Shown here: in pieces, positions 1 to 64,000 of the stretch
Position numbering within the stretch: position 1 is the first letter of the stretch
How the letters are laid out: each line of letters starts with the position of its first letter
Assembly (NCBI GenBank): GCA_032821775.1
Contig: JAVLRN010000002.1
Span: 186,001 to 250,000, forward strand
Origin: Sanguinoderma infundibulare
Taxonomy: Eukaryota; Basidiomycota; Agaricomycetes; Polyporales; Polyporaceae
DNA: 64,000 nt
Direction: 5' to 3'
The notes under the pieces: generated by a model
Told to the model about the DNA's origin: nothing
Database searches by the model: none
The model's input: the letters and a program-made list of their open reading frames with translations, nothing else
Position numbers and translations under genes: made by a program

Positions 1-77
1 CCCCGATCAGCTCCAAGCTTATGCATGACATCGTGGGGATACGCAGTGGCTACACGTCAATCGGGAGGTGCAGCTGG

Positions 78-2690
78 TTAGGGGGAGGGGATATTAGTAC
101 CTTTAGCGCGCCGTCGTCCTGGCCCTTCAAACTCCGCCATGGCTTGCTTGTTATAGCCCCTTATAAAACCTGATAAACGTCCATTAGATTGGGTTCCTTA
201 TCCACGACTACCATCGTTTCTTACCCAAGTAAGCCCTATGTTTAATGGCGAGCCTTTTCGAGGACGCCCATAGGAGAGTCGGCAAATTTCCTGCGGTGCG
301 CATACAGTGGAATGACATACACAACGTCCCGTTATAAGATGTAACTAGCTGCAGGGGCAAGGAGCTGAAGTTGACACTTGATAAATCTGGGCCTGCGCAG
401 GGAGTCAAGCGAGGCGTCGTGGTCGTCGTGGTCGTCGACGAGCAGCCAAGTCCTAATGACGCCAGATGACAGGTTCGCTGCTGACTAATCATTCAGCCGG
501 CAGTCTCCGGTCTAGCGCCCATGCCTAATATGACTAATCACCCACGAGGTTCACTGCACTTGGCGCCCATCCATTAGATTGCATTGCTTACTCTTGGTCA
601 GAACCGCCTCTTATTCAAGTAAGCCACGTTGCTCACTCGTCCTTTCGGAACGCGAATCGTATAATAGATCGCAAGCGTGAGTAATAAATGTCGATTTGTG
701 CCCCTGAGGGGCCTTGGACGGACCTGCCAGCCCGCCAGTCGCTGTGGGGATTGCGTCAACTGGCTCTGGATGGTAGCATCCCGATGTCCCAATAAATTGT
801 CCGATATTATGATATACACAACAGCGTGCGCGGTGCATATCGAGAGTCCGCATACGTGACGCTCTGTAGGCCACGAGGAAATTCTACTGGAGTACGAAAT
901 TACACTCCTCGGAGGACACGGTAATGCTAGCGCGCAGTGAGGTCGCATTTGCTGGTCGTGACCCAGTACATGGTCGACGCGTTGATCATCACCTGGGCGC
1001 GCAAAGGTCAGACGGAGAACGATCAGGAGCACGATGAAAACATGCTAGGGGCAGGGTGTTGGGGTGAACGGATCGGATCGGACAGGAACACTTACGTCGA
1101 CGGCGCAGGTGGTCAGACATATCCACCCCAGCCCTCTGCCGTTCATCACGGCGAGGGAGCCAATGTTGATGATTGAGCCGGCGAGAGCGAAAGCAGAAGC
1201 CCTGTAAGACCACGTTTGGGTTTGCGAACGAGTGTCAAAAAGGGGTCGGTTGGTAGATTGCGGGATCCTCGAAGCGGGGGGGGGCTCACCAGAGACTGCG
1301 TATTGCTATTGATCTCAGTTCGCGCGTCAGGGTATTGGAAAGCAAGGGCCAGACGAAGAGTATTGTGAGGAAGACGTTGACGAACCTGCACCGTGCATTT
1401 TCGCATGAGTCGAGAAGGTACGGGAAGCGAGCGGACTGAGGAAAGACACGTACGTATCGTAACTCAGAGCGATGATCGCAGAAACGCGGGTCTCGCCTAT
1501 GACGCAGAGGCCGTCCCGGCGAAATCGCGCGGTTTCCTCTGAGTCGTGTGCAGAAGATCGACATGGAGCTCGAGGTAGGAAGGTGAAAGTACACACCGAG
1601 GAACAACATGACGGCTATTCCGGAATATAGAAAGATAAAGAGCATGGCGACGAGATACGCTTTGCAACGTAGCCGGCGTCCCGTAATACAGCCGACGAAC
1701 CAGACGACGTATACCTTCTCAGCTGATAGATTCGACATTAGCTTGGGTACGAACAGGAGGAAGGTTGGACGCACCAAGAAAGAGATAGATGGTTATCTTG
1801 GAGAGCACATAGAAGGTCGCGCAGATTGTGGTGGCCGCGTGGCATACGCCGTGGCTGACCTCCAAACCCACGCAGTCGACAAGAATCGAAACTACAGATG
1901 GAGAACAGAGAGCAAACAGGATGTCGGCCGCAGTGCGGAGTGACAGAGGCAACGGGGAGCATACGCACTCGTGAAGAAGAAGCCCCATCTGCACGTACGA
2001 TGTAACACCAAGGTCAGGAGGACTCAGTGGAAGGTGGAAGGGGAGGAGGCTTACGCAGACGCGTGGTTCATGAGGACGAGGATGCGAGGCCAAGTAGGGC
2101 ACTTGAGTATCCACACCATCTTCCTAGATAGCATGCCAGACAACACGGCGACACCTTGTTGATTGTCTGTCAACAGTATCCGACACACGGCCAGGAGAAC
2201 GAGATACTTACCAAGAAGATGGACGAGTATGCTGAAGACCTCCCATCCCCGGCTAGGAAAACGCCCTGCGGATTGGATATCACGGACTTCCAGTGTATGG
2301 CTACCGATAAACGATGGGGCCATGGCGGCCACGAGAGATCGAGGCGAAAGGCGAGTAGCGAGGGTTCAGACCAAAGTGATTCGTGCAGAGGGCGAACGAC
2401 GATTTGCGAACGACGACATCCTACGTATTCTTCAAGTAGCTGACTAAGTCTTGGGCTACGTCGCGATCATCGCAGGAATAGAATGCGACAGGGGGGTTCT
2501 ATGATGTTGGTTAGGGGAAGATGTGGTGCTGGTTAGGAGAAGATATCAGTAAGGTTCCAAGCGCGCCATTGCCTCGGCCTCGCGATCTCCGCCGAGGGGC
2601 AAGTCGCCAAGTTCATAGCCGCTTGTAAACTTCTGTTATATCGCGTTGCTTACCCTCGCTATAAGCCTTTATTACCAAACTTACCTAACC
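78..2690. repeat. Spacer repeats marking a ~2.5 kb tandem duplication
   Basis: The spacer at about 78-170 (a TTAGGGG-rich stretch, then GCGCGCC, then CTCCGCC) recurs in degenerate form at about 2508-2600 in the same order. A second short repeat of about 56 bp beginning CCATTAGATT lies at 181-236 and 571-626. Together with the paired membrane-protein gene and pseudogene downstream of each spacer, this indicates a tandem duplication with an offset of about 2.45-2.55 kb. Only the spacers and the 3' gene parts still align well by eye. Confidence 0.55.
927..2332 (-). CDS. Multi-pass membrane protein of a polypore-specific family
   Basis: This is a predicted integral membrane protein of a family common in polypore genomes; its function is unknown. 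Six 3' exons are well supported: 1775-1891, 1597-1722, 1454-1538, 1290-1385, 1096-1201 and 927-992. All have GT-AG borders and matching phases. They encode hydrophobic segments with the landmarks IYLFLAEKVYVVW, RDGLCVIG, FVNVFLTILFVWPLL, GWICLTTCAVD and MYWVTT, an order I recognise from that family. The 5' part (1892-2332) is less clear. An ORF starting MAAMAPSFIG at 2332 is a plausible first exon, but its splices to the rest were not resolved. A decayed paralogue lies 2.5 kb downstream in window coordinates. Confidence 0.65.
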
Positions 2691-3440
2691 AAGCTCGATG
2701 TCTTCCATGTGCCTGCACACCAGTTTCGCGGGACAAGATAAGGTTTTGGAGCGACGCGCTTCCGTGCCAAAAGCGTTAAGTGCGCGTCCGTCTAGCCTGG
2801 CTAGGAAAGGTGGACCGCGGCGGTCGTCTCGACCCCCACTAACTCTAAGCAGGCACTAGCCGTGCAGGGCCTGTTTTTGAGGGGCCATTGTCTGCGAGCA
2901 AGCGGCGTGCGTTCTGGCACCCGCGACTTCCTCGCGGTGAAGGCAGCGGCCAGGGATAAAAAGCAAGTCGCACCGCCATGCGTTTCGTATACCTGTCAAG
3001 ATTGGGTCAGCATCGACCTCTGACTCGGACCCTCGACTCTACCTTGTGACCAGGCCTTTTTAACCCCAAACTGCACTGCGACCAACGCCGGTTGTCTCGT
3101 CGCATCCGGACACGTCCTGTATCATTCTACTGTAGTACGCGATCCCGCTCCGCCTCAGCGAGGAGCACACCCTCCCGCCCGACTGGATAGGCATGCCGAG
3201 AGTTTTAGTGGGTACGCTGGTGCGGCGGCGCGGTCTAGAGTTGGGTGATCGCGGCTAGTACAACTCGGAGAGTCCCACACTATCGACCACGGCTTCGATC
3301 TGCGTAGAACATTTCCCTCGACATGGTATCGGGCTCTGTCCATCAACGTGCTATAAACCCACCTATAGGCACCACTCGCCGACCGGATGGGCTGCACCAC
3401 CGAAAAAAGATTAATTATGCTCCGCCCACAGCTCGAAACT
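2333..3440. other. Intergenic stretch between the two membrane-gene copies
   Basis: No convincing coding region was seen. It contains the second copy of the duplication spacer (about 2508-2690) and otherwise unremarkable sequence. Confidence 0.4.
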
Positions 3441-3467
3441 AGCGCGAGAGATCGTATTTTTGGCGGT

Positions 3468-3900
3468 GACTCAGTGCATAGTCGCCGCGTTGATTCATCT
3501 GGGTGCGCATAAGAGTCAATACCAAATTTAAAAAGAACAAGAGCACGATTCATAAGGTGCCTGCCGGGGGGAAAGGGGAGTGGGATCAGGCAGGAACAAG
3601 ACACTCACGTCGCCCGCGCAACCGGAGAGGCAGATCCTGCCGTTCAAGACGGCGAGGCAGGCGATGTTGGTGATTGACCCGGACAGCGCGACCCAGGAAG
3701 CCCTGTGCGCGACGCAAGAGTGTTGATCGGGATCACGGGCCAGTTAGCGAGTTTGGGATCTGGAGCGAGGGGCTCACCAGAGACTCCGCGTCGCTACTGC
3801 TCTCAGTTCCTGCGTCAGCCAGTGGGAGATGAGGACGACGTTGACGAACCTGCACGGTGCATGTCGCGTGAGTTGACGCTCGAGGTTAGAACAGTCTGAG
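3468..3900 (-). pseudogene. Decayed paralogue of the membrane protein gene at 927-2332
   Basis: Three 3' exons align with the intact copy, including their splice borders. The segment at about 3780-3890 matches the FVNV...LTRELR exon but lacks about 24 nt. About 3610-3715 encodes a GSITNIACLAVLNG stretch matching GSIINIGSLAVMNG of the intact gene. About 3468-3520 matches the last exon. In that last exon a one-base change in the reading register is followed by a TGG-to-TGA change at the conserved YWVT tryptophan. Upstream of 3900 I could not follow the similarity. The copy is therefore truncated at its 5' end and carries frame and stop lesions. Confidence 0.65.
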
Positions 3901-4537
3901 GGTGAAGTCCACATTGTGGGTAGTTTATGATACCGAACCCACTTGCGGTGGGCGATAACGACCGGCGGGGAGGGTGCGATCATGATGGGCAGTGAGAGGG
4001 AGTCCGTGTGGCATGCGACTATCACGCAGCGTGCAATCCTCCTGCAGGAGTGGATGAGGTGGGAAGGCCGGAGAACCTGGGTGGATCGCAACCTGTGGAC
4101 GAGAACTAGAGAGCGAGGGTGTTTGAGGGGAAGGTGATGTAGGCGAGCTGCCAATCCGGGAAGAGCGCATAAACGGGCTGCGTGAGGAACGCGTGCGGAG
4201 AGCAAGTGCGACTTGGTTTATTGGTCGCGGTACGTCAATGAGATGCGGCAGCGACTCGGAGATCGCACAGATCGGCGGACGATGCGCTGGTGGGCGTGGC
4301 AAGTCCCGGACAGCGGCAACTGCCGGTTGGCTGTTTTCGCGGTGCCCGCATCGGTCGGCGTCCTCGCACTGAGGCTCTCACCATCCGCAAAGTATCATGT
4401 AGTGTGCCACACAAAATATTCCCGCACCCACAACTCTCTTCCTGAAGCCGATTAATCGCGGCCAGCACAGACACTGCTCCCTCCTGTTTGTCCATGGTCT
4501 GCCTCACTGACAGCTCAAGTCTGCGTACTCTACTACG
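3901..4537. other. Stretch without a supported gene
   Basis: This probably includes the eroded 5' half of the pseudogene. ORFs on both strands are low-complexity (serine, arginine and proline-rich) and show no recognisable domain. The 3' end of the cystathionine gamma-synthase gene begins at 4538. Confidence 0.35.
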
Positions 4538-6616
4538 CTACATCTCGGCTACAGCAGCTACATCTCCTGAGTCTCCATGCAAGATCTCATCCTCCTCTTG
4601 CGCAGCCTCAGCCGCCTGCAACGCGACCTCGAACCACCGCAACACCACCTCCCTCTCCTCCACCCCAACACTCACCCGCACGATGCCCTCCTCGATGCCC
4701 CAGCCCGCCGCCCACTCGAGCTCGCCGGAGTGCGCCAGGATCGTGTACGGGCACACGAGCGTGAACGCAGTGCCGAGGCTCGGGCCCTTGGCGCACCGCA
4801 GCGCGTCGAAGAACGCGCGGCTCGCCCCCATGGACGCGAACGTCAGCGAGAACAGGCCGCCGTGCCCGCCTTCTGGCTCGCCCGTAGTCGGCGAGCGGAC
4901 GCGGCACGTGTCGTAGTGCTCGGGGGTCACCCACGCCGGATAAAACACCTCTTTTATGACGATCTGGCGGGGTGCGGAGGGAGAAGACTCGGAGGCGGCG
5001 GCGAGAGAGCGGGCGCGGAGGAACTCGCAGACGGCGAGGGCGTTCGCGTCGATCACGCGGATCCGCTCGCGTAGGTCGCGCGAGTTGCGCTCCATGTGTA
5101 TCGCGTCCTCGCCGTAGTACGCGTCCTCGTACGTCGCCGCCAAGTGCGCCCTCAACGCGGCGTAATGCCGCCCGTTCGGGTTCAGCACCAGGCTGGATGT
5201 GCTCCTCGTGAGTATCTGCGCTACGCTTCAACGCGCGAAAGAGGAGAGCTGACCTGCCACCCAGGGTGTTCGCGTACCCGCTGAAGACCTTGCTGAGGCT
5301 GCTGACGACGATGTCCGCGTACGGGAGGACCTCGATGTTGACGCTGCCGATCGTGTCGTCGACGACCACGAGGAAGTCGTACTTGTCCGCCAGCGCGCGC
5401 AGCCTCGGCAGGTCCGCGGAGCGCAGGAGTGGATTCGACGGACACTCGGTGAAGAGCGCGATGACGGGCGGATGGCCGGCCGGTGACGTCTTGGACTCGC
5501 GCTCGAGGATCGCTTCGAGCTCGTCGATGTCCTCGTCGCGGCCGCCCCCGAGGAAGTGGCAGCCCTGTCCCCATTTTTCGAGGATTTTGATGGTGTCCGT
5601 GTACAGGAACCTGCGAGGGCAACACGGTGAGTACGACAGTGTCTTCAGCCGTGCGACGGAGAGTCACTCACCCGAAACACACGCTCTTCGCGACAGGTCT
5701 CACGGCCAGCACGAGCTGGTGCGCGCTCCATATTGCGGACATGCCCGTCCCGTAGAGGAATACGTCGTGCTCCGTCAGGCCCTCCACGCGCGTACTGGGA
5801 CCGAGCTCTGCGTCCTCTCCTCCGGCAGTGGACCAGTCACTTGGGGTATCCCGGATGAGCACACCCGCTATTTGTCTACGCAGCTCACGCTTTGCAGCAC
5901 CGGCCGACTTCAGAGGCATACCATTGGGCCCATCGCTCTCCTCGACGCAGTCGAAGTGGTCCTTGCTGAGAAGTTGCATCGCCTGGGCTTCGGAGACCTT
6001 GCCATTGACGCGTGATTGCGAGGCAGAAGGGGTGGCCTCCTCGAGCATCGCGAGGCAGCGTTCTGCATAACGCGAGGACACGCCGAGGCCGGTGTGCTGC
6101 CAGAACTGCTTCACGAGGGGAAACACCTCTTTGGGGAACAAGACGATGTGGAGCTCGGCGCGCACGTCGTCTTCCTTGGGGCGGATGGTGAACTGGATGA
6201 TACGGACTGTGCCAACGGCCGTGTCTGCGGTCGGCGTGGAGGAGCGCTCGAGCATGAATGCGCGACAGTGCTCAGCTGCACGCCGAGTCGGGCAGAGGAT
6301 GCAGGATTCGTCCCATCCTGGAACGCCGAACGTTTTTTCGCAGATTTTTGCCAGCTGTAGGTGCCCGACATATGAACTTTAGAGTGCGTATCGAGAGAGG
6401 GGGTTCACGCTACGCGGCACGTACCTTCTGGACGCTCCGATGGATGAAGAAGCGGGGGTACCCGGTGACCATCGCGTCCACGACACGGCTCTCGCCCGCG
6501 GCCCAGTCGACGTTGTCCGCCCATGTCGGCAGCGATACGGAGATGGCGTGCGGGGTATACGGGGGCAGGGAGATCCCCAGCGGTTTCGGTTCTGTCTCAG
6601 GCCCTGTCGTGCTCAT
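4538..6616 (-). CDS. STR2: Cystathionine gamma-synthase (PLP-dependent, fungal STR2 type)
   Basis: The enzyme joins an activated homoserine ester with cysteine to give cystathionine, a transsulfuration step leading to methionine; it needs pyridoxal phosphate. Four exons (6425-6616, 5672-6354, 5254-5610, 4538-5192) join in phase to give 628 aa, close to the size of fungal STR2/MET-7 proteins. Supporting motifs are [16 protein letters not shown] near the N-terminus (residues about 50-64), [13 protein letters not shown] (about 373-385, with the ring-contacting aspartate) and [16 protein letters not shown], whose Lys399 should be the PLP Schiff-base lysine. The start is the ATG at 6616. An upstream in-frame ATG at 6832 would add a low-quality leader and was not chosen. 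All splice sites are GT-AG and no lesion was seen. The gene stands alone, with no obvious partner nearby. Confidence 0.93.
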
Positions 6617-7290
6617 TACCGCGCTAGCACAGGGGTATCGCGAGGCCTGGCCTGAAGAGAAGACGGCAAGAGGTGCACAATGAATGAAACTTCGAACGCC
6701 GCTATGGAAGGAGACGTTTGAGGCGTGCGAGAGGCCTGTCGGGGGAGCGTAGTATGGGGGGAGAAAGCTGAGTCCGACGGCCCCTGAGGCGGAAGCGCAT
6801 GCATGCTGGCATGCGCACAGAAGACGGCCCAATCTGGGTTACAAGCGACGCCGTAATGGCAGCTTCGGTACTATGAATGGACGACGTCCGAGTATCGAGG
6901 ACATCGAGGACGCCGACTTCAGCGCCTCAAGCACTGGTGCCGCCCATCCCGATTCTCCTGGGACCTTTCTTGCCGTAGTGACTTATCCGACTCACTCCTC
7001 TCACGTACTAGGCTATAGTGGCTTTATATGCTTCCATCCAAAGGATGTGTACTCTACCACAGGTGCTACATAAATACAATATAAAGGGACGAGCACATGA
7101 ACAGGCAGGAATGACATCGAAGAGCCAAGTCCAAGTTCGAAAAAAATGTCCGTTGGCGGCACGCCGGATGATCGAATCGCGTTTGTGCGGACGAAGCGGG
7201 TCTATCGGGGCATACAGTATCAGCAACCGCCACGTCGACCTAAACGTATACTCACTAATACTAAATCGCTGCACTACTTCGCAGGCAAAT
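6617..7290. other. Upstream region of the cystathionine gamma-synthase gene
   Basis: This is the probable promoter and 5' leader for the minus-strand gene, plus unassigned sequence. No domain-bearing ORF was seen. Confidence 0.4.
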
Positions 7291-7635
7291 TCACTCCACC
7301 CTAGAACCAGTTCTGACGTTACCGGGACCGACGATGGCAGGCCAGGCGGTGTTGGTGATGTTCTGGAGCTTGGCGGGAATGGTCATGAATACAGCGCGGT
7401 TAGTACGCTGAGGGACTCTCCTGGTGGTGGGGAGGCCGCGACCGAGAGACTGTTGGAGACGGCGCATGTGCGCGCGGACATGGGCGCGGTGAAGGCGCGC
7501 ATCCAGCTCGGACTTCTTGGAACGGTTTGCAAGTGAATCTGTCTCAGGGTGCGAGGTGGCAGTGGAAGTGGTGGACGCGAAGACTGGACCAGCCAGAGTG
7601 GTAGTGGTGGTGTTCGGGGCCATGATGTTAAACAC
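7291..7635 (-). CDS. Small hypothetical protein
   Basis: A single open frame of 114 codons; an internal ATG at 7623 gives a protein beginning MAPNTTTTT. The N-terminus is Thr/Ser-rich and is followed by a basic segment (about residues 38-65, rich in Lys, Arg and His). I recognise no family, signal peptide or membrane segment. It is longer than most shadow ORFs nearby and has a natural composition, but no homologue is known to me. It could be an exon of a larger gene. Confidence 0.3.
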   Translation of the reverse strand: MFNIMAPNTTTTTLAGPVFASTTSTATSHPETDSLANRSKKSELDARLHRAHVRAHMRRLQQSLGRGLPTTRRVPQRTNRAVFMTIPAKLQNITNTAWPAIVGPGNVRTGSRVE

Positions 7636-8790
7636 TCTAAATAATGGCGAAGTCAGACATTATCGATTCGGAGATGGGTACGAGAGAGCTTACCAGCTAT
7701 ATGCGAGTGTGATGCAAGTGACTGCGCGGAATGATTGTGTGTTCGTGGTGTCAGGAAAGGTTATGGCAAAAACGGGCTCCTTAAATACCCGCAGCGGGGT
7801 GCGGGGTCTTTTGCTGGACTTTGGTTTTTCGAGCTGAAATCTTTGAGTACGGGACCACACCAAAAACCATCGGATAATGGTGAGACCCGCAGTACGTCAC
7901 GGCCTAATGCAGGTACGGATTTTATGTGTTTTGCATTTGGCTGGTCAGCTCCAAAATCGCATTTCCCCAGGGAGCACCAGATTTTGATTTCAACCGGACT
8001 GTAATTTGCGTACCAATCGAAAGTACGGAACGACGCCGCGTGAACGCGTGAACGTCCATTCCAGTAGGCTAACCCACAAACCCCCCGAGCCTCGTCTGGA
8101 GCGTTTAATTTTTGGCGGTGGTCGAGGGTGTGCTCCGACTTCGCGGTAGCAAAGTCAACGCAGCAGTGACGTTGTCGTCGGAGTAAGGCACAGGATGAGT
8201 CGCCCTGGACACCTCACTCTTTCAGAAGCGGGCAACATCGCTGAAAGGAATGCATGAAAGACCTGCGTACCTTCCCCCGCGTCTGCATACGTTTGCGGTG
8301 TCAGGATACGTTTGTCTGGTCATAATATGGCCGGTAAGCGTCCACCAAGACTCCGTGCCAGCTACTCACCGAACACTCTGTACTCTATCCTGCTACTATT
8401 CAGCACTCCCACAGGGCTCAGGCTGGAATATGCTGTGTGAAAACTAAATGATCGAATAACTGCATGTAAAGCTCGCTCCATCTCCCCCCCTCCCCTTCGT
8501 CGTCTTCTCACCACCGCATAGATAGGAACAATGAACACAACTCATCCTGTGCAAATTACATCAAGAACCATCTGTGAAACTTCTGCTAACGACAACCTAG
8601 TGCGACACGAGAGAAAGGTTGAACTTATCACGTTTTGTACGGTGCCAGTCCTTCTCGCTCTGGTTCAACGCCACCAGGAGCCGACGGCCATGCGTCTTCC
8701 TGTATGGGCGAAATTAGTATGGTTCGACGAGACCGTTCACATGTAGTACGGAGAGCTTCCGAGGCACGATATGTACGCACCGACCTCTTT
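7636..8790. other. Unassigned stretch
   Basis: Only short ORFs without recognisable domains were seen on either strand. No repeat structure was obvious to me. Confidence 0.3.
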
Positions 8791-8799
8791 ACACCCGGT

Positions 8800-9310
8800 C
8801 ATGAGCGTCACCTGGCCGATCTCTCTGTCGGTCGTGCTGCAGCTCCCAATCATGCATTCAACCGCGCCGGGCGTGAACTGCTCGGAATGACATCCAGTAT
8901 TTCAATTCCTTTGCGATGGCGGTGAGGGGAAGGCTCCGTGAAAAGGCGAGAGAGAGCACAATGCACCGAAATCGCTACGCAAACAGGAGACGGGCCCATT
9001 ATATTGACATTCCCGGCCTGAAGGTGTCTCCGCACCAGCATGCTCCGTTTGCAGCGGTCGAGCAGCAGCGAAACCGAGGACGAACCGGCGAGAAACAGGG
9101 CATGGACGGCGGCGAGAAACTGAGCGAGAGAGTGTACGAACCGCTGCCAGACGCGTCGGACAGGCGGGCCGCGTGCAACGATCGACTCGCATCCGATGGA
9201 GGACGAGTAAGCGACATGAGCGTCACTGGGCCGGTCTCCTTGTCGGTCGTGCTGCAGCTCGCAATCATGCAACCGACCGAGCCGGGCATGGACTGCAATG
9301 ACATGCGACG
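8800..9310 (-). pseudogene. Duplicated coding-like segment (CMI-SCSTTD motif), degenerate
   Basis: Two segments about 410 bp apart (about 8800-8890 and 9210-9310) are clearly related. On the minus strand both encode a peptide with the pattern CMI(G/A)SCSTTD(R/K)E(I/T)G(Q/P)VTLM. The match continues through the nucleotides on both sides. I cannot place the motif in a known family and found no intact gene around either copy, so I treat them as remnants of a duplicated exon. Confidence 0.35.
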
Positions 9311-11187
9311 TCGAATTTTCTGTCGGTATGATTATTGCATGAGTCCAGCAACCGCAACTCGCTCAGTGACTTCCATCAACAAACCTGATCATGTCCGAAT
9401 CATTATATGCATCGAAGCGTTTTGAGGCTTGTATAGCAATCAGATAGACCAGGGATATGGTTTTTTTTCGGAGGAGGGAACAAGTCCGTGGAGGGCGAAG
9501 ACGTCAAGTTGGGATTCGAATCGCGGCACCTGGTCCTGCGGCAACCTCTCGATCGCATCAATCGACGCTCACCGGCCGAGTGCGGGGTGGAACTTGTCGA
9601 ACCGCGTTCTCCGCTCTCTGCAACCATGCACAGTCACTCATTGGCACAGCCGGAAGTAGATGGGTTAGAGAGCGCGACGCACCAGTTATGGTCGACGAAA
9701 TACAACGCACGCCTCTAAACCGTGGATATCCTCGACGAACCCTCAACGGATCCCTAGGTGCTCCAGAGAGATTTTGACCGCATCCTGCGCGACGTACGCA
9801 GACAAGCCTGACAATATCCCCGCCATCAGCTCAATGTAGCTTCCACACAATATACATGTTCGCGTAAAAGAACCTATCAAGGGAAGTTCCCCAAAATGTC
9901 TGCTCCGTCTACGCCCGTGGTCCGCTCACGTCCGCCAGTGTCCTGGTGTACATTGGTGACCACTGACACCGACTGCAACCCATTCTCATTCTCTGAGAAT
10001 GCGCATCTCTTTTAGGTCTGCCACGTGCGGAGACGTGCCGAGCGTGGACTATGATCCAGGACGAGCTGGTGGTGGTGAGGCGCGCACCCAGGTCGGGCGT
10101 GAGGGCGGGGCATTTTTGCAGAGGCAGATCTTAGTCGAGATTGGGACAGGAAGGGAGTGTGCGGGGATGGACACTGCGCGGAGGCAAGCCCAGTGCTGAA
10201 GAGTGCATTCGAGTCGGTCCATTCAATCAGCATCGCGAAGAGGAAGAAGCGAGCCCAATGATACGCACGGCGTCAACAGACTATATTGCGCCGGACCACT
10301 GACTGGGCGGGCACCCAGAGGAAGGTAAGCCCGCAAGGACCAATGAGGTGGGGCTATATGCGCAGCTAGGCCTGCATATACTCAGCGACAGGCGGTCGAC
10401 AGACGTCTTCTCATGGCAGTGAATGTACAAGCAAGTCGAAATGAAACGTGCTCATTCCGCTGTGCACGAAGCACGGCAAAGAAACGACAATAGCAGACAA
10501 CGTGGATGAACCTACCGATGCTCTCGAAAAGCGGTCAATCCTCCTTGCCGAGAAGGTATCCGCCGTAAAGACCTTCCCGTGCGACGTTCTGCGGACATAC
10601 AAGAGTCAAGTCTACAAATCTTCTAAGCCACGGTCAGCATCCTCTCCCTCTCAACGAAGACGCATACACGCACCCATAGCGTCCAGCCTATCAACCATCA
10701 TCCCTGCCGGGCGCACGATAAGCTCCGGCTCGTTCCCACAGAGTCGCATTACTCGCATCACTACCCGGGTGTCCGATGTGTCTTGCAGGCTGCGCCCGTG
10801 GAACTCGGGGCACTCTTGATCATTGAGAAGCTGTTCGGGAAGTGGCATTTGAGAGGAGACCACGAAGACCGGCGGACGAGGAGCGAGTGGAGGTCGCTCT
10901 GTGATATAAGGGAGGTTGAAGGAGGCCAGGATCATCGTCGATGCTGTGGAGACGGTCGCATGCAGAGGGGAGTCGAGCTCCTGGTGCTGGTTTGCTCGGC
11001 GCTCGACAAGTCCTCGGCTTCAAGTTCGACCACGACGGTGACCACTCGCACTCTACGACATCCTTCGGACTGATTCCTTGACTCGCCTGCTATCGCCTCT
11101 TGTCCGGCGGCGTCATGCCAGCGCGTATCCCTGCAGAACAGCACAATTCCCCGGAGTGCACATTTTTCCGGTCCAGAAACGCCAGTC
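9311..11187. other. Unassigned 1.9 kb stretch
   Basis: Many short ORFs with no recognised domain. The minus-strand ORF at 10651-10935 has a natural-looking composition (ITERPPLAPRPPVFVVSS and following) and could be the tail of an unknown protein. A short plus-strand ORF beginning MSAPSTPVV starts at about 9897. Neither is supported beyond its openness. Confidence 0.3.
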
Positions 11188-12134
11188 ATGGTGTGAGTAA
11201 ACTCTTTGTCTCCGTTGTCGCTGCCTCGCTGACGATTCTCGGGCAGTCAATAATACACTTACAAGAATTACTCTGATATGCACATAATGCCGGTGCTAAG
11301 TTCAGTGTCTCGACCTCGAGGACTGGCCTCATCGTGCTCGCGTTTGCGTCCTATGCCGCCCCCGCCGCGTCCCTCACGTCCGAGTCCCCGTCCGCCTCCG
11401 GTACAGGCAGCATTCCTTCCGTATCGTTCAGCCTCTCGTTCACCCCTACCGCATCTGCCAATTCCAGCAGGACAGAGGGCGCATCTTCGGGCGCAAACAT
11501 GAGCGCGGGGGCAACGTCGTCCGCACAGTTCCCGAGCCTCAGTGGCCTGTCCGTATGCGGTGAGCAGCACCTCGTTCCGTCGATACCACTGTCAGGAGCT
11601 GAGCGATTCGCAGCGAACAATTGTCTTGGGCTCGCGATCGAGCAGGACAACTGCACGAGCATCGTCGACGTCAACTGCTACTGCGCAAAGCGAGTATTTC
11701 GTCCTCCGAATCATTCTCAAACGCGTGTACCGCCGGCGCTGATGGATCTCCTGCTGCGTACCCCGCCCCTCCAACCCCACACTCGTCCCACTTTCCTTGC
11801 GTCAGCCGAATCAACCTCGTGCAGCGCGACGCTCTTCGCCTTTGGCCTCGCCGCGCGCCTCTCGACCTCGTGCCCGAGCGACCTCGGCGCGGCGGAGAGC
11901 ATCACCGAGCAGTTCTGCGCGCGCGCGTCGACGAGCACCTCCCTCTCCTTCTCCTCGCCCACGCCCTCCGCGACGTTCTCGAACCCGTTCGCGTCCTCCG
12001 CGCGTGCGAACAGCTCGGTGGCCGTCCCCGATCTAAGTAAGTTTGTTCTTGCGCATGTGGTCCGATGCCAGTCAAACGCGCGTTTGTACGGTGTACCGTC
12101 TCCACGTATTAATAACTTCCGGCATGCGCATTGA
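11188..12134 (+). CDS. CFEM-domain secreted protein
   Basis: CFEM proteins are fungal extracellular, often wall-anchored, eight-cysteine proteins. Some bind haem or act at the host or substrate interface. Proposed exons are 11188-11192 (only ATGGT), 11306-11559, 11614-11724, 11806-12036 and a C-terminal part. With the mini first exon the protein starts MVVSTSRTGLIVLAFASYAA, a good signal peptide. A Ser/Thr-rich linker follows, then the cysteine framework SVCANNCLGLAIEQDNC, VNCYC, STSC, STSCPSDL and ITEQFC, which makes eight cysteines including the CxC pair. The third intron donor is ambiguous; 11725 keeps the frame. The tail is Ser/Thr-rich. The C-terminus is not settled: a GTAAGT donor lies at 12037, and reading through ends at 12134. 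Confidence 0.68.
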
Positions 12135-12274
12135 TTTGCAGACTGTCATCGAGTTCATCCACATACGCCCACGTCGCCCCCACCACATCTCGCCCACGTC
12201 GCTCTCTCCGCCCCACCCCTCGTCTACCGATCCCAACCCACCCGGGCTTTTGTGGCGTCTTCCTCGCATCCGCC

Positions 12275-14543
12275 ATGTCTCTCAAACTTCCTTGGGAACT
12301 CATCGAGCGGGTCATCGAGCATTCCGACGATACAGCTGCGTTGTGCAGTTTCGCCCTCACATGCAAGCAACTCCATCCCCGGAGCATCATCGTCCTCTTC
12401 ACAGATGTCGAACTGGAAACAAGGCACCAGTTCTGGCTGTTTTGCGACATCGTGAATGCCAAACCTGACGTCCGGCCCTTCGTACGCTCTATCACGACAC
12501 GTCCTCGATTCTTCGCTCCCTTTCCGCTGCTTGTCATCCTCCCCCGGATCTCCGCGCTGACCTTCAAGCCTTGGCGCGAACCTATGCTATTTCACCCTTC
12601 CACACTCCTGTGCTCCAAGCGCTTCGGAGTCAATATTCGGACGCTGAGCATTGAGAACGCGGAATTTCCCTCTTCATCCACTTTCTGCAGAGTGCTCTTG
12701 GCGTTCGCCAATATACACCGCTTGGTTTGCTCTTTCGTGCGTATTACACAGAAGGATAACGATGCAAATTTGGATCTATTGAAGCAACGTCTGTCTCAAC
12801 AGCTGAAATTGAGGACGGTAGAAGTGAGTGCCATTAATCCTCAGCACGTTTGCTAGCCTTTAATGCATGGTGTATTGAAAATCGAAGGTTGACGGCTGGG
12901 GAGCAAATCGGCTGGTCGTACTGCTATCTGAAGTGGCTCGGTATACTGTTACCGAGCTCAGCTTCACTGTCAGAAACGAAGGCCGTGCGTGCTGCTCGTT
13001 GAGTCCACCATCACAATGTTATTGTCATTAACATTGCACTGCGTAGACATTCCCGCCGTCTCGCAATGGACAAACCTGCGCTTCCTAAAACTGCGGGTGT
13101 TGGTTACAACAGAAGCACTCCAGCGCACCGTAGACATCATAAAGGCCCTCAAACAGGCTCAGAGCTCGATCGCCGTCGCAGTGGACTTACACCTGGACCA
13201 GATCGCGACGGCATACCATGCCCTATCCTCAGATCCTACGCTGTGGCCTGAGCTGGAGCAGATACTCCTCAGCCTTCCCCGGTCAAACCTGACCTTCAAT
13301 TCGCTACCACGCCCTTTGAACGTTCGGAAGGATCTCTCGTGGCCGGAACTTCTCGAAAGCTTCATTCCAAAGTTGCGCGAACGTCAACCAGATGCATTCA
13401 CATCCTGTATGTAGTACATAGCCCAATCCGTCATTGTGGAAGTTGACCCGTTCTTTAGCGGGTAGACCGGGCCACGACGATGGGGTCAACGTCCTCGTCA
13501 TTTCTGCGGACGGTCGCTGGGTAGCGACTGGGTCTGACGACTCCACTATCATTCTATGGGACGCAAACGACGCATCCATAATCCACGAATGGATTGCTCA
13601 CTCCGCATCTGTCCGCGATCTGTCCTTCTCGCCTGACAGCCGGTACCTCGCATCCGCAGGTGACCGCAGTGGTGAGGTCGCCATCTGGGACCTGACTCAG
13701 GCTTTGAGTTCACCACGTCGAATCGCGATGCTCAAAATAGGCGCCTACGTCGACAGATGCGCGTGGTCTCGCGATGGAGCCTTGATCATGTCCTGGGATC
13801 GTGTCACCCGCTTTCGACTCTGGGACGCGCACACCTTTCAGAAACCGCACAACCTTCATACACCACAGGGTGGCAACGCACAACGATTCTTGTCCATTTC
13901 CCCGCACTGTCGATGGCTTGCGATCGTTGAGGACCCTTATTTGGTTTCCCGCTTTTGTCTCTGGGACATTACCATGGGCCGTGAGGTGAAGACATCCGTT
14001 CCCGCTGGTGTCTGCCCGACGGCGGCCGCATTCGATCCCACCGGTACACTCCTCGCCCTTGCCATCCCCGCAGCCTCAGATCCCTCTCGGGGCAACGCCA
14101 TTGTGCCAGTAGCAGTGACCGTCTGGGATGTGGAGACAGGAGATGAGCTCTGTGTCCTTCGGCAGCATGAGGCCCGTATGTATCCGCTGGCCTTCTCACC
14201 AGACAGTCGGTTGCTCCTGTCAATGTCGTGGGACAAAACGTTGAAGGTCTGGGACGTGCGTACAGGGACAATGCTCGTCTCGCTCGAGGGACACAGCTCC
14301 TATGTTAGCACGGGGTGCTTCTCTCCGTGCGGCAAGTCTTACGTTGCGTCGGGGTCGGGCGACAAGACGGTGAAGCTGTGGAGAGTCAGCGATGGACGGT
14401 GCATGGCCACTTTCTGTGAGCATTCCAGTTTAGTCTTGCATGTCGCGTTCTCTTCGAATGGACACATGTTGTGGTCTGGGTCAGCAGATGGGACCGTGTT
14501 TGGTCGTAATGTACGCGATTTGATTGATCCAGAACGAGCTTGA
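12275..14543 (+). CDS. F-box / WD40-repeat fusion protein
   Basis: This is a probable substrate receptor of an SCF ubiquitin ligase: the F-box would bind SKP1 and the WD40 propeller would bind a substrate. Exons 12275-12823, 12888-12984, 13047-13406 and 13459-14543 join in phase to 696 aa. The F-box (LPWELIERVIEHSDD at about residues 5-19, then FALTCKQL) is followed by a leucine-rich region. WD40 repeats fill residues about 340-690; about eight units are visible, with endings such as STIILWD, GEVAIWDL, KTLKVWDV and KTVKLWRV. The WD40 frame has no ATG of its own (its open frame runs upstream through the intron). The GTATGT...TTTAG intron at 13407-13458 connects it to the F-box frame. That is why I merge them. 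This layout is common in polypores. Confidence 0.85.
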
Positions 14544-15068
14544 GAGTTGTAGGATACGTAGACTTACGCTGTCCCCCGGTGTTCCTTTACTTCCGGTCGT
14601 GTCTTCCACCTTGTTTACCAAACTTCCATCCTTCGAGATTGTACTACCAACTTGTACCATACTATGGTGAAACGCCACATCGGATACATATTGAGACTAT
14701 AGATACATACCGACCCCAAAACGTACATACACACAATACACCTTCGACACGAACCCCGCTCTGCTGCGCTCATAAGCCGCAGAGAGGCCGTCAGTGTAAA
14801 GCACGACTATATTGAAAGTCGAGGGGAACGAATCATGACGGGAAGAAGTATTTAACGACTTCTGATGTCATCAAGAACGGGGGCAAACAAAACGCAAGGG
14901 AATCACGAGTAGAATATATGCAATGGAGATCGGGACACTCAACATGATGCAGAAGGGGAGAACGCAGCAAACCAGAGTCACTTTCGCACAGACGATGACG
15001 AACGGCGTGACACTACGCCAGCACGCCGTCAGGATAACGGCGGTCCACTGTATACCAACGGCGGCCCC
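14544..15068. other. Intergenic, 3' side of the F-box/WD40 gene
   Basis: No coding region is supported. It is probably 3' untranslated sequence of the F-box/WD40 gene followed by spacer up to the minisatellite. Confidence 0.4.
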
Positions 15069-15480
15069 ATGTTGAAGCCGGGCACGGACTTGTCCCTTGA
15101 AATAACCATGCTGACTCGGAGGCTGGATGCGAACTTGTTTTGCGACGCCGCCGTGCTGAGGCTGGGTGCGGACTCGTTTTGCCCAGCCACCCTGGGTGCT
15201 GAGTGGTTTTGCGGAGTCAGTGGCCTGAGGCTGGGTGCAGACTCGTTTTGCGACACCATCGGGCGGTGGTAGGAAGCGGATTCTTTTGAAACCATCGCGC
15301 CGAGGCTTGGTCCGCCCTCCTTTGACACTATCGCGCTGAAGCTCGGGACGCAATACTTCGGCACCATTGTGCTGAGGCTCGGTGCCGACGACTTGTACAT
15401 CATCGCGCCGAGGCTCGTCGCGAATTCCTTCGACACAACTGTGCTGAGACTCGGTGCGGGATCAACCGACGCCATCAAGC
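15069..15480. repeat. Coding-like minisatellite, ~39-42 bp units
   Basis: Roughly ten imperfect units are tandem in this stretch, each carrying GCTGAGGCT(C/G)GG and a GACT(C/T)(G/T)T-type core. Unit lengths are multiples of three. The minus-strand frame is open throughout and reads as repeated APSL(S/G)(T/A)MV-like peptides (open frame 15029-15574). It lies just downstream of the premature stop in the F-box/LRR-like gene A. It may be the former C-terminal extension of that gene or an independent repeat. Confidence 0.6.
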
Positions 15481-15734
15481 CTAAACTCCGTGTGAACTTC
15501 GAGCTGCTCGACACCGTCCACCCTTCGCCGAAGCTTGCTCTCCTTGTCCAATGCTTGTATGAGCCGACGCCCATCGGTCCACAAGTAATCCTGGTCCGCC
15601 TGGGGCTCGTCGCCTCCCCTCAGCGTCGGGAACAGTGTGAGCAGCGCACGCGCGAGCCTGTCGACGTGGAACAAGAACACGGTGTTCCGGAACGCTTGTC
15701 CTTGCCCCGCCCAGCCCTGGAGCGGTATAATGGT

Positions 15735-17260
15735 TCACAGCGCAGTCTGGACAGGCTGCCCGAATGCCTGTGCCGCCCGCGCGCGTGCCTCCAAGCGTCC
15801 CAGCTCGTCCTCCGTCACGTTCGCAAACTCGACTTCGAGCGCGGTCAGGTCGCGGCAGACCTCCGCGAGGGCCACGAGGGTGCACAAGGTCGGTCCAGAA
15901 TACGTGTTCCTCTCGTCGGTGAGGAAAATGCGACGGTGGATGGCCAAACGGCGGAGGTGCGGCCACGCCCTGCCAATGTCGGAGATGTCGTCGTCGGACA
16001 AGCTCAAGGTGAGTAGCGTGTCCGAGTTCAAGTCTCTCCCGGCGCAGCACTTCTTCTCGACGTGCACGTGCAACACGAATCCTCGGAGCTCGCGCAGATG
16101 CAGGAAGGGCCTGATGACATCCGCGAACGCGACGTGCTCCCGAGGTGGCGCAGATGGGTTCGAGTTAAACCCCGAGGGGACCGTCTCGGTCTCAAAGGCG
16201 AGGGGGACCGTCAGGCTCAGTTCGCACAGCCGTTGCAGCGCCGCGAGCTTCCCGAGCTGCGCGATGTGCCAGTATGCATCGTCGTGCGGGCGCCCCTCAG
16301 GTAAGGAGAGCTCGACAGACGTGAGCCCAGGGGATGACACAGACCCCAACATCTTGACGAACGTCGGCAGGTCGCCGGCCCGCGAAGTGTCCGCCGCTGC
16401 AAGAGTTAGCCGTTTGAGCGCGCGGAAGCCAGCGGGGAGCGGAGCGGCAGACTCAGATGCGTTGTCGAACTTGACCTGATAGCACTGGAACTCTTCGAGG
16501 TGTGCGAACTCGCGCACGTCGCGCCACAAGCCGTCCGATGCGCCCTGCACGCGGAGGATGCGCAGACTCTTGAAGCTCGTCAAGACCTGCTCCCCAGCTC
16601 TGTCCATGATAGAGTCGATGTCGAGGTGGACGAGATCCGGCCGAGTGCCGGCGACAACCAACAGATCGCTGAAAAGGATCGTGCCAGCGTACGTATCGAT
16701 CTTGCGGGCGGTAGAGAACGTTGTCAGCCACGGAGAGAGGCAGAGCGACTTCAGAATCAGGCGTTCGTGATGGCAGACGTCCCACGCGGTCCACCTCAAT
16801 TCGCGCAAGTTGGGGAAGATCGGCTCGTTACTGTATCGCGCCGCAAAGAGGCGCATTGTGTCTTCGCCGATCTCCCGATCCTTGTTCGAGAATTGGAAGA
16901 CGTGGATGCGTCGCGCGAGATGTTCAAACTGTGCCCATTGACTTTCGGATAGCTTCACGTCCTGATGGTCGTGTGGTCAAAGCGTGATCTAGCAGCGATA
17001 GGGTGCGGGCTTGGACTGACCCTGTGATGCTGTCGCCCACCCTCGACGGCGTCCTTGCCGACGCACTTCATCCACTTCCAAGTTACGAACGTCCCGAGGA
17101 TGACAGACAGACCGCCGGGCACGTAACGCCACAGGATCTCGGACGCGGGGTCTGCGAAGGTCTTGCAGGTGCGAGCGGCTTTGGCGAGCGTCGAACGAGA
17201 TGACGAACATTGCTCGAAGATTTCATCCAAGATTTCGGATACAGTGAGAGCGGTGTGCAT
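15735..17260 (-). CDS. F-box/LRR-like protein A, truncated by an in-frame stop
   Basis: Exons 17021-17260 and 15735-16961 join in phase 0 across a GT-AG intron (16962-17020) to give 488 aa. The N-terminus, MHTALTVSEILDEIFEQCSS, is a degenerate F-box (residues about 1-45). The rest is made of irregular leucine-rich segments, as in the large Agaricomycete F-box family. Two paralogues, B and C, lie at 48848-50447 and 52382-54111. In those the motif EQTALQ(S/T)L is followed by a conserved tail ending RALRT(L/V)FPNL. In A the codon after QTAL is TGA, yet the same frame continues open with an ARALLTLFPTLRG tail (down to about 15462). The stop is therefore probably a recent nonsense change, perhaps CGA to TGA, removing the last 80-90 residues. 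Confidence 0.8.
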
Positions 17261-17695
17261 CGTCGTCCGTTGAGAGAGTGCTCGAGGGTGACCAAGCCGC
17301 CAGGGGAAAGTCAGACCGCGTTATGGCCGGAATGGAGCCAGAGCAAGGGGCACCGGAACGTCGGCAGTGTCACCGAACTCGTAACTGTGTCGCTCGGTCA
17401 CCTCGGGCGAGACAGTCAAGGAAGACGTTGATGACTCATCCGAGATTGGTCCGGGAAAGCGAGAAAGTTGATTCCGCTATTTGAACGCTGAGAATTGGGG
17501 GACCAGCATTGGAAGTGGAGGGCCCGGTCGGTGTTGTTCACCATTATCCCACATCGGAGCGTTAGGAGTTCCCCTTTCCTCGGACGCGGATGAAGCGCCG
17601 CCTGTTTCATCCATCGGGGAAATATCACAGGCGGAGTAGCATCCTAGCTGCTAGAAGAGAATGAGTACGACTAAGTCGAACTTGGATCACGGTAT
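17261..17695. other. Flank between F-box gene A and the KDZ transposon
   Basis: This contains the upstream region of F-box gene A and ends at the first base of the transposon terminal repeat. No gene is supported. Confidence 0.45.
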
Positions 17696-17716
17696 AGTAC
17701 AATTTCTCATAATGCA
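17696..17716 (+). repeat. Left terminal inverted repeat of the KDZ element
   Basis: Twenty-one bases identical to the reverse complement of 37650-37670. It is followed by scattered TATGCATTATCGG / TTATGCA motifs that also occur near the right end. Confidence 0.9.
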
Positions 17717-18300
17717 TACGTACGGTCGGTCCCCCTATTGTTGTATGCATTATCGGGTCTTATGCAACAAGAAATTGGTCACATTTCGTGACATGAGTGA
17801 CATCACGTTACAGTAGCAGAGCCGTGACCCACTTGTCCAATGTCGCCTGACGAACACCCATAGACTCCGAGACCATTCCATCACAATTGCTTATATTACC
17901 TATTACCCGGTTGTAACATATCCCCGGCTTTGCTAGGCAGCAGGCGCCGGCCGGGACCCACATCATAGCCACCTTTGCTACCGGGCCGGGCGCGCCGATG
18001 TGGCTGCATTTAGCGCCCCGGCCGGTCGGCGTCTATAGGTGGCTATGCTGACCGGCCGGTTATGAACGCAGATACCTCCCCAGTGGTCCTGTGTGCGATT
18101 CCTCATTCTAAAAACTCTGTTACATATGTAAAACAGAGGTATACTATTGTTGCTCTTGTTTTCAAGCTCTGTAGACAGTTAAATGACATCACAGTGTTTG
18201 CCAGCCGGCCGTGAGACATTATACCAGCGCTTGCTAGCCGGCCCGGTGGCTGCCCTCCAAGCTCTTGCCAGCCGGCCGGCGACATGGTTAAGTCTCAATT
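17717..18300. repeat. Left subterminal block with GCCGGCCGG palindromes
   Basis: CCGGCCGG-type palindromic motifs cluster at about 17946-18060 and 18200-18285. A stretch at 17901-17937 (ACCCGG, then GTAACAT, then TTGCTAGG) is matched in inverted orientation at 37119-37156 in the right arm. The arms are thus longer but degenerate inverted repeats, and the motifs are candidate transposase-binding sites. Confidence 0.65.
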
Positions 18301-18539
18301 GTACGACCGTCCACGAACCCCCACACGCTTCGGTTTGTCCACAACATATTAATACATGTGTATTATTTATTGTATGTCACATATCTCATACACAACACCA
18401 CCTGCGATTCTCCAAATCGATCTTATCAATACCCTACCTTGGGTACAGTGGTTGACGTAGATTGCGCGTGTGGGGTATTGACTCTTTCCGGAAGGTTTGC
18501 AGTGGGAGCACTTTGTATTTGGCACATTTCTATCTTGTT

Positions 18540-20720
18540 GACATCACTGATCACCCGGACGCAGCATAGATGTCAGTACTGGAGTCATGCACACGTGTCT
18601 CAACATCCTCAGGTCCCGCCCGTGACCCGCGGATTCATTTCTGCGCCAACAACCGTTCCATAGCAGCGGCCTGAGCCACCGCAAACTCCCGAAACCAAAG
18701 TATGGTCCATGGCAGCCATCCCGGCTGCCGTTCATTGGACATTGAAAGCCTGACTTTATGGCAGCTGTGACGTCGCTTTCCACTGACCCCAATCTCTCTC
18801 TCCAATCTCACCATCGCATCACAGGTCGCACAGCAGCATATCAAGTCTGCGGCAGCTGCGTTAGCTGCCGGCTGTTAGTTATCCAATCTGTCACTCACGG
18901 CATCTCTCTCCTGGCAGTGCTCTCGCGGTAGCTCTCTCCATGCAGCACTCTCCCAGTAGTACTATTGCGGAAGCTCTTCAGGTAGCTGCCGTCTACCGTG
19001 CATTGCTCTCGGCAGCTCTTCCCCGGTAGCTGCAGTCTACCGCAGGTCTCGACGGTAGCTCTCAACGGGAGCTAGGCTTGATCGGCAGCACTCTTGCGGC
19101 AGCTCTTCCCCCGTAGCTTCAGTCTACTGCAGGTCTCGACGGTAGCTTTAGACAATATTTCTCTCGCAGCAGCACTCTTGCGGCAGCTCTCTCCTGGTAG
19201 CTGTAGTCTACCGCAGATCTCGACGGTAGCTCTCGAGCGGCAGCCATTGTCCACCGCCCCCAATCTCTCTCTCCAATCTCATCATGGTACTATCCATGCC
19301 AGAATAGTATAAAAAGTGTGCAGCAGCTAAGGTAGTACTCTGGCTGCTCACCGCAGCCCATCGTTGCCTGCCGAACACGGCTATTCGCCTATCCCATCTG
19401 AGGCAATCCTCAGTGTAAATTCTCTCTTGCTCTATTCTCGCCTTCGCACGTCCACGCAAACCCCCGCGGGTCGTACTAGGCTTAGAGTGTAGAACCGGAA
19501 GTGTACAATGTAAGTCAACCTTCTAGTCAATGTGAACTGAGCCAATGCTGATTCAAATGTCTTAGATTCTCCAGGCACCGCTCTCGCGGTAGTGCTCTTG
19601 CGGCAGCCTTCTCCCAGGCAGCTGTGGTCTAGCTCGGGTCTCACCCCGGCAGCTCCCTTCCTTGGCGGCGTCCACGGCCTTCTTCATCCTCCGGCTGCTC
19701 ACCGCAGCCATCGTCCCCGTCCGAACACGGCTACTCGCCTAGCCCGCGGGAGGCTGTCCCGAGTGTAAGGGCCTCTAGCCCTCTTCTCGTTTTCGGACTT
19801 TGGCTCAACCTCCGCGGATCATACAAGGCTTAGGGCGTAGACCCTGAAGTGTACTGCGTGAGTCAACCTTCTAGTCAATGTGAATTTAGCCTATGCTCAA
19901 GCAGGACCATGTATGGGTAGGCCCGGGAGGCTTCCTCCATCGCCGCAGTAGTCGCGGTGCTGCTGGGGCACGCCCGCGCGATGTGGCCTACCTTGCCGCA
20001 GTGGTATGGCCTACCTTGCCACAGTGGATTAGTCGTCAGCTTGTGAGACTATGCAAGGTTAGTCTTGCAAGCTGAGGTCTAATTGCAGTCACACGGTCCC
20101 ACCCTACCACGGTGGCCACAGAAGATGTAAGTAGGTTTCTTCTCTGTTTTGGGACTACGCTCATTACTATTCTCATTCTAGCATTACCGGTACATAATTT
20201 ACGTATCGGGCATGACGCGCTCGACTTCCTCGGAAGGTGCCTTAGCTGCCGCTAGCGGGCTGCCGCAAAGACCTCGGGTGGACCGGAGCTACAGGGGACG
20301 GAGCTGCCGCAGGAGCAGTACTGCGAGAGCAGTGCCGGGAGAATTAATTGACTCAAGTATTACACTTCAGGGTCTACGCCGTGGGCCACGGCCATTCGTT
20401 GGCCGCTTTGACGACGATAATTACTGTGTAGTATCGCCGTTTTATTCATTCGTTGACCGCCGATGGCGGACACGATTTCGACCAGAGTGTTCTACTGCCG
20501 GTCCTTGAATATCCATAGATTCACTCTGCGGCAGCCGTCGCAGCCGGTGGTCAGTGGTTCGGCACCAACAACCGTTTTATAGCACTCAAGTGTGATGGCT
20601 GAACAGTAAGATGGGTCTACATTTTGATCAACTCGACGGCAGCCTTTCCAGCACGTGGTCAGTGCTTCGGCACCAACAACCGTTTTATAGCACTAACGTC
20701 TGAGGGCTGAACAATAACGC
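18540..20720. repeat. Left-arm noncoding region with nested direct and inverted repeats
   Basis: No gene is supported here. Visible structures are: (i) three tandem units of about 84 bp at about 19014-19245 built on GGCAGCTCT...GTAGCT...TCTCGACGGTAGC; (ii) a direct repeat of about 215 bp at about 19340-19560 and 19690-19900 (GGCTGCTCACCGCAGCC at the start, CTTCTAGTCAATGTGAA near the end); (iii) an inverted match of about 19545-19680 with 20240-20370; (iv) two adjacent units of about 100 bp at about 20550-20730 sharing CACCAACAACCGTTTTATAG, with a partial third at about 18643; and (v) a duplicated CCCAATCTCTCTCTCCAATC at about 18787 and 19259. The region is very rich in the pentamer TGCCG/CGGCA. 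Confidence 0.7.
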
Positions 20721-20795
20721 GGTGATACATTCTACTGGTTCGGGTGCTTGTTGTACATCGAAATCTTGGCGCACGGAAACAGCAAGTGCATCCGC

Positions 20796-21657
20796 CTACC
20801 GACTAAGCTCCATCTCCTCCTCAATGATGCGAACATCGAGTCTGTGCCATTCCTCCTCCTTCTCCTCAACGATACGACCAATACGCAAATACACCTCACC
20901 AGCGAGCGCGCGGAGGTCGTCCCTGTCAGACTCAAAAATAGGAATCAGGGCGCCCTGTTGCACGTCAGCACTGGTATCTTCTGAAATGGGATCGTGTCGA
21001 TGTACGACAGTTGAAGCAGGGTTAATCCACCACCCGGGAGTGCGGTGTCCCTGACCAGGCCCATCTTCTGCCCACGTCCACCACTGCGGATAGATCCATG
21101 AGTCCTCCATACCGAGGAAAACCTGCTCGTTGAATGTTGCGAGGCATTGATACGTTGCAAAGTTGATGTTGCCGACATCGATGTGAAGCCGACGGTTCTC
21201 CCAAACAGAGGCCCGAAGGAGATACGCGAGTGGTTTGCACCACACACGCTCGACAGTATTGTAGTCTGCCAGTGTCATCTCCATTGCGGCTGTGAGACCG
21301 ATCGCGCACATCGCCGTCCACTACAAATAAATCCGGAACCATTAGAGTGTATATCAACACCAAACCGAGGTGTTTCTTAGATTTAGTGCGTACCATCTCC
21401 CGACCGATTCCGTGGTTCCATCGACGTATCGTGAGGTCATTTGGAGGTTGCGGCATTGCTTGCAGCGCAGAGGAGATTCGGCGTGTAATGAGGAGCACTT
21501 CAAGACGTGCCATACCGCGTACGTTGAGGTACGGGGCACCAGCGGGATTCTGAGGTGCCGGTATCATGATGGCGGCTTTTGGGATAGCAAGCTTCGCTGC
21601 CGAAGGTACATAATGGTATTGTAGCCGTCCCGGCCCGGGCCAAGCGTCACATGGCAT
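20796..21657 (-). CDS. KDZ-element accessory protein, 262 aa, unknown function
   Basis: Two exons, 21394-21657 and 20796-21320, join in phase 0 across a GTACGC...TTTGTAG intron to 262 aa. I recognise no domain. The central part is rich in Trp and Tyr (for example YPQWWTWAEDGPGQ). The C-terminus is a charged helix (IVEEKEEEWHRLDVRIIEEE) that could form a coiled coil. It lies just downstream of the transposase gene on the same strand, inside the element, and carries the element's TGCCG pentamers more sparsely than its neighbours. It is intact and may be an accessory factor of the transposon. A structural search is the only route I see to a function. Confidence 0.65.
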
Positions 21658-21877
21658 TCAACAATGAGGCACCGACCATAGCACCTCGCTGCTGCACTCT
21701 GTCTCAGTCAAGGCTGCCCAAAATGATGCTAATTCCGCTATTACGATTGTAAGTGCCAGGATTTCATTGCAGGCAGCGTTTCTCGTCATATCCATGATTT
21801 ATGGCCGTCTGCGGCACCTTATTCATGCACTCAATATTCCAGTCAATGCTTCCGAAGACGGTCTAACATACTGCTTT

Positions 21878-24800
21878 CTATGGTACGTATTTACTCCGTG
21901 CACTAGAAAAGACTCCGACCGCATGGTCTTTGAGACTGCGCCACATTGAGACCTGCCGGTGAGCATACGCCAAGTGACCCGGCGTTTTAGCTGTTGTGCT
22001 CCATTTCTCCCAATCGGCAGCCTTCCGTTCGAATGTGCGAACTGTGCAGTCCATCTCAAACGGCACCAGGACAACCTCTTCATCCCATCGGGACTTACGA
22101 GCATATGCCCGAAGCCACAGCATGCGACGGTCTGTGGATTTGGTAAGTGCTTTGTAATGGTATATCGGTACCGCGATCGACTCACAGTCTCGCATCCACG
22201 TACTCTGCTCTCCAGACTCAGTGTCTGAGATGTTCCAGAACCAGGCCGAATGTTCGTTGTGAAGCCCAGGTGTAAAGGATTCCATGACCGCGGTTGTCGT
22301 CTTCAGATCTTCCTTCTTGATGTCTTTGTATGTTGTTCGGAAGCGTTCGAATGCTGTCGCATCCTCAGGGTCGTCAAGATAGAATAGCCGTCCCATCGCT
22401 GCTCGAGCTTGCTGATAGACCCGGACGTGCTTCCGGACTCCCTCGTCGGCAACGTGGACATCGTCGAAGCTGCGCAATTTCGCCCGGTATGATGATGCGT
22501 TACGGACCTTAGCGCGGTACAGTAGAGATTTGTACCCGATTCCAGTGCGTATTCCCTGTAGGGCGTCGTTGAGCTGACCTTCACGGAGCTGCCGCTCCTT
22601 CTTTGCCAGGTCCAGCATATCGTTCTGAGCAAGGAAGTCGATTCTGAACATGGACGGCAGACCAATTGGATGGGTTTCAGGACGATCTGCCGGCAGCTCT
22701 CGGATGGCCTCACCGACGACGTTATGCATATCCCATTCATCACCGAACATCGTGAGATCCGCACCGAGGACTCCGCCATCGCCCGGTAGGTGGCCCGGCA
22801 GATGCTTCCATCCCGTCTTGTGGAATGCGCTAATAGCGGAAGCGAGGCGCTGCCGTTTTTGCACGAGTGACAGCCTTGCCTGGGTGCCGGCACTGTCCTT
22901 GGTGCAACGAGCGGTGTGAGCAATTGCGAGTCTGAAACACTGTCATTAGTGTGCGTTTTCAGCACGCTTCAGAAACCTACTTTGTTTCCTCAATCATCAG
23001 CCCATGTGCAATCCAGTCCGCAGCTCCAAGAGTCTCATCGGACACCCCAGCATCGGTGAGCTCTTCCTGTGCAAGCATGACCTGCACCTCCTTCCTCGTC
23101 GGCACTATTGACAAAAATTCATTTCTCGTTCACAGTGTACCTCGAACTACTCACAAGGATTTGATGAGACAGCATAGATGTCCATCGCTGATGGGTCCCG
23201 CAATCGTTCGGCATCTGCGGCATCAGCCTCAGCCTTCCACTCGGTACATTTGGTGGCATCGGTAGCTGCCGCAAGGCTCTCGAATGCGGATACTGCAGGC
23301 TTCCATTGTTGGCATGCCCTTTTCCACTTCCGAGTGAGTAGTGCGGCTGATACGATGGTCAGTAAGCTGCCGAAAATTATGGGGTCATACGTAGCTTACT
23401 AATTCTGGTGACCTTCATCCAATTGGAGTCGTTCATGTGGTCGTCAATGACCTCCCGACGGTGTGCTGCCGACATTCCCCTGGTGCTATCTGCGATCGCA
23501 TTGACCTTGTTCCATAGTGTCTCCAATATCTCACCATCCTGGACACCGGCTCCAACGACAAAGTTGCACGAGAAGCGAGGGAAGCATTGTGGGATGTGCC
23601 CATGGACGTGAAACTGGCCGATATCGCGCAGGAATGTGAGGCCCTCGGGCATGTGAAGCGACGGGCTCTTCTCAAACCTGGCGTACAAATGAATGAAATA
23701 TTGGCACATAATGTCATAGAGGACGAGAATGCGGGTGAGGCCATTGAGATATGCGAGGACCCAGTTAAGTACGTAGTCCATGTTCCGCTGGCTATTGGCA
23801 GGTTAGTGTGGCTGTCGGAACGATTCCTGAATTCATAGATGCATACCGCTCGCCCTGTTGGAAGTCGACGGATGCGTGTGGGGCGAAAAAGCCATGCCTA
23901 GAACACGCTGCTGCGCCAATCCCGGTAGCTTCCAGCTTTGCGCGGTCGACGGTTGCATTCAGCACTGCACGGTGATCATTGCATGTTGACTTCTGAGTTG
24001 CCCAAGACAGTGCATCTCACTTAACGTCTAGGCGAGGCAGCCGATGCGACTACGTGACGCACCTCTTGGTATTCAGTTGCGGTTTTGAGGTGTTGCTTGT
24101 ACGGTGCATCAGTTACCATGAAGGCGTGTCCATCGGCAAAGGAAACGTCGTCCTCAGGATTTCGCATGTGCCGATGTTGCGTGCTGAAATTGCCATCGAG
24201 AACGACGGATCGGGTGTACTTCCATCTAATCAAATGAGGATCACAATCAGCCGAGAGGAGGAGTAGGTGACGTACTGTTCAGGATCATCTCGCCATGACT
24301 CAGGTAGGTTGACCTCTGGCTGGGGACATGCGGGACAATGCACTGCCAAATCGCCGGGTCCAATTGCCTGCTGCCGGTGAGCAAAACCCGCCAGCTTCCG
24401 CATCTGCTGGTTGCGCCATTGACGAGATACACGGAGCAGTTCCTTGTATCGATCCTAGCACTGTCTGTCAGCGTTTCAATCCATTATATGCAACGAGGGT
24501 CTGGGCAACACACCGGCACCATATGGGGAAAGGCAGCATTGGTTGTCCGACGAAGCTTGTTGTAGTAGTTTCGTGCCGAAGTCTTGCATTCCTTGTTTGC
24601 GAGCAAGAAATCGTCGAGAACGCGAGTCGTGAAGACTGTCTTTGGCTGAGTGATAGAGGCGGGATAGTAGCCGAGATCGAGTAGCTGAAAGTCCTGGCGT
24701 TCGGCAGCTGCGCAAGCACAGAAGGTGAACGGCAACTCATGAACTCCGTCCGTGTCAACAACGACGATCATCCGGTCATTGCTGTAGAATGCAGAGGCAG

Positions 24801-25732
24801 CAGGCGAGGTGCTCGGCGCAGGACGGCGAGGGCCTTCACCGACCCACGGTAGGTCAGACACCTCAGGCAACAGAGTGTCACCAGAACCCAGGTAGAAGTC
24901 GCTGTCTTCATCTTCCATCTCAGAGTCAGGCTCCTCCTCCAGGTACGGCAGCTCATCGTCTTCATTCCCATCTTCATCGTCGGTAGCTACGGATTCGGCA
25001 AGGGGGAGGAAGGGAAACGGTGTGGGTGGTTGCCTGGCGGGATCTAGGGACGGCAGATCATTGACAATGGAAGGAACTCGCGGCTGCTGCTCTTCGGCAG
25101 TGTCGTATGCACCTAACGCGGGGCACCACGCACCGCGGTGGCCACAGTGTACTTGGAGTCCGAGCTGCCGTAGCCATGCTGGTCTATAAAATGTGCCGCC
25201 CCAAAATTCGACGCGGTGAAGGGGATGAGACTGGTGAGCGTCACGGCAGCAGCTGCTGCAGAAGGTCGGTGTCGCATGGCATGTCAGACACCTCCAGAGG
25301 GCTTGATGACCACATGTTCCAACTCCCCCGGGCGGCTGAGCCTCGAGCATGAGCTGCCGGTCGATGTATTCATCTTGGACGATGAGGTACTTGCGCTGGA
25401 AATCGTTTTGCGACTGGACGTCCCGGCGATGTCAATGCTTAGCGTATTATTTCATAAAAGTATTTCCTTACCTTCCCTTTGCGCTGAGGACGTATGTGCG
25501 ATTCCAGTGTTATTTCGCTGTAGTCATCGATAGCTGCCGGGGGCGGGGCTTCGGCAGCCTCTTGCGGTGTACGGCGGGAAGTCGATGTCGACGGCTCACG
25601 CATGGCTTCGGGCGCGGTGAAATGTACTTTTGATTTCTTTGTAACAATCTGAACTCCCCGTTTCGTCTTTCGAGTACCCGCCGTGATCTCGTCAAAGCCA
25701 GTAGGTGCATTTAAGAATCGTCGTCTAGCCAT
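21878..25732 (-). CDS. KDZ transposase with CxC2 zinc-cluster N-terminus
   Basis: This should catalyse excision and integration of the element through an RNase H-fold DDE-type core. Nine exons join in phase to 1134 aa with no stop: 25472-25732, 24520-25413, 24276-24454, 24063-24225, 23847-23992, 23400-23791, 23155-23346, 22981-23104 and 21878-22931. The N-terminal CxC2-like cluster spans residues about 121-150 (CGH..LWRCLTC, FCSSCCRDAH). The core contains VVLDGNF (Asp455), a CPACPQP knuckle, GERQRNMDYVLNW, LVLYDIMCQY (Asp574), HVHGH (609-613) and VQDGEILETLW (Asp633, Glu635, Glu638). The C-terminal part has WLRAYARKSRWDEE, a hallmark of the family. I chose the ATG at 25732 because the TET/JBP gene ends at 25803. 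The gene looks functional. Confidence 0.9.
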
Positions 25733-25802
25733 CACAGTATCATAGACAGTGGCGCGCGCAGGGGGATGGGGAGCGACAAATGTTTGATGCCGTGTTGGTA
25801 CT

Positions 25803-27572
25803 CTACTCCTCCATGTCATTGCCGTCTGTTTCGCCATCCGCATCCTCCTCTTCCTCCGTCAGATCTGACTCCTCTTCCTCCGTCAGATCAGACTCCTCGT
25901 CCATCGGCTCATCGCGTTCCGCACCGGCACCTCCATCCCCTCTCCCATCGGCTGCCGGTGCCACGGGAGCCGGCGGTTTGATTTCCCTGCCCTTTCCCTT
26001 ATCAATGGGTGCCGGGAGGTCCTGCTGATCTGCCGCGTGTGGTCCAGCTCCGCTCGGCACGTCATCCACAATGTCTGCGTTCTCTGAACAGGAGGTGAAT
26101 CATGTGGACCGGCTCAGCCAACGAAGGACTCACCGGATGTGGCTAGCTGCGTTGTGCCGACCATCGGCACCTTGAACCACTCGTACACAGCCTTGTTCAT
26201 GTACAACGCGTATGCAATGCGATCCTTCGGCACATTCGGAACGCCGTGAATGAGAAGCCTCGAGGTTGGCAAAACCACGGAGCCGGAACCGTACGGGAGC
26301 GAGATGCCGAGATTATGAATCTCAAAGATACCTGTCTCACCGTAGCTGCCGAGCGTGAGCAGCAGGTCGAGCCAACCTGGCATCGCACTGGTGTCGCGGT
26401 GGCGGAGAGTCGAGCGATTCACAATGATCTGCACAGATGTGAAAGTCGTGGGCCAGGTGGCCATGAGGGAAGCGCAAGATGCGTGTCTCATGACACACCG
26501 CTCCATCAGGTCTTGGCTGACCTCATATAGTTCTGGATGAGCTACCGCGAGGATCCCGTCCAGGATACCGCCAGACTCCTCAAAGTCCAGCATCCAGTCG
26601 GAAGCTCGGGCTGACCGCACGTCCATGCTAGGTGCCGGATCAAAGCGTTGACCCTGTCGTGGAGATCAGTAGGTGCCGGAAATGAATTTCGGCTGCCGGT
26701 CGTACCGTGTGCCCTTGCTGAAACCCCGCTGGATAGAGTAGAACCGTCCCCGAGTCCCATTCGGCCCCTTTTGAGAAAAAGGTGTCCGCCGTGCGCCATC
26801 CTTTCGTGATCGGCTGGTTGGCTTCCGCCGTCTTGATTGTCAGCTGAGCCTCAAGGATCCGCGTCGTCTTTAATATCTTTTGCTGTTTCCGATGATCAGC
26901 ACCCCCGGTGCAGCTGCCGCAATGTAATACATACCTGCCGATTCTCGGAGAGAACGTTCGGGAGCGACCAGGCAAGAACTCGACCATTCTTATCTGTAAA
27001 GACGGCTGGGTCGACGACCAACGGAAGGTTCCAGTCGCATCGGGCATGGAACTCCTCGACGCCGATGAGTGGTTCATACTTCTGCATCAGACAATTCTCC
27101 ACCTCCAGGTCAGGAATGACCTTTTGGGAGACCTCATGGGCGTACGCCGTTGCATCCCAATTCACGGAATCTGGAAGAAATCAGTGTGAACAGTGCTATC
27201 GGAATGAATCAGATACATACATTGATTGGAGCGGGCTTTGGACAGCGTGAAGGCGATGGTTCGGCAGTCGTCCACCGCAACTCGATCCAGGTGATCAGGG
27301 GGCAAGGGCCATTGCGAAATGAGCTGCTGGTGGGGCGTTATGTTATCACCGTGCTTCGTGAAATACTGTTCGAGGTTGACTATAAACTGTGCAGTCGCTG
27401 CGCGGCGTTGGAATTGGGCAGATGGGGTGTGGAGTACGTTGTCCATGACAGGAGACCGTGCAAACAGCTGCGAAAATGCGCACTTGGGGCGAAGTTGGAT
27501 ATTCAGAGGATCCCAATAGCCGAAAACATGATTTGATTGATCGCTTAAGAAAGCTGTGCACCCGGCCAGCAT
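25803..27572 (-). CDS. TET/JBP-family 2-oxoglutarate/Fe(II) dioxygenase (KDZ-linked)
   Basis: TET/JBP enzymes oxidise 5-methylpyrimidines in nucleic acids, giving for example 5-hydroxymethylcytosine. Five exons (27221-27572, 26935-27170, 26706-26876, 26134-26653, 25803-26083) join in phase to 519 aa without lesions. The double-stranded beta-helix core lies in exon 4. TLRHRDTSAMPGW supplies the iron ligands His338 and Asp340. SRLLIHGVP supplies His389. DRIAYALYM supplies Arg398, which should hold 2-oxoglutarate. The C-terminal tail (residues about 430-519) is acidic, with a doubled ESDLTEEEE motif. The gene lies 70 bp upstream of the transposase start on the same strand, so its 3' end adjoins the transposase promoter. 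Linkage of TET/JBP to KDZ elements is known in basidiomycetes. I predict an active enzyme. Confidence 0.9.
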
Positions 27573-27924
27573 TATCCACTTACCAAATACAGTTACTTAG
27601 TTGCACGGAACAGCGCGACATTTATTAGCCTACCCCCTCGATCCGACGAAAGCTAGACCAGCAGAGCACCTTTCCCGCCGTTCCCTTACGCCCAGCTTCA
27701 TTTCTCTGCCACCACCGTATGTCTTGCTTGTCTCCCCCTGTGTCGGCACCCAGCGCAACCGCTCTGACCTCCGCTATTTGACTCAAAGACAGGCGGCACG
27801 CACCCTCCACAGTATCCTACGAGCCGTTATTCAGTGGCACGTCTGTACGTCCATTCCATATTGATTATGTTGTCTTCCGGCTAGTATTCTCTCTGACCTC
27901 CTAATCCAGCTGTAACTTTTGCCA
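27573..27924. promoter_or_regulatory. Divergent promoter region inside the KDZ element
   Basis: This is the 352-bp gap between the TET/JBP gene (minus) and the HMG-like gene (plus). It should contain both promoters. I did not identify individual elements. Confidence 0.4.
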
Positions 27925-29517
27925 ATGCCTCCGCGCCCTAGCGATCTGTCCAATGCGGATGAGACGTATCTCAACTCGCACCTCATCGACTATCGCAACA
28001 CAGCAGCGGCCGGGAAGGAAGCTCTCCGCGAGGAGTGTGCCAAGGTCATCATCGAGAGCTGCAATCTAGACTCCACCAACGTCTACATTGTCGACCTCTT
28101 TGTTGCCGTATGTCCATTTTTTCCTGGAGTACGCTCACAAATTGCTGATTCCGCAGAGCAGAAGGTGCGAAATTGGTTCCAAAACAACGCCGACACTCGC
28201 AAGCGCGTTCGCCTTCCACTCCGCATCAACCAATCCTTTCATCCTCAGCGCGTCTTCAGCATGAAGAACGCAGACCTCATTCGACAGACACTGGGCGAGG
28301 AACAATCGAGCGGCGATCCCGACGATCGTGCATACATTGTCGCCTGGAACGCGACCTGCCGAAACCTGTGGCTTCAGCTCTCAGCAGAGGATCAGTTGGT
28401 CTATTACAGGTTGGCCGAGCTTTGGAGTCAGCAGGGTCCAGACAAGGATCTGAAGCCAATGTACGTTCACAGTTGCCCATGCGTGCCGCCAGCCTGACCC
28501 TCCCGGTACATTTACCAGGATGGCTGAGAGGAGGGCACCATCGTGGATGCGTGCCGTCACAAGCCTCTTTTTAGAACAGTGCAACATGCCGATCTTCATC
28601 TACGGCATGTTCGAGGATACGAATGGCAAGATGCGTGCTGCCGTATAAGTCTATCGATGTCCTGGCAGCTTGCAATACAAACTGACATACGGATTCCGAT
28701 AGCTACGACACGTCCCAGCTCTGGAATCAGTCTGACAGCAGTTCGCTGCTGTTTCGGAACGTGCCGGGATGGGACAAAGACTTTCGCCGGCAGGCATGGA
28801 CGTTCTTTCAAGCAGCACTCCGTCCCGACCTTGCTGAGCCCGATACGCTCGAGTTCGTCAAAGGAATCAAGCGCGTTCGTGCAGCCCCCTTTCAGTTCGC
28901 GTTATATGCAGACGGCACTCCTATCCTGGTGAACGAGGAGAACGGCAACGGCGTTCTGAACAGCCGTCGGCAGGACATATTCCGGGAATACTTCAAGCAA
29001 CACTACAGTACGTGCTCGACATGCCCTTCCCCGCCATGTATTGTCTCACCGACACAATGCAGGTCACGCGACTGGGCGGGAGGTGTGCTCAGCGCCATGG
29101 CAGTCGTTGGAGCAGCATCCTGTGTCCTTCTTCGAGCCTGGTATGCTGCCGGAAGGGTTCAGCTTTCAAGAACCAAGCAAACTGAACGAGCTGGAGCTTC
29201 TCGCGTTCTTCAACCATGTCATCCGAATGGAAGCTCCCGATCGTTTTGACCTGGACACCCCTCCCCGCCGCTTCCGCTTCAGTCACTACGAGTCCGGCCC
29301 CCGCACCCATCGCATCTACATCCCTGCCGTGTATGCCGGCAGCTTCGAAGCCGCTTCGGAAACTCGGCGCACGAAAAAAGCGGTTCGTGTTCCCGACTTC
29401 GAGACCGGTCCCCCTGCCGCCAGCGACAACACTCGATCAAACACTCCCGGAAGCCCGTCGAACGCTCCCGGCAGCCCTGCGCCATCTCAGCCAACCGTGC
29501 CGGATGTCGGATCATGA
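27925..29517 (+). CDS. Divergent HMG-like protein of the KDZ element
   Basis: Proposed exons are 27925-28107, 28159-28460, 28519-28642, about 28692-29008 and about 29063-29517. After a KVRNWFQNN segment (about residue 63), a helical region (SMKNADLIRQTL, then RNLWLQLSAEDQLVYYRLAE) has the spacing of a divergent HMG box, a domain known from KDZ accessory proteins. The segment with IFIYGMFEDTNG, NVPGWDKDF and PFQFALYADGTPIL is of unknown function. Two anomalies suggest decay. The exon 3 to exon 4 junction cannot be joined by GT-AG splicing without losing one base of phase. The stop TGA (29515-29517) is followed in the same frame by the ORF at 29536. It may bind DNA as a cofactor of transposition. 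Confidence 0.65.
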
Positions 29518-29535
29518 GTCCAGCGTGCCCTCTCC

Positions 29536-30900
29536 ATGGATATCGAAAAGGTCCGGGCTGCGCTTCAGGCAGAGAGAGCAAGCTCTTCTCCGGCACCCCC
29601 TCCAACGCCCGGACCATCACGGCCGCGTCGGCAGATGAAGGCCTCCAGACGGGACAACAGCGGACCCCGGCCGTGGCTCGCTTCCGAAGTTGATGTGGAT
29701 GCTGCCATGACCGAGAATGCCGAAGAAAGTGACGACGACGGTGACCCTTCATTTGTTCCGAATGCCGCAGACGAGCCGGAGGTGTCCGATGACGAGGTGG
29801 AAGATTGGTTGCTGGAGGGTGCAGACGATATGGTGAGCGATGGTGAGAGCGTCGGGGACATCCTACCTGCCTCTCTCCCTGTCGAGCAACTGATACCAAT
29901 TGCTCGTGCCCCCACTGTCTCTCGGATTTCAGCTCCTGCTCCTGATCATTTCGGATCACCGGTGAGCACACTCCCTACAATCGGCACCGCAACCGCTGCT
30001 GATGTCGGCTCTCTCGGAAACCATACCTCTCCCGTTCATCCATCCATTCCCTCATCCAATCCACAGCGCGTTCAAGCTCCCGCTGTGTCGGCTTCCGCTG
30101 AGACCGACTCTGTGGCTGGTTATGCAGGTCGTGCAGCCAATCCCGAACCATTCAACGCCCCAGAGGCTCAAAGTGACAGCTTCGACGCTGCGACCACGGA
30201 CGCAAGAGGCAACACATGTCCGGAACAGCCGCAAACCCTTCCACTGCTCACACCAACGGCCATAGGCTACGATGCGTATGCGCGCCACCAATTTCTTGTT
30301 GGGCTGTCCGATGAACAGGACTATCAAGGTATGATCATGCGGATGGGTGACAAGGTACGGTTGGTATCGCTGCATGGTACACAGTCTCACTGACATACAT
30401 CTCAGCTCCAGCAGCTCTGTGGTATTCCCGCGAGAGCTCCCGTGCTCTGGGGAACCTGGGCGTTCAAGGGCGCACATGTGCCGGCTACCGTGCAGGCATC
30501 TGCGAAGACCGTCGAGACCCTCTTGAACTGGATCAAGAGAGGCGTTGAGGCCGCCGCTGGACCGGCAGACACACAACGCTACTGCCTCGTCCTGGGCATC
30601 GTGCTGCGTGATTTGTCGCTTCTCGCAGAGGCTCAGAAATCCAACACGCAGACGACTCGCCTGCCGGACTACATGGCGAACTCGAACCTGGTGGTTGGAC
30701 ATCGGGCGATCGTGTTGCAGGCTTGTTCTGACGCCTTGGAGTCGGCTACGCATTCGGCAGATGTTGCGCGCGATTCGCCAGTGTTGAAGGGGAAGGGAAA
30801 ACAGGTAGCGGCACCTCCGCCGGCTGCCGAGAGCACTTTGGCAGCCGCAGGAGGTGCCACCAGGCGGCGCTCGACGCGGAAGAAGAAAACGGCTACGTAG
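29536..30900 (+). CDS. Acidic/Pro-rich ORF, in-frame continuation of the HMG-like gene
   Basis: Two exons, 29536-30354 and 30406-30900, join in phase 0 to 437 aa. The N-terminal half is disordered, Ser/Pro-rich, then strongly acidic (ESDDDGD at about residue 61, then DEVEDWLLEG). The second exon is helical (LLNWIKRGVEAAAG). The end is basic (RRRSTRKKKTAT), a likely nuclear signal. It is separated from the preceding ORF by 18 bp and lies in the same frame with only one TGA between them. I therefore suspect that both were one protein of about 890 residues. If it is an independent gene, it begins with the ATG at 29536 and lacks room for a promoter. Confidence 0.6.
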
Positions 30901-31065
30901 AACTCTCGTCCCCCTCCGTTAATTTTCCAACCACATTTCCTCGTATTCAGCATCTCGTTCAGATATGTACATGTAGAAATTCGCTAAGGCATTGATTCCA
31001 GAGACATTCACGACCACTCCATATGTAACGTACATTGTACACAGCGCTTTCGTTTTATGCATCCT

Positions 31066-32439
31066 CTACTTTCCTCCGGCAGCTCGAGCTCGCGTTCCTC
31101 TAGCAACAGGTCTGGGTGAAGAAGGAGAGGCAGCTATGCCGAGATCTGGCGGCTGCTCACCAGCGGGAGGAGCTGCTTGCGATGATGATCCGCCACCATC
31201 GTCATCCTCACGCTCTCCTCCACGGCGTGCGATCACCTGGATATTGAAGGACTGGGGCCCAACACTGATGCTGCCGCCTGTGGGGGCATCGCCAGTACCA
31301 GTGGTCAGAGCCACCGCGAGTCCGCGCAGGAGGTCGTCTGAGAGACCGCGTTCTGTGAGGTATGTCGAGACAGCGAGCTTCATGTCGTCCTCGTTACGCT
31401 GGGGAAGTCCACGCTCCAAAGTGTCGACACGTTCTGACAAGTCTTTGACCGCGCTGAAAAGTTCACCAACCATTGCGTCCCGCAGTCCAGGAACCTCAGC
31501 CTCTCTACCTTGAGCAACCGGCACGTCCTCCATCGCGAGCTCTGCGACCTCTGCCTCTGCCTCCTCGGCTGTGCGAAAAGCTTCCGGCACCTTGCTCTCC
31601 ACTCGTTCGAGCTGCCGCACGACCTCCGCCTCTGCCTCCTCTCCGATGCGCGAGGCATCCGGCACCTCTGTCTCCACTCCCTCGAGCTGCCGCACACGGC
31701 TGTCGAGCAGCGCGATGCTGCCGGCGAGATGCTGGCCAAGATTGCACACCATCGGCGCGCATGTGGGGGCGGCCATGTTCGCAAACGTTGCCAACTCGTC
31801 CTCGTTGCGGTCCACCTGGACCTGCACACGGCATAACCGCTCCCGGACAGGACGGAAGTCTTCCTCAAACATATGCATGCGCTCCAATGCTGTTGCGTAT
31901 AGGGTTCGAAGGTCCTGGACGAGCTGCAGCATGTCCCGCATCGCGATCCAGTTCAACGGAACTGGCGGGATACTCGAGAATGCTGCCGAGAAACGAGCAA
32001 AGATGTCGCGAAGTGCCGCAATGGACTCCAGGGCATTGACGAGATGGTCACCGAGAAGGTCGCTGTATCGAACCAAGCCATGATAAGCGTCCCAGCCGTC
32101 TTCCGATGCAAGGGCAGTGCTGTGAATCTCGTTCCGAGTGTTGGTAACAATGCTGGCCTCTCGTCGCAACATGACGGCGTCGCACGTGAGAGCGGTACCC
32201 AGTGAGACAATTTCATCGAATTTAGCTTTTGTCGCTTCGATCATCTGCGCGAGGGGATCCGTGAATCGGAACGCCTGGAAATCAGTCGCATCCGACCCGT
32301 CCGGCAGGTCAGCTGGATGGATTCGAAGGCTGTCCAGGATCTCGAAACCATCGCGATCGATGCGAGGCACGATCGGTGCCGCGTTTGTGGTTCCGTCTGC
32401 ATGCGGCGGGTCGGCCACTCGATACAGTCCACGATACAT
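31066..32439 (-). CDS. Coiled-coil protein of the KDZ element
   Basis: The open frame runs 31066-32523, and its first ATG is at 32439 (MYRGLYRVADPPHADG), giving about 457 aa. The sequence is mostly helical with heptad-like Leu/Val spacing. Two near-repeats, RQLEGVETEVPDASRIGEEA and RQLERVESKVPEAFRTAEEA, occupy the middle. The tail is Gly/Ser/Pro-rich. No catalytic domain was recognised. The frame starts without an ATG immediately after the zinc-cluster ORF on the same strand, so the two may be exons of a single protein. A phase-compatible intron could run from about 32660 to 32535, but I cannot confirm it. Confidence 0.55.
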   Translation of the reverse strand: MYRGLYRVADPPHADGTTNAAPIVPRIDRDGFEILDSLRIHPADLPDGSDATDFQAFRFTDPLAQMIEATKAKFDEIVSLGTALTCDAVMLRREASIVTNTRNEIHSTALASEDGWDAYHGLVRYSDLLGDHLVNALESIAALRDIFARFSAAFSSIPPVPLNWIAMRDMLQLVQDLRTLYATALERMHMFEEDFRPVRERLCRVQVQVDRNEDELATFANMAAPTCAPMVCNLGQHLAGSIALLDSRVRQLEGVETEVPDASRIGEEAEAEVVRQLERVESKVPEAFRTAEEAEAEVAELAMEDVPVAQGREAEVPGLRDAMVGELFSAVKDLSERVDTLERGLPQRNEDDMKLAVSTYLTERGLSDDLLRGLAVALTTGTGDAPTGGSISVGPQSFNIQVIARRGGEREDDDGGGSSSQAAPPAGEQPPDLGIAASPSSPRPVARGTRARAAGGK

Positions 32440-32519
32440 GTCCTTCGTCACCCGCGGCAGATCCTTCCATGATCCTGTGCAGCGCAAGATCAGCAAGCTG
32501 CCAACGGATATATGTGCAA

Positions 32520-34753
32520 TCAAATTGCACCTTTGATGCTACTGACAGTCCACTCGGTCCGAGTGGCAGGTCCAGAGCTCCAGTGCCTGAGTGGGAGAGC
32601 AGGAGGGGCACGCTGAAGCGTTGTAGAAAATGCGGCCTCGTCCACCTTGGTCGGGAGTACCACGATTGGCACGGATGCACGCGATCTTCTCGACCGTCCG
32701 GAACGCGAGTTTGAGGTCTGTGCCGCTCCTCGAAGAGCTGCACGAGACGTACGTGATGTCCCAGTCGTCCCGGAATCTGCCGCAAGTCGGAGCTCGTCGT
32801 CTGCATCCTTCCGGTCGACCGACATGTGACCTGCCGACGATGGCGATGTGCGGCGGGATACTGTTGTTGGAGAAGCTGGAGGCGGCTCTGCAGAAACACG
32901 AGAGGAGCCGGGAAGAGTAGTCGAATCGCGTGATTGTGCCCGTGACAGAGAACAAGATGCCCGAGCGACTGAACCCCTCCTTGCCCGACTACCGTGACCA
33001 CGTCCCGGCTCATCAGCAGACTGTTCAGCATCATCATGAGCATCACCGGCAGCCTCGGGTCGAGTGGCTCCGCGAAGAGCACTGGCTTTCGCCTCTTTCG
33101 TCCGAGGAATCGCGCGCCACTGCTTCGAAAACCACTCGTATGTTTCCTGGGCAGGAAACATTTTCGGGAGCTTTGTAGGGGAGAAATTTGGAGTTTCATA
33201 GAGGTCAGGAGAGGAACGCATGCGCCAGACGGCAAACCCAAGATAAATCGTGAGAGGAACCTCAATCTTGACGTTGAACGCGAGCGAACAGCCGTGCTTT
33301 GCGGATAGGCATCTCTTGCAAGCGGAAGACATCAACAGCATAACAAGACACGGCTCGTCCCTTCCCCGGCACCGCTCGCATGGACGCGGCTGATAATATA
33401 TCAGTCAAAAACACATGGTAGAAGACAAATACACGTACGTGCGGTACCCATCGGAATTCAATTTGCTCCGGCGCAATATCGTACAAGGTCCGAAGACCCT
33501 TGCTTCGCTGCCCCGATCGCGGCACGATGGCACCTGCGGAATTCTCCTCCGTGAGCTCATTCGGGGTCTTCGCTACCTTTCCGGAAGGCTTGCTGGAGGT
33601 GCCGGCACTGGACTGAGCCTTTCCGGCAGGTCTTGGGCGCGGCTTCGTGGATGATGGACGCACGGTAGCGGTGGAGCATGGAGTAGAGGTACCGGCACCT
33701 CTGGATCGAGAGACGGACCGCAAGCGAGGCCCGGCAGAGCTGTCCGTTGGTGGGTTCCGATTCACAGCCTTTGCGGGCTGGCGGCCGCGATGTCCCGACT
33801 TCTTCTTCGAGGTACCGACGGCCTCCGGCTCGTCATCCACATCGATTTTGCTCTCCCCATCTGAGTCCGGTTCTGCGGCCGTCTGGCGAGATGACGAGCG
33901 CAACATGCGCCCGCTAGCGGTGATGCCGGAAGTGTCCCAATCGAGGACGGCCGTCGATGCATCAACACGACGTGCTGATGTCAGTTTCGAGGTGCCGGTG
34001 TCGTGATCACCGCCATCGACGGCCATCTCGTCGTCGTCGGCGGCACCACTGCCAATTGTGTCTGAAATAGAATGTAAGTAGTGAATCACTGCAGTGCCGA
34101 AGCCATGACCCGTACCCTGTTTCCCTATCGTCCCGCTGGTGGCTGGTCGTGCATGGCGGGATGTTTTTGTATTCTGCGTTTCTGCGGCAGCCAGGCGGGA
34201 GCGTTCCGCATTCTTCACAGCTTTAATCGGGAGCGACAGATGCGGCTCATTCAGCACTAAATGTAGCATAGAAATTAGCGAGAGTAGGATCAATGCAGTC
34301 TGACCGCTACGTACCGCGTCGATGCTGATCCCACCAAACGTTATACAGCTGATCCTCGGGAATGGTCCCGTACAGATCGCCCTCCTCGCCGGCGGGCTCC
34401 CATTTAAGGCGGCCGAGTACTCCCTTCTTGTACGCCTTATGCCCAGGGCCAGCGAACGTAATCGTTTCCGGATCGAATGTCGTCTCTCCTGCACGCTGCC
34501 GAAGATTGTTGGCCCAAATACATCCAGCAGCGAATGGTGGAATATGTGGAAAATCTGCGACTGCGAGAGCCTGGAGGAAGGCAGCAAAGTCCGACAGGAA
34601 ATGGACATGCCAAGAACGCCGTTTGCGGTGGTTGACAGGGGGACGGCACCGGAAGGCATATTCGAGGCGGCTTGCATATTCGCGCATGGTTTGGATCTGT
34701 TGTTTGTTCGGGGGCGGCAGCTGTTTGTTCGTTGTTGCATCTGCTTCAGCCAT
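32520..34753 (-). CDS. Zinc-cluster protein of the KDZ element
   Basis: Exons 34315-34753, 34116-34256, 33439-34061 and 32520-33389 join in phase to 690 aa. The N-terminal domain (residues about 1-146) is globular, with HVHFLSDFAAFLQAL and YNVWWDQHRR. A basic, Ser/Pro-rich linker with acidic DDDEMAVDGGD follows. Residues about 404-440 carry two paired cysteine knuckles, CERCRGRDEPC and CKRCLSAKHGC, which should bind zinc and resemble basidiomycete C2-C-C2-C proteins often found near transposons. The rest is disordered and Ser-rich. Its role is unknown; DNA or transposase binding is an inference from the zinc cluster and location. The downstream coiled-coil frame could be its true C-terminus. 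Confidence 0.65.
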
Positions 34754-35247
34754 TGTGATAGTAAGCTCGTTGATACGAAAAAAGTGAAAGCTGCCAGAGG
34801 ATGAAGGCAGTTGATCGCGATCAGATCAGCGGCAAAACGCGAGTGGAAAGGTTGTGGCACACTAGCGCCCATCGATTCTGTCCCGGTACCTTCATCACAA
34901 CTCTCGCAGGTCCCGGAGGCATATGGCACCAAGGAAAGGAATGTATATCGAGAGCTGCCAATGTCTATCAGTTGCTGAAACTATTTACAGGATCATCACG
35001 GCGAGGGGGGGCTAGGGGCAGAGAGTCCAGGCAGGGGACCTCAAAAAACCCTACGGCAGGTGCGTAATGATCGTCAATTTGCCCATATTGAAGTAAAACA
35101 TTTACATTGAGCCCTTTCGGATAGGTCATATTGAACAGGTAGCTCAATCACAAACATTTCCGGCACCCGTCTTGCGGAACCGCAGCATCTCCCGTGCCCC
35201 AAGCGAAGGTGCGCTAACGGTTTTAATTTGCGAAATCAAATGTACTC
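34754..35247. promoter_or_regulatory. Divergent promoter region between two KDZ accessory genes
   Basis: This gap of about 490 bp separates the zinc-cluster gene (minus) from the acidic-repeat gene (plus). No separate gene was seen. Confidence 0.4.
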
Positions 35248-36668
35248 ATGCGACTGGAAATTAATACAGGATTGAAACAAGTTCGTATCAGGTCTCCGAC
35301 TCCACCTCAAACACCTCCATCTTTGGCCGGCATAATTGGTGAAGCATCTCCGGAACATAGCAAGCAGCTTCCGCCGCAAGAACACGATCCAACGACAGGA
35401 TTTCTGGACTGCCAACGAGACATCTCACCCACATCGGCACCACCGTCGCAGTCCTCATTGTCATTTGATCCATCTTCACCACTCTCCGGAGAGCCGGTGG
35501 TGCCCTTTCCATTATCCCCTTCCACTGGCGGCAGCGAAATCGACCTGCCGATGACGGGCACCCATAGCAGGGACGAGCTGCCATCGTCCCCTTCCACCGT
35601 CGGCATGGACGTTGCCCTGCCGATGACCGGCGAGCTCAGCGAGGATGAGCTGCCGGCGTCCTCTTCCCCTGTCGATGCTACGTTCGACCTGCTGATGACC
35701 GGCGAGCTCAGCGAGGATGAGCTGCCGGCGTCCTCTTCCCCTGTCGATGCTACGTTCGACCTGCCGATAACCGGCGAGCTCAGCGAGGACGAGCCGCCGT
35801 TGTCCCCTTACCCCGTGGATGCTACGTTCGACCTGCCGATAACCGGCGAGCTCAGCGAGGACGAGCCGCCGTCGTCCCCTTCGCCCGTTGATGCTACGTT
35901 CGACCTGCCGATAACGGGAGAGCTCAGCGAGGACGAGCCGCCGTCGTCCCCTTCGCCCGTTGATGCTACGTTCGACCTGCCGATAATGGGAGAGCTCAGC
36001 GAGGACCAGCTGATGTGGTCAGATGACCAGACAGACGGTGCGCTTGTCGTCCAAGAATCCCAAATCACAATCACGAGTGAGTGGACTTTGGATCTACTTG
36101 GCCAATTGACATTTAATTGCAATTGTGTTGAATAGGGCCGCTGGCAGAGTCGGTGTTTCCGGAGATGATCTACGGTCTGTTCACCAATCGTGGATTCGAA
36201 TCGGCAGCTCCTCCAATGTCCCCCATTCAATCGCCGTCTCAGACCGACACATCCCGGAGATCCCAAAGCAAAGAGGCTAGGGGGCCTGCCGAAGTGATGA
36301 ACGATCCGATCAACATGCACGGTCTCTTTGCCACTCGCCCATTTGATCCGGCAGCTCGCCCTGTGCCCGCTATCGAATCTACAGGCCAGGGTAACATGTC
36401 CCTGGGACCCCCAAGCGAAGAGGCTAAGGAGCCTGCCGTGGTGACGCATGACCCCCAAGCTGGGGTACATTCTCGCTTATCCCGCATGCGTGCTGATCGA
36501 GAAATACTTGCAGCTACTATAGAAGGGCTGACGGAGGCTGAATTGATCGCTCGCCAGTTGCACGGCACCGCTTTCACCAGCGGTCCACAATATTGGCGAG
36601 CATACCAAGATTCACTGACCCAGCGAGTCACGGCAGTGGATACAGTATGGGAGAGTCTACAGGAGTGA
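35248..36668 (+). CDS. Acidic tandem-repeat protein of the KDZ element
   Basis: Exons 35248-36076 and 36136-36668 join in phase to 453 aa. Residues about 90-260 consist of six 24-residue units with the core (T)GELSEDE(L/P)P and VDATFDL. The DNA period is 72 bp (35550-36010), and the central copies are nearly identical. The units are acidic and Ser/Pro-rich, like a disordered interaction or activation region. The C-terminal third is helical (ILAATIEGLTEAELIARQL). No known domain was found. It is the right-most gene of the element and points toward the right end. Copy number of the repeat is likely to vary between element copies. Confidence 0.65.
35550..36010 (+). repeat. 72-bp in-frame tandem repeat
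   Basis: Six units of 72 bp encode the 24-residue acidic repeat. Units at about 35690-35990 differ at only a few bases, which suggests recent expansion or homogenisation. Confidence 0.8.
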
Positions 36669-37649
36669 TTTTGGGCATTATGTTTCGTTGTAATTGTATC
36701 TCGCCATTGCATATTGAAATTCGATGATATTGTCAGTTGGGGAAGAGATTGGGGGATGTGCCAGTGCTCATAATGCAAGGTACTCACAATACTTGGTACC
36801 AAGGCTTAGTAGTCAGCCGGAAACTGAAAGGAATTGCTTCACTACACCGGCCGAGGATCAGCTGTAATAAGCCTTACCCACCGGCCGAGATACTTCTGCC
36901 CTGTAGATGCTTTCCGGCCGGTGACTTCACCCAGTACACCTAGACCGCGTAAATTCGAACTTGTTGTACATTTTTGTGAATACCGCTATAGAGGGCATGT
37001 ATTTACAACAATTGGACAGTCAGGATACATGAGCATGACAATCTGTGGTTAACTGGGGCACGCGACCGGCCGGCCTGCCTAACCCTATGATACGCGGTAT
37101 TCTGGCCGGGCCCGATTCCCTAGCAACCCCAGGGTTATGTTACCGCCGGGTAACTGGTAAGTCCTATATATAGTGGTGTAACTATGTGAGACTCCTGCTT
37201 CCGCAAATACCCTCGGAACCTCCGGACCTCTGCCTGGAGCCTCGACCCTCCCACTGTCTCTCCCAGAGCAGCATGCGACGGAAGCAGAGGTTTTCGGAGC
37301 ATCCTGAGTAGGGACTCGAGTCGGCTGAGTGCGGTTGTAAGGCTCTGGTCGTGCTTCACGAGCCTTTTGAATGTGTGTCGGGCCAAGGACAGGCCTCGGT
37401 TCAGCTGGCATGATAGGGGATGGCTGAGAAACTCATCACACAAGCATTCAAATCACCGTCTGTTGAGTAAATTATCCCTCGAGGCATGAATCAGGGCCGC
37501 CACATTCCTATAAATGGCAGATCCCGTAGTGCATACTGGCCAAAACCTTATGCATTATGCATTAGTAGATTTCATGCATAAGTTCCCGCGTACGGAGTCC
37601 GTCCCCGCCAACAGTTATGCATTATCGGCACTTATGCATTATGAGCGCT
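36669..37649. repeat. Right subterminal arm of the KDZ element
   Basis: No gene is supported. CCGGCCG motifs occur at about 36846, 36881, 36913 and 37066-37115. The inverted counterpart of the left-arm ACCCGG...TTGCTAGG stretch is at 37119-37156. TTATGCATTATGCAT motifs crowd 37549-37645. These mirror features of the left arm. Confidence 0.6.
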
Positions 37650-37670
37650 TGCATTATGAGAAATTGTACT
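37650..37670 (-). repeat. Right terminal inverted repeat of the KDZ element
   Basis: It is the perfect 21-base reverse complement of 17696-17716 and ends in GTACT at 37670. Confidence 0.9.
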
Positions 37671-38039
37671 GTAGTAGTTTTCGTCGGGAGCAGGCCGTTG
37701 TTTGTACCTGTTAGGACCCCGCTGGCTTTGACGCCCGTCCATTTCTCAGTCAAGCCCACGGTTGTTGCTCGTTTATCCGATCTCCGGTCACGTATCTCCT
37801 TGGTCCTCCTAACATTCACTCTCTACGGGAAGTCCTTTCCACCACATGCACCACGTCACTGCCATTACTGACAGGTGCATTCGCATTTTCAGGATATGTG
37901 GAATAACGTAGATGATGGCCTTCTAAACATGTCACCACTACCATGTGGATTCCGAGTTGGATAAGTATTGTACAATATTTGTGGTCTTCTCGCAACAGTG
38001 ATTGAGATATTTGCCTGCGCTACAGCGAGCTACGCATTC
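37671..38039. other. Right flank of the KDZ element
   Basis: Spacer between the transposon end and the 3' end of the first YCII-domain gene. No gene was seen. Confidence 0.4.
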
Positions 38040-38527
38040 TCATTCGACCTTAGGCAACTCGTGAAACACCGGCGTCACGGTGATGCGCGCATGGTCCCAC
38101 TGTGAGCAATGTCGTCAGGTCGGACCCCTTGACTTCCAACAAGACCTCAGGAGATCACTCACCACCTCTCCGGACGTGTAGTACGGGTCCTTCTTGAGCG
38201 TCTCCCAGGCCTTCTCGACCGTATCCGCCTGGACGATCGAGTAAGAGCCCTGGCGCTTGTCGTGGAGGTTGGCATCCGAGGAGTTGGCACCCTCAGTTAG
38301 CAGGCCACCTGCAGCGACTGCAATCGGGGGGCGTGGGTGTTTGGTCAGCGCGAGATTCAGATGCTGCAGGGCACATCACGAACGGACGTACCGATGTATC
38401 CGTCTTTGACGAGCGGCGAGTTGTACGCCCTGTGGGCTGGGTTGTGCTTCGTACGATTCGCCACTGCGCCAGGAAGGTCACGGGCAAAGACGAGGAAGTA
38501 GTTCTTGTTGAGAGTCGGGACGGACAT
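38040..38527 (-). CDS. YCII-domain protein, copy 1
   Basis: YCII-related proteins are small ferredoxin-fold dimers. Some relatives are enzymes of ring-halide or lactone chemistry, but most fungal ones are uncharacterised. Exons 38392-38527, 38163-38317 and 38040-38099 join in phase to 116 aa. Family features are NYFLVFARDLPGA at the N-terminus, the RTKHNPAHRAY stretch (with His), GGLLTEGANSSDA and a C-terminal WDHARITVTPV strand. The paralogue at 47137-47608 has the same three exons, with the first two of exactly equal length (136 and 155 nt). Confidence 0.85.
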
Positions 38528-39150
38528 TGCGAGAGCGGATTGTAAACGGTTGCCAGTAACCGTGCTCGAAGCTCGGACTTTATACAAACAAGGACATTAG
38601 AAGAATGAGACGATGCGACGGGGGAAATCACAAGCTGATATGCGAAAATGGGACGTTGTGGTTTTGCTCAAGGGAGTGACTTGACTTGTGCGCAGTGTTA
38701 ATGCCGGAGAAGTCTGGAAGCCTCCTTGTGAGTGCACGAAGTAGACAGTCATGGATTCGAAAGTCACTTAGTCATATACCAATCGGTATGAAGTCGAACG
38801 AGCCTTGAAGTCAAACGAGGTTGTATGAGGAGACCTCGGGAACCAAGTCTCCGATCTTAGACTGCAGACATTACGAGCTTGGGATCCGCTGGTTGAGGCT
38901 GTATATTGGATCTGAGATTGGGACACGGTCTGAGCGGCGATGGATAGGCATAATACCATTTGGACACCCGAGTTTGCAAAGAGTTTCGAAGCGTCTTCGC
39001 GAAGCTCGAGAGAGGGCGAGCACTGTAACCGCGGGCGACGACTTGCAGCTGAGCCTGAGCGACCAGAACTGCGAGTCGGCCCCTCATCGCAGCGGAAGGT
39101 ATGGCATTGCTACGTGATTGAGTTTGGCAAACGGCGTGAGAATCGAACGA
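38528..39150. other. Intergenic stretch
   Basis: The upstream region of YCII copy 1. No further supported gene. Confidence 0.35.
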
Positions 39151-39589
39151 CAAATACAAGCTGAAAGAGCTATCGCGGAGGACGCGACTTGGATTTATTG
39201 AAGATCTCCTTCGACTCCGAGAATCTAGTGAACGTCGCCTCCTTCTGTTGAACGCCGGCCCCCAGGCAAGCGGTCTTGCTGTCGATATTCGTGGCCGGGC
39301 TTTTCACGAGCGCGATAATCTCGTTGCCGTCGTTGGCGTGGGCCCTGACCGGTCTGAACGTGTGAGGGGCAAGCATCGGTACGAGCAAGTGTTTCGTCCT
39401 GGTACCGTGCTGGCGATGCCGCCTAGTACTGGCACATTCTACCACACAGACAAGACCGTGATCACGGTCAAGACAGAGGGAGGTTGGTTTGCGCCTGAAT
39501 ACGAGACACTTCGTGTAATTGAATACAGGGCATGGACGTTCGTCAAGACGTTAGGACTGGCCCTGGAGGTGCCAGTAGGAGCAAAATAG
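39151..39589 (+). CDS. Hypothetical ORF, 5' end unresolved
   Basis: An open frame from about 39140 to the stop at 39589 gives a natural-looking product of roughly 145 residues. It includes RTRLGFIEDLLRLRESSERR, a V-rich beta-type segment (NLVAVVGVG) and GTFYHTDKTVITVKTEGG. There is no ATG at the start of the frame, so an upstream exon or a lost start is likely. No family was recognised. It lies between YCII copy 1 and the broken KEN-box gene. Confidence 0.35.
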
Positions 39590-40395
39590 CAGACCAAGAT
39601 CATTAAGCGCCAGCGCACTTCCGATCTCGTCAGATGCCCTTCGACGCTTCACCGTCACCACCATTTCCTACTTGGTTCCTTGCTTCACTAGCACAACCAT
39701 TCCTCACAACGCCTCTGTTCGACCCCGTGCTCTCCAGGTTCAGTCAACTCCTAATGTCAGTCACGTCACCTCGAAGCGTCGCTTCCATGTCCTCGTATCG
39801 TGCGAATGAAGACAACGCGCGTGGTCTAGAAGCAGTATACATGTAAAGGCAGCTCCATTGCGGAACCTAGGAGGTATGTTTTCAACCGGTTGCGGGATGC
39901 GGGGCGGCCGTTCCGGAGGCATGATGGAGGTACACTGGCGCAGGGAAGGGACGAGGGGTGCGGGACTGGCTTGAGAGGTTAGGACTTGGACAGTAGGCGA
40001 CTGTCGTGCACTCCGGTGTTAGGCAGGGCTGGAAGGATGCAACACGCGAAGAATCGATGTGCGTTCCAAACGGTGTCCTAATACTTCCACAAAAGAAACC
40101 AACCAGGCTCGGTAAGGTTCATGTCACTCCTCTCCCTTTCCCAGTTGCCAATCTTCAACCTTTCCAGATTCTTCGGCACCGCCGTCAGACTTTATTCATC
40201 GTGGCCTAAGCCAGCACAGCGTCCGAAGCAGCCAGAGCAATCATTTACACCCCTTCTCCAACACGCATCATCCGTGGTCCTATTCCTGTCGAATCTACTC
40301 CTCTGGTACGTCTGCTATCGCTTGATGCGTCCTTGTGACTCACCAGCGAACGCTTGTGACATTCGCACAGTATTCTCCAGTGGAACGTCGATGTT
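39590..40395. other. Unassigned stretch
   Basis: Short ORFs only. It may hold 5' exons of the broken gene that follows, but none could be joined with confidence. Confidence 0.3.
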
Positions 40396-41740
40396 TTGCG
40401 AGCATGTTTCCTGCCGCCATCATCTATATCTCCTGCCCACCCGCCACCCACGCAGGTTCCAATCGCGAGCAGTTGTGCACCGCTGGGGACGCTTGCTCTC
40501 GACGAGGATCCTTCGGTGCTGCGCCCATTCCTGATCGCCTCCTCACGCCTATCCCGTCGGACGAGGAGCGCAATATCCTCTACCTCAATGTCGATCGCGT
40601 CCGCTCTGATCCATTGCATCTCAATGACGTGGATGATTAAGGAGAACATTCTGACAGAGGATTACGATCTGAATGAAGACAAAGAGAACATGCGTCTGCC
40701 TCACCTCGCGCGCGATGACGTCCAGGAGAATGAGCCTCCCGCCGAAGGTTCTGGCTCACAGACCGACTTCGACGTCAACCTCGAGCCGTTCGACGAAGAG
40801 ACCGATGACTCCATCGCACGAATCCTTCTTGCATCTGTCCAGAAGACGGGTCTCGACCGACTCTTGGAGGAGCCGTCGTCATCTGGGAGCCCGACACACG
40901 CACTCCGGACGCCGCACAAGCACCGCAGTACGCATCACCGCTCGCCGCTGTCCACGCCGCACTTATCGGACGGGGCCTTGTACGGCTCGCACTCCGGACC
41001 GAGGTCTATGCGTGACGAGTCGCAGAACACCGTCAAGCCCTCTGTCGCGCGTCCCGCGAAGGGCAAAGCGGGCGCAGCGCTCGACACGGGCAAGGGTAGA
41101 GCAGTCCCGTCGCAGCCCCGCCAACCCCTTGCGATGCTCGAGTTCGAAGACCCTCACGCGGAGCCTCCGAAAGTCGCGGGGATGAAGCGCACGCGAACGC
41201 AGGGGGCACTGGAGGAGAGGGAGAGCGAGGACTCGGACGCGAAAGCGGCGGTGCGGAGGCTCGAGGCGCTATTGTGAAAGCGGTCGAAGAAGGCGCGGCT
41301 GGAGGAGACGAGCAAGAAGGGCAAGGGCAAGGGGAGGGAGAATGTGCCAGACAGCGAGGATGAGGAGATGGATAGCGACTCGTCGTCGCCGAAACCTCCT
41401 GCTCGTATGGCACGGGGAGGGGTCGTGGACGAGGGAGAGGTCGCGGGAGGGCGGGTGGCCCGGTCGCGAATGGGCGCGCGACTGCTCCGTCGTCCAGGGG
41501 ACGGTCGACGTCGCGAGGCCGGCCACCGAGGCCGAAGTCGAAGGGGAAGGGGAAGGAACGTGCAATGGAGGAAGTTGATCCTGACGAGGATGAGGTGCGT
41601 GACCCGCCATTATGCTGTTGAGATGGAATTTGGAGCTGAGGGGATCGTGATGGTCAATGCAGGAGAGGGCGCGCCAGCGTCAGGAACGGATCGAGTACTT
41701 CCGTAAGCTGCAGGAGTACAGTCGGAGGACGTGTATGTGA
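40396..41740 (+). pseudogene. Broken gene for a KEN-box, basic nuclear-type protein
   Basis: Long coding-like frames are interrupted three times. The frame with RNILYLNVDRVRSDPLHLND passes into another frame near 40636. A TGA at 41275-41277 splits EALL from KRSKKARLEE in one frame. A one-base shift near 41410 is needed to reach RGRGRGRGRGRAGG and KSKGKGKERAMEEVDPDED. A GT-AG intron (41595-41662) then joins ERARQRQERIEYFRKLQEY to a stop at 41740. The product carries an EDKENMR motif (a KEN box, a degradation signal for APC/C-Cdh1), a basic cluster and acidic patches, suggesting a nuclear cell-cycle protein. I do not recognise the family. Sequencing error is an alternative to true pseudogenisation. 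Confidence 0.5.
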
Positions 41741-42350
41741 TATGAGCGGTTTCGGTTGCCGTCCATGTCGGTGACTGGTTATGATATCGGGTTCTTGTTT
41801 GTCTCTGCGTCGCTGTCGCTGCTCGCTGTCTCGTGTCCTCCCCGTACTGCCTGGCGCATCTCCGCTGTCGCTTCGCCTGCGTTGTCCACCGTGTTCATAT
41901 GCTATCCTCTGTGCCTTGAACATCACCATGTACTTCGTCCATCTACTATTTCTATCATCTATCTATCCACAATCTATGAACCTCCGGCGCCATTGAATAC
42001 GTCTATCCGGTGCACGTACTCCCGATGGGTCATCAGTGATTTTTGTCACATAAATAAGCATGTTCTTCGAGGAATAAATACAATACAAGGCAGTCTAATA
42101 TATATGGCAGGCTAATCAAACGGTTTCGGTCTGTCTAGGTTTGTATATTTAACATTATGGCCCGGCCAAGTCAAGAAGCAGGAGTGTATGAACCAAAGGG
42201 CGCTTAGCGATGCAGCTCGAGTCGGAGGGGCTCTAATCGAGAGCTTGTTTCATCTTGTCCAGCTGCGAAGCAAACGTGGTCAACGCCCGGGCCAGTCCAC
42301 ATCGAGGACTCGAGGTTACTCGCAACCAATACCTCAACTCACCAGCGCAA
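41741..42350. other. Intergenic stretch
   Basis: No gene is supported between the broken KEN-box gene and the 3' end of the DUF6533 gene. Confidence 0.35.
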
Positions 42351-44085
42351 TCACGCACTTTCATTCTGTGCTGTGCTCGTGCCATCCATCTCATCGTTGC
42401 CTCCGGTCTGAGTCTGTGAGTCTTCATCTTCAGTGCCGGGTCCTTCTTCATCCACGCATGCCGAGTCCTCATCCCCGCTTATCAAATCTATGAAGCTTAT
42501 CCCGGTGAGGACAGGCTCGCCCATCGACGCTATGAATGCTGGGAGTTCTGCTGCCATCTGTGAACCAGCTGCATTGAAGTTGAGCAAGGAGATGGCCGAG
42601 GGCGAGGATGCGGAATAAGCAGAGCGGTCCACTTGCCGAAGGTCCAGGAGGAACCGGCAGATAAGTATGGAGCCCAATCTTCAACAGCAGTTTGAGTAGA
42701 TCGATGTGGGTGGGAGACGGGGATGTGGTTGACATATGGATTGAGGAGGATGGTAGTATCTGCAGTCAAAGAACTGAATCCTTGCTATAAATGCACAGTC
42801 AGGACTCCAGCACAGGGGATGCAGACTTAGTCACGGTACATGCCTTAAAGGTTATCAGGCTAAGGATGTCAAACAAAGTGAGAGCGCTGATTACCACACC
42901 ACTATATCAGTACCCAGTTAAGGGAGAGAGGACTCCTGACAGGTCAGCTCACATGAAGTAAATGCTTCCTGGACACCAAATTGGTCAGCCAATATCGGAT
43001 TTGGTGCAGGCCATCATACACACCATTGTACAACACTAGTAGTATGGACAAGTGATGGCCCCTTTAAGACCCCTCCCTGCATTCTCCAAGATGTGTATGT
43101 AGTACACCATGTTACAAGCAGCACAAGGATATTAGCCGCTATTGGGCAGAGCCCAGCCGCCAGGGTAACTATCATGGAACCATTGCATATGTTTCATTTT
43201 GCCTGTCAAACATCCAGGGAAGAGTGTTCACATGTTGGTGGTATGTTCAAGCTGGGAGCCTCACTACTGCAGTTGAAAGGACTGGGTAGTTCTATCCCAT
43301 TCCAAGTCTCAAACATTGTCTATAATATGACTCCAGGTAAGCCCAGGACCTGAGAGCCAATGAGTGGACATACCTGTGCAGTGATTTCTGGTACACCTAA
43401 GATGCATGTAAAGATGGTGATATATTTGTTTTTGTGAGATAAGGCATAGACTCGAATTGTTGAGAACACTGAGGTATGTCATGTTCAGCATGCAAGGGTG
43501 GAAAGCGAGCTCATACTTACTGAATATGATGAAGAGGAACATAATTTCTAACATGAATTGTATGTGACTGTTTATCTGACACCTGGGAGTGTCTTTCAAT
43601 GAGGATTCCACATCCAGCTAGATGGTAGATCATAACATACACCTAAGGGAATTGCAACCATGTATAGCAAGAACCACAATAATCATATAGAGTATGCACC
43701 ATTTCTGACATAGGAAATATAGTTTGAAACAAGAGAGCATAGTATATGAGAATTGAGTAGCGACTGATCATATAGATCAGCATCGACGCCGTGGGATTTC
43801 GGCCCCTGCCAAAATTCCAGAAGCAACAAATTTCCTCATCAAGGGTGATCAGCCAGTCATAGGCGACAAGGGCTACGCGTTGCGCCATGTATCAGCAAGA
43901 CTCTGGGACATCAAGGGTTAAGAATTACCAAATGCCGCGGTGATATAGTACTCCTCTGTCAGTCTTGGGACAATAACCGCGCCCACACGCAGATCAATGG
44001 TCAGCGTAGACAAAACCTGGCAATTCTTGAAAACTCACAAAGCGGACACAGCATCAGAAAAGGCGGACACAGCTGCAGATGCCAT
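42351..44085 (-). CDS. DUF6533-domain multi-pass membrane protein
   Basis: DUF6533 proteins are Agaricomycete integral membrane proteins of unknown function. The start ATG is at 44085 (MASAAVSAFSDAVSA). The first exons, 44039-44085, 43929-43963 and 43700-43872, join in phase and give EEYYITAAFG and then ALVAYDWLITLDEEICCFW, the DUF6533 hallmark, with LIYMISRYSILIYYALLF. Further exons are recognisable: FMLEIMFLFIIFS (about 43506-43565), VYALSHKNKYITIFTCIL (about 43388-43443), ANILVLLVTWCTTYTSWRMQ (about 43060-43130) and the tail RFLLDLRQVDRSAYSAS (about 42590-42660), which ends in an acidic region at 42351. The middle splices were not all fixed. Base composition is more AT-rich than neighbouring genes. 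Confidence 0.7.
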
Positions 44086-46584
44086 GGTTGTGAAAACAGT
44101 TGGTGAAGAGGCAGGAAGATGAGGGAGCAACTTGCGGTTCCAATGCTCGTTGCTGAGCGTTTTATAAGCCCGAGGACAGGGCGCTTGTGGCAGCGCCTCG
44201 AGTGCGCTGCTCATTCAGACTCTGGATCACCTTCGGAAAGGTATCAAAGTCGGCCAACCGGCCATCCCCGGAAGCCCCTAACATGACCTCGAACAAGCCA
44301 CACATGACAGCGAGCACGAAGTGGTCCTGATTGTTGCCGTCCAGAACGACCCGACCAGGTGTTCGAGCGAGATGGTAGCGAACCACGCGCGTCCGTACGT
44401 TCCGATCCAACATGTGAGATCATCTCAGGGCTCGCGATGCAACGCGATTCTCCAGAGAACACATCTCCGGATCCTGCCTTATCGCCAGCTGGCATGCAGA
44501 CGACGCGCGGGTGGCTAGACGATGGATGAGCATTGATGTACGTGCACGCCTACTCGTCGCTTCTCCCGCCTCTGCCCCCAAAACCGGAGAAACCTGCGAA
44601 GTCTACTCGGCAACGTATTAGTGTCTTGCATTGTGGCATATTCGTCCTATTACGCACCGATCGCACGCGATACCGCCGGATTGATCGCGATTATAGTCAA
44701 CCTTGAACACGCTTCTCGATACAGGAACAGCCTCCTTGCGCACGAACTCCACATTCACTCTGGCAGTTGCGTCTGGACAGCGCAACAGATACTGCGAGCT
44801 GTCAGCCCAGCGAAGACGCTTCACGCCGCCACAGCCATTCGACGGTCTCCCCGCGTACGCCGGGATGTCTGGTACTGGCCGAGAGCTTGTCCTTTCGAAC
44901 CTTGACTGCGCGCCGCTCAAGGGAGTGAAAGTGACATGTAGATCAGGCCGCTCACCTCAGAACCGTAAAGGACGTTGAGCATTTAGATGACGAGCGGTTG
45001 CTGGCGCGATAGAAACATCACAATCCTTATGATTTCTGCTGGCAGGGGCTGCCGTCGCGGATAACTCGGCGATAAACAACCTGCAGATATGCATTCTGTC
45101 AACAACGTGAGGCAGCGAGTGGATGACTGTATATTTACCAAATAGGTCATTCCAGGCATTCAGCCAGCCGCGGTCGCGGTAGCGCTGTGCATTCGCGCTT
45201 TTGCATTCGACTGCTCAGAGATGCCGTTCATCAGCAACCGAATGCTACATACGCGGAGCGGAGGGTTCGCTCACCTGGAGGTTGCACTCCCGCGTTAGCA
45301 GAGCCGGAGGCTGACCTTCAGAGACGTACCGAGGGACGGACAATAAACTGCGGATAATCATTACGAGCCCTACTGAAATACATGTAGAGTACGGAGCGAG
45401 GCCAGGTCCGCGATACCAGAAGATCCCCTCCGTGCCCATCGAGACGCCGGACGCCACGAAACCAAAGAGACCGCCTACCGCGTCCGAGGGTCGACAGATC
45501 ATGTCTTACAGGGAGAAAGGCGACACGGCTAAGCCGCGGATCGGGATAGATGCTGCGCGAGACGCGCATACAGGACCTGAACGGCGTTCCAGCCTGCGGG
45601 AGACGACCCTTGAACGCGTCGACGAGGGGCGAGCGCGTCGGTGGCGGGCATACCTCGACGAGACAGAGACAGGCCTTCTGCCCAGGCCCGTACTCGGCCA
45701 TGCCTGCCTCACGAAAGATAAGTTCGCCATTGACTTGATCACAGGGAGTATCCAACTTGCCGCCGGTGACGATATCGGAAAGCGCCATGCCTTCAGCACG
45801 GTGCGGCGCGCGAGGCTGCACCGCGCGTGAGCCCAACGCTTACGGCGGTACATGATGGACGGGAAGTGGGCTGCGGGGACCCAAGACGCACTTGATGGAA
45901 CGGACGAACTCACCTCCTCACCGACGGCGTTGACGGTTGGGAACCCTCAACGCGGTCATAGAGAAAGGCCAAGATGCGGATTCGTGCACCGCATGGTCTG
46001 GATTGGGGAAACCTGAGCGCAACTGATGATGGGCGACACGGCGTTCGGCTGGGATGCAGGGACGGGGTGTAGGGTGAAGCAAGTCTGAGAAAACAAATCA
46101 GTTATGTCGGAGGGAGTAAAAGCGATGTTAGTGAGAACGCCGAGGGAAGGAAGACGACCGTCCAGTTGCCTGAAGGAAGTGCACCCTCAGCGACGGCGGC
46201 GGCAGCGATTGCCCAGTGGTTGGGAGGTGTCTAAGACTGCAGGCAGACCGGCGGGCATAAGTCGACCGCAACAGGAATGTTGCTCATACAGACGGCGACC
46301 CTGCAAGGACAGTGAAAGAGTGAGAGAAAACAACGAGGAGCAGCGACCATCGGAGGCAAACAGCAGCACAGCTCCGCAGTTGGGCGCCAAACGCCACGTG
46401 GCGCATTTGGTCCGCACGCCCACCATCACTGCAGTCACCTCTCCGTCGCTTCCTTACGGGTTCCGGGCTGGTATACTGCCCACAGGTACCGTCTATTTCT
46501 CAGCATCGTGGACCCAGATAATTGACTCGCCCTCGTTCTTGACAGCCCAAACACAGTGGCAGATGGAAATCATAATTCGACGTC
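44086..46584. other. Unassigned 2.5 kb stretch
   Basis: Several medium ORFs occur on the minus strand (44162-44413; 45318-45836; 45506-45913). They have partly natural composition but no recognised domain and no consistent splice chain. They might be remnants of another DUF6533-like gene, because 44162-44413 resembles a C-terminal tail of that kind. I would not call a gene. Confidence 0.3.
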
Positions 46585-47095
46585 TTGGTCCGGATCTCGC
46601 CACGACGTAGCTTTCGCCTCCGCCTTCCCTTTCGAGCATCAAATCCCCCGCAATGTTCGCTGGTTTCGACTTGTGACGCTATCCGAGCCGCATCGTCCTT
46701 CTCGAGCGTTCGCGAGCTCTGGGTAGTACCGGTCGTGACGGCGATGCTCGAGGAGCCCCAATCCCTTCTCGGGTGCCTTCCTCGCCTGACGACGCTCGTG
46801 CTCGGCCTGCTCCCGTCAGCATGGAGCATAGACCACCCCGACGTCAAATGTGACTGGTATACGGAACCGCTGTGCGTCCTCCAGGTCCGCGAAGACTTCG
46901 TAGTACCCTGCCCCGAGCTGCGTACGCTATTCGTGGACGTCAGGACCGAGGTTAAGCGGCGATGCTCGATACCCGGTAAGCCGCCTCGTTAGGTTTGACG
47001 AGCAGTCCGAGGACGGTGTGATGGAATTGGCCGGAGGGCTTGCTGAAGTGGCGGGGGACGTTACGCTTATCGACCCTAGGACCATGTCTTATCGT
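46585..47095 (+). pseudogene. LRR-like remnant of an F-box-type gene
   Basis: The frame 46585-46992 encodes leucine-rich text (LLGCLPRLTTLVLGLLPSAW; CPELRTLFVDVRTEVKRRC) in the style of F-box/LRR-like proteins. Right at its end a +1 frame continues the coding-like sequence (SRLVRFDEQSEDGVMELAGG to about 47090). No F-box was seen upstream. A frameshifted, 5'-truncated remnant fits best; a missed intron is possible. Confidence 0.35.
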
Positions 47096-47136
47096 AACAC
47101 ATGCTGCAAGCTAATGCGTAGATCGATATCACTTCA

Positions 47137-47608
47137 CTAGAGCTTTGGTACCGCAGAGTACACTGGCGTTACCGAGATCCTCGCGTGATCCCACTGCGCG
47201 GGATACCGTCAGCAGTCGGCCACCTTCCACCAGCAATACTTTAGACGGACACTCACCACCTCTCTGGATCTGTAGAAGACGTCCCCTTTGACCGCGTCCC
47301 ACGCCTCTTCCATGGAGTCCGCCTGAAAGACGACGTAGGAGCCCTGGATCTTCCCCCCGAAGTCCGCATCGGAGGAGTTCGTACCCCGGGTGAGCAGGCC
47401 ACCTCCAGCAACTGCATAGAGGGGTGAGAAGCAAGGTCGTCGCAACAGAGAGATGTCGCGAGCCGGACGTACCGATACGTCCACTCTGGATGAGCGGCGC
47501 GCTGTACGCCTTGTGCTCTGAATGGTGCTTTGAACGATTTGCGAATGCGTTGGGTAGGTCATAGGCGATGATGAGGAAGTAGTTCTTCCGGTCAGTCTCG
47601 GTGGACAT
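47137..47608 (-). CDS. YCII-domain protein, copy 2
   Basis: Exons 47473-47608, 47257-47411 and 47137-47193 join in phase to 115 aa. The exon layout is identical to copy 1 at 38040-38527, and so are the main motifs: NYFLIIAYDLPNAF, NRSKHHSEHKAY, GGLLTRGTNSSDA and WDHARISVTPV. The two are clear paralogues on the same strand. The function is unknown beyond the ferredoxin-like YCII fold. The gene is intact. Confidence 0.85.
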
Positions 47609-48847
47609 GTTGCGCGGCGGCGAGAAGGTTTCCACACCGTACTCGAGAGGCCTCTGAGTTTATGCAAGCCCTGCATCAAGCATCAGAGACTTGACATTGA
47701 GCGCGATCCGGTACGTGGCTCGCTATCCTCCTTTGGTGCGCCATTCCCTCGTTCCCAAGACAAATTACATAGACAATATCCGGGTGCGCCTCCGAAACGC
47801 TCGTTAGAGATTGCGGGGCTCCTCAGCGAGGATTAATGGAGCCTGGAACCATCTACTAGAGCGTCGGAAAAGGGGATGTCGGTAATACCGGTCAAGTGAG
47901 TAAGATGACAGGCGCAGGATGATTCCAACGTTACGGACGAATCTGTTGAGAGCTCGCACAGTAATCCAATACGCATTGGAGGGAAATAGATGGGTCATAC
48001 CGATGTCAGACATAACCTCGCGGGCTCGGCGGGGGAGCAACTTAACGTGGTCCCCTTGCTTTTAGTCCTTCATCCATCGCCTAGCGCATCGCCATCTCGA
48101 TGGATACCAGCGCTCACTATTTAGTTCACATCAAGGAGATTCTCGATAGCCGCCGCAGACCTGCAAAGATTCAAGTGCGAATCAGCGGTGTGTGCAAACC
48201 TCCGAAGGAGTGGCCAAATCGGAGACGGAGACTTTCCCTGAAGTGCAAGCATAATGACATTACCGTCAGCTTGATGCCTTGGATGCGACGCACTAATAAA
48301 GGTCTTGTTGCAATGTGGTAAGAGATGGTCATGACCGGAGGGTTATGGTACTGAAGAGACGATGGAACGTCGGACGGAGGGAGACGGAATATAAATCAGA
48401 TAAGACCAAGTACCTTGGCGGCCTGAAAGTGACCGGTGACCGACGGGATCGCGGCTGTACGTCCGCAATTTGCCAGGCTCGCTTCACAACCTCCAAGATG
48501 CCTGACGATGTCCTTCCCCACCTCGGAAGCGACCGCGCGGGGTAGTATCGATGTTGCCAGTGCGATTATGTCGTTTTTTTCTCTATTGTGAACACCGACC
48601 GTTGGTTTTGAATACAACGCGATTTTACAGACCAATATTACAGATATCTGCCGTGCCCTCATTGGGTTCCAAAAGGCGTTGCATTGAAAACCAAGACGAT
48701 TCGACCGCGTATGTACAACACCCACTCGCTGCCTCTACGTTCAGAACCGTCACAATCATCCAACTCTCCCGACGCCTTTCCAAGCCCACATCAATCCTAC
48801 ACAGTGTCATGGACCATACCCCAACTACAACTTCGTGACGGTAGGTA
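47609..48847. other. Intergenic stretch
   Basis: The upstream region of YCII copy 2 and the 3' side of F-box gene B. The part nearest 48848 holds a frame-shifted continuation of gene B (about 48760-48847). Confidence 0.4.
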
Positions 48848-50447
48848 TCACGGACACCCATCCCCATCCCCGATTTCCATCAGGTTCGGGAACAGCGTGC
48901 GTAACGCGCGTCCAACCCGGCCAGCGAACGAGGGGTCGGTATACCAGATATTGTTACTACCACACCGTCGCGGCTGAGAAACGAGGCTCTGCAACGCCGT
49001 CTGTTCATACGCCCCGTCCAGAAGGCCTTCCATGGACGCCGCCATCGCCTCCAGCAGGAGCACTTCCTCCTCCGTGATCGCCGCGAATTCGACGACGATC
49101 TCCACGAGACCGCGGCACTGGCGCGCCAGAGTGACGAGGGAGGACAGGGAGGGGCGTTCTGCCGGGACATCTCGACACCAGCATTCAGAGTGGTCGGTGT
49201 CACGGTTCTGGATCGACAGCTGGACGAGGTGCGGCCATGCGCCCGGGATAGTGTCCGCGACGTCGCGGTCCGACAGGTCGCAAACCCTCTGCGTATCGGG
49301 GTAATACGTCGCCACATCGACGCCCAGCCGAAACACCTGCATATCGTGCAGAGGCAGGAAGTGCGCGAAGATGTTTGCGAACGTCATGCGCGCCGTTGGG
49401 CCCAGGCACTCCAGGTTCACTAAAAGGTCCAAGTGGCGCAACCGTTGAAACGCTGCAAGTCTCCCGAGCCGCACGGCGGCCTCGTTCATTGTCTGTTGGG
49501 CGTACACCTGCCAGGAGAGAACGAGGATGACGGATGCGAGGCTCGTCGAAGATACAGACGACAGCTTCTTCACCAACGTTGGCAGATACCCGCCTTCTGC
49601 CCCGACCACCAACGTCTCGAGCGCGGGAAAGCCGACAGGGAACGATGCGATCTCCGGGACGTTTAGCTCGCGGCACTCGAACACCTGCAGATGCTCGAAG
49701 TTGCCCACGGCGCACCACAGGTGGTGGGACGCGCTGCCCAGACGAAGGGTGCGTAGGTTCGTGAACCTCATCAAAGCCTCCTCCGCGCTGCCGCTCACCT
49801 CGTCGTCCACGTAGAGGTGGGTCAAGTCCGGTCGCGTCTCGGCCACGATCGGTATGTCGGGCGCGATAAGCCCAAAGCCGCGGGAGACGGAGACGGACGA
49901 CAGCACCGGCGAACGGCAGATCGGCTTCAGGACCGCGAGATAGCCCGCGTTGCCGAGGCTCAGCTTCCAGGTCAGTTGACGCAGGTTAGGGAACATGGGC
50001 CTGGTCTCGAAGCGTGCCGCGAGGACGTGGAGGACGTCGGCGTGGACCTTGCGATTGGAGGGCGAAAATTCGAGCGTGCGGACGAGCTGTGCGAGACGCT
50101 CGAATCGTGTCCATTCGGATTCCGGAATCTTGCGGGGAAGGATCTGACGACATGGAATCAAAGTACGCTCTCGCTTTGAGTGGGTTGGACAACGCATCTG
50201 GACGTACCAGGTAAACCTCTTTCGAAAGAAACAACTCGTGCGGGCTCATAAACTCATATTCCTTCCATTTGCATTTCGAAAACGTGGAGACGATGGGATA
50301 CAGTCCACGGCGTTGGTTGCGCCACAGGACATCGGTGGCGGGTCCAGTAAACGCGCTGCAAGCCCGAGCGGCATTGGCCAGAGTCGGATGCGAGCATTGC
50401 TCGAAGATTGTATACAAGATGTCCGGCGTGGTGAGCGCGGGGTGCAT
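48848..50447 (-). CDS. F-box/LRR-like protein B
   Basis: Two exons (50208-50447, 48848-50143) join in phase 0 to 511 aa. The start MHPALTTPDILYTIFEQCSH is a degenerate F-box. A leucine-rich region with MFPNLRQLTW and RFTNLRTLRLG follows. The C-terminus carries YEQTALQSL and ALRTLFPNLMEIGDG. Compared with paralogue C the protein stops early. In C the reading continues after the NLREI motif to a VVVGGGHWIDVDTGEL tail. In B a similar tail (EVVVGVWSM, RIDVGLE) is present in the +1 frame just after the stop, so a small indel removed it. A likely SCF-type adaptor; its substrate is unknown. It is about 60-70% similar to C by eye. Confidence 0.82.
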
Positions 50448-51294
50448 CGGTCGTGGCTCCAGACGAGATTTGTGCCTGGTGAGGAACTATGTTCAACAGG
50501 TTACGTTCGCTATGAGAAATAGCGAAACACGCTCAAAGCTCACAGACTCACAGCACGCCAGCCTTAAATCGCAGACGTGTCAGAGCAAGCTTACCCGCTC
50601 TGTCTTGGGATCGCTATACGCAAAATCCACATAACTCAACCTCTCTTTCAAGATGATGACAAAAAACCTGCGGTGGACCTGGCATGGAACTGATTCAGAG
50701 CACGTACCTCGAAGAGGAATCTTTCCGACGCCGCAATCCCCTTCCCGCGGCGGTGGCCACGGCTTTACGCCCCAACGTCTTGATGGGTCGTAGCCACGCT
50801 TGGAGCCTGTCTTCTTCGTTCATACCTATGCTTAGATGTGCTTGATAGAGCGAAGAACGTGCCGCACAGTTCGGAATGGGGGGAGGAGAAAGGGGTTGTC
50901 CCGATTTCCCGAAACGGGCGTGACGACGGCCCGCGTTTAAAACGTAGACGCCCGGCCTCCGAGTCATTCCAAGCTAAGCACAACTGTACAAGTTTTCCTC
51001 TCCCTTCCCAACCGTACGCATCATCAGCACCGGACTACTACAATGGACAAACCCAATTGATGTCGCAGCCACGCAACACTACCGGTGTGCGTAGAATTCA
51101 TAATCTTGCAACCAACCCCGGACTCACCGGACGTCACGGTTTGCGTATTTCTCGCAAGGTACAAGAACCGGGAGCAATCTTTGTTCCACAGGCCAGTGCA
51201 CGCTGAGGGTTGGAAGCCGTATAGGTGCGCACGAGGACCTCGCTCATTCAGATGGAGGTTGAGGCCGGCGGTGCGGCTGCGTCGGGCAGACCTA
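50448..51294. other. Upstream spacer of F-box gene B (duplicated with that of gene C)
   Basis: Patches such as TTTGTGCCTGG and GTAGCCACG followed by TCGTTCAT also occur upstream of gene C (54120-54420). The duplicated unit therefore includes promoter sequence. No gene was seen. Confidence 0.45.
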
Positions 51295-52047
51295 TCACAC
51301 GATACTGACAAGATTCACCAGACACATGATCGTATACGTCTCGTATCGTCTACAGAACAGCAGGAGCAGCAACAGGAGAGAACGGATTCCTCGCATCCTG
51401 AAGACGAAATATACAACGCAGGTACCGATTGTCATCCGCTGCCTCCGCCTGCCTGTCCTCGTCCCCAGACGCGCCCCCGCGGCATCATCGTACGCCATCC
51501 AGGCCGACACCGCACGCGCGCCGAACCCCTTCTCGCCGGCCAGCCCCGACGGTGCCGCTCCCGCCGCCGGGTGCCAGACGAGCACGGTCAACGACAGGGT
51601 GCTGTCCTCCAGCGCGCGAGCGAGCGTCGCGATGTACTCGTAGTCATTCTCGGCCCATCCGGCGACGAGGACTCGCTCGTTGACGAACGACGCGAGCCCA
51701 ATGACCGTGAAGCGAGTTTCTAGGTCTTCGCGCTCTGAACGCGTCGCCATGATGCGCAAATCATCCTCTGCCTCGGCGGCGTGGAGGCTCAGCGAGTCGT
51801 AGCGCACGGCTTCCGTGTCGAGGGTCCTGAGGTGGTTCTTGAACGTCTCGAGCGGCATCTCCTGCGAGGACGTGATGAGCCAGTGCGCGCCGTAGTCGTT
51901 GACGGCTTTGAGCCCGGGGACCATCGGTGTGGACTGCTCGAGGACCCACGTCCTCGTAGCGTACCAGCCTGCCACCTTTCGGGCGAACGCAGAGACTCCG
52001 CCACTGTCTGCGAATGCGATCAATGTCGCCGGAGGATGCTAAAGGAT
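51295..52047 (-). CDS. Unknown conserved polypore protein, 5' end unresolved
   Basis: An open frame runs from an acceptor at about 52048 (TTTAG) to the stop at 51295. It begins HPPATLIAFADSGGVSAFAR and includes NDYGAHWLITSSQEMPL, LDTEAVRYDSLSLHAAEAED and ENDYEYIATLARALED. The frame has no ATG at its start, so at least one upstream exon is missing; VDMHSGNVG at about 52070-52100 is a candidate. I recall similar proteins in other polypores, without known function. The last 40 or so residues look unlike the rest and may come from an unspliced intron. It sits between the F-box duplicates B and C. Confidence 0.55.
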
Positions 52048-52381
52048 GGGCGCACGTACCGGGGCCAACATTCCCGCTGTGCATATCGACGTCTGTGCCG
52101 ACGCGTACGTTGTCGAAACGAGGCGAGGTTGCCTCTCAAAAGCAGTGCTAGAGGTTAGGGCGAGCCATCGTGGTGCGGTAAGTTACTCTGCAAGAACCGT
52201 TCAAGTTTATAACGGGCGTCAACTTTCACCGCATACTCCACGTTGACGTTACTGCCGGGTCCGGAGATACAGGGGCGGGTATCAACCCGGCAACTTGGCG
52301 GACTCATATTACAGATAGAAAGTCCAAACCTGGTGCATCCAAAGCTAAGTTTCTGCCGGCTACACAACGTCGACTGGCAGC

Positions 52382-54111
52382 CTAAAGTCCGGGTACGTCA
52401 CAAAATCCAAGTTCCCCTGTGTCGACATCAATCCAGTGTCCTCCGCCTACCACAACTTCGGGATCACGGACTCGGGACATCCCATCCTCTCCATTCGAAT
52501 CCCGGATCTCCCTCAGGTTCGGGAATACCGTCCGTAACGCGCGTACCACCCGGCCCACGTCGTACGCACACGAGGAGTAGTAGCTGGAATTACCGAGGCC
52601 GTTCCGCCGCGGTCCCGAAATGAGGGTCTGCAACGCTGTCTGCTCATGCAGACCGTCGGAAAGACCTCGAATCGACGCCGCCAGGGCCTCCAGCCGGATC
52701 GCTTCCCCCTCCGTGACATCAGCGAACGGGACGACGATCTCCACCAGGCCGCGGCATTTGCGCGCCAGAGCGACGATGGAGGACAGGGACGGGCGTTCTG
52801 CTGGGGCGTACCGACACTGGGCGTCATCCTCGAGGGCGCCACTAGTACTGTTCTGGATCGACAGCCGGACGAGGTGCGGCCACGCCTCGGCTATGGCGTC
52901 CGCGACGTCGCCGTCGGACAAGTCGCACGACCTGTCCGTCGTCGCCACGCCGACCCGCAGCCGAAATTCCCGCATCTCGTGTAGAGGCAGGAAGTGCGCG
53001 AAGACGTCCGCGAACGCCATGTTCTTCATTGGAGCGACCACCGGAACCAGGCACTCCTGGGCCACCTCCAAGTGCAGGTGGCGCAACCACCGAAACGCTG
53101 CAAGCCGCCCGAGCCGCGCGGCGGCGTCGTACATCGTCTCCTGCGCGTACATCTCCCAGACGACGACGAGGGTGACGGATGCGAGGCTCGTCGAAGATAC
53201 GGAGGATAGCACCGTCACCAACTCCGGCAGACGAACCAGGTACGCCCCGACGTGCAGCATCTCGAGCGCGGGGAAGCCCGTAGGGAGCGGCGAGACTCTA
53301 CCCGCTGTACAGCCTGAAGCCTGGAGTTCGTGGCACTTGAACACCTGCAAATGCTTGAAGCCGCCCACGACATGCCACAAGCGGACGGACGCGCCGCCAA
53401 GACGAAGGTTGCGTAGGTTCGTGAACCTCATCAAGGCCTCCTCTGTCTCCTCGAACACCACGTCGTGCACGGAGAGGTGGGTCAAGTCCGGACGCGTGTC
53501 GGCCACGATCGGCATGTCGACGTCTTGACGCACAAAGCTTTGAGTGACGGAAACGGACGACAGCACCGGAGAGAGGCAGATCGGCCTCAGGACCTCCGTG
53601 TACTCCGTATTGCTGAGCCTCGGCTCCCAGGTCAGCTGGCGCAAGTTGGGGAACATCGGCCTCGTGTCGAAGCGTGCGGCGAGGATGTGCATGACGTCAG
53701 GGTGGACCTTGGGATCAGAGAATGCGAATCGAATCGTGCGGACGCGCTGTGCGCGGCGCTCGAATCGTGCCCACTCGGTTTGTGAAAGCCTGCGAGGAAG
53801 GACCTGACGGCATTGGAATCAACGCATGACCTGGCATTGAGTAGGTTGGCCAGTGCATTGGAACGTACCAGGTAAAGGTCCTTCGATTCAAATACCTCGT
53901 GCGGGCTGATATCGAACACGTACTCCTTCCGTTTGGATTTCGAAACCGTCGAGACGATGGGATAAAGTCCGCACAGTTGGTCACGCCACAGGACATCTGT
54001 GGCAGGTCCAGCAAACGCTGTGCAAGCACGAGCCGCATTGGCGAGTGTCGGATCAGAGCACCGCTGGAAGATTGCATACAAGATGTCTGCCGTGGCGAGC
54101 GCGGGGTGCAT
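52382..54111 (-). CDS. F-box/LRR-like protein C
   Basis: Exons 53869-54111 and 52382-53803 join in phase 0 to 554 aa, the longest and probably most complete of the three paralogues. The start MHPALATADILYAIFQRCSD is a degenerate F-box. Irregular leucine-rich segments follow (MFPNLRQLTWEPRL, RFTNLRNLRLGGAS, SVSSTSLASVTLVV). The tail reads RALRTVFPNLREIRDSNGED and continues through EVVVGGGHWIDVDTGELGF. Intron position, phase and exon 1 length match gene B almost exactly (243 versus 240 nt). It is a probable ubiquitin-ligase adaptor. Confidence 0.84.
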
Positions 54112-54636
54112 TGCTCGCTGCTGGAGACGACTCGGAGGTTTGTGCCTGGCATTAGAAACGTGTTCAGAAGATCCCAGTGATCAACGCTCGGCCCGCATAA
54201 TGCCCCGTGCAGCCAATTCAGAGAACGCACCTCAAGGAAGAGTCCGCCCGATGCAAGCCCTTTCTAGCGGTTGCCACGGCTGTGTGCCCCAGGCTCTTGA
54301 GCTGTCGCAGCCACGACTGGTGCCCGTTGCGTTCATTCATTTCGAGACCGTGCGTTTCGACGTTTCTATGCGCGCGATCGAGCGAAGAACGTGCGACGCA
54401 GTGAAAAGGAAAGGAGAAAAGGCGTTCAGAGGGGCTGACCCTAATTTCCGAAACTGGCTCGGGTTACTCCGACCGCGATAATGTAGTACAAACGGCTTGA
54501 CGTGTGGCTTGGAAACGCAAGACGTCGCAAAAGGAAGCGAGATGCGCGACATCGCGATAACACGGAATTTCACTGGCGAGTGTGGACCCTACAAGCTGCT
54601 AGATGAAACACTTCATACGAAAACATGCCTGTATCT
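54112..54636. other. Upstream spacer of F-box gene C
   Basis: It matches patches upstream of gene B, as part of the same duplicated unit. No gene was seen. Confidence 0.4.
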
Positions 54637-55845
54637 TCATGCGCTCCGCAACTGGTCCTCGACCTTCCTCCACTTCCAATACCGCTCGCCGGGGTTCACC
54701 AGCTCGTTCGCGTTCTCCGCAAAGTCGACTTTGCCCTCCCCCACGCACACCCTGCCATCAATCGCCGTCCGTCAGCCGCCTTCCTTTACACAACTGCCGA
54801 TGTCCAACACCAACACGAGCAGAGACCCACTCACCGAATATAATCCAATATGTTCTCCGACGGGTGCTCGCTCAACTCTTTCTTGAACGCCCCCAAGTCC
54901 TCGCGCCGGATCTCGCCCTTCGGCACCCCCCGCACGCGCGCCGTGATGTCCCGCACCTCCTCGAAGCTTACGTTGTGCCCCGCGATGCGGAGCCGGTCCG
55001 GCACGCTCGCCGCCGTCGCCGGGTCGAGCGCGAGGATGGAGAGCCGCGCGAGGGTGCGCGCGATGTCCGCCTCGGCCGTCGTCGCGAAGCGGAGCGTCCC
55101 AGGGCCGAGCGGACTGAACACGTTCTTCTCAAAGTCCAGGCCGACTGCAAAAAAACGACGACCATGGGACGCGCGTGAGGCTCTACTCTAGGCAGGTGGA
55201 GAGGGCAGAGAAAAGAGAGGAAGAAGGAACGTACGGCCGGGTGTGGCCATCCAGCCCTGGAACATGCCCGTGATGAGCTCGATGACCTTCGTCTTGCCCT
55301 GCACCGCGGTGCGGGTCGCCGTCGTGAACGCGCGCTTGGCGGGCCACTCCTCGTGCTCGTACCCCGGGAAGTCGTTGGTGTGATAGTCGCTGTGGCACGA
55401 TCAACGGGCGTCCTGCATGCCTGCAGAGGGAGAATATGCTCACATGCCGAACTCGCTCAGGAAGTAGACCTTCGTCTTCTGACGGACAAGGGCGTCAGTG
55501 ACCTGCCTCTTGTAGTCCTCGGAGATGTGCGTCGGGAGGGCGTTGACGACGACGTCGATCCCAGAGAGGACGTCGTCGACGGGCTCGCTGAAAGAGTGTA
55601 GTTCGGCTCCGAGTTTCGCGAGCTCTTGGGCCTTGGCTGACTTGGCGTCGCGGGTGGTGATGCGGACGGTGGGGAAGTTGGACCGGTACTCGGTCAGAAA
55701 GATCTTGCTGATGTTCAGGCCTGCAATCGAGTTAGAACTAGGCTCAAGTACCCGATAAGAATGGGCGTGTCGCGAGACACTCACCAATATCCCCAGTTCC
55801 ACCGAGGATGGCGACACTAGCTTTGACGTTGGTCGAGGAAGCCAT
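54637..55845 (-). CDS. NmrA-like / isoflavone-reductase-type NAD(P)-binding protein
   Basis: Five exons (55785-55845, 55444-55720, 55235-55389, 54835-55144, 54637-54751) join in phase to 305 aa, the usual length for this atypical short-chain dehydrogenase family. The Rossmann motif GGTGDIG is at residues 15-21. It is followed by VRITTRDAKSAKAQELAKLG, VVVNALP, FLSEFGID and NDFPGYEHEEWPAKR. The C-terminus has VDFAENANELVNPGERYWKW. Members either reduce small aromatics or act as redox-sensing regulators. I cannot tell which applies here. All introns are GT-AG; the gene looks intact. Confidence 0.88.
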
Positions 55846-56368
55846 AGCGGTGGTGCTGATAGCTAGGTGTGGAGATTGTACGGGTGACGATTCTGAGGCT
55901 GTTGAGGATGAGTTCGCAGTTGCGCAGACCTTTTATACTCGAAGATGTCTGGGCCTACGCGTTGCACACCACACAGGCGCGTAGGGCTGACGCAGCAAAT
56001 GATGACTACTCTCAGGAGCTCTGTTTGACAGGACGTCGAGCTCCTCTCCGCGTTCTCTCCGACGGGTCGCTGAAGGGTGTTCAGATAGAGTTGGAGAATT
56101 TGAAAGCTGAGCATCACAAAGCTCGCTGCTGACAAACACTGCATCGGCGTTCCTCCGGTGTTCAGGCATGTCACCGGCAATTGGATTGTACTATAAGCCT
56201 CCGAATAGCCATAGCAATTGACCTACATAAAACTGCACCGAACGTGAGCACACACGGCTACACAGCAGCAGAGGGTATACGCAATGCGGTCAACCAACCT
56301 ATCACGGTTTACCATACATAATCACTTACAACTCCGCCAACTCTCACCTACACCGTCCGACACCGACA
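55846..56368. other. Intergenic stretch
   Basis: The upstream region of the NmrA-like gene and the 3' side of the AC40 gene. No coding region is supported. Confidence 0.4.
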
Positions 56369-58410
56369 CTATTCCGCGCCCCCCATCTCGACGTCCCCAT
56401 CCACGTCGGGCCCACTGCTAGCCGCGCCACTTCCCAAGTCCTGCGAGTCCGCGAGGACAGCCTCCGCCGCGCCCCGTATCGACGCGATCTTGCCGCGCAT
56501 GACCCTGATCGACTCGTGCAGGAGCGACTCGGGCGTGTACGGGCCCTCGCTCTCCACGCTGACTGCTCCCAAGCGGCTGTCAGCACCAGTATACAGCATA
56601 TCCGCGAAACCGGCTGAGGGGGGTGGAGGAGAGCGAAGAAAGACGCACAGATGAACCAGTCGCGGATGCGCTTGAGCTGGACGCAGCCCTCGAACTCTTT
56701 ATGCCGGAGCACCTCGCGCGACATCGTCTCCGTCCGGAGGTAGCGCTCGTCGATGGACACGTCGCCGTCCGCGTCGACGACGACGACGCCCGGGCTGAAG
56801 CAGGACGCGAACTTTTCTGCGTGCTCTGGCGGGACGGGTTTTGATGGGTCGAGGAGAATGAGTGGATGCAGGCGGTACGAGGCGGTTGCTGCAGGGAGAT
56901 AATTGTCACGCGTAAGTCCGAGGATCGCTTGCGGTGACCTGGGAGAGAATTGCGTACCTACGGGACTCCACTTTGCGTGATCCTTCCCGACGCCCTTGAT
57001 CGCGTGCAGCTCCATCTCTATGACTTGGTTTGGACGCAGCTTTGCGAGGACGATGTCCTTGTTCGTCGCCGCTGGCGGTTTCGACGCGAACACGGTCTCC
57101 TGCTCGCCCTGCGGCTCCCAGACGAGGTCCCCGCTCGTCACCCGCTCGTTGATGAACTGCGAGCCGTCTTTTGGTGGCTTTTTCGCACGCTCGCACGTTA
57201 CGTTCAGCCTGCACATATCGCGTCAGAGGGGTGTCCTCGACAATGGGAGTGAAAGACAGACGTACTTGAAGACGAGCGTGTTCCGGTCCATGGGCACCCC
57301 TCCTGGCGGTCTGAACTCGAATAATCGGGGGTCGACGTTGAGGGGAACGAGACCTATACGATGCGAGAGGACTTCGTCATGTATTACGGAGGTGTTGTTA
57401 AAGACGAAGACATCGTCTATCGCAAGTGTCGGGACCTGAGGAACGATCAACAAAACGGCAAAATGAATCGAGCACAAAGGTGGCTCCGGTTGGAGGAACG
57501 GAGGCATAACGTAGATTCGACGCGCGAGCAGAACCAGGGCGCATACATAAGAGTAAGACTCGGCTAAACTACCGGATTCTTACTACTTTGCCTTGTCAAG
57601 GGGATTTCGAGGCGGGCGAGCCTTACTGCTTTGTCGGGAGGGAGGCGCGCCGCGCAACGACGTAATGTGTGCAATACCCCGCACGCCGAAGAGCAGGGCT
57701 GCGCACCCTCACGCGGAATACGGACTTCATCACCTCGACCGCGTTCGCTCGCCCTCGCCGGCGCGCGAACACCTTTGCACCAGGGTCGCGTATTGTACGC
57801 ATACTACAGGAGCTTAAAGTCGTCCGGGACGACCATCGCGCGGGATGACTCTGAGCGTGATGATCAGGGAAAGCGGTCGTTCCTCCATCCCAACAAAGCA
57901 GTAAGACTTGTCCGCCCCGAGCTCCCACCAGGGCAAGTCTTACTCTTACTACTCCGGCATGTACTCGCATAACCGTTCCTATAGCACTGAGCACTCCGCC
58001 GTGCCTTCACCGACCGACCGCTCTCCACTCCGACGCCCCTGACGCGAGCAGAACGCGCTCTAAACTGAACGAGACTCACCTCAGCGATCATTATCCGACG
58101 GAACGCATTCGCAATGGACGCATCCACTCCGACCAAGTCGAACTCGACGGAACGTTGTGATATCCTCTTCACCGACACTTTCAAGTTCTACAAACACGCA
58201 CTCCGTTAGACACAACTTGGTAACGAACTTCCGGGGAGAGCGCGCGCGTACCTGCTTGAATTTTGCAAGACTCCAACTGTGGTCTTCTCCAGGGTAGTGT
58301 CCAGGGAACTCGGTGCTCGCGATATCCGAGACACGCTCGGCGTGCACGCCGACATGGCGTCGGGCGTTGAAGACGGAGGACGGGAGGTGGGAAGAGGAAG
58401 AGGACGACAT
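56369..58410 (-). CDS. RPC40: RNA polymerase I/III subunit AC40 (RPAC1)
   Basis: This is the shared alpha-like subunit that nucleates assembly of RNA polymerases I and III with AC19. Exons 58252-58410, 58080-58187, 57266-57435, 56958-57208, 56649-56888 and 56369-56562 join in phase to 373 aa. Diagnostic motifs are [31 protein letters not shown] (the alpha motif), [16 protein letters not shown] with [23 protein letters not shown] and [13 protein letters not shown]. The tail is acidic ([12 protein letters not shown]). The ATG at 58410 is chosen; one at 58482 is also in frame. The second intron is unusually long (57436-58079, 644 bp) because it holds a MITE-like insertion. Confidence 0.93.
57549..57949. 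mobile_element. MITE-like insertion in an AC40 intron
   Basis: A segment of about 400 bp has matching ends in inverted orientation. AGAGTAAGACT occurs at 57550-57560, with its reverse complement at 57936-57946. Inside these, CTTACTGCTTTGT(C/T)GGGA(G/T)GGAGG occurs at about 57620-57645, with its inverse at 57878-57901. The outer ends are flanked by TA on both sides, consistent with a Tc1/mariner-type (Stowaway-like) non-autonomous element. No transposase ORF is inside. It lies wholly within intron 2 of the AC40 gene. Confidence 0.65.
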
Positions 58411-59074
58411 TCTCGAGTCCGCCCTCGCTGCAAATTGACTTTCTTCTGCCGACTTGATTGCATAAAGCGGGGTTATGTCCATGTATAGACTTACATACTC
58501 GAATTACTTTATGTTAATTACTGTTATACCTCAAATAATTAAGGCGCTTCTGCCCATTGGACATCCAGCGACTTCTTGCCTCTGACCAGCGACCAGCAGC
58601 TGCGGTAGTTCGATGCAACTCCTCGGCTCCGTCGGTTTTCCAGTGCTCGGACCTCTTGGTCCCACCCGTCAATTCTGTCACAGCAAAATGACGACTACAA
58701 CCTGCGCTAGCGCGGCTCACGATGGCCCTGGGGCCGTCAGAGCAGGGTGAATGTTGAGGACCGTTCGCTTCCAGTGCAGAGGCCGAGCGACCATCATATC
58801 TCGAGGACTGTTGCGCAGTGCGGGTCATGCACAACTAGCTTGTGCGTTTCTCCTTTTCTACCCGAGGCGGCATCGAATCCGATCAATGGAGCAAGACATG
58901 TTCCCCGGTGACACCGCCCTTTCGCGACTCCTTCGTCTTTACTTCACTTTCGTTCAAAGAAGACGCCGCATGCCGCCTCGTGCCAACGCGCGCTCGTTTC
59001 CTTGGTAAGCAATTCTCGTACGTGCGTCCCTTGGGGCCACACTCATACAGCGGCTCTCCAATTGCACGTCTCGC
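58411..59074. promoter_or_regulatory. Divergent promoter region of AC40 and the helicase gene
   Basis: A gap of about 660 bp between two divergent, apparently essential genes. Individual elements were not identified. Confidence 0.45.
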
Positions 59075-62074
59075 ATGAACCTAATTATATCGCCAGCCGC
59101 AAAACAGGGAGCCAGCCAGCACCCGCACCTTCGGTCTCCTCTTTGCCCTCCTGGCGTCCACCATGCCATCTCTCACCCAGAATCTGTCCCTGTGCTCCCG
59201 GTCACCGTCCCTGTGAAACGCTTCAAAGCCGATTCTTGTCTAGCTCTCGTCGACTGGCTCAGTCTCTCATCTCGCAGCGGCGCTCCCCGTCCTGTGGCTG
59301 TCTCTGTGAGGGTTACGAAGAGCGGGTTCATTGAGGCCGTCGCGCTCGCCACGCCTGACGTCGACGCGGTCTTCCAAATAACCGTCTCAAAGCATGCGTC
59401 TCCGGCCGCCCTCGCATCTGTCCTACGTCACCCCAGCTGCCTCTTCGTCGCGTTCGACATGGCCCGCGTCGCCCTCTTGCTCCGTCACCAGTTCGGCGTG
59501 CATATCCGCGGCGTCGATCTCTCGACGCTACCGCGCGCGTCGGGAGACCACCACGCTTCCGTCAACCTCGCCCAGGCGCTCCTGGACAGCCCGATCCGCG
59601 CGCACGCTATCCACGCTCTGTTCTACCACCACTCGAACAGGGACCTCTGTCTGCGCACGTGGCTCTCTGCACAGTGAGTTTCATGCTTGACTGCTAACGT
59701 CTTCTCGTCGTTTCTGACGACAGCGCAGCATCGCGTTAAAGAGCATCCCGGACGTCGAGCACGCGCTCAAGGTCGACATGGAGAACCTCTCTGCTGCTCA
59801 ACTCGCATGTCTCTCCCAACTCGTGCTCAACATCGAGCTCCTTGATGCCGCACGGCCCACGCGCATCGACAACGACTTTGACCACGTCCGGCTGGGCTCG
59901 AAAGGCAGCGTCACCGTGCAGAATGCCCGCTTCAAAACCAAGGTTCGCGGCAGCGGCCAGGTGGGCTATATACTTCACCGAGTGTACGTCGGCTGACCCG
60001 CAGACATAGACGGTCGTGTACATCAACGGAGGCAAGGCCAAGGCGCGCGCCGTCGGCAGCAAGGGCAAGCAAACAACCCTTCGACTTGTCAAGGGAACGC
60101 TCCCGGACGTGGTCGAGAAGGTGTGCATCGTTGGGCGTGAGGAGCCGACGAGCGCGGAGTCTGCGCACGACGAGTTCGTCCTGCGCGTCCTGCAAGGCAG
60201 CGCGCAACTGGACGATTCACCGTTCGTCCGCATGCTGTGGTTTCCGCCGTGCAAGCACAAGACTGGCGGACGGAGGAAAATGGTCACCGCGGTCGAGGAA
60301 GAAGATGTGTCGATAACGACGCCGTCATTTCAGAAGCTGAACCCGTCTCAGCAGACGGTGGTGCGGGCAATGCTCCGAGGGACAGGCGAGCCCTTGGTCG
60401 TCGTGCATGGTGCGTTGTCCGCGTTTCGGCAGTGTTCGACGCTTTTATCATACAATCGGGCGAATTGTACAGGGCCTCCTGGAACGGGGAAGACGACCGC
60501 GATCGCCGCGGTGCTCGAGCACTGGGAGAAGAACCGGGAGCGAGCATGGGTCGTTGCGCACTCGAACGTCGGCGTGAAGAACATCGTGGAGAGCCTCGTC
60601 AAGCGCGGCATCGACTTCAAGATCATCGTCTCTCACGACTTCTACTACGAATGGTCAGTCGCCCTTGCTTGCTTCCATTGCGCGCGCGCGTGCGTGCGTG
60701 TGGGCTATGAGTTCTGATCTCTGTGAACAGGCATGAGCACCACTACGTCGACATCTCCGACCACCTGATCCAGTCGGACAAGCTGTTCAACGCGCTCAGG
60801 CCTGTGAGGGACGTCATCGGGACGTCTAAGATCGTGCTCTGCACACTCTCGATGCTGTCAGTGTCGAATATGCAGGACCATGGCGTGTTTCAGCACGTCC
60901 CGGTAGAGAGGCTGATCGTGGATGAGGCGTCCCAAATCGACACGTTTGAATTCATGGTGAGTATAAACTATCCATGCGACGATGATTACGATGTTCCACG
61001 GAAATTTGGAATTTGCAGCATCTCTTCCACAAGTTCATGAAGCTCACCAAGGTGTGCATGTTTGGGGATCCGAAGCAGCGTACGTCACCTTTTTTGTGTG
61101 TGCATTGTGTACTTCAACTGAGCGGCTCACTGGGTCCTTGTTTCGCCAGTGCCGCCCTTTGGGAAGGAGACCGCGCCGAAGATGAAGACGATCTTCGATT
61201 TCGCGCACTTTCATGCATCGTCGTACTTTCTCGATACTCAATGCAAGTCTCCGTCGTCTGTGCTTCGTTTGCGCTGACTATATACGGACTATGTGCGCGG
61301 CAACAGATCGTATGCCGGTCCCGCTCGGGGACTTCATCTCCAAGAACGTCTACGACTCGAAGCTGCAGTCCGTGCATGCGGTGAACTCGCACGCCTGCGT
61401 GAAACTCGTCGACGTATGGAAAGGAACTGAAGAGGCCACGGGATCCAGCCGGAAGGTGCGTCATCGTCCGCTCCCCTCAAGCGTTTTGAGAGCTAACCGT
61501 ACTCCGCACCCGCACAAAAGAACATGGAGGAGGTGCACACGATCGTGAACCTCGTCAGGAAGTACTACAAGGACGAGGCAAAGTTCTGCATCATCACGCC
61601 GTACGACGGACAGCGGGCCGCGATCGTCGCCGCGCTCAAGGCCGCAAACCTGCCTTTCGCCAACGTCTACAATGTCGACAGCTACCAAGGTACGAGGACC
61701 ATTCCCCCCTTACCTTACCCGCACTCCGCAACTGCAGTTCTTCGTCAGGGCGTGCACGCTGACACAGTCTCCATCCCGGCACAGGGCACGAGGCGCCGTA
61801 CGTGCTCATCTCCGTCGTGCGCACGTCCGCGCCCGGGTTCCTCAAGTCGCTCAACCGGATGAACGTGATGCTGACGCGGTGCCAGGCCGGCATGGTCCTC
61901 GTCACGAACCGCGCGTTCCTCCGCGGCCCTGCGCGCAAGACGCTCCTGGGGAAGCTCGCGGAACACTGGGAGGCTGCGGGTGGTGGTGGTGATGCTGATG
62001 GGGCTTGGATCGATGCGATGAAGGTCGCGGACGGCAAGGCGAGCTTGCCGGGTGCGGCGCGGCGGTCCTCGTAG
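59075..62074 (+). CDS. UPF1-like superfamily-1 helicase
   Basis: Ten exons (59075-59673, 59729-59942, 60010-60409, 60473-60653, 60731-60956, 61019-61079, 61150-61242, 61307-61455, 61521-61689, 61785-62074) join in phase to 793 aa. Helicase motifs, with residue numbers from this start, are Walker A GPPGTGKTT (405-413), VDEAS (528-532), GDPKQLPPFG (556-565), DTQYRMP (about 589-595), NVDSYQG, and RMNVMLTRC with Arg729. The N-terminal 270 residues include a FVAFDMARVALLLRHQFG region that recalls a degenerate RNase-H-fold exonuclease; this is an inference. Intron 7 is GC-AG (GCAAGT donor at 61243). The start is uncertain; a well-placed ATG at 59163 is out of frame. Confidence 0.85.
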
Positions 62075-63280
62075 TACTAGTACCAAGTCCGAGTGCGCGT
62101 CTGTGAAGGGGATGATCGTGTCGAAACCTGTTGGGCGGTTTGAGTGCGTCGCTGCTATTCAAGTTCCGAGTTGGTGTTCATGTGCGGAGAGTTGTTAGTC
62201 GCGGAATACGATCGGCGGCTTGTCCACAGCAATGTATTTCGTTCGCGCGGATTTGTGGCTGTGTGGGTGCGATAGCCGAGGCGTTGAGTAGCGTGTGGCC
62301 AAGTGCGGCAACTGGGCGACGGGAGTACCAAGTAGAACGGCTATGATAGGGCGTGGTTTGGGCTCTATAGTACAGTAGGAGCATGTTTTAGGGACTATAT
62401 TACGTTAGGAGGGCTCTGTGCGATGGTATAGGCATTTCAGAGACAGGAGGACATGTTCCGGGCACAAGCGCACTCAGTTCACGCAGTGGGGAATTTAACG
62501 AGAATGATGCATTTCATTGGAGCTACGCTAGACATAGTACACTAATTGTATATACACACTACGCATCCCGCGAATCACGACCCATCCAACTTGAGAGGCT
62601 GCGCATTGCGCGCAAGGGAGCCTGAGGATGTTGAGACGTGTGTCCCCGCGCCGCACGAACTAGCTCACCCTGGAGTGTCGCTTGCTCGGTTTTTAGTTTG
62701 GGGATGTTGAGAGATGAATAGCGTGCGGGAGGTGGCTTGCGGAGGAATACCGGAAGTGGCCGACGTCGTCCGTGGGTGAGCGGAGACCGTACCAAGCGTC
62801 CATACTGTGAAAGGTTGAGATTCGTATGTGAAGTCCTGGAAATTCGATTAGATGTCAGTGCGCCGCGTGGGACTCAAACACAACACGAGCCTGAACGTAC
62901 CATGTTCGGGTATCGCGCAAGCGAACGGCACAGTACCATGTTCTGGGCGGACACGGTACCAAGATGTGTGCCCGGAGGAACAACAGACGTCCTGTCAAAA
63001 GACTGCAGTTAGTGTTCGCGGGCACCGCAATCGGAAGAATGGTGTACCAAGTGTGAATGTGACGGGATCACATCCTTGAACTTGGTCGATGCTGAGTCTG
63101 GTCGAGATATCATGACCCCCGCAAAGTACGTGAATTCAGGTGACGGACGTACCAAGTTGTGCATGCGCACACCGAGAGTCGTGCAGACTCGGACTGTGCA
63201 ACGCGACCTCCGTTTTCCCGCTTTCGGTTTCAGTCTGCTCGGGGCGTGCGCCTGGAAACACTTTAACCTGCTGACCCCAG
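62075..63280. other. Intergenic stretch with scattered GTACCA motifs
   Basis: No gene is supported. The hexamer GTACCA recurs about ten times between 62320 and 63285, several times before ATG or AAG (for example CGTACCATG, GGTACCAAG). I see no larger repeat unit. Confidence 0.4.
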
Positions 63281-63284
63281 TACC

Positions 63285-63940
63285 AAATTGCCATCATCGT
63301 CACCGTCGCGGTGGTCGTCTCCACCCACAGCACGCGGCGAGGCCTTCGGCACAGCGGTAGCAGCAGCCCCGCGCTGGAGATGAGGCGGGAGCTGGCGTGG
63401 GGCAGCGCCAGGATGCAGATGCGGTGGAGGCACACACGTCGATGCACCGCTCGCCGTGCTAGAGAAGGTGGCAGACTGGGTCTTCTTCTCGCGCTTCGCT
63501 TGGGCAGCTTCACGCTCCTTGCCGAGCTGTTCCTTGCGTTCGCGCTCGCACGTCTTGCGGACCTGGTTGGCGTAGGCCCTGCAGAGCTCAGGGTTCTTCG
63601 CGGCTCCTCTCGTGATGCCTTGGTCGTCGGTGTCGGCGTCTTCACTGTCGCTTGGTACATATCGTCGTTGTCGAAGCTGTTCTGGTCACCCAGTGTGAGT
63701 CCCTCCAACTTGAGGGCCGTCGTCGTCAACAGGGGAAAGTGGCTGAGTGTCTGACCTGCTGGATGTCGTACTTGTGGACGAGCCACCTCTGGTGAGCCCA
63801 GGAGGGAAGCTAGGAGAAAGCGAATTGGTGGCACCGCTAGTCCCTGAATATATGCGATGAGAATCACTCGGACATAGCGATGAACAGAACTCACACGCCT
63901 TCCAAGCAGAAGCAGGGGTGATCGTGACTGTCACAATCAC
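63285..63940 (-). CDS. Partial hypothetical gene at the window edge
   Basis: The minus strand carries coding-like text in two frames. About 63560-63730 encodes LKLEGLTLGDQNSFDNDDM. Another frame encodes KNPELCRAYANQVRKTCERE followed by KEREAAQAKREKK and a tail rich in Gly and Asp ending at about 63270. Upstream, a hydrophobic start (MIVTVTITPAS at 63940) may be a separate exon. The frames should be joined by an intron I could not place. It may be a membrane protein with a charged cytoplasmic tail. No family was recognised. Confidence 0.35.
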
Positions 63941-64000
63941 GAGTCCCCGCGCGAACAGGCTTGATGGAGTCGTGCCTCCGCTTCCACTCCTGCCATTCTG

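Follow-up and report, generated by a model that had tools for sequence, protein, structure and literature searches.

A TET-bearing Kyakuja-type KDZ transposon inserted in a small inverted-repeat element of Sanguinoderma infundibulare, and CpG hypermutation among its copies

The locus described here raises the question of which transposon a conspicuous inverted repeat belongs to. In the window, by which we mean the whole stretch of 64,000 nucleotides from Sanguinoderma infundibulare that was analysed, genes for a KDZ transposase and a TET/JBP dioxygenase lie between the two arms of a 21-bp inverted repeat, and the first-pass annotation took the whole for a single KDZ transposon of about 20 kb, with ends at 17696 and 37670 and an expected 8-bp target duplication. 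These ends were compared with those of other copies in the host genome assembly (48.9 Mb in 87 contigs, whose labels are given here as C2, C10, C17 and so on), and since the genome searches score the best candidates only, the counts of matches and copies are lower bounds.

The scan of the host genome with the Tet_JBP profile returned at least 29 places, four of which (C17, C9, C2:4004074 and C7) match the window at 98.3-98.7% over about 3.4 kb. The results showed that in all four copies agreement with the window begins at 17869, with none upstream, and extends on the right to 37188, with 99% identity across the last 529 bases, and that their flanks are unrelated to those of the window. A perfect 7-bp target duplication is present at all five copies (AGACTCC in the window; CGCTCAG, AGCCCAT, GGCGTTC and GAAGCGG at the others). 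The features that define the KDZ element proper are:

17869..37188, minus strand (that of the transposase): Kyakuja-type KDZ transposon, 19,320 bp (comparison of copies, both ends)
17862..17868, no strand: target duplication AGACTCC, left copy (perfect match to the right copy)
37189..37195, no strand: target duplication AGACTCC, right copy (perfect match to the left copy)

Placing the KDZ ends at 17696 and 37670 has in its favor the perfect 21-bp repeat that stands at both outer ends, but it is refuted by the four other copies, which lack 17693-17868 and 37189-37673 and so end elsewhere, an outcome that the first-pass annotation had itself named as decisive against it; moreover, no 8-bp duplication was found at those ends, and the same repeat bounds small elements elsewhere in the genome, so that we give this placement next to no probability. 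The C17 and C2 copies measure 19,294 bp each in comparison to 19,320 bp for the window copy. The C7 copy (C7:586397-611074) has about 24.7 kb between its end matches, which is about 5.4 kb longer than the other KDZ copies and therefore probably reflects another insertion inside it; a 27-aa piece of accessory gene 3 (listed below) was located at C7:589048, within this longer copy. The termini of the KDZ element read GAGACC..TATGTG, and a terminal inverted repeat is absent, with only 12 of the 24 outermost positions matching.

The visible inverted repeat (17693-17716 and 37650-37673; 24 nt, 96% complementary, with 21 perfect bases within) was then compared with the rest of the host genome, where its left end has 18 matches and its right end 21, the window itself and partial matches included. 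Among the 12 other places that were read, 11 show both ends, 495-3126 bp apart (nine of 495-499 bp, one of 683 bp at C10:97643, one of 3126 bp on C5), and one shows the right end only. The right end reads ..GTACTGTA at all 12 places, and TACAGTAC opens 10 of the 11 readable left ends, the remaining one beginning AACAGTAC. Because the same terminus bounds these other places and none of the 11 two-ended ones is KDZ-sized, the repeat belongs to a family of small elements, whose two parts in the window are:

17693..17868, no strand: left part of the small host element (terminal inverted repeat 17693-17716), up to and including the first copy of the target duplication (family comparison)
37196..37673, no strand: right part of the small host element (terminal inverted repeat 37650-37673) (family comparison)

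When the KDZ element and one copy of the duplication are removed, the joined flanks form 654 bases, of which 567 of 650 aligned bases agree with the uninterrupted C10 element, indicating that the KDZ element is nested in the small one. The uninterrupted 683-bp copy at C10:97643 is thus a relative of the empty site, and given its 87% identity and its GAACTCC at the position of AGACTCC in the window, it is not the exact empty site. Of the earlier claim, the repeat and the KDZ transposon were both real, while the pairing of the two was not, the repeat being that of a small element.

The outer element is a non-autonomous inverted-repeat element of about 650 bp, unrelated to the KDZ element, for which the searches found neither a transposase nor an empty site of its own. 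The dinucleotide TA adjoins each of the 12 right ends and 10 of the 11 left ends that were read, all of them at element-bearing sites. With TA beside CAGT..ACTG at almost every end, the element may resemble MITEs of the Tc1/mariner type. One copy, at C4:1591777, is flanked on both sides by the 7-bp direct repeat CTGTCAG; the other two-ended copies show no such repeat, only TA beside their ends.

It could also be proposed that the outer element and the KDZ element are now mobile jointly as a composite, as both outer ends have been kept in the window, with the left terminal repeat differing from the family terminus by a C>T change. However, the outer ends are absent from all four other KDZ copies, and a genome search with just the left flank outside the element found it nowhere else, which makes joint mobility very improbable. 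In general, the analysis strongly favors a 19,320-bp TET+ Kyakuja-type KDZ transposon that was inserted with a 7-bp duplication into an inverted-repeat element of about 650 bp now spanning 17693-37673. To the left of the insertion lies a gene for a Cys/Met-metabolism PLP enzyme (4538-6616) and to the right lie two YCII-domain genes (38040-38527 and 46816-47608); for one host gene of the window the nearest match is from Ganoderma leucocontextum (70%), which places the host among polypores close to Ganoderma.

The genes carried by the element were modelled with a simple purpose-built gene finder, so that exon borders and gene models are to be taken as approximate. They are listed below in the order of the forward strand.

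20796..21567, minus strand: weak gene model of 207 aa, longest ORF without a Pfam match (gene finder)
21764..25904, minus strand: KDZ transposase gene, PF18758 positions 1-217 of 217 plus CxC2, exon borders approximate (Pfam)
26114..27572, minus strand: TET/JBP dioxygenase gene (PF12851), 434-aa model in 4 exons, homologue of CcTet (Pfam, PDB search)
27925..30787, plus strand: accessory gene 1 (the HMG-like protein of the first-pass annotation), 780-aa model, end approximate (gene finder, homologues)
31069..33404, minus strand: accessory gene 2, coiled-coil ORF with an upstream cysteine-rich exon, exon borders uncertain (gene finder)
33557..34753, minus strand: accessory gene 3, conserved N-terminal domain of about 145 aa (family alignment)
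35227..36665, plus strand: accessory gene 4, acidic protein, its 72-bp repeats differing from copy to copy (ORF, copy comparison)

The gene content proposed earlier was borne out: Pfam matches to CxC2, KDZ and Tet_JBP on the minus strand identify the transposase and the TET/JBP gene, further open genes lie within the element, and the correctly framed window exons that were tested contain no premature stop. The KDZ domain (PF18758) is covered from 1 to 217 of 217 positions in a hand-joined model (E 1.2e-47), and positions 98-217 are covered in a single exon (E 1e-27). The TET model aligns over its residues 166-418 with CcTet of Coprinopsis cinerea (E 2e-19), whose structures (PDB 7vpn, 7w5p, 8jkk) are the closest solved ones; HRD (the HxD iron-binding motif) and Asp337 are common to both, whereas the window protein has Ala at the position of Gly331 of CcTet, and oxidation of 5-methylcytosine is predicted for it. 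The acidic gene 4 differs between the window and the C17 copy by whole units of its 72-bp repeat. Another length difference between these two copies, of 46 bp, lies at 19983, within the non-coding left part of the element (18904-20731), which is marked by CAGCT-rich blocks and by imperfect tandem repeats of 84 and 108 bp.

By its KDZ domain, its 7-bp duplication and its lack of a terminal inverted repeat, the sequence 17869-37188 can be assigned to the TET+ Kyakuja-type KDZ transposons, and it belongs to a kind already in print, the TET+ Kyakuja of Agaricomycetes. The text of Kojima 2025 (PMC12730594), as far as consulted, describes for Kyakuja a 7-bp target duplication and no terminal inverted repeat, and places TET+ Kyakuja in Polyporales among other orders. 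The window element resembles the TET+ Kyakuja of these passages in combining a KDZ transposase with an AG-type TET/JBP gene, in its 7-bp duplications and in its lack of a terminal inverted repeat, and differs from them in having 5' GA rather than CA, in being nested and in its accessory array. It is likewise distinguished from Zisupton and Dileera, which have 8-bp target duplications, by a duplication of exactly 7 bp at five of five copies. The same passages report CA..TG termini for two Laccaria Kyakuja families, in comparison to GA..TG in the window, and we treat CA..TG as a family-level feature that does not define all Kyakuja. They also give Gly or Ser at position 331 for AG-type TET/JBP proteins, along with the residue numbering and roles used here, and by that rule, as worded there, the Ala of the window TET falls outside.

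The accessory genes were suggested at first pass to form a cargo set and gene order that might be undescribed, and the question is whether they are more than a one-off. A protein search of the genome placed accessory gene 1 beside TET and KDZ genes at 16 loci, that is at 16 of the 29 Tet_JBP places, and gave no gene 1 match at the remaining 13; KDZ matches in the host genome number 87, several of them being exon fragments of one gene. Five of the 16 loci belong to the window family, and one near relative lies on C8; a second family supplies seven and a third family three. Gene 3 was found at 15 of them, gene 2 at 13 and gene 4 at 6, and as far as the genes were found their order and orientation are unchanged. 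Identity to the window proteins drops to 24-44% in the second and third families, suggesting that the array is old, and the recurrence of the accessory genes beside TET and KDZ in such diverged families shows that they are not chance cargo. The set is therefore not a one-off, most of it recurring in the diverged KDZ families of this genome. Our search of listings and passages on Kyakuja, KDZ and Ganoderma, whose scope left aside the original KDZ paper (doi 10.1073/pnas.1321818111) and the supplements of PMC12730594, found no description of the element or the array, and the searched main text of PMC12730594 does not mention the array (the words HMG, zinc finger and accessory are absent from it).

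As regards the proteins themselves, accessory protein 1 has a weak GTF2I-like Pfam match, below the cut-off, which also appears in one of six family members, and its relatives are hypothetical proteins of Ganoderma leucocontextum (51-54% identical) and G. sinense (40-44%), compared at the protein level. KDZ and CxC2 domains are listed for G. leucocontextum in passages of PMC8955403. Alignments of accessory proteins 1 and 3, searched against PDB and Pfam, yielded no firm match, and for a 632-aa coiled-coil model, the upstream exons of which are uncertain, no relatives were found among the 8000 candidates sharing most words, which is a weak negative.

The following features were found near both ends of the KDZ element:

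17903..17937, plus strand: subterminal inverted repeat, left arm, 35 bp, 83% (BLAST E 0.03)
37119..37153, minus strand: subterminal inverted repeat, right arm (BLAST E 0.03)
17947..18279, no strand: left CCGGCC/GGCCGG cluster (motif count)
36847..37109, no strand: right CCGGCC/GGCCGG cluster (motif count)

The 35-bp pair sits 34-35 bp inside each end, and 19 of the 25 CCGGCC/GGCCGG matches of the element fall in two terminal stretches (531 and 408 bp).

To describe how the copies have diverged, the three full copies (window, C17 and C2) were compared at every site. They differ at 442 sites, only 3 of which are transversions; 420 are polarised C>T/G>A changes, of which 366 (87%) lie at CpG in comparison to a background of 27.6%, and 19 look like T>C/A>G changes; of these, 18 stand in TpG and are best read as one CpG hit in two copies. 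At the TET locus, all five copies (10 pairs) show 508 transitions (456 at CpG) and no transversions. For other TET families, the transitions (with those at CpG) and transversions were 1119 (979) and 152 in 21 pairs, 487 (388) and 18 in 3 pairs, 109 (61) and 34 in one pair, and 3090 (1916) and 967 in a set of 45 pairs, many of them old. Two KDZ families served as TET-less, meaning no Tet_JBP match within 100 kb for three of the four copies of one (C8:232624, C13:164292, C6:2338248 and C4:946921, the last having a weak Tet_JBP match about 20 kb off) and for both copies of the other (C7:794675 and C4:1252780), PE-type TETs being possibly beyond the reach of the model; the first gave 88 transitions (85 at CpG) and no transversions in 6 pairs, and the second 86 (71) and 1 in one pair. 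Four close pairs of retroelements, six distant pairs (65-69% identical) being excluded, showed 313 transitions (136 at CpG) and 33 transversions and were less CpG-specific, and 36 pairs of the small inverted-repeat element showed 332 (160) and 336.

Within coding sites the CpG hits fell almost as expected of neutral change, with rates of 0.12 for nonsynonymous, 0.14 for synonymous and 0.08 for stop changes; one misframed transposase piece contributed 3 to the 107 nonsynonymous counts and 1 to the 3 stop counts. Correctly framed pieces contain no stop in the window copy, three in the C17 copy and one in the C2 copy, and genome searches added TGA stops in two accessory genes, namely gene 1 (C9 and C7 copies) and gene 2 (C7 and C17 copies). 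Four DNA_methylase matches, on C5, C6 and C12, were found in the host genome.

Another explanation is that the C>T differences are base-calling errors at methylated CpGs rather than mutations. Methylation-linked C/T miscalls are known for some sequencing platforms, and the assembly, with 48.9 Mb in 87 contigs, looks long-read based. However, the only gaps between the window and the C17 copy are the 46 bp and the 72-bp units, none of 31 pairs (the window family and a second TET family) has a gap column over about 3.4 kb, which does not look like an assembly rich in errors, and the stops within matches to the retroelement integrase (rve), 32 TGA, 8 TAG and 1 TAA, are as expected from CGA>TGA. 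A RIP-like process is moreover reported in Ganoderma: passages of PMC4457147 describe, for G. sinense, 5-methylcytosine almost wholly at CpG and mostly in repeats, and C>T changes at CpG in repeats of at least 400 bp. Base-calling error is thus regarded as unlikely, and the differences are read as CpG>TpG hypermutation. CpG-biased patterns are also reported in passages on Rhizoctonia solani AG8 (PMC4014442) and Tricholoma matsutake (PMC6980582), while in the text of PMC12730594, as far as consulted, hypermutation is stated as undetected in Agaricomycotina, contrary to the copies here. In comparison to what those passages give for G. sinense, the present case is resolved copy by copy in a TET+ element, and its ends are less hit.

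The TET as a shield of the whole element against CpG mutation was considered and rejected, the bodies of the copies being hypermutated; and because KDZ elements without a detected TET are equally hit, the TET gives the element body no protection.

The ends were less hit than the rest. In the three full copies, 6 of 330 terminal CpGs were hit in comparison to 413 of 9252 elsewhere (p=0.019); the sparing is a post hoc finding on small numbers. With all five copies counted, 3 of 420 CpG strand-copies were hit within 238 bp of the left end and 400 bp of the right end, in comparison to 50 of 1230 in the stretch that lies 520-2000 bp inside the right end (p=3e-4). The two copies outside the first look gave 1 of 168 in comparison to 19 of 492 (p=0.035), or to 52 of 1124 at their own TET locus (p=0.010). 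By context, in the three copies, terminal CCGG sites were hit at 0.7% (1/150) in comparison to 4.1% in the interior, terminal CCG/CGG sites at 3.8% (3/78), the same as in the interior, and other terminal CpGs at 2.0% (2/102) in comparison to 3.9%, giving 6 hits observed against 13.6 expected over all contexts (p=0.018). Since CCGG is low and CCG/CGG is as in the interior, the sparing lies mainly in CCGG sites.

The spared end CpGs may be an edge effect of a RIP-like process or reflect bound host factors, with no role for TET. Effects fading at repeat borders are plausible for homology-based processes, and the interiors of KDZ families without a detected TET are hypermutated likewise; on the other hand, no clear gradient is seen, as the outermost right 100 bp, with 2 hits on 7 CpGs, exceed the next 200 bp, small as these numbers are. 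We give this explanation about an even chance. A more speculative proposal, which we consider doubtful, is that the element steers its TET and accessory proteins to its own ends, so that the CCGGCC clusters and subterminal repeats would stay unmethylated while the body is methylated and mutated. In the mechanism that we envisage, the KDZ transposase with its CxC2 cluster would recognise the subterminal repeats and CCGGCC clusters and move the element, the TET would oxidise 5-methylcytosine on element DNA and so relieve silencing, the accessory proteins may help the TET as DNA- or chromatin-binding factors, and the host would methylate and mutate CpGs in the body of each copy. The role of the TET is more likely to lie in expression or at the transposase-binding ends than in guarding the element as a whole against mutation.

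The correction of the boundaries illustrates that, without the other copies, the visible inverted repeat would have been given to the wrong transposon. The element is otherwise ordinary in kind, and the terminal sparing is its most interesting part. With five young TET+ Kyakuja copies, three of them read fully, it becomes possible to test a published idea, namely that the TETs of transposons work against C>T mutation; relevant to it is that CpGs of the body are hit as they are in KDZ elements with no TET detected, whereas those of the ends are hit less. As the uncharacterised accessory genes are part of a conserved array, their role in transposition becomes a concrete question, and both these conserved helper genes and the end-sparing pattern of mutation are worth testing. 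If the ends were indeed targeted, the sparing of their CpGs would be the trace left in the mutation pattern by a demethylation system that the transposon itself encodes and directs to its ends.
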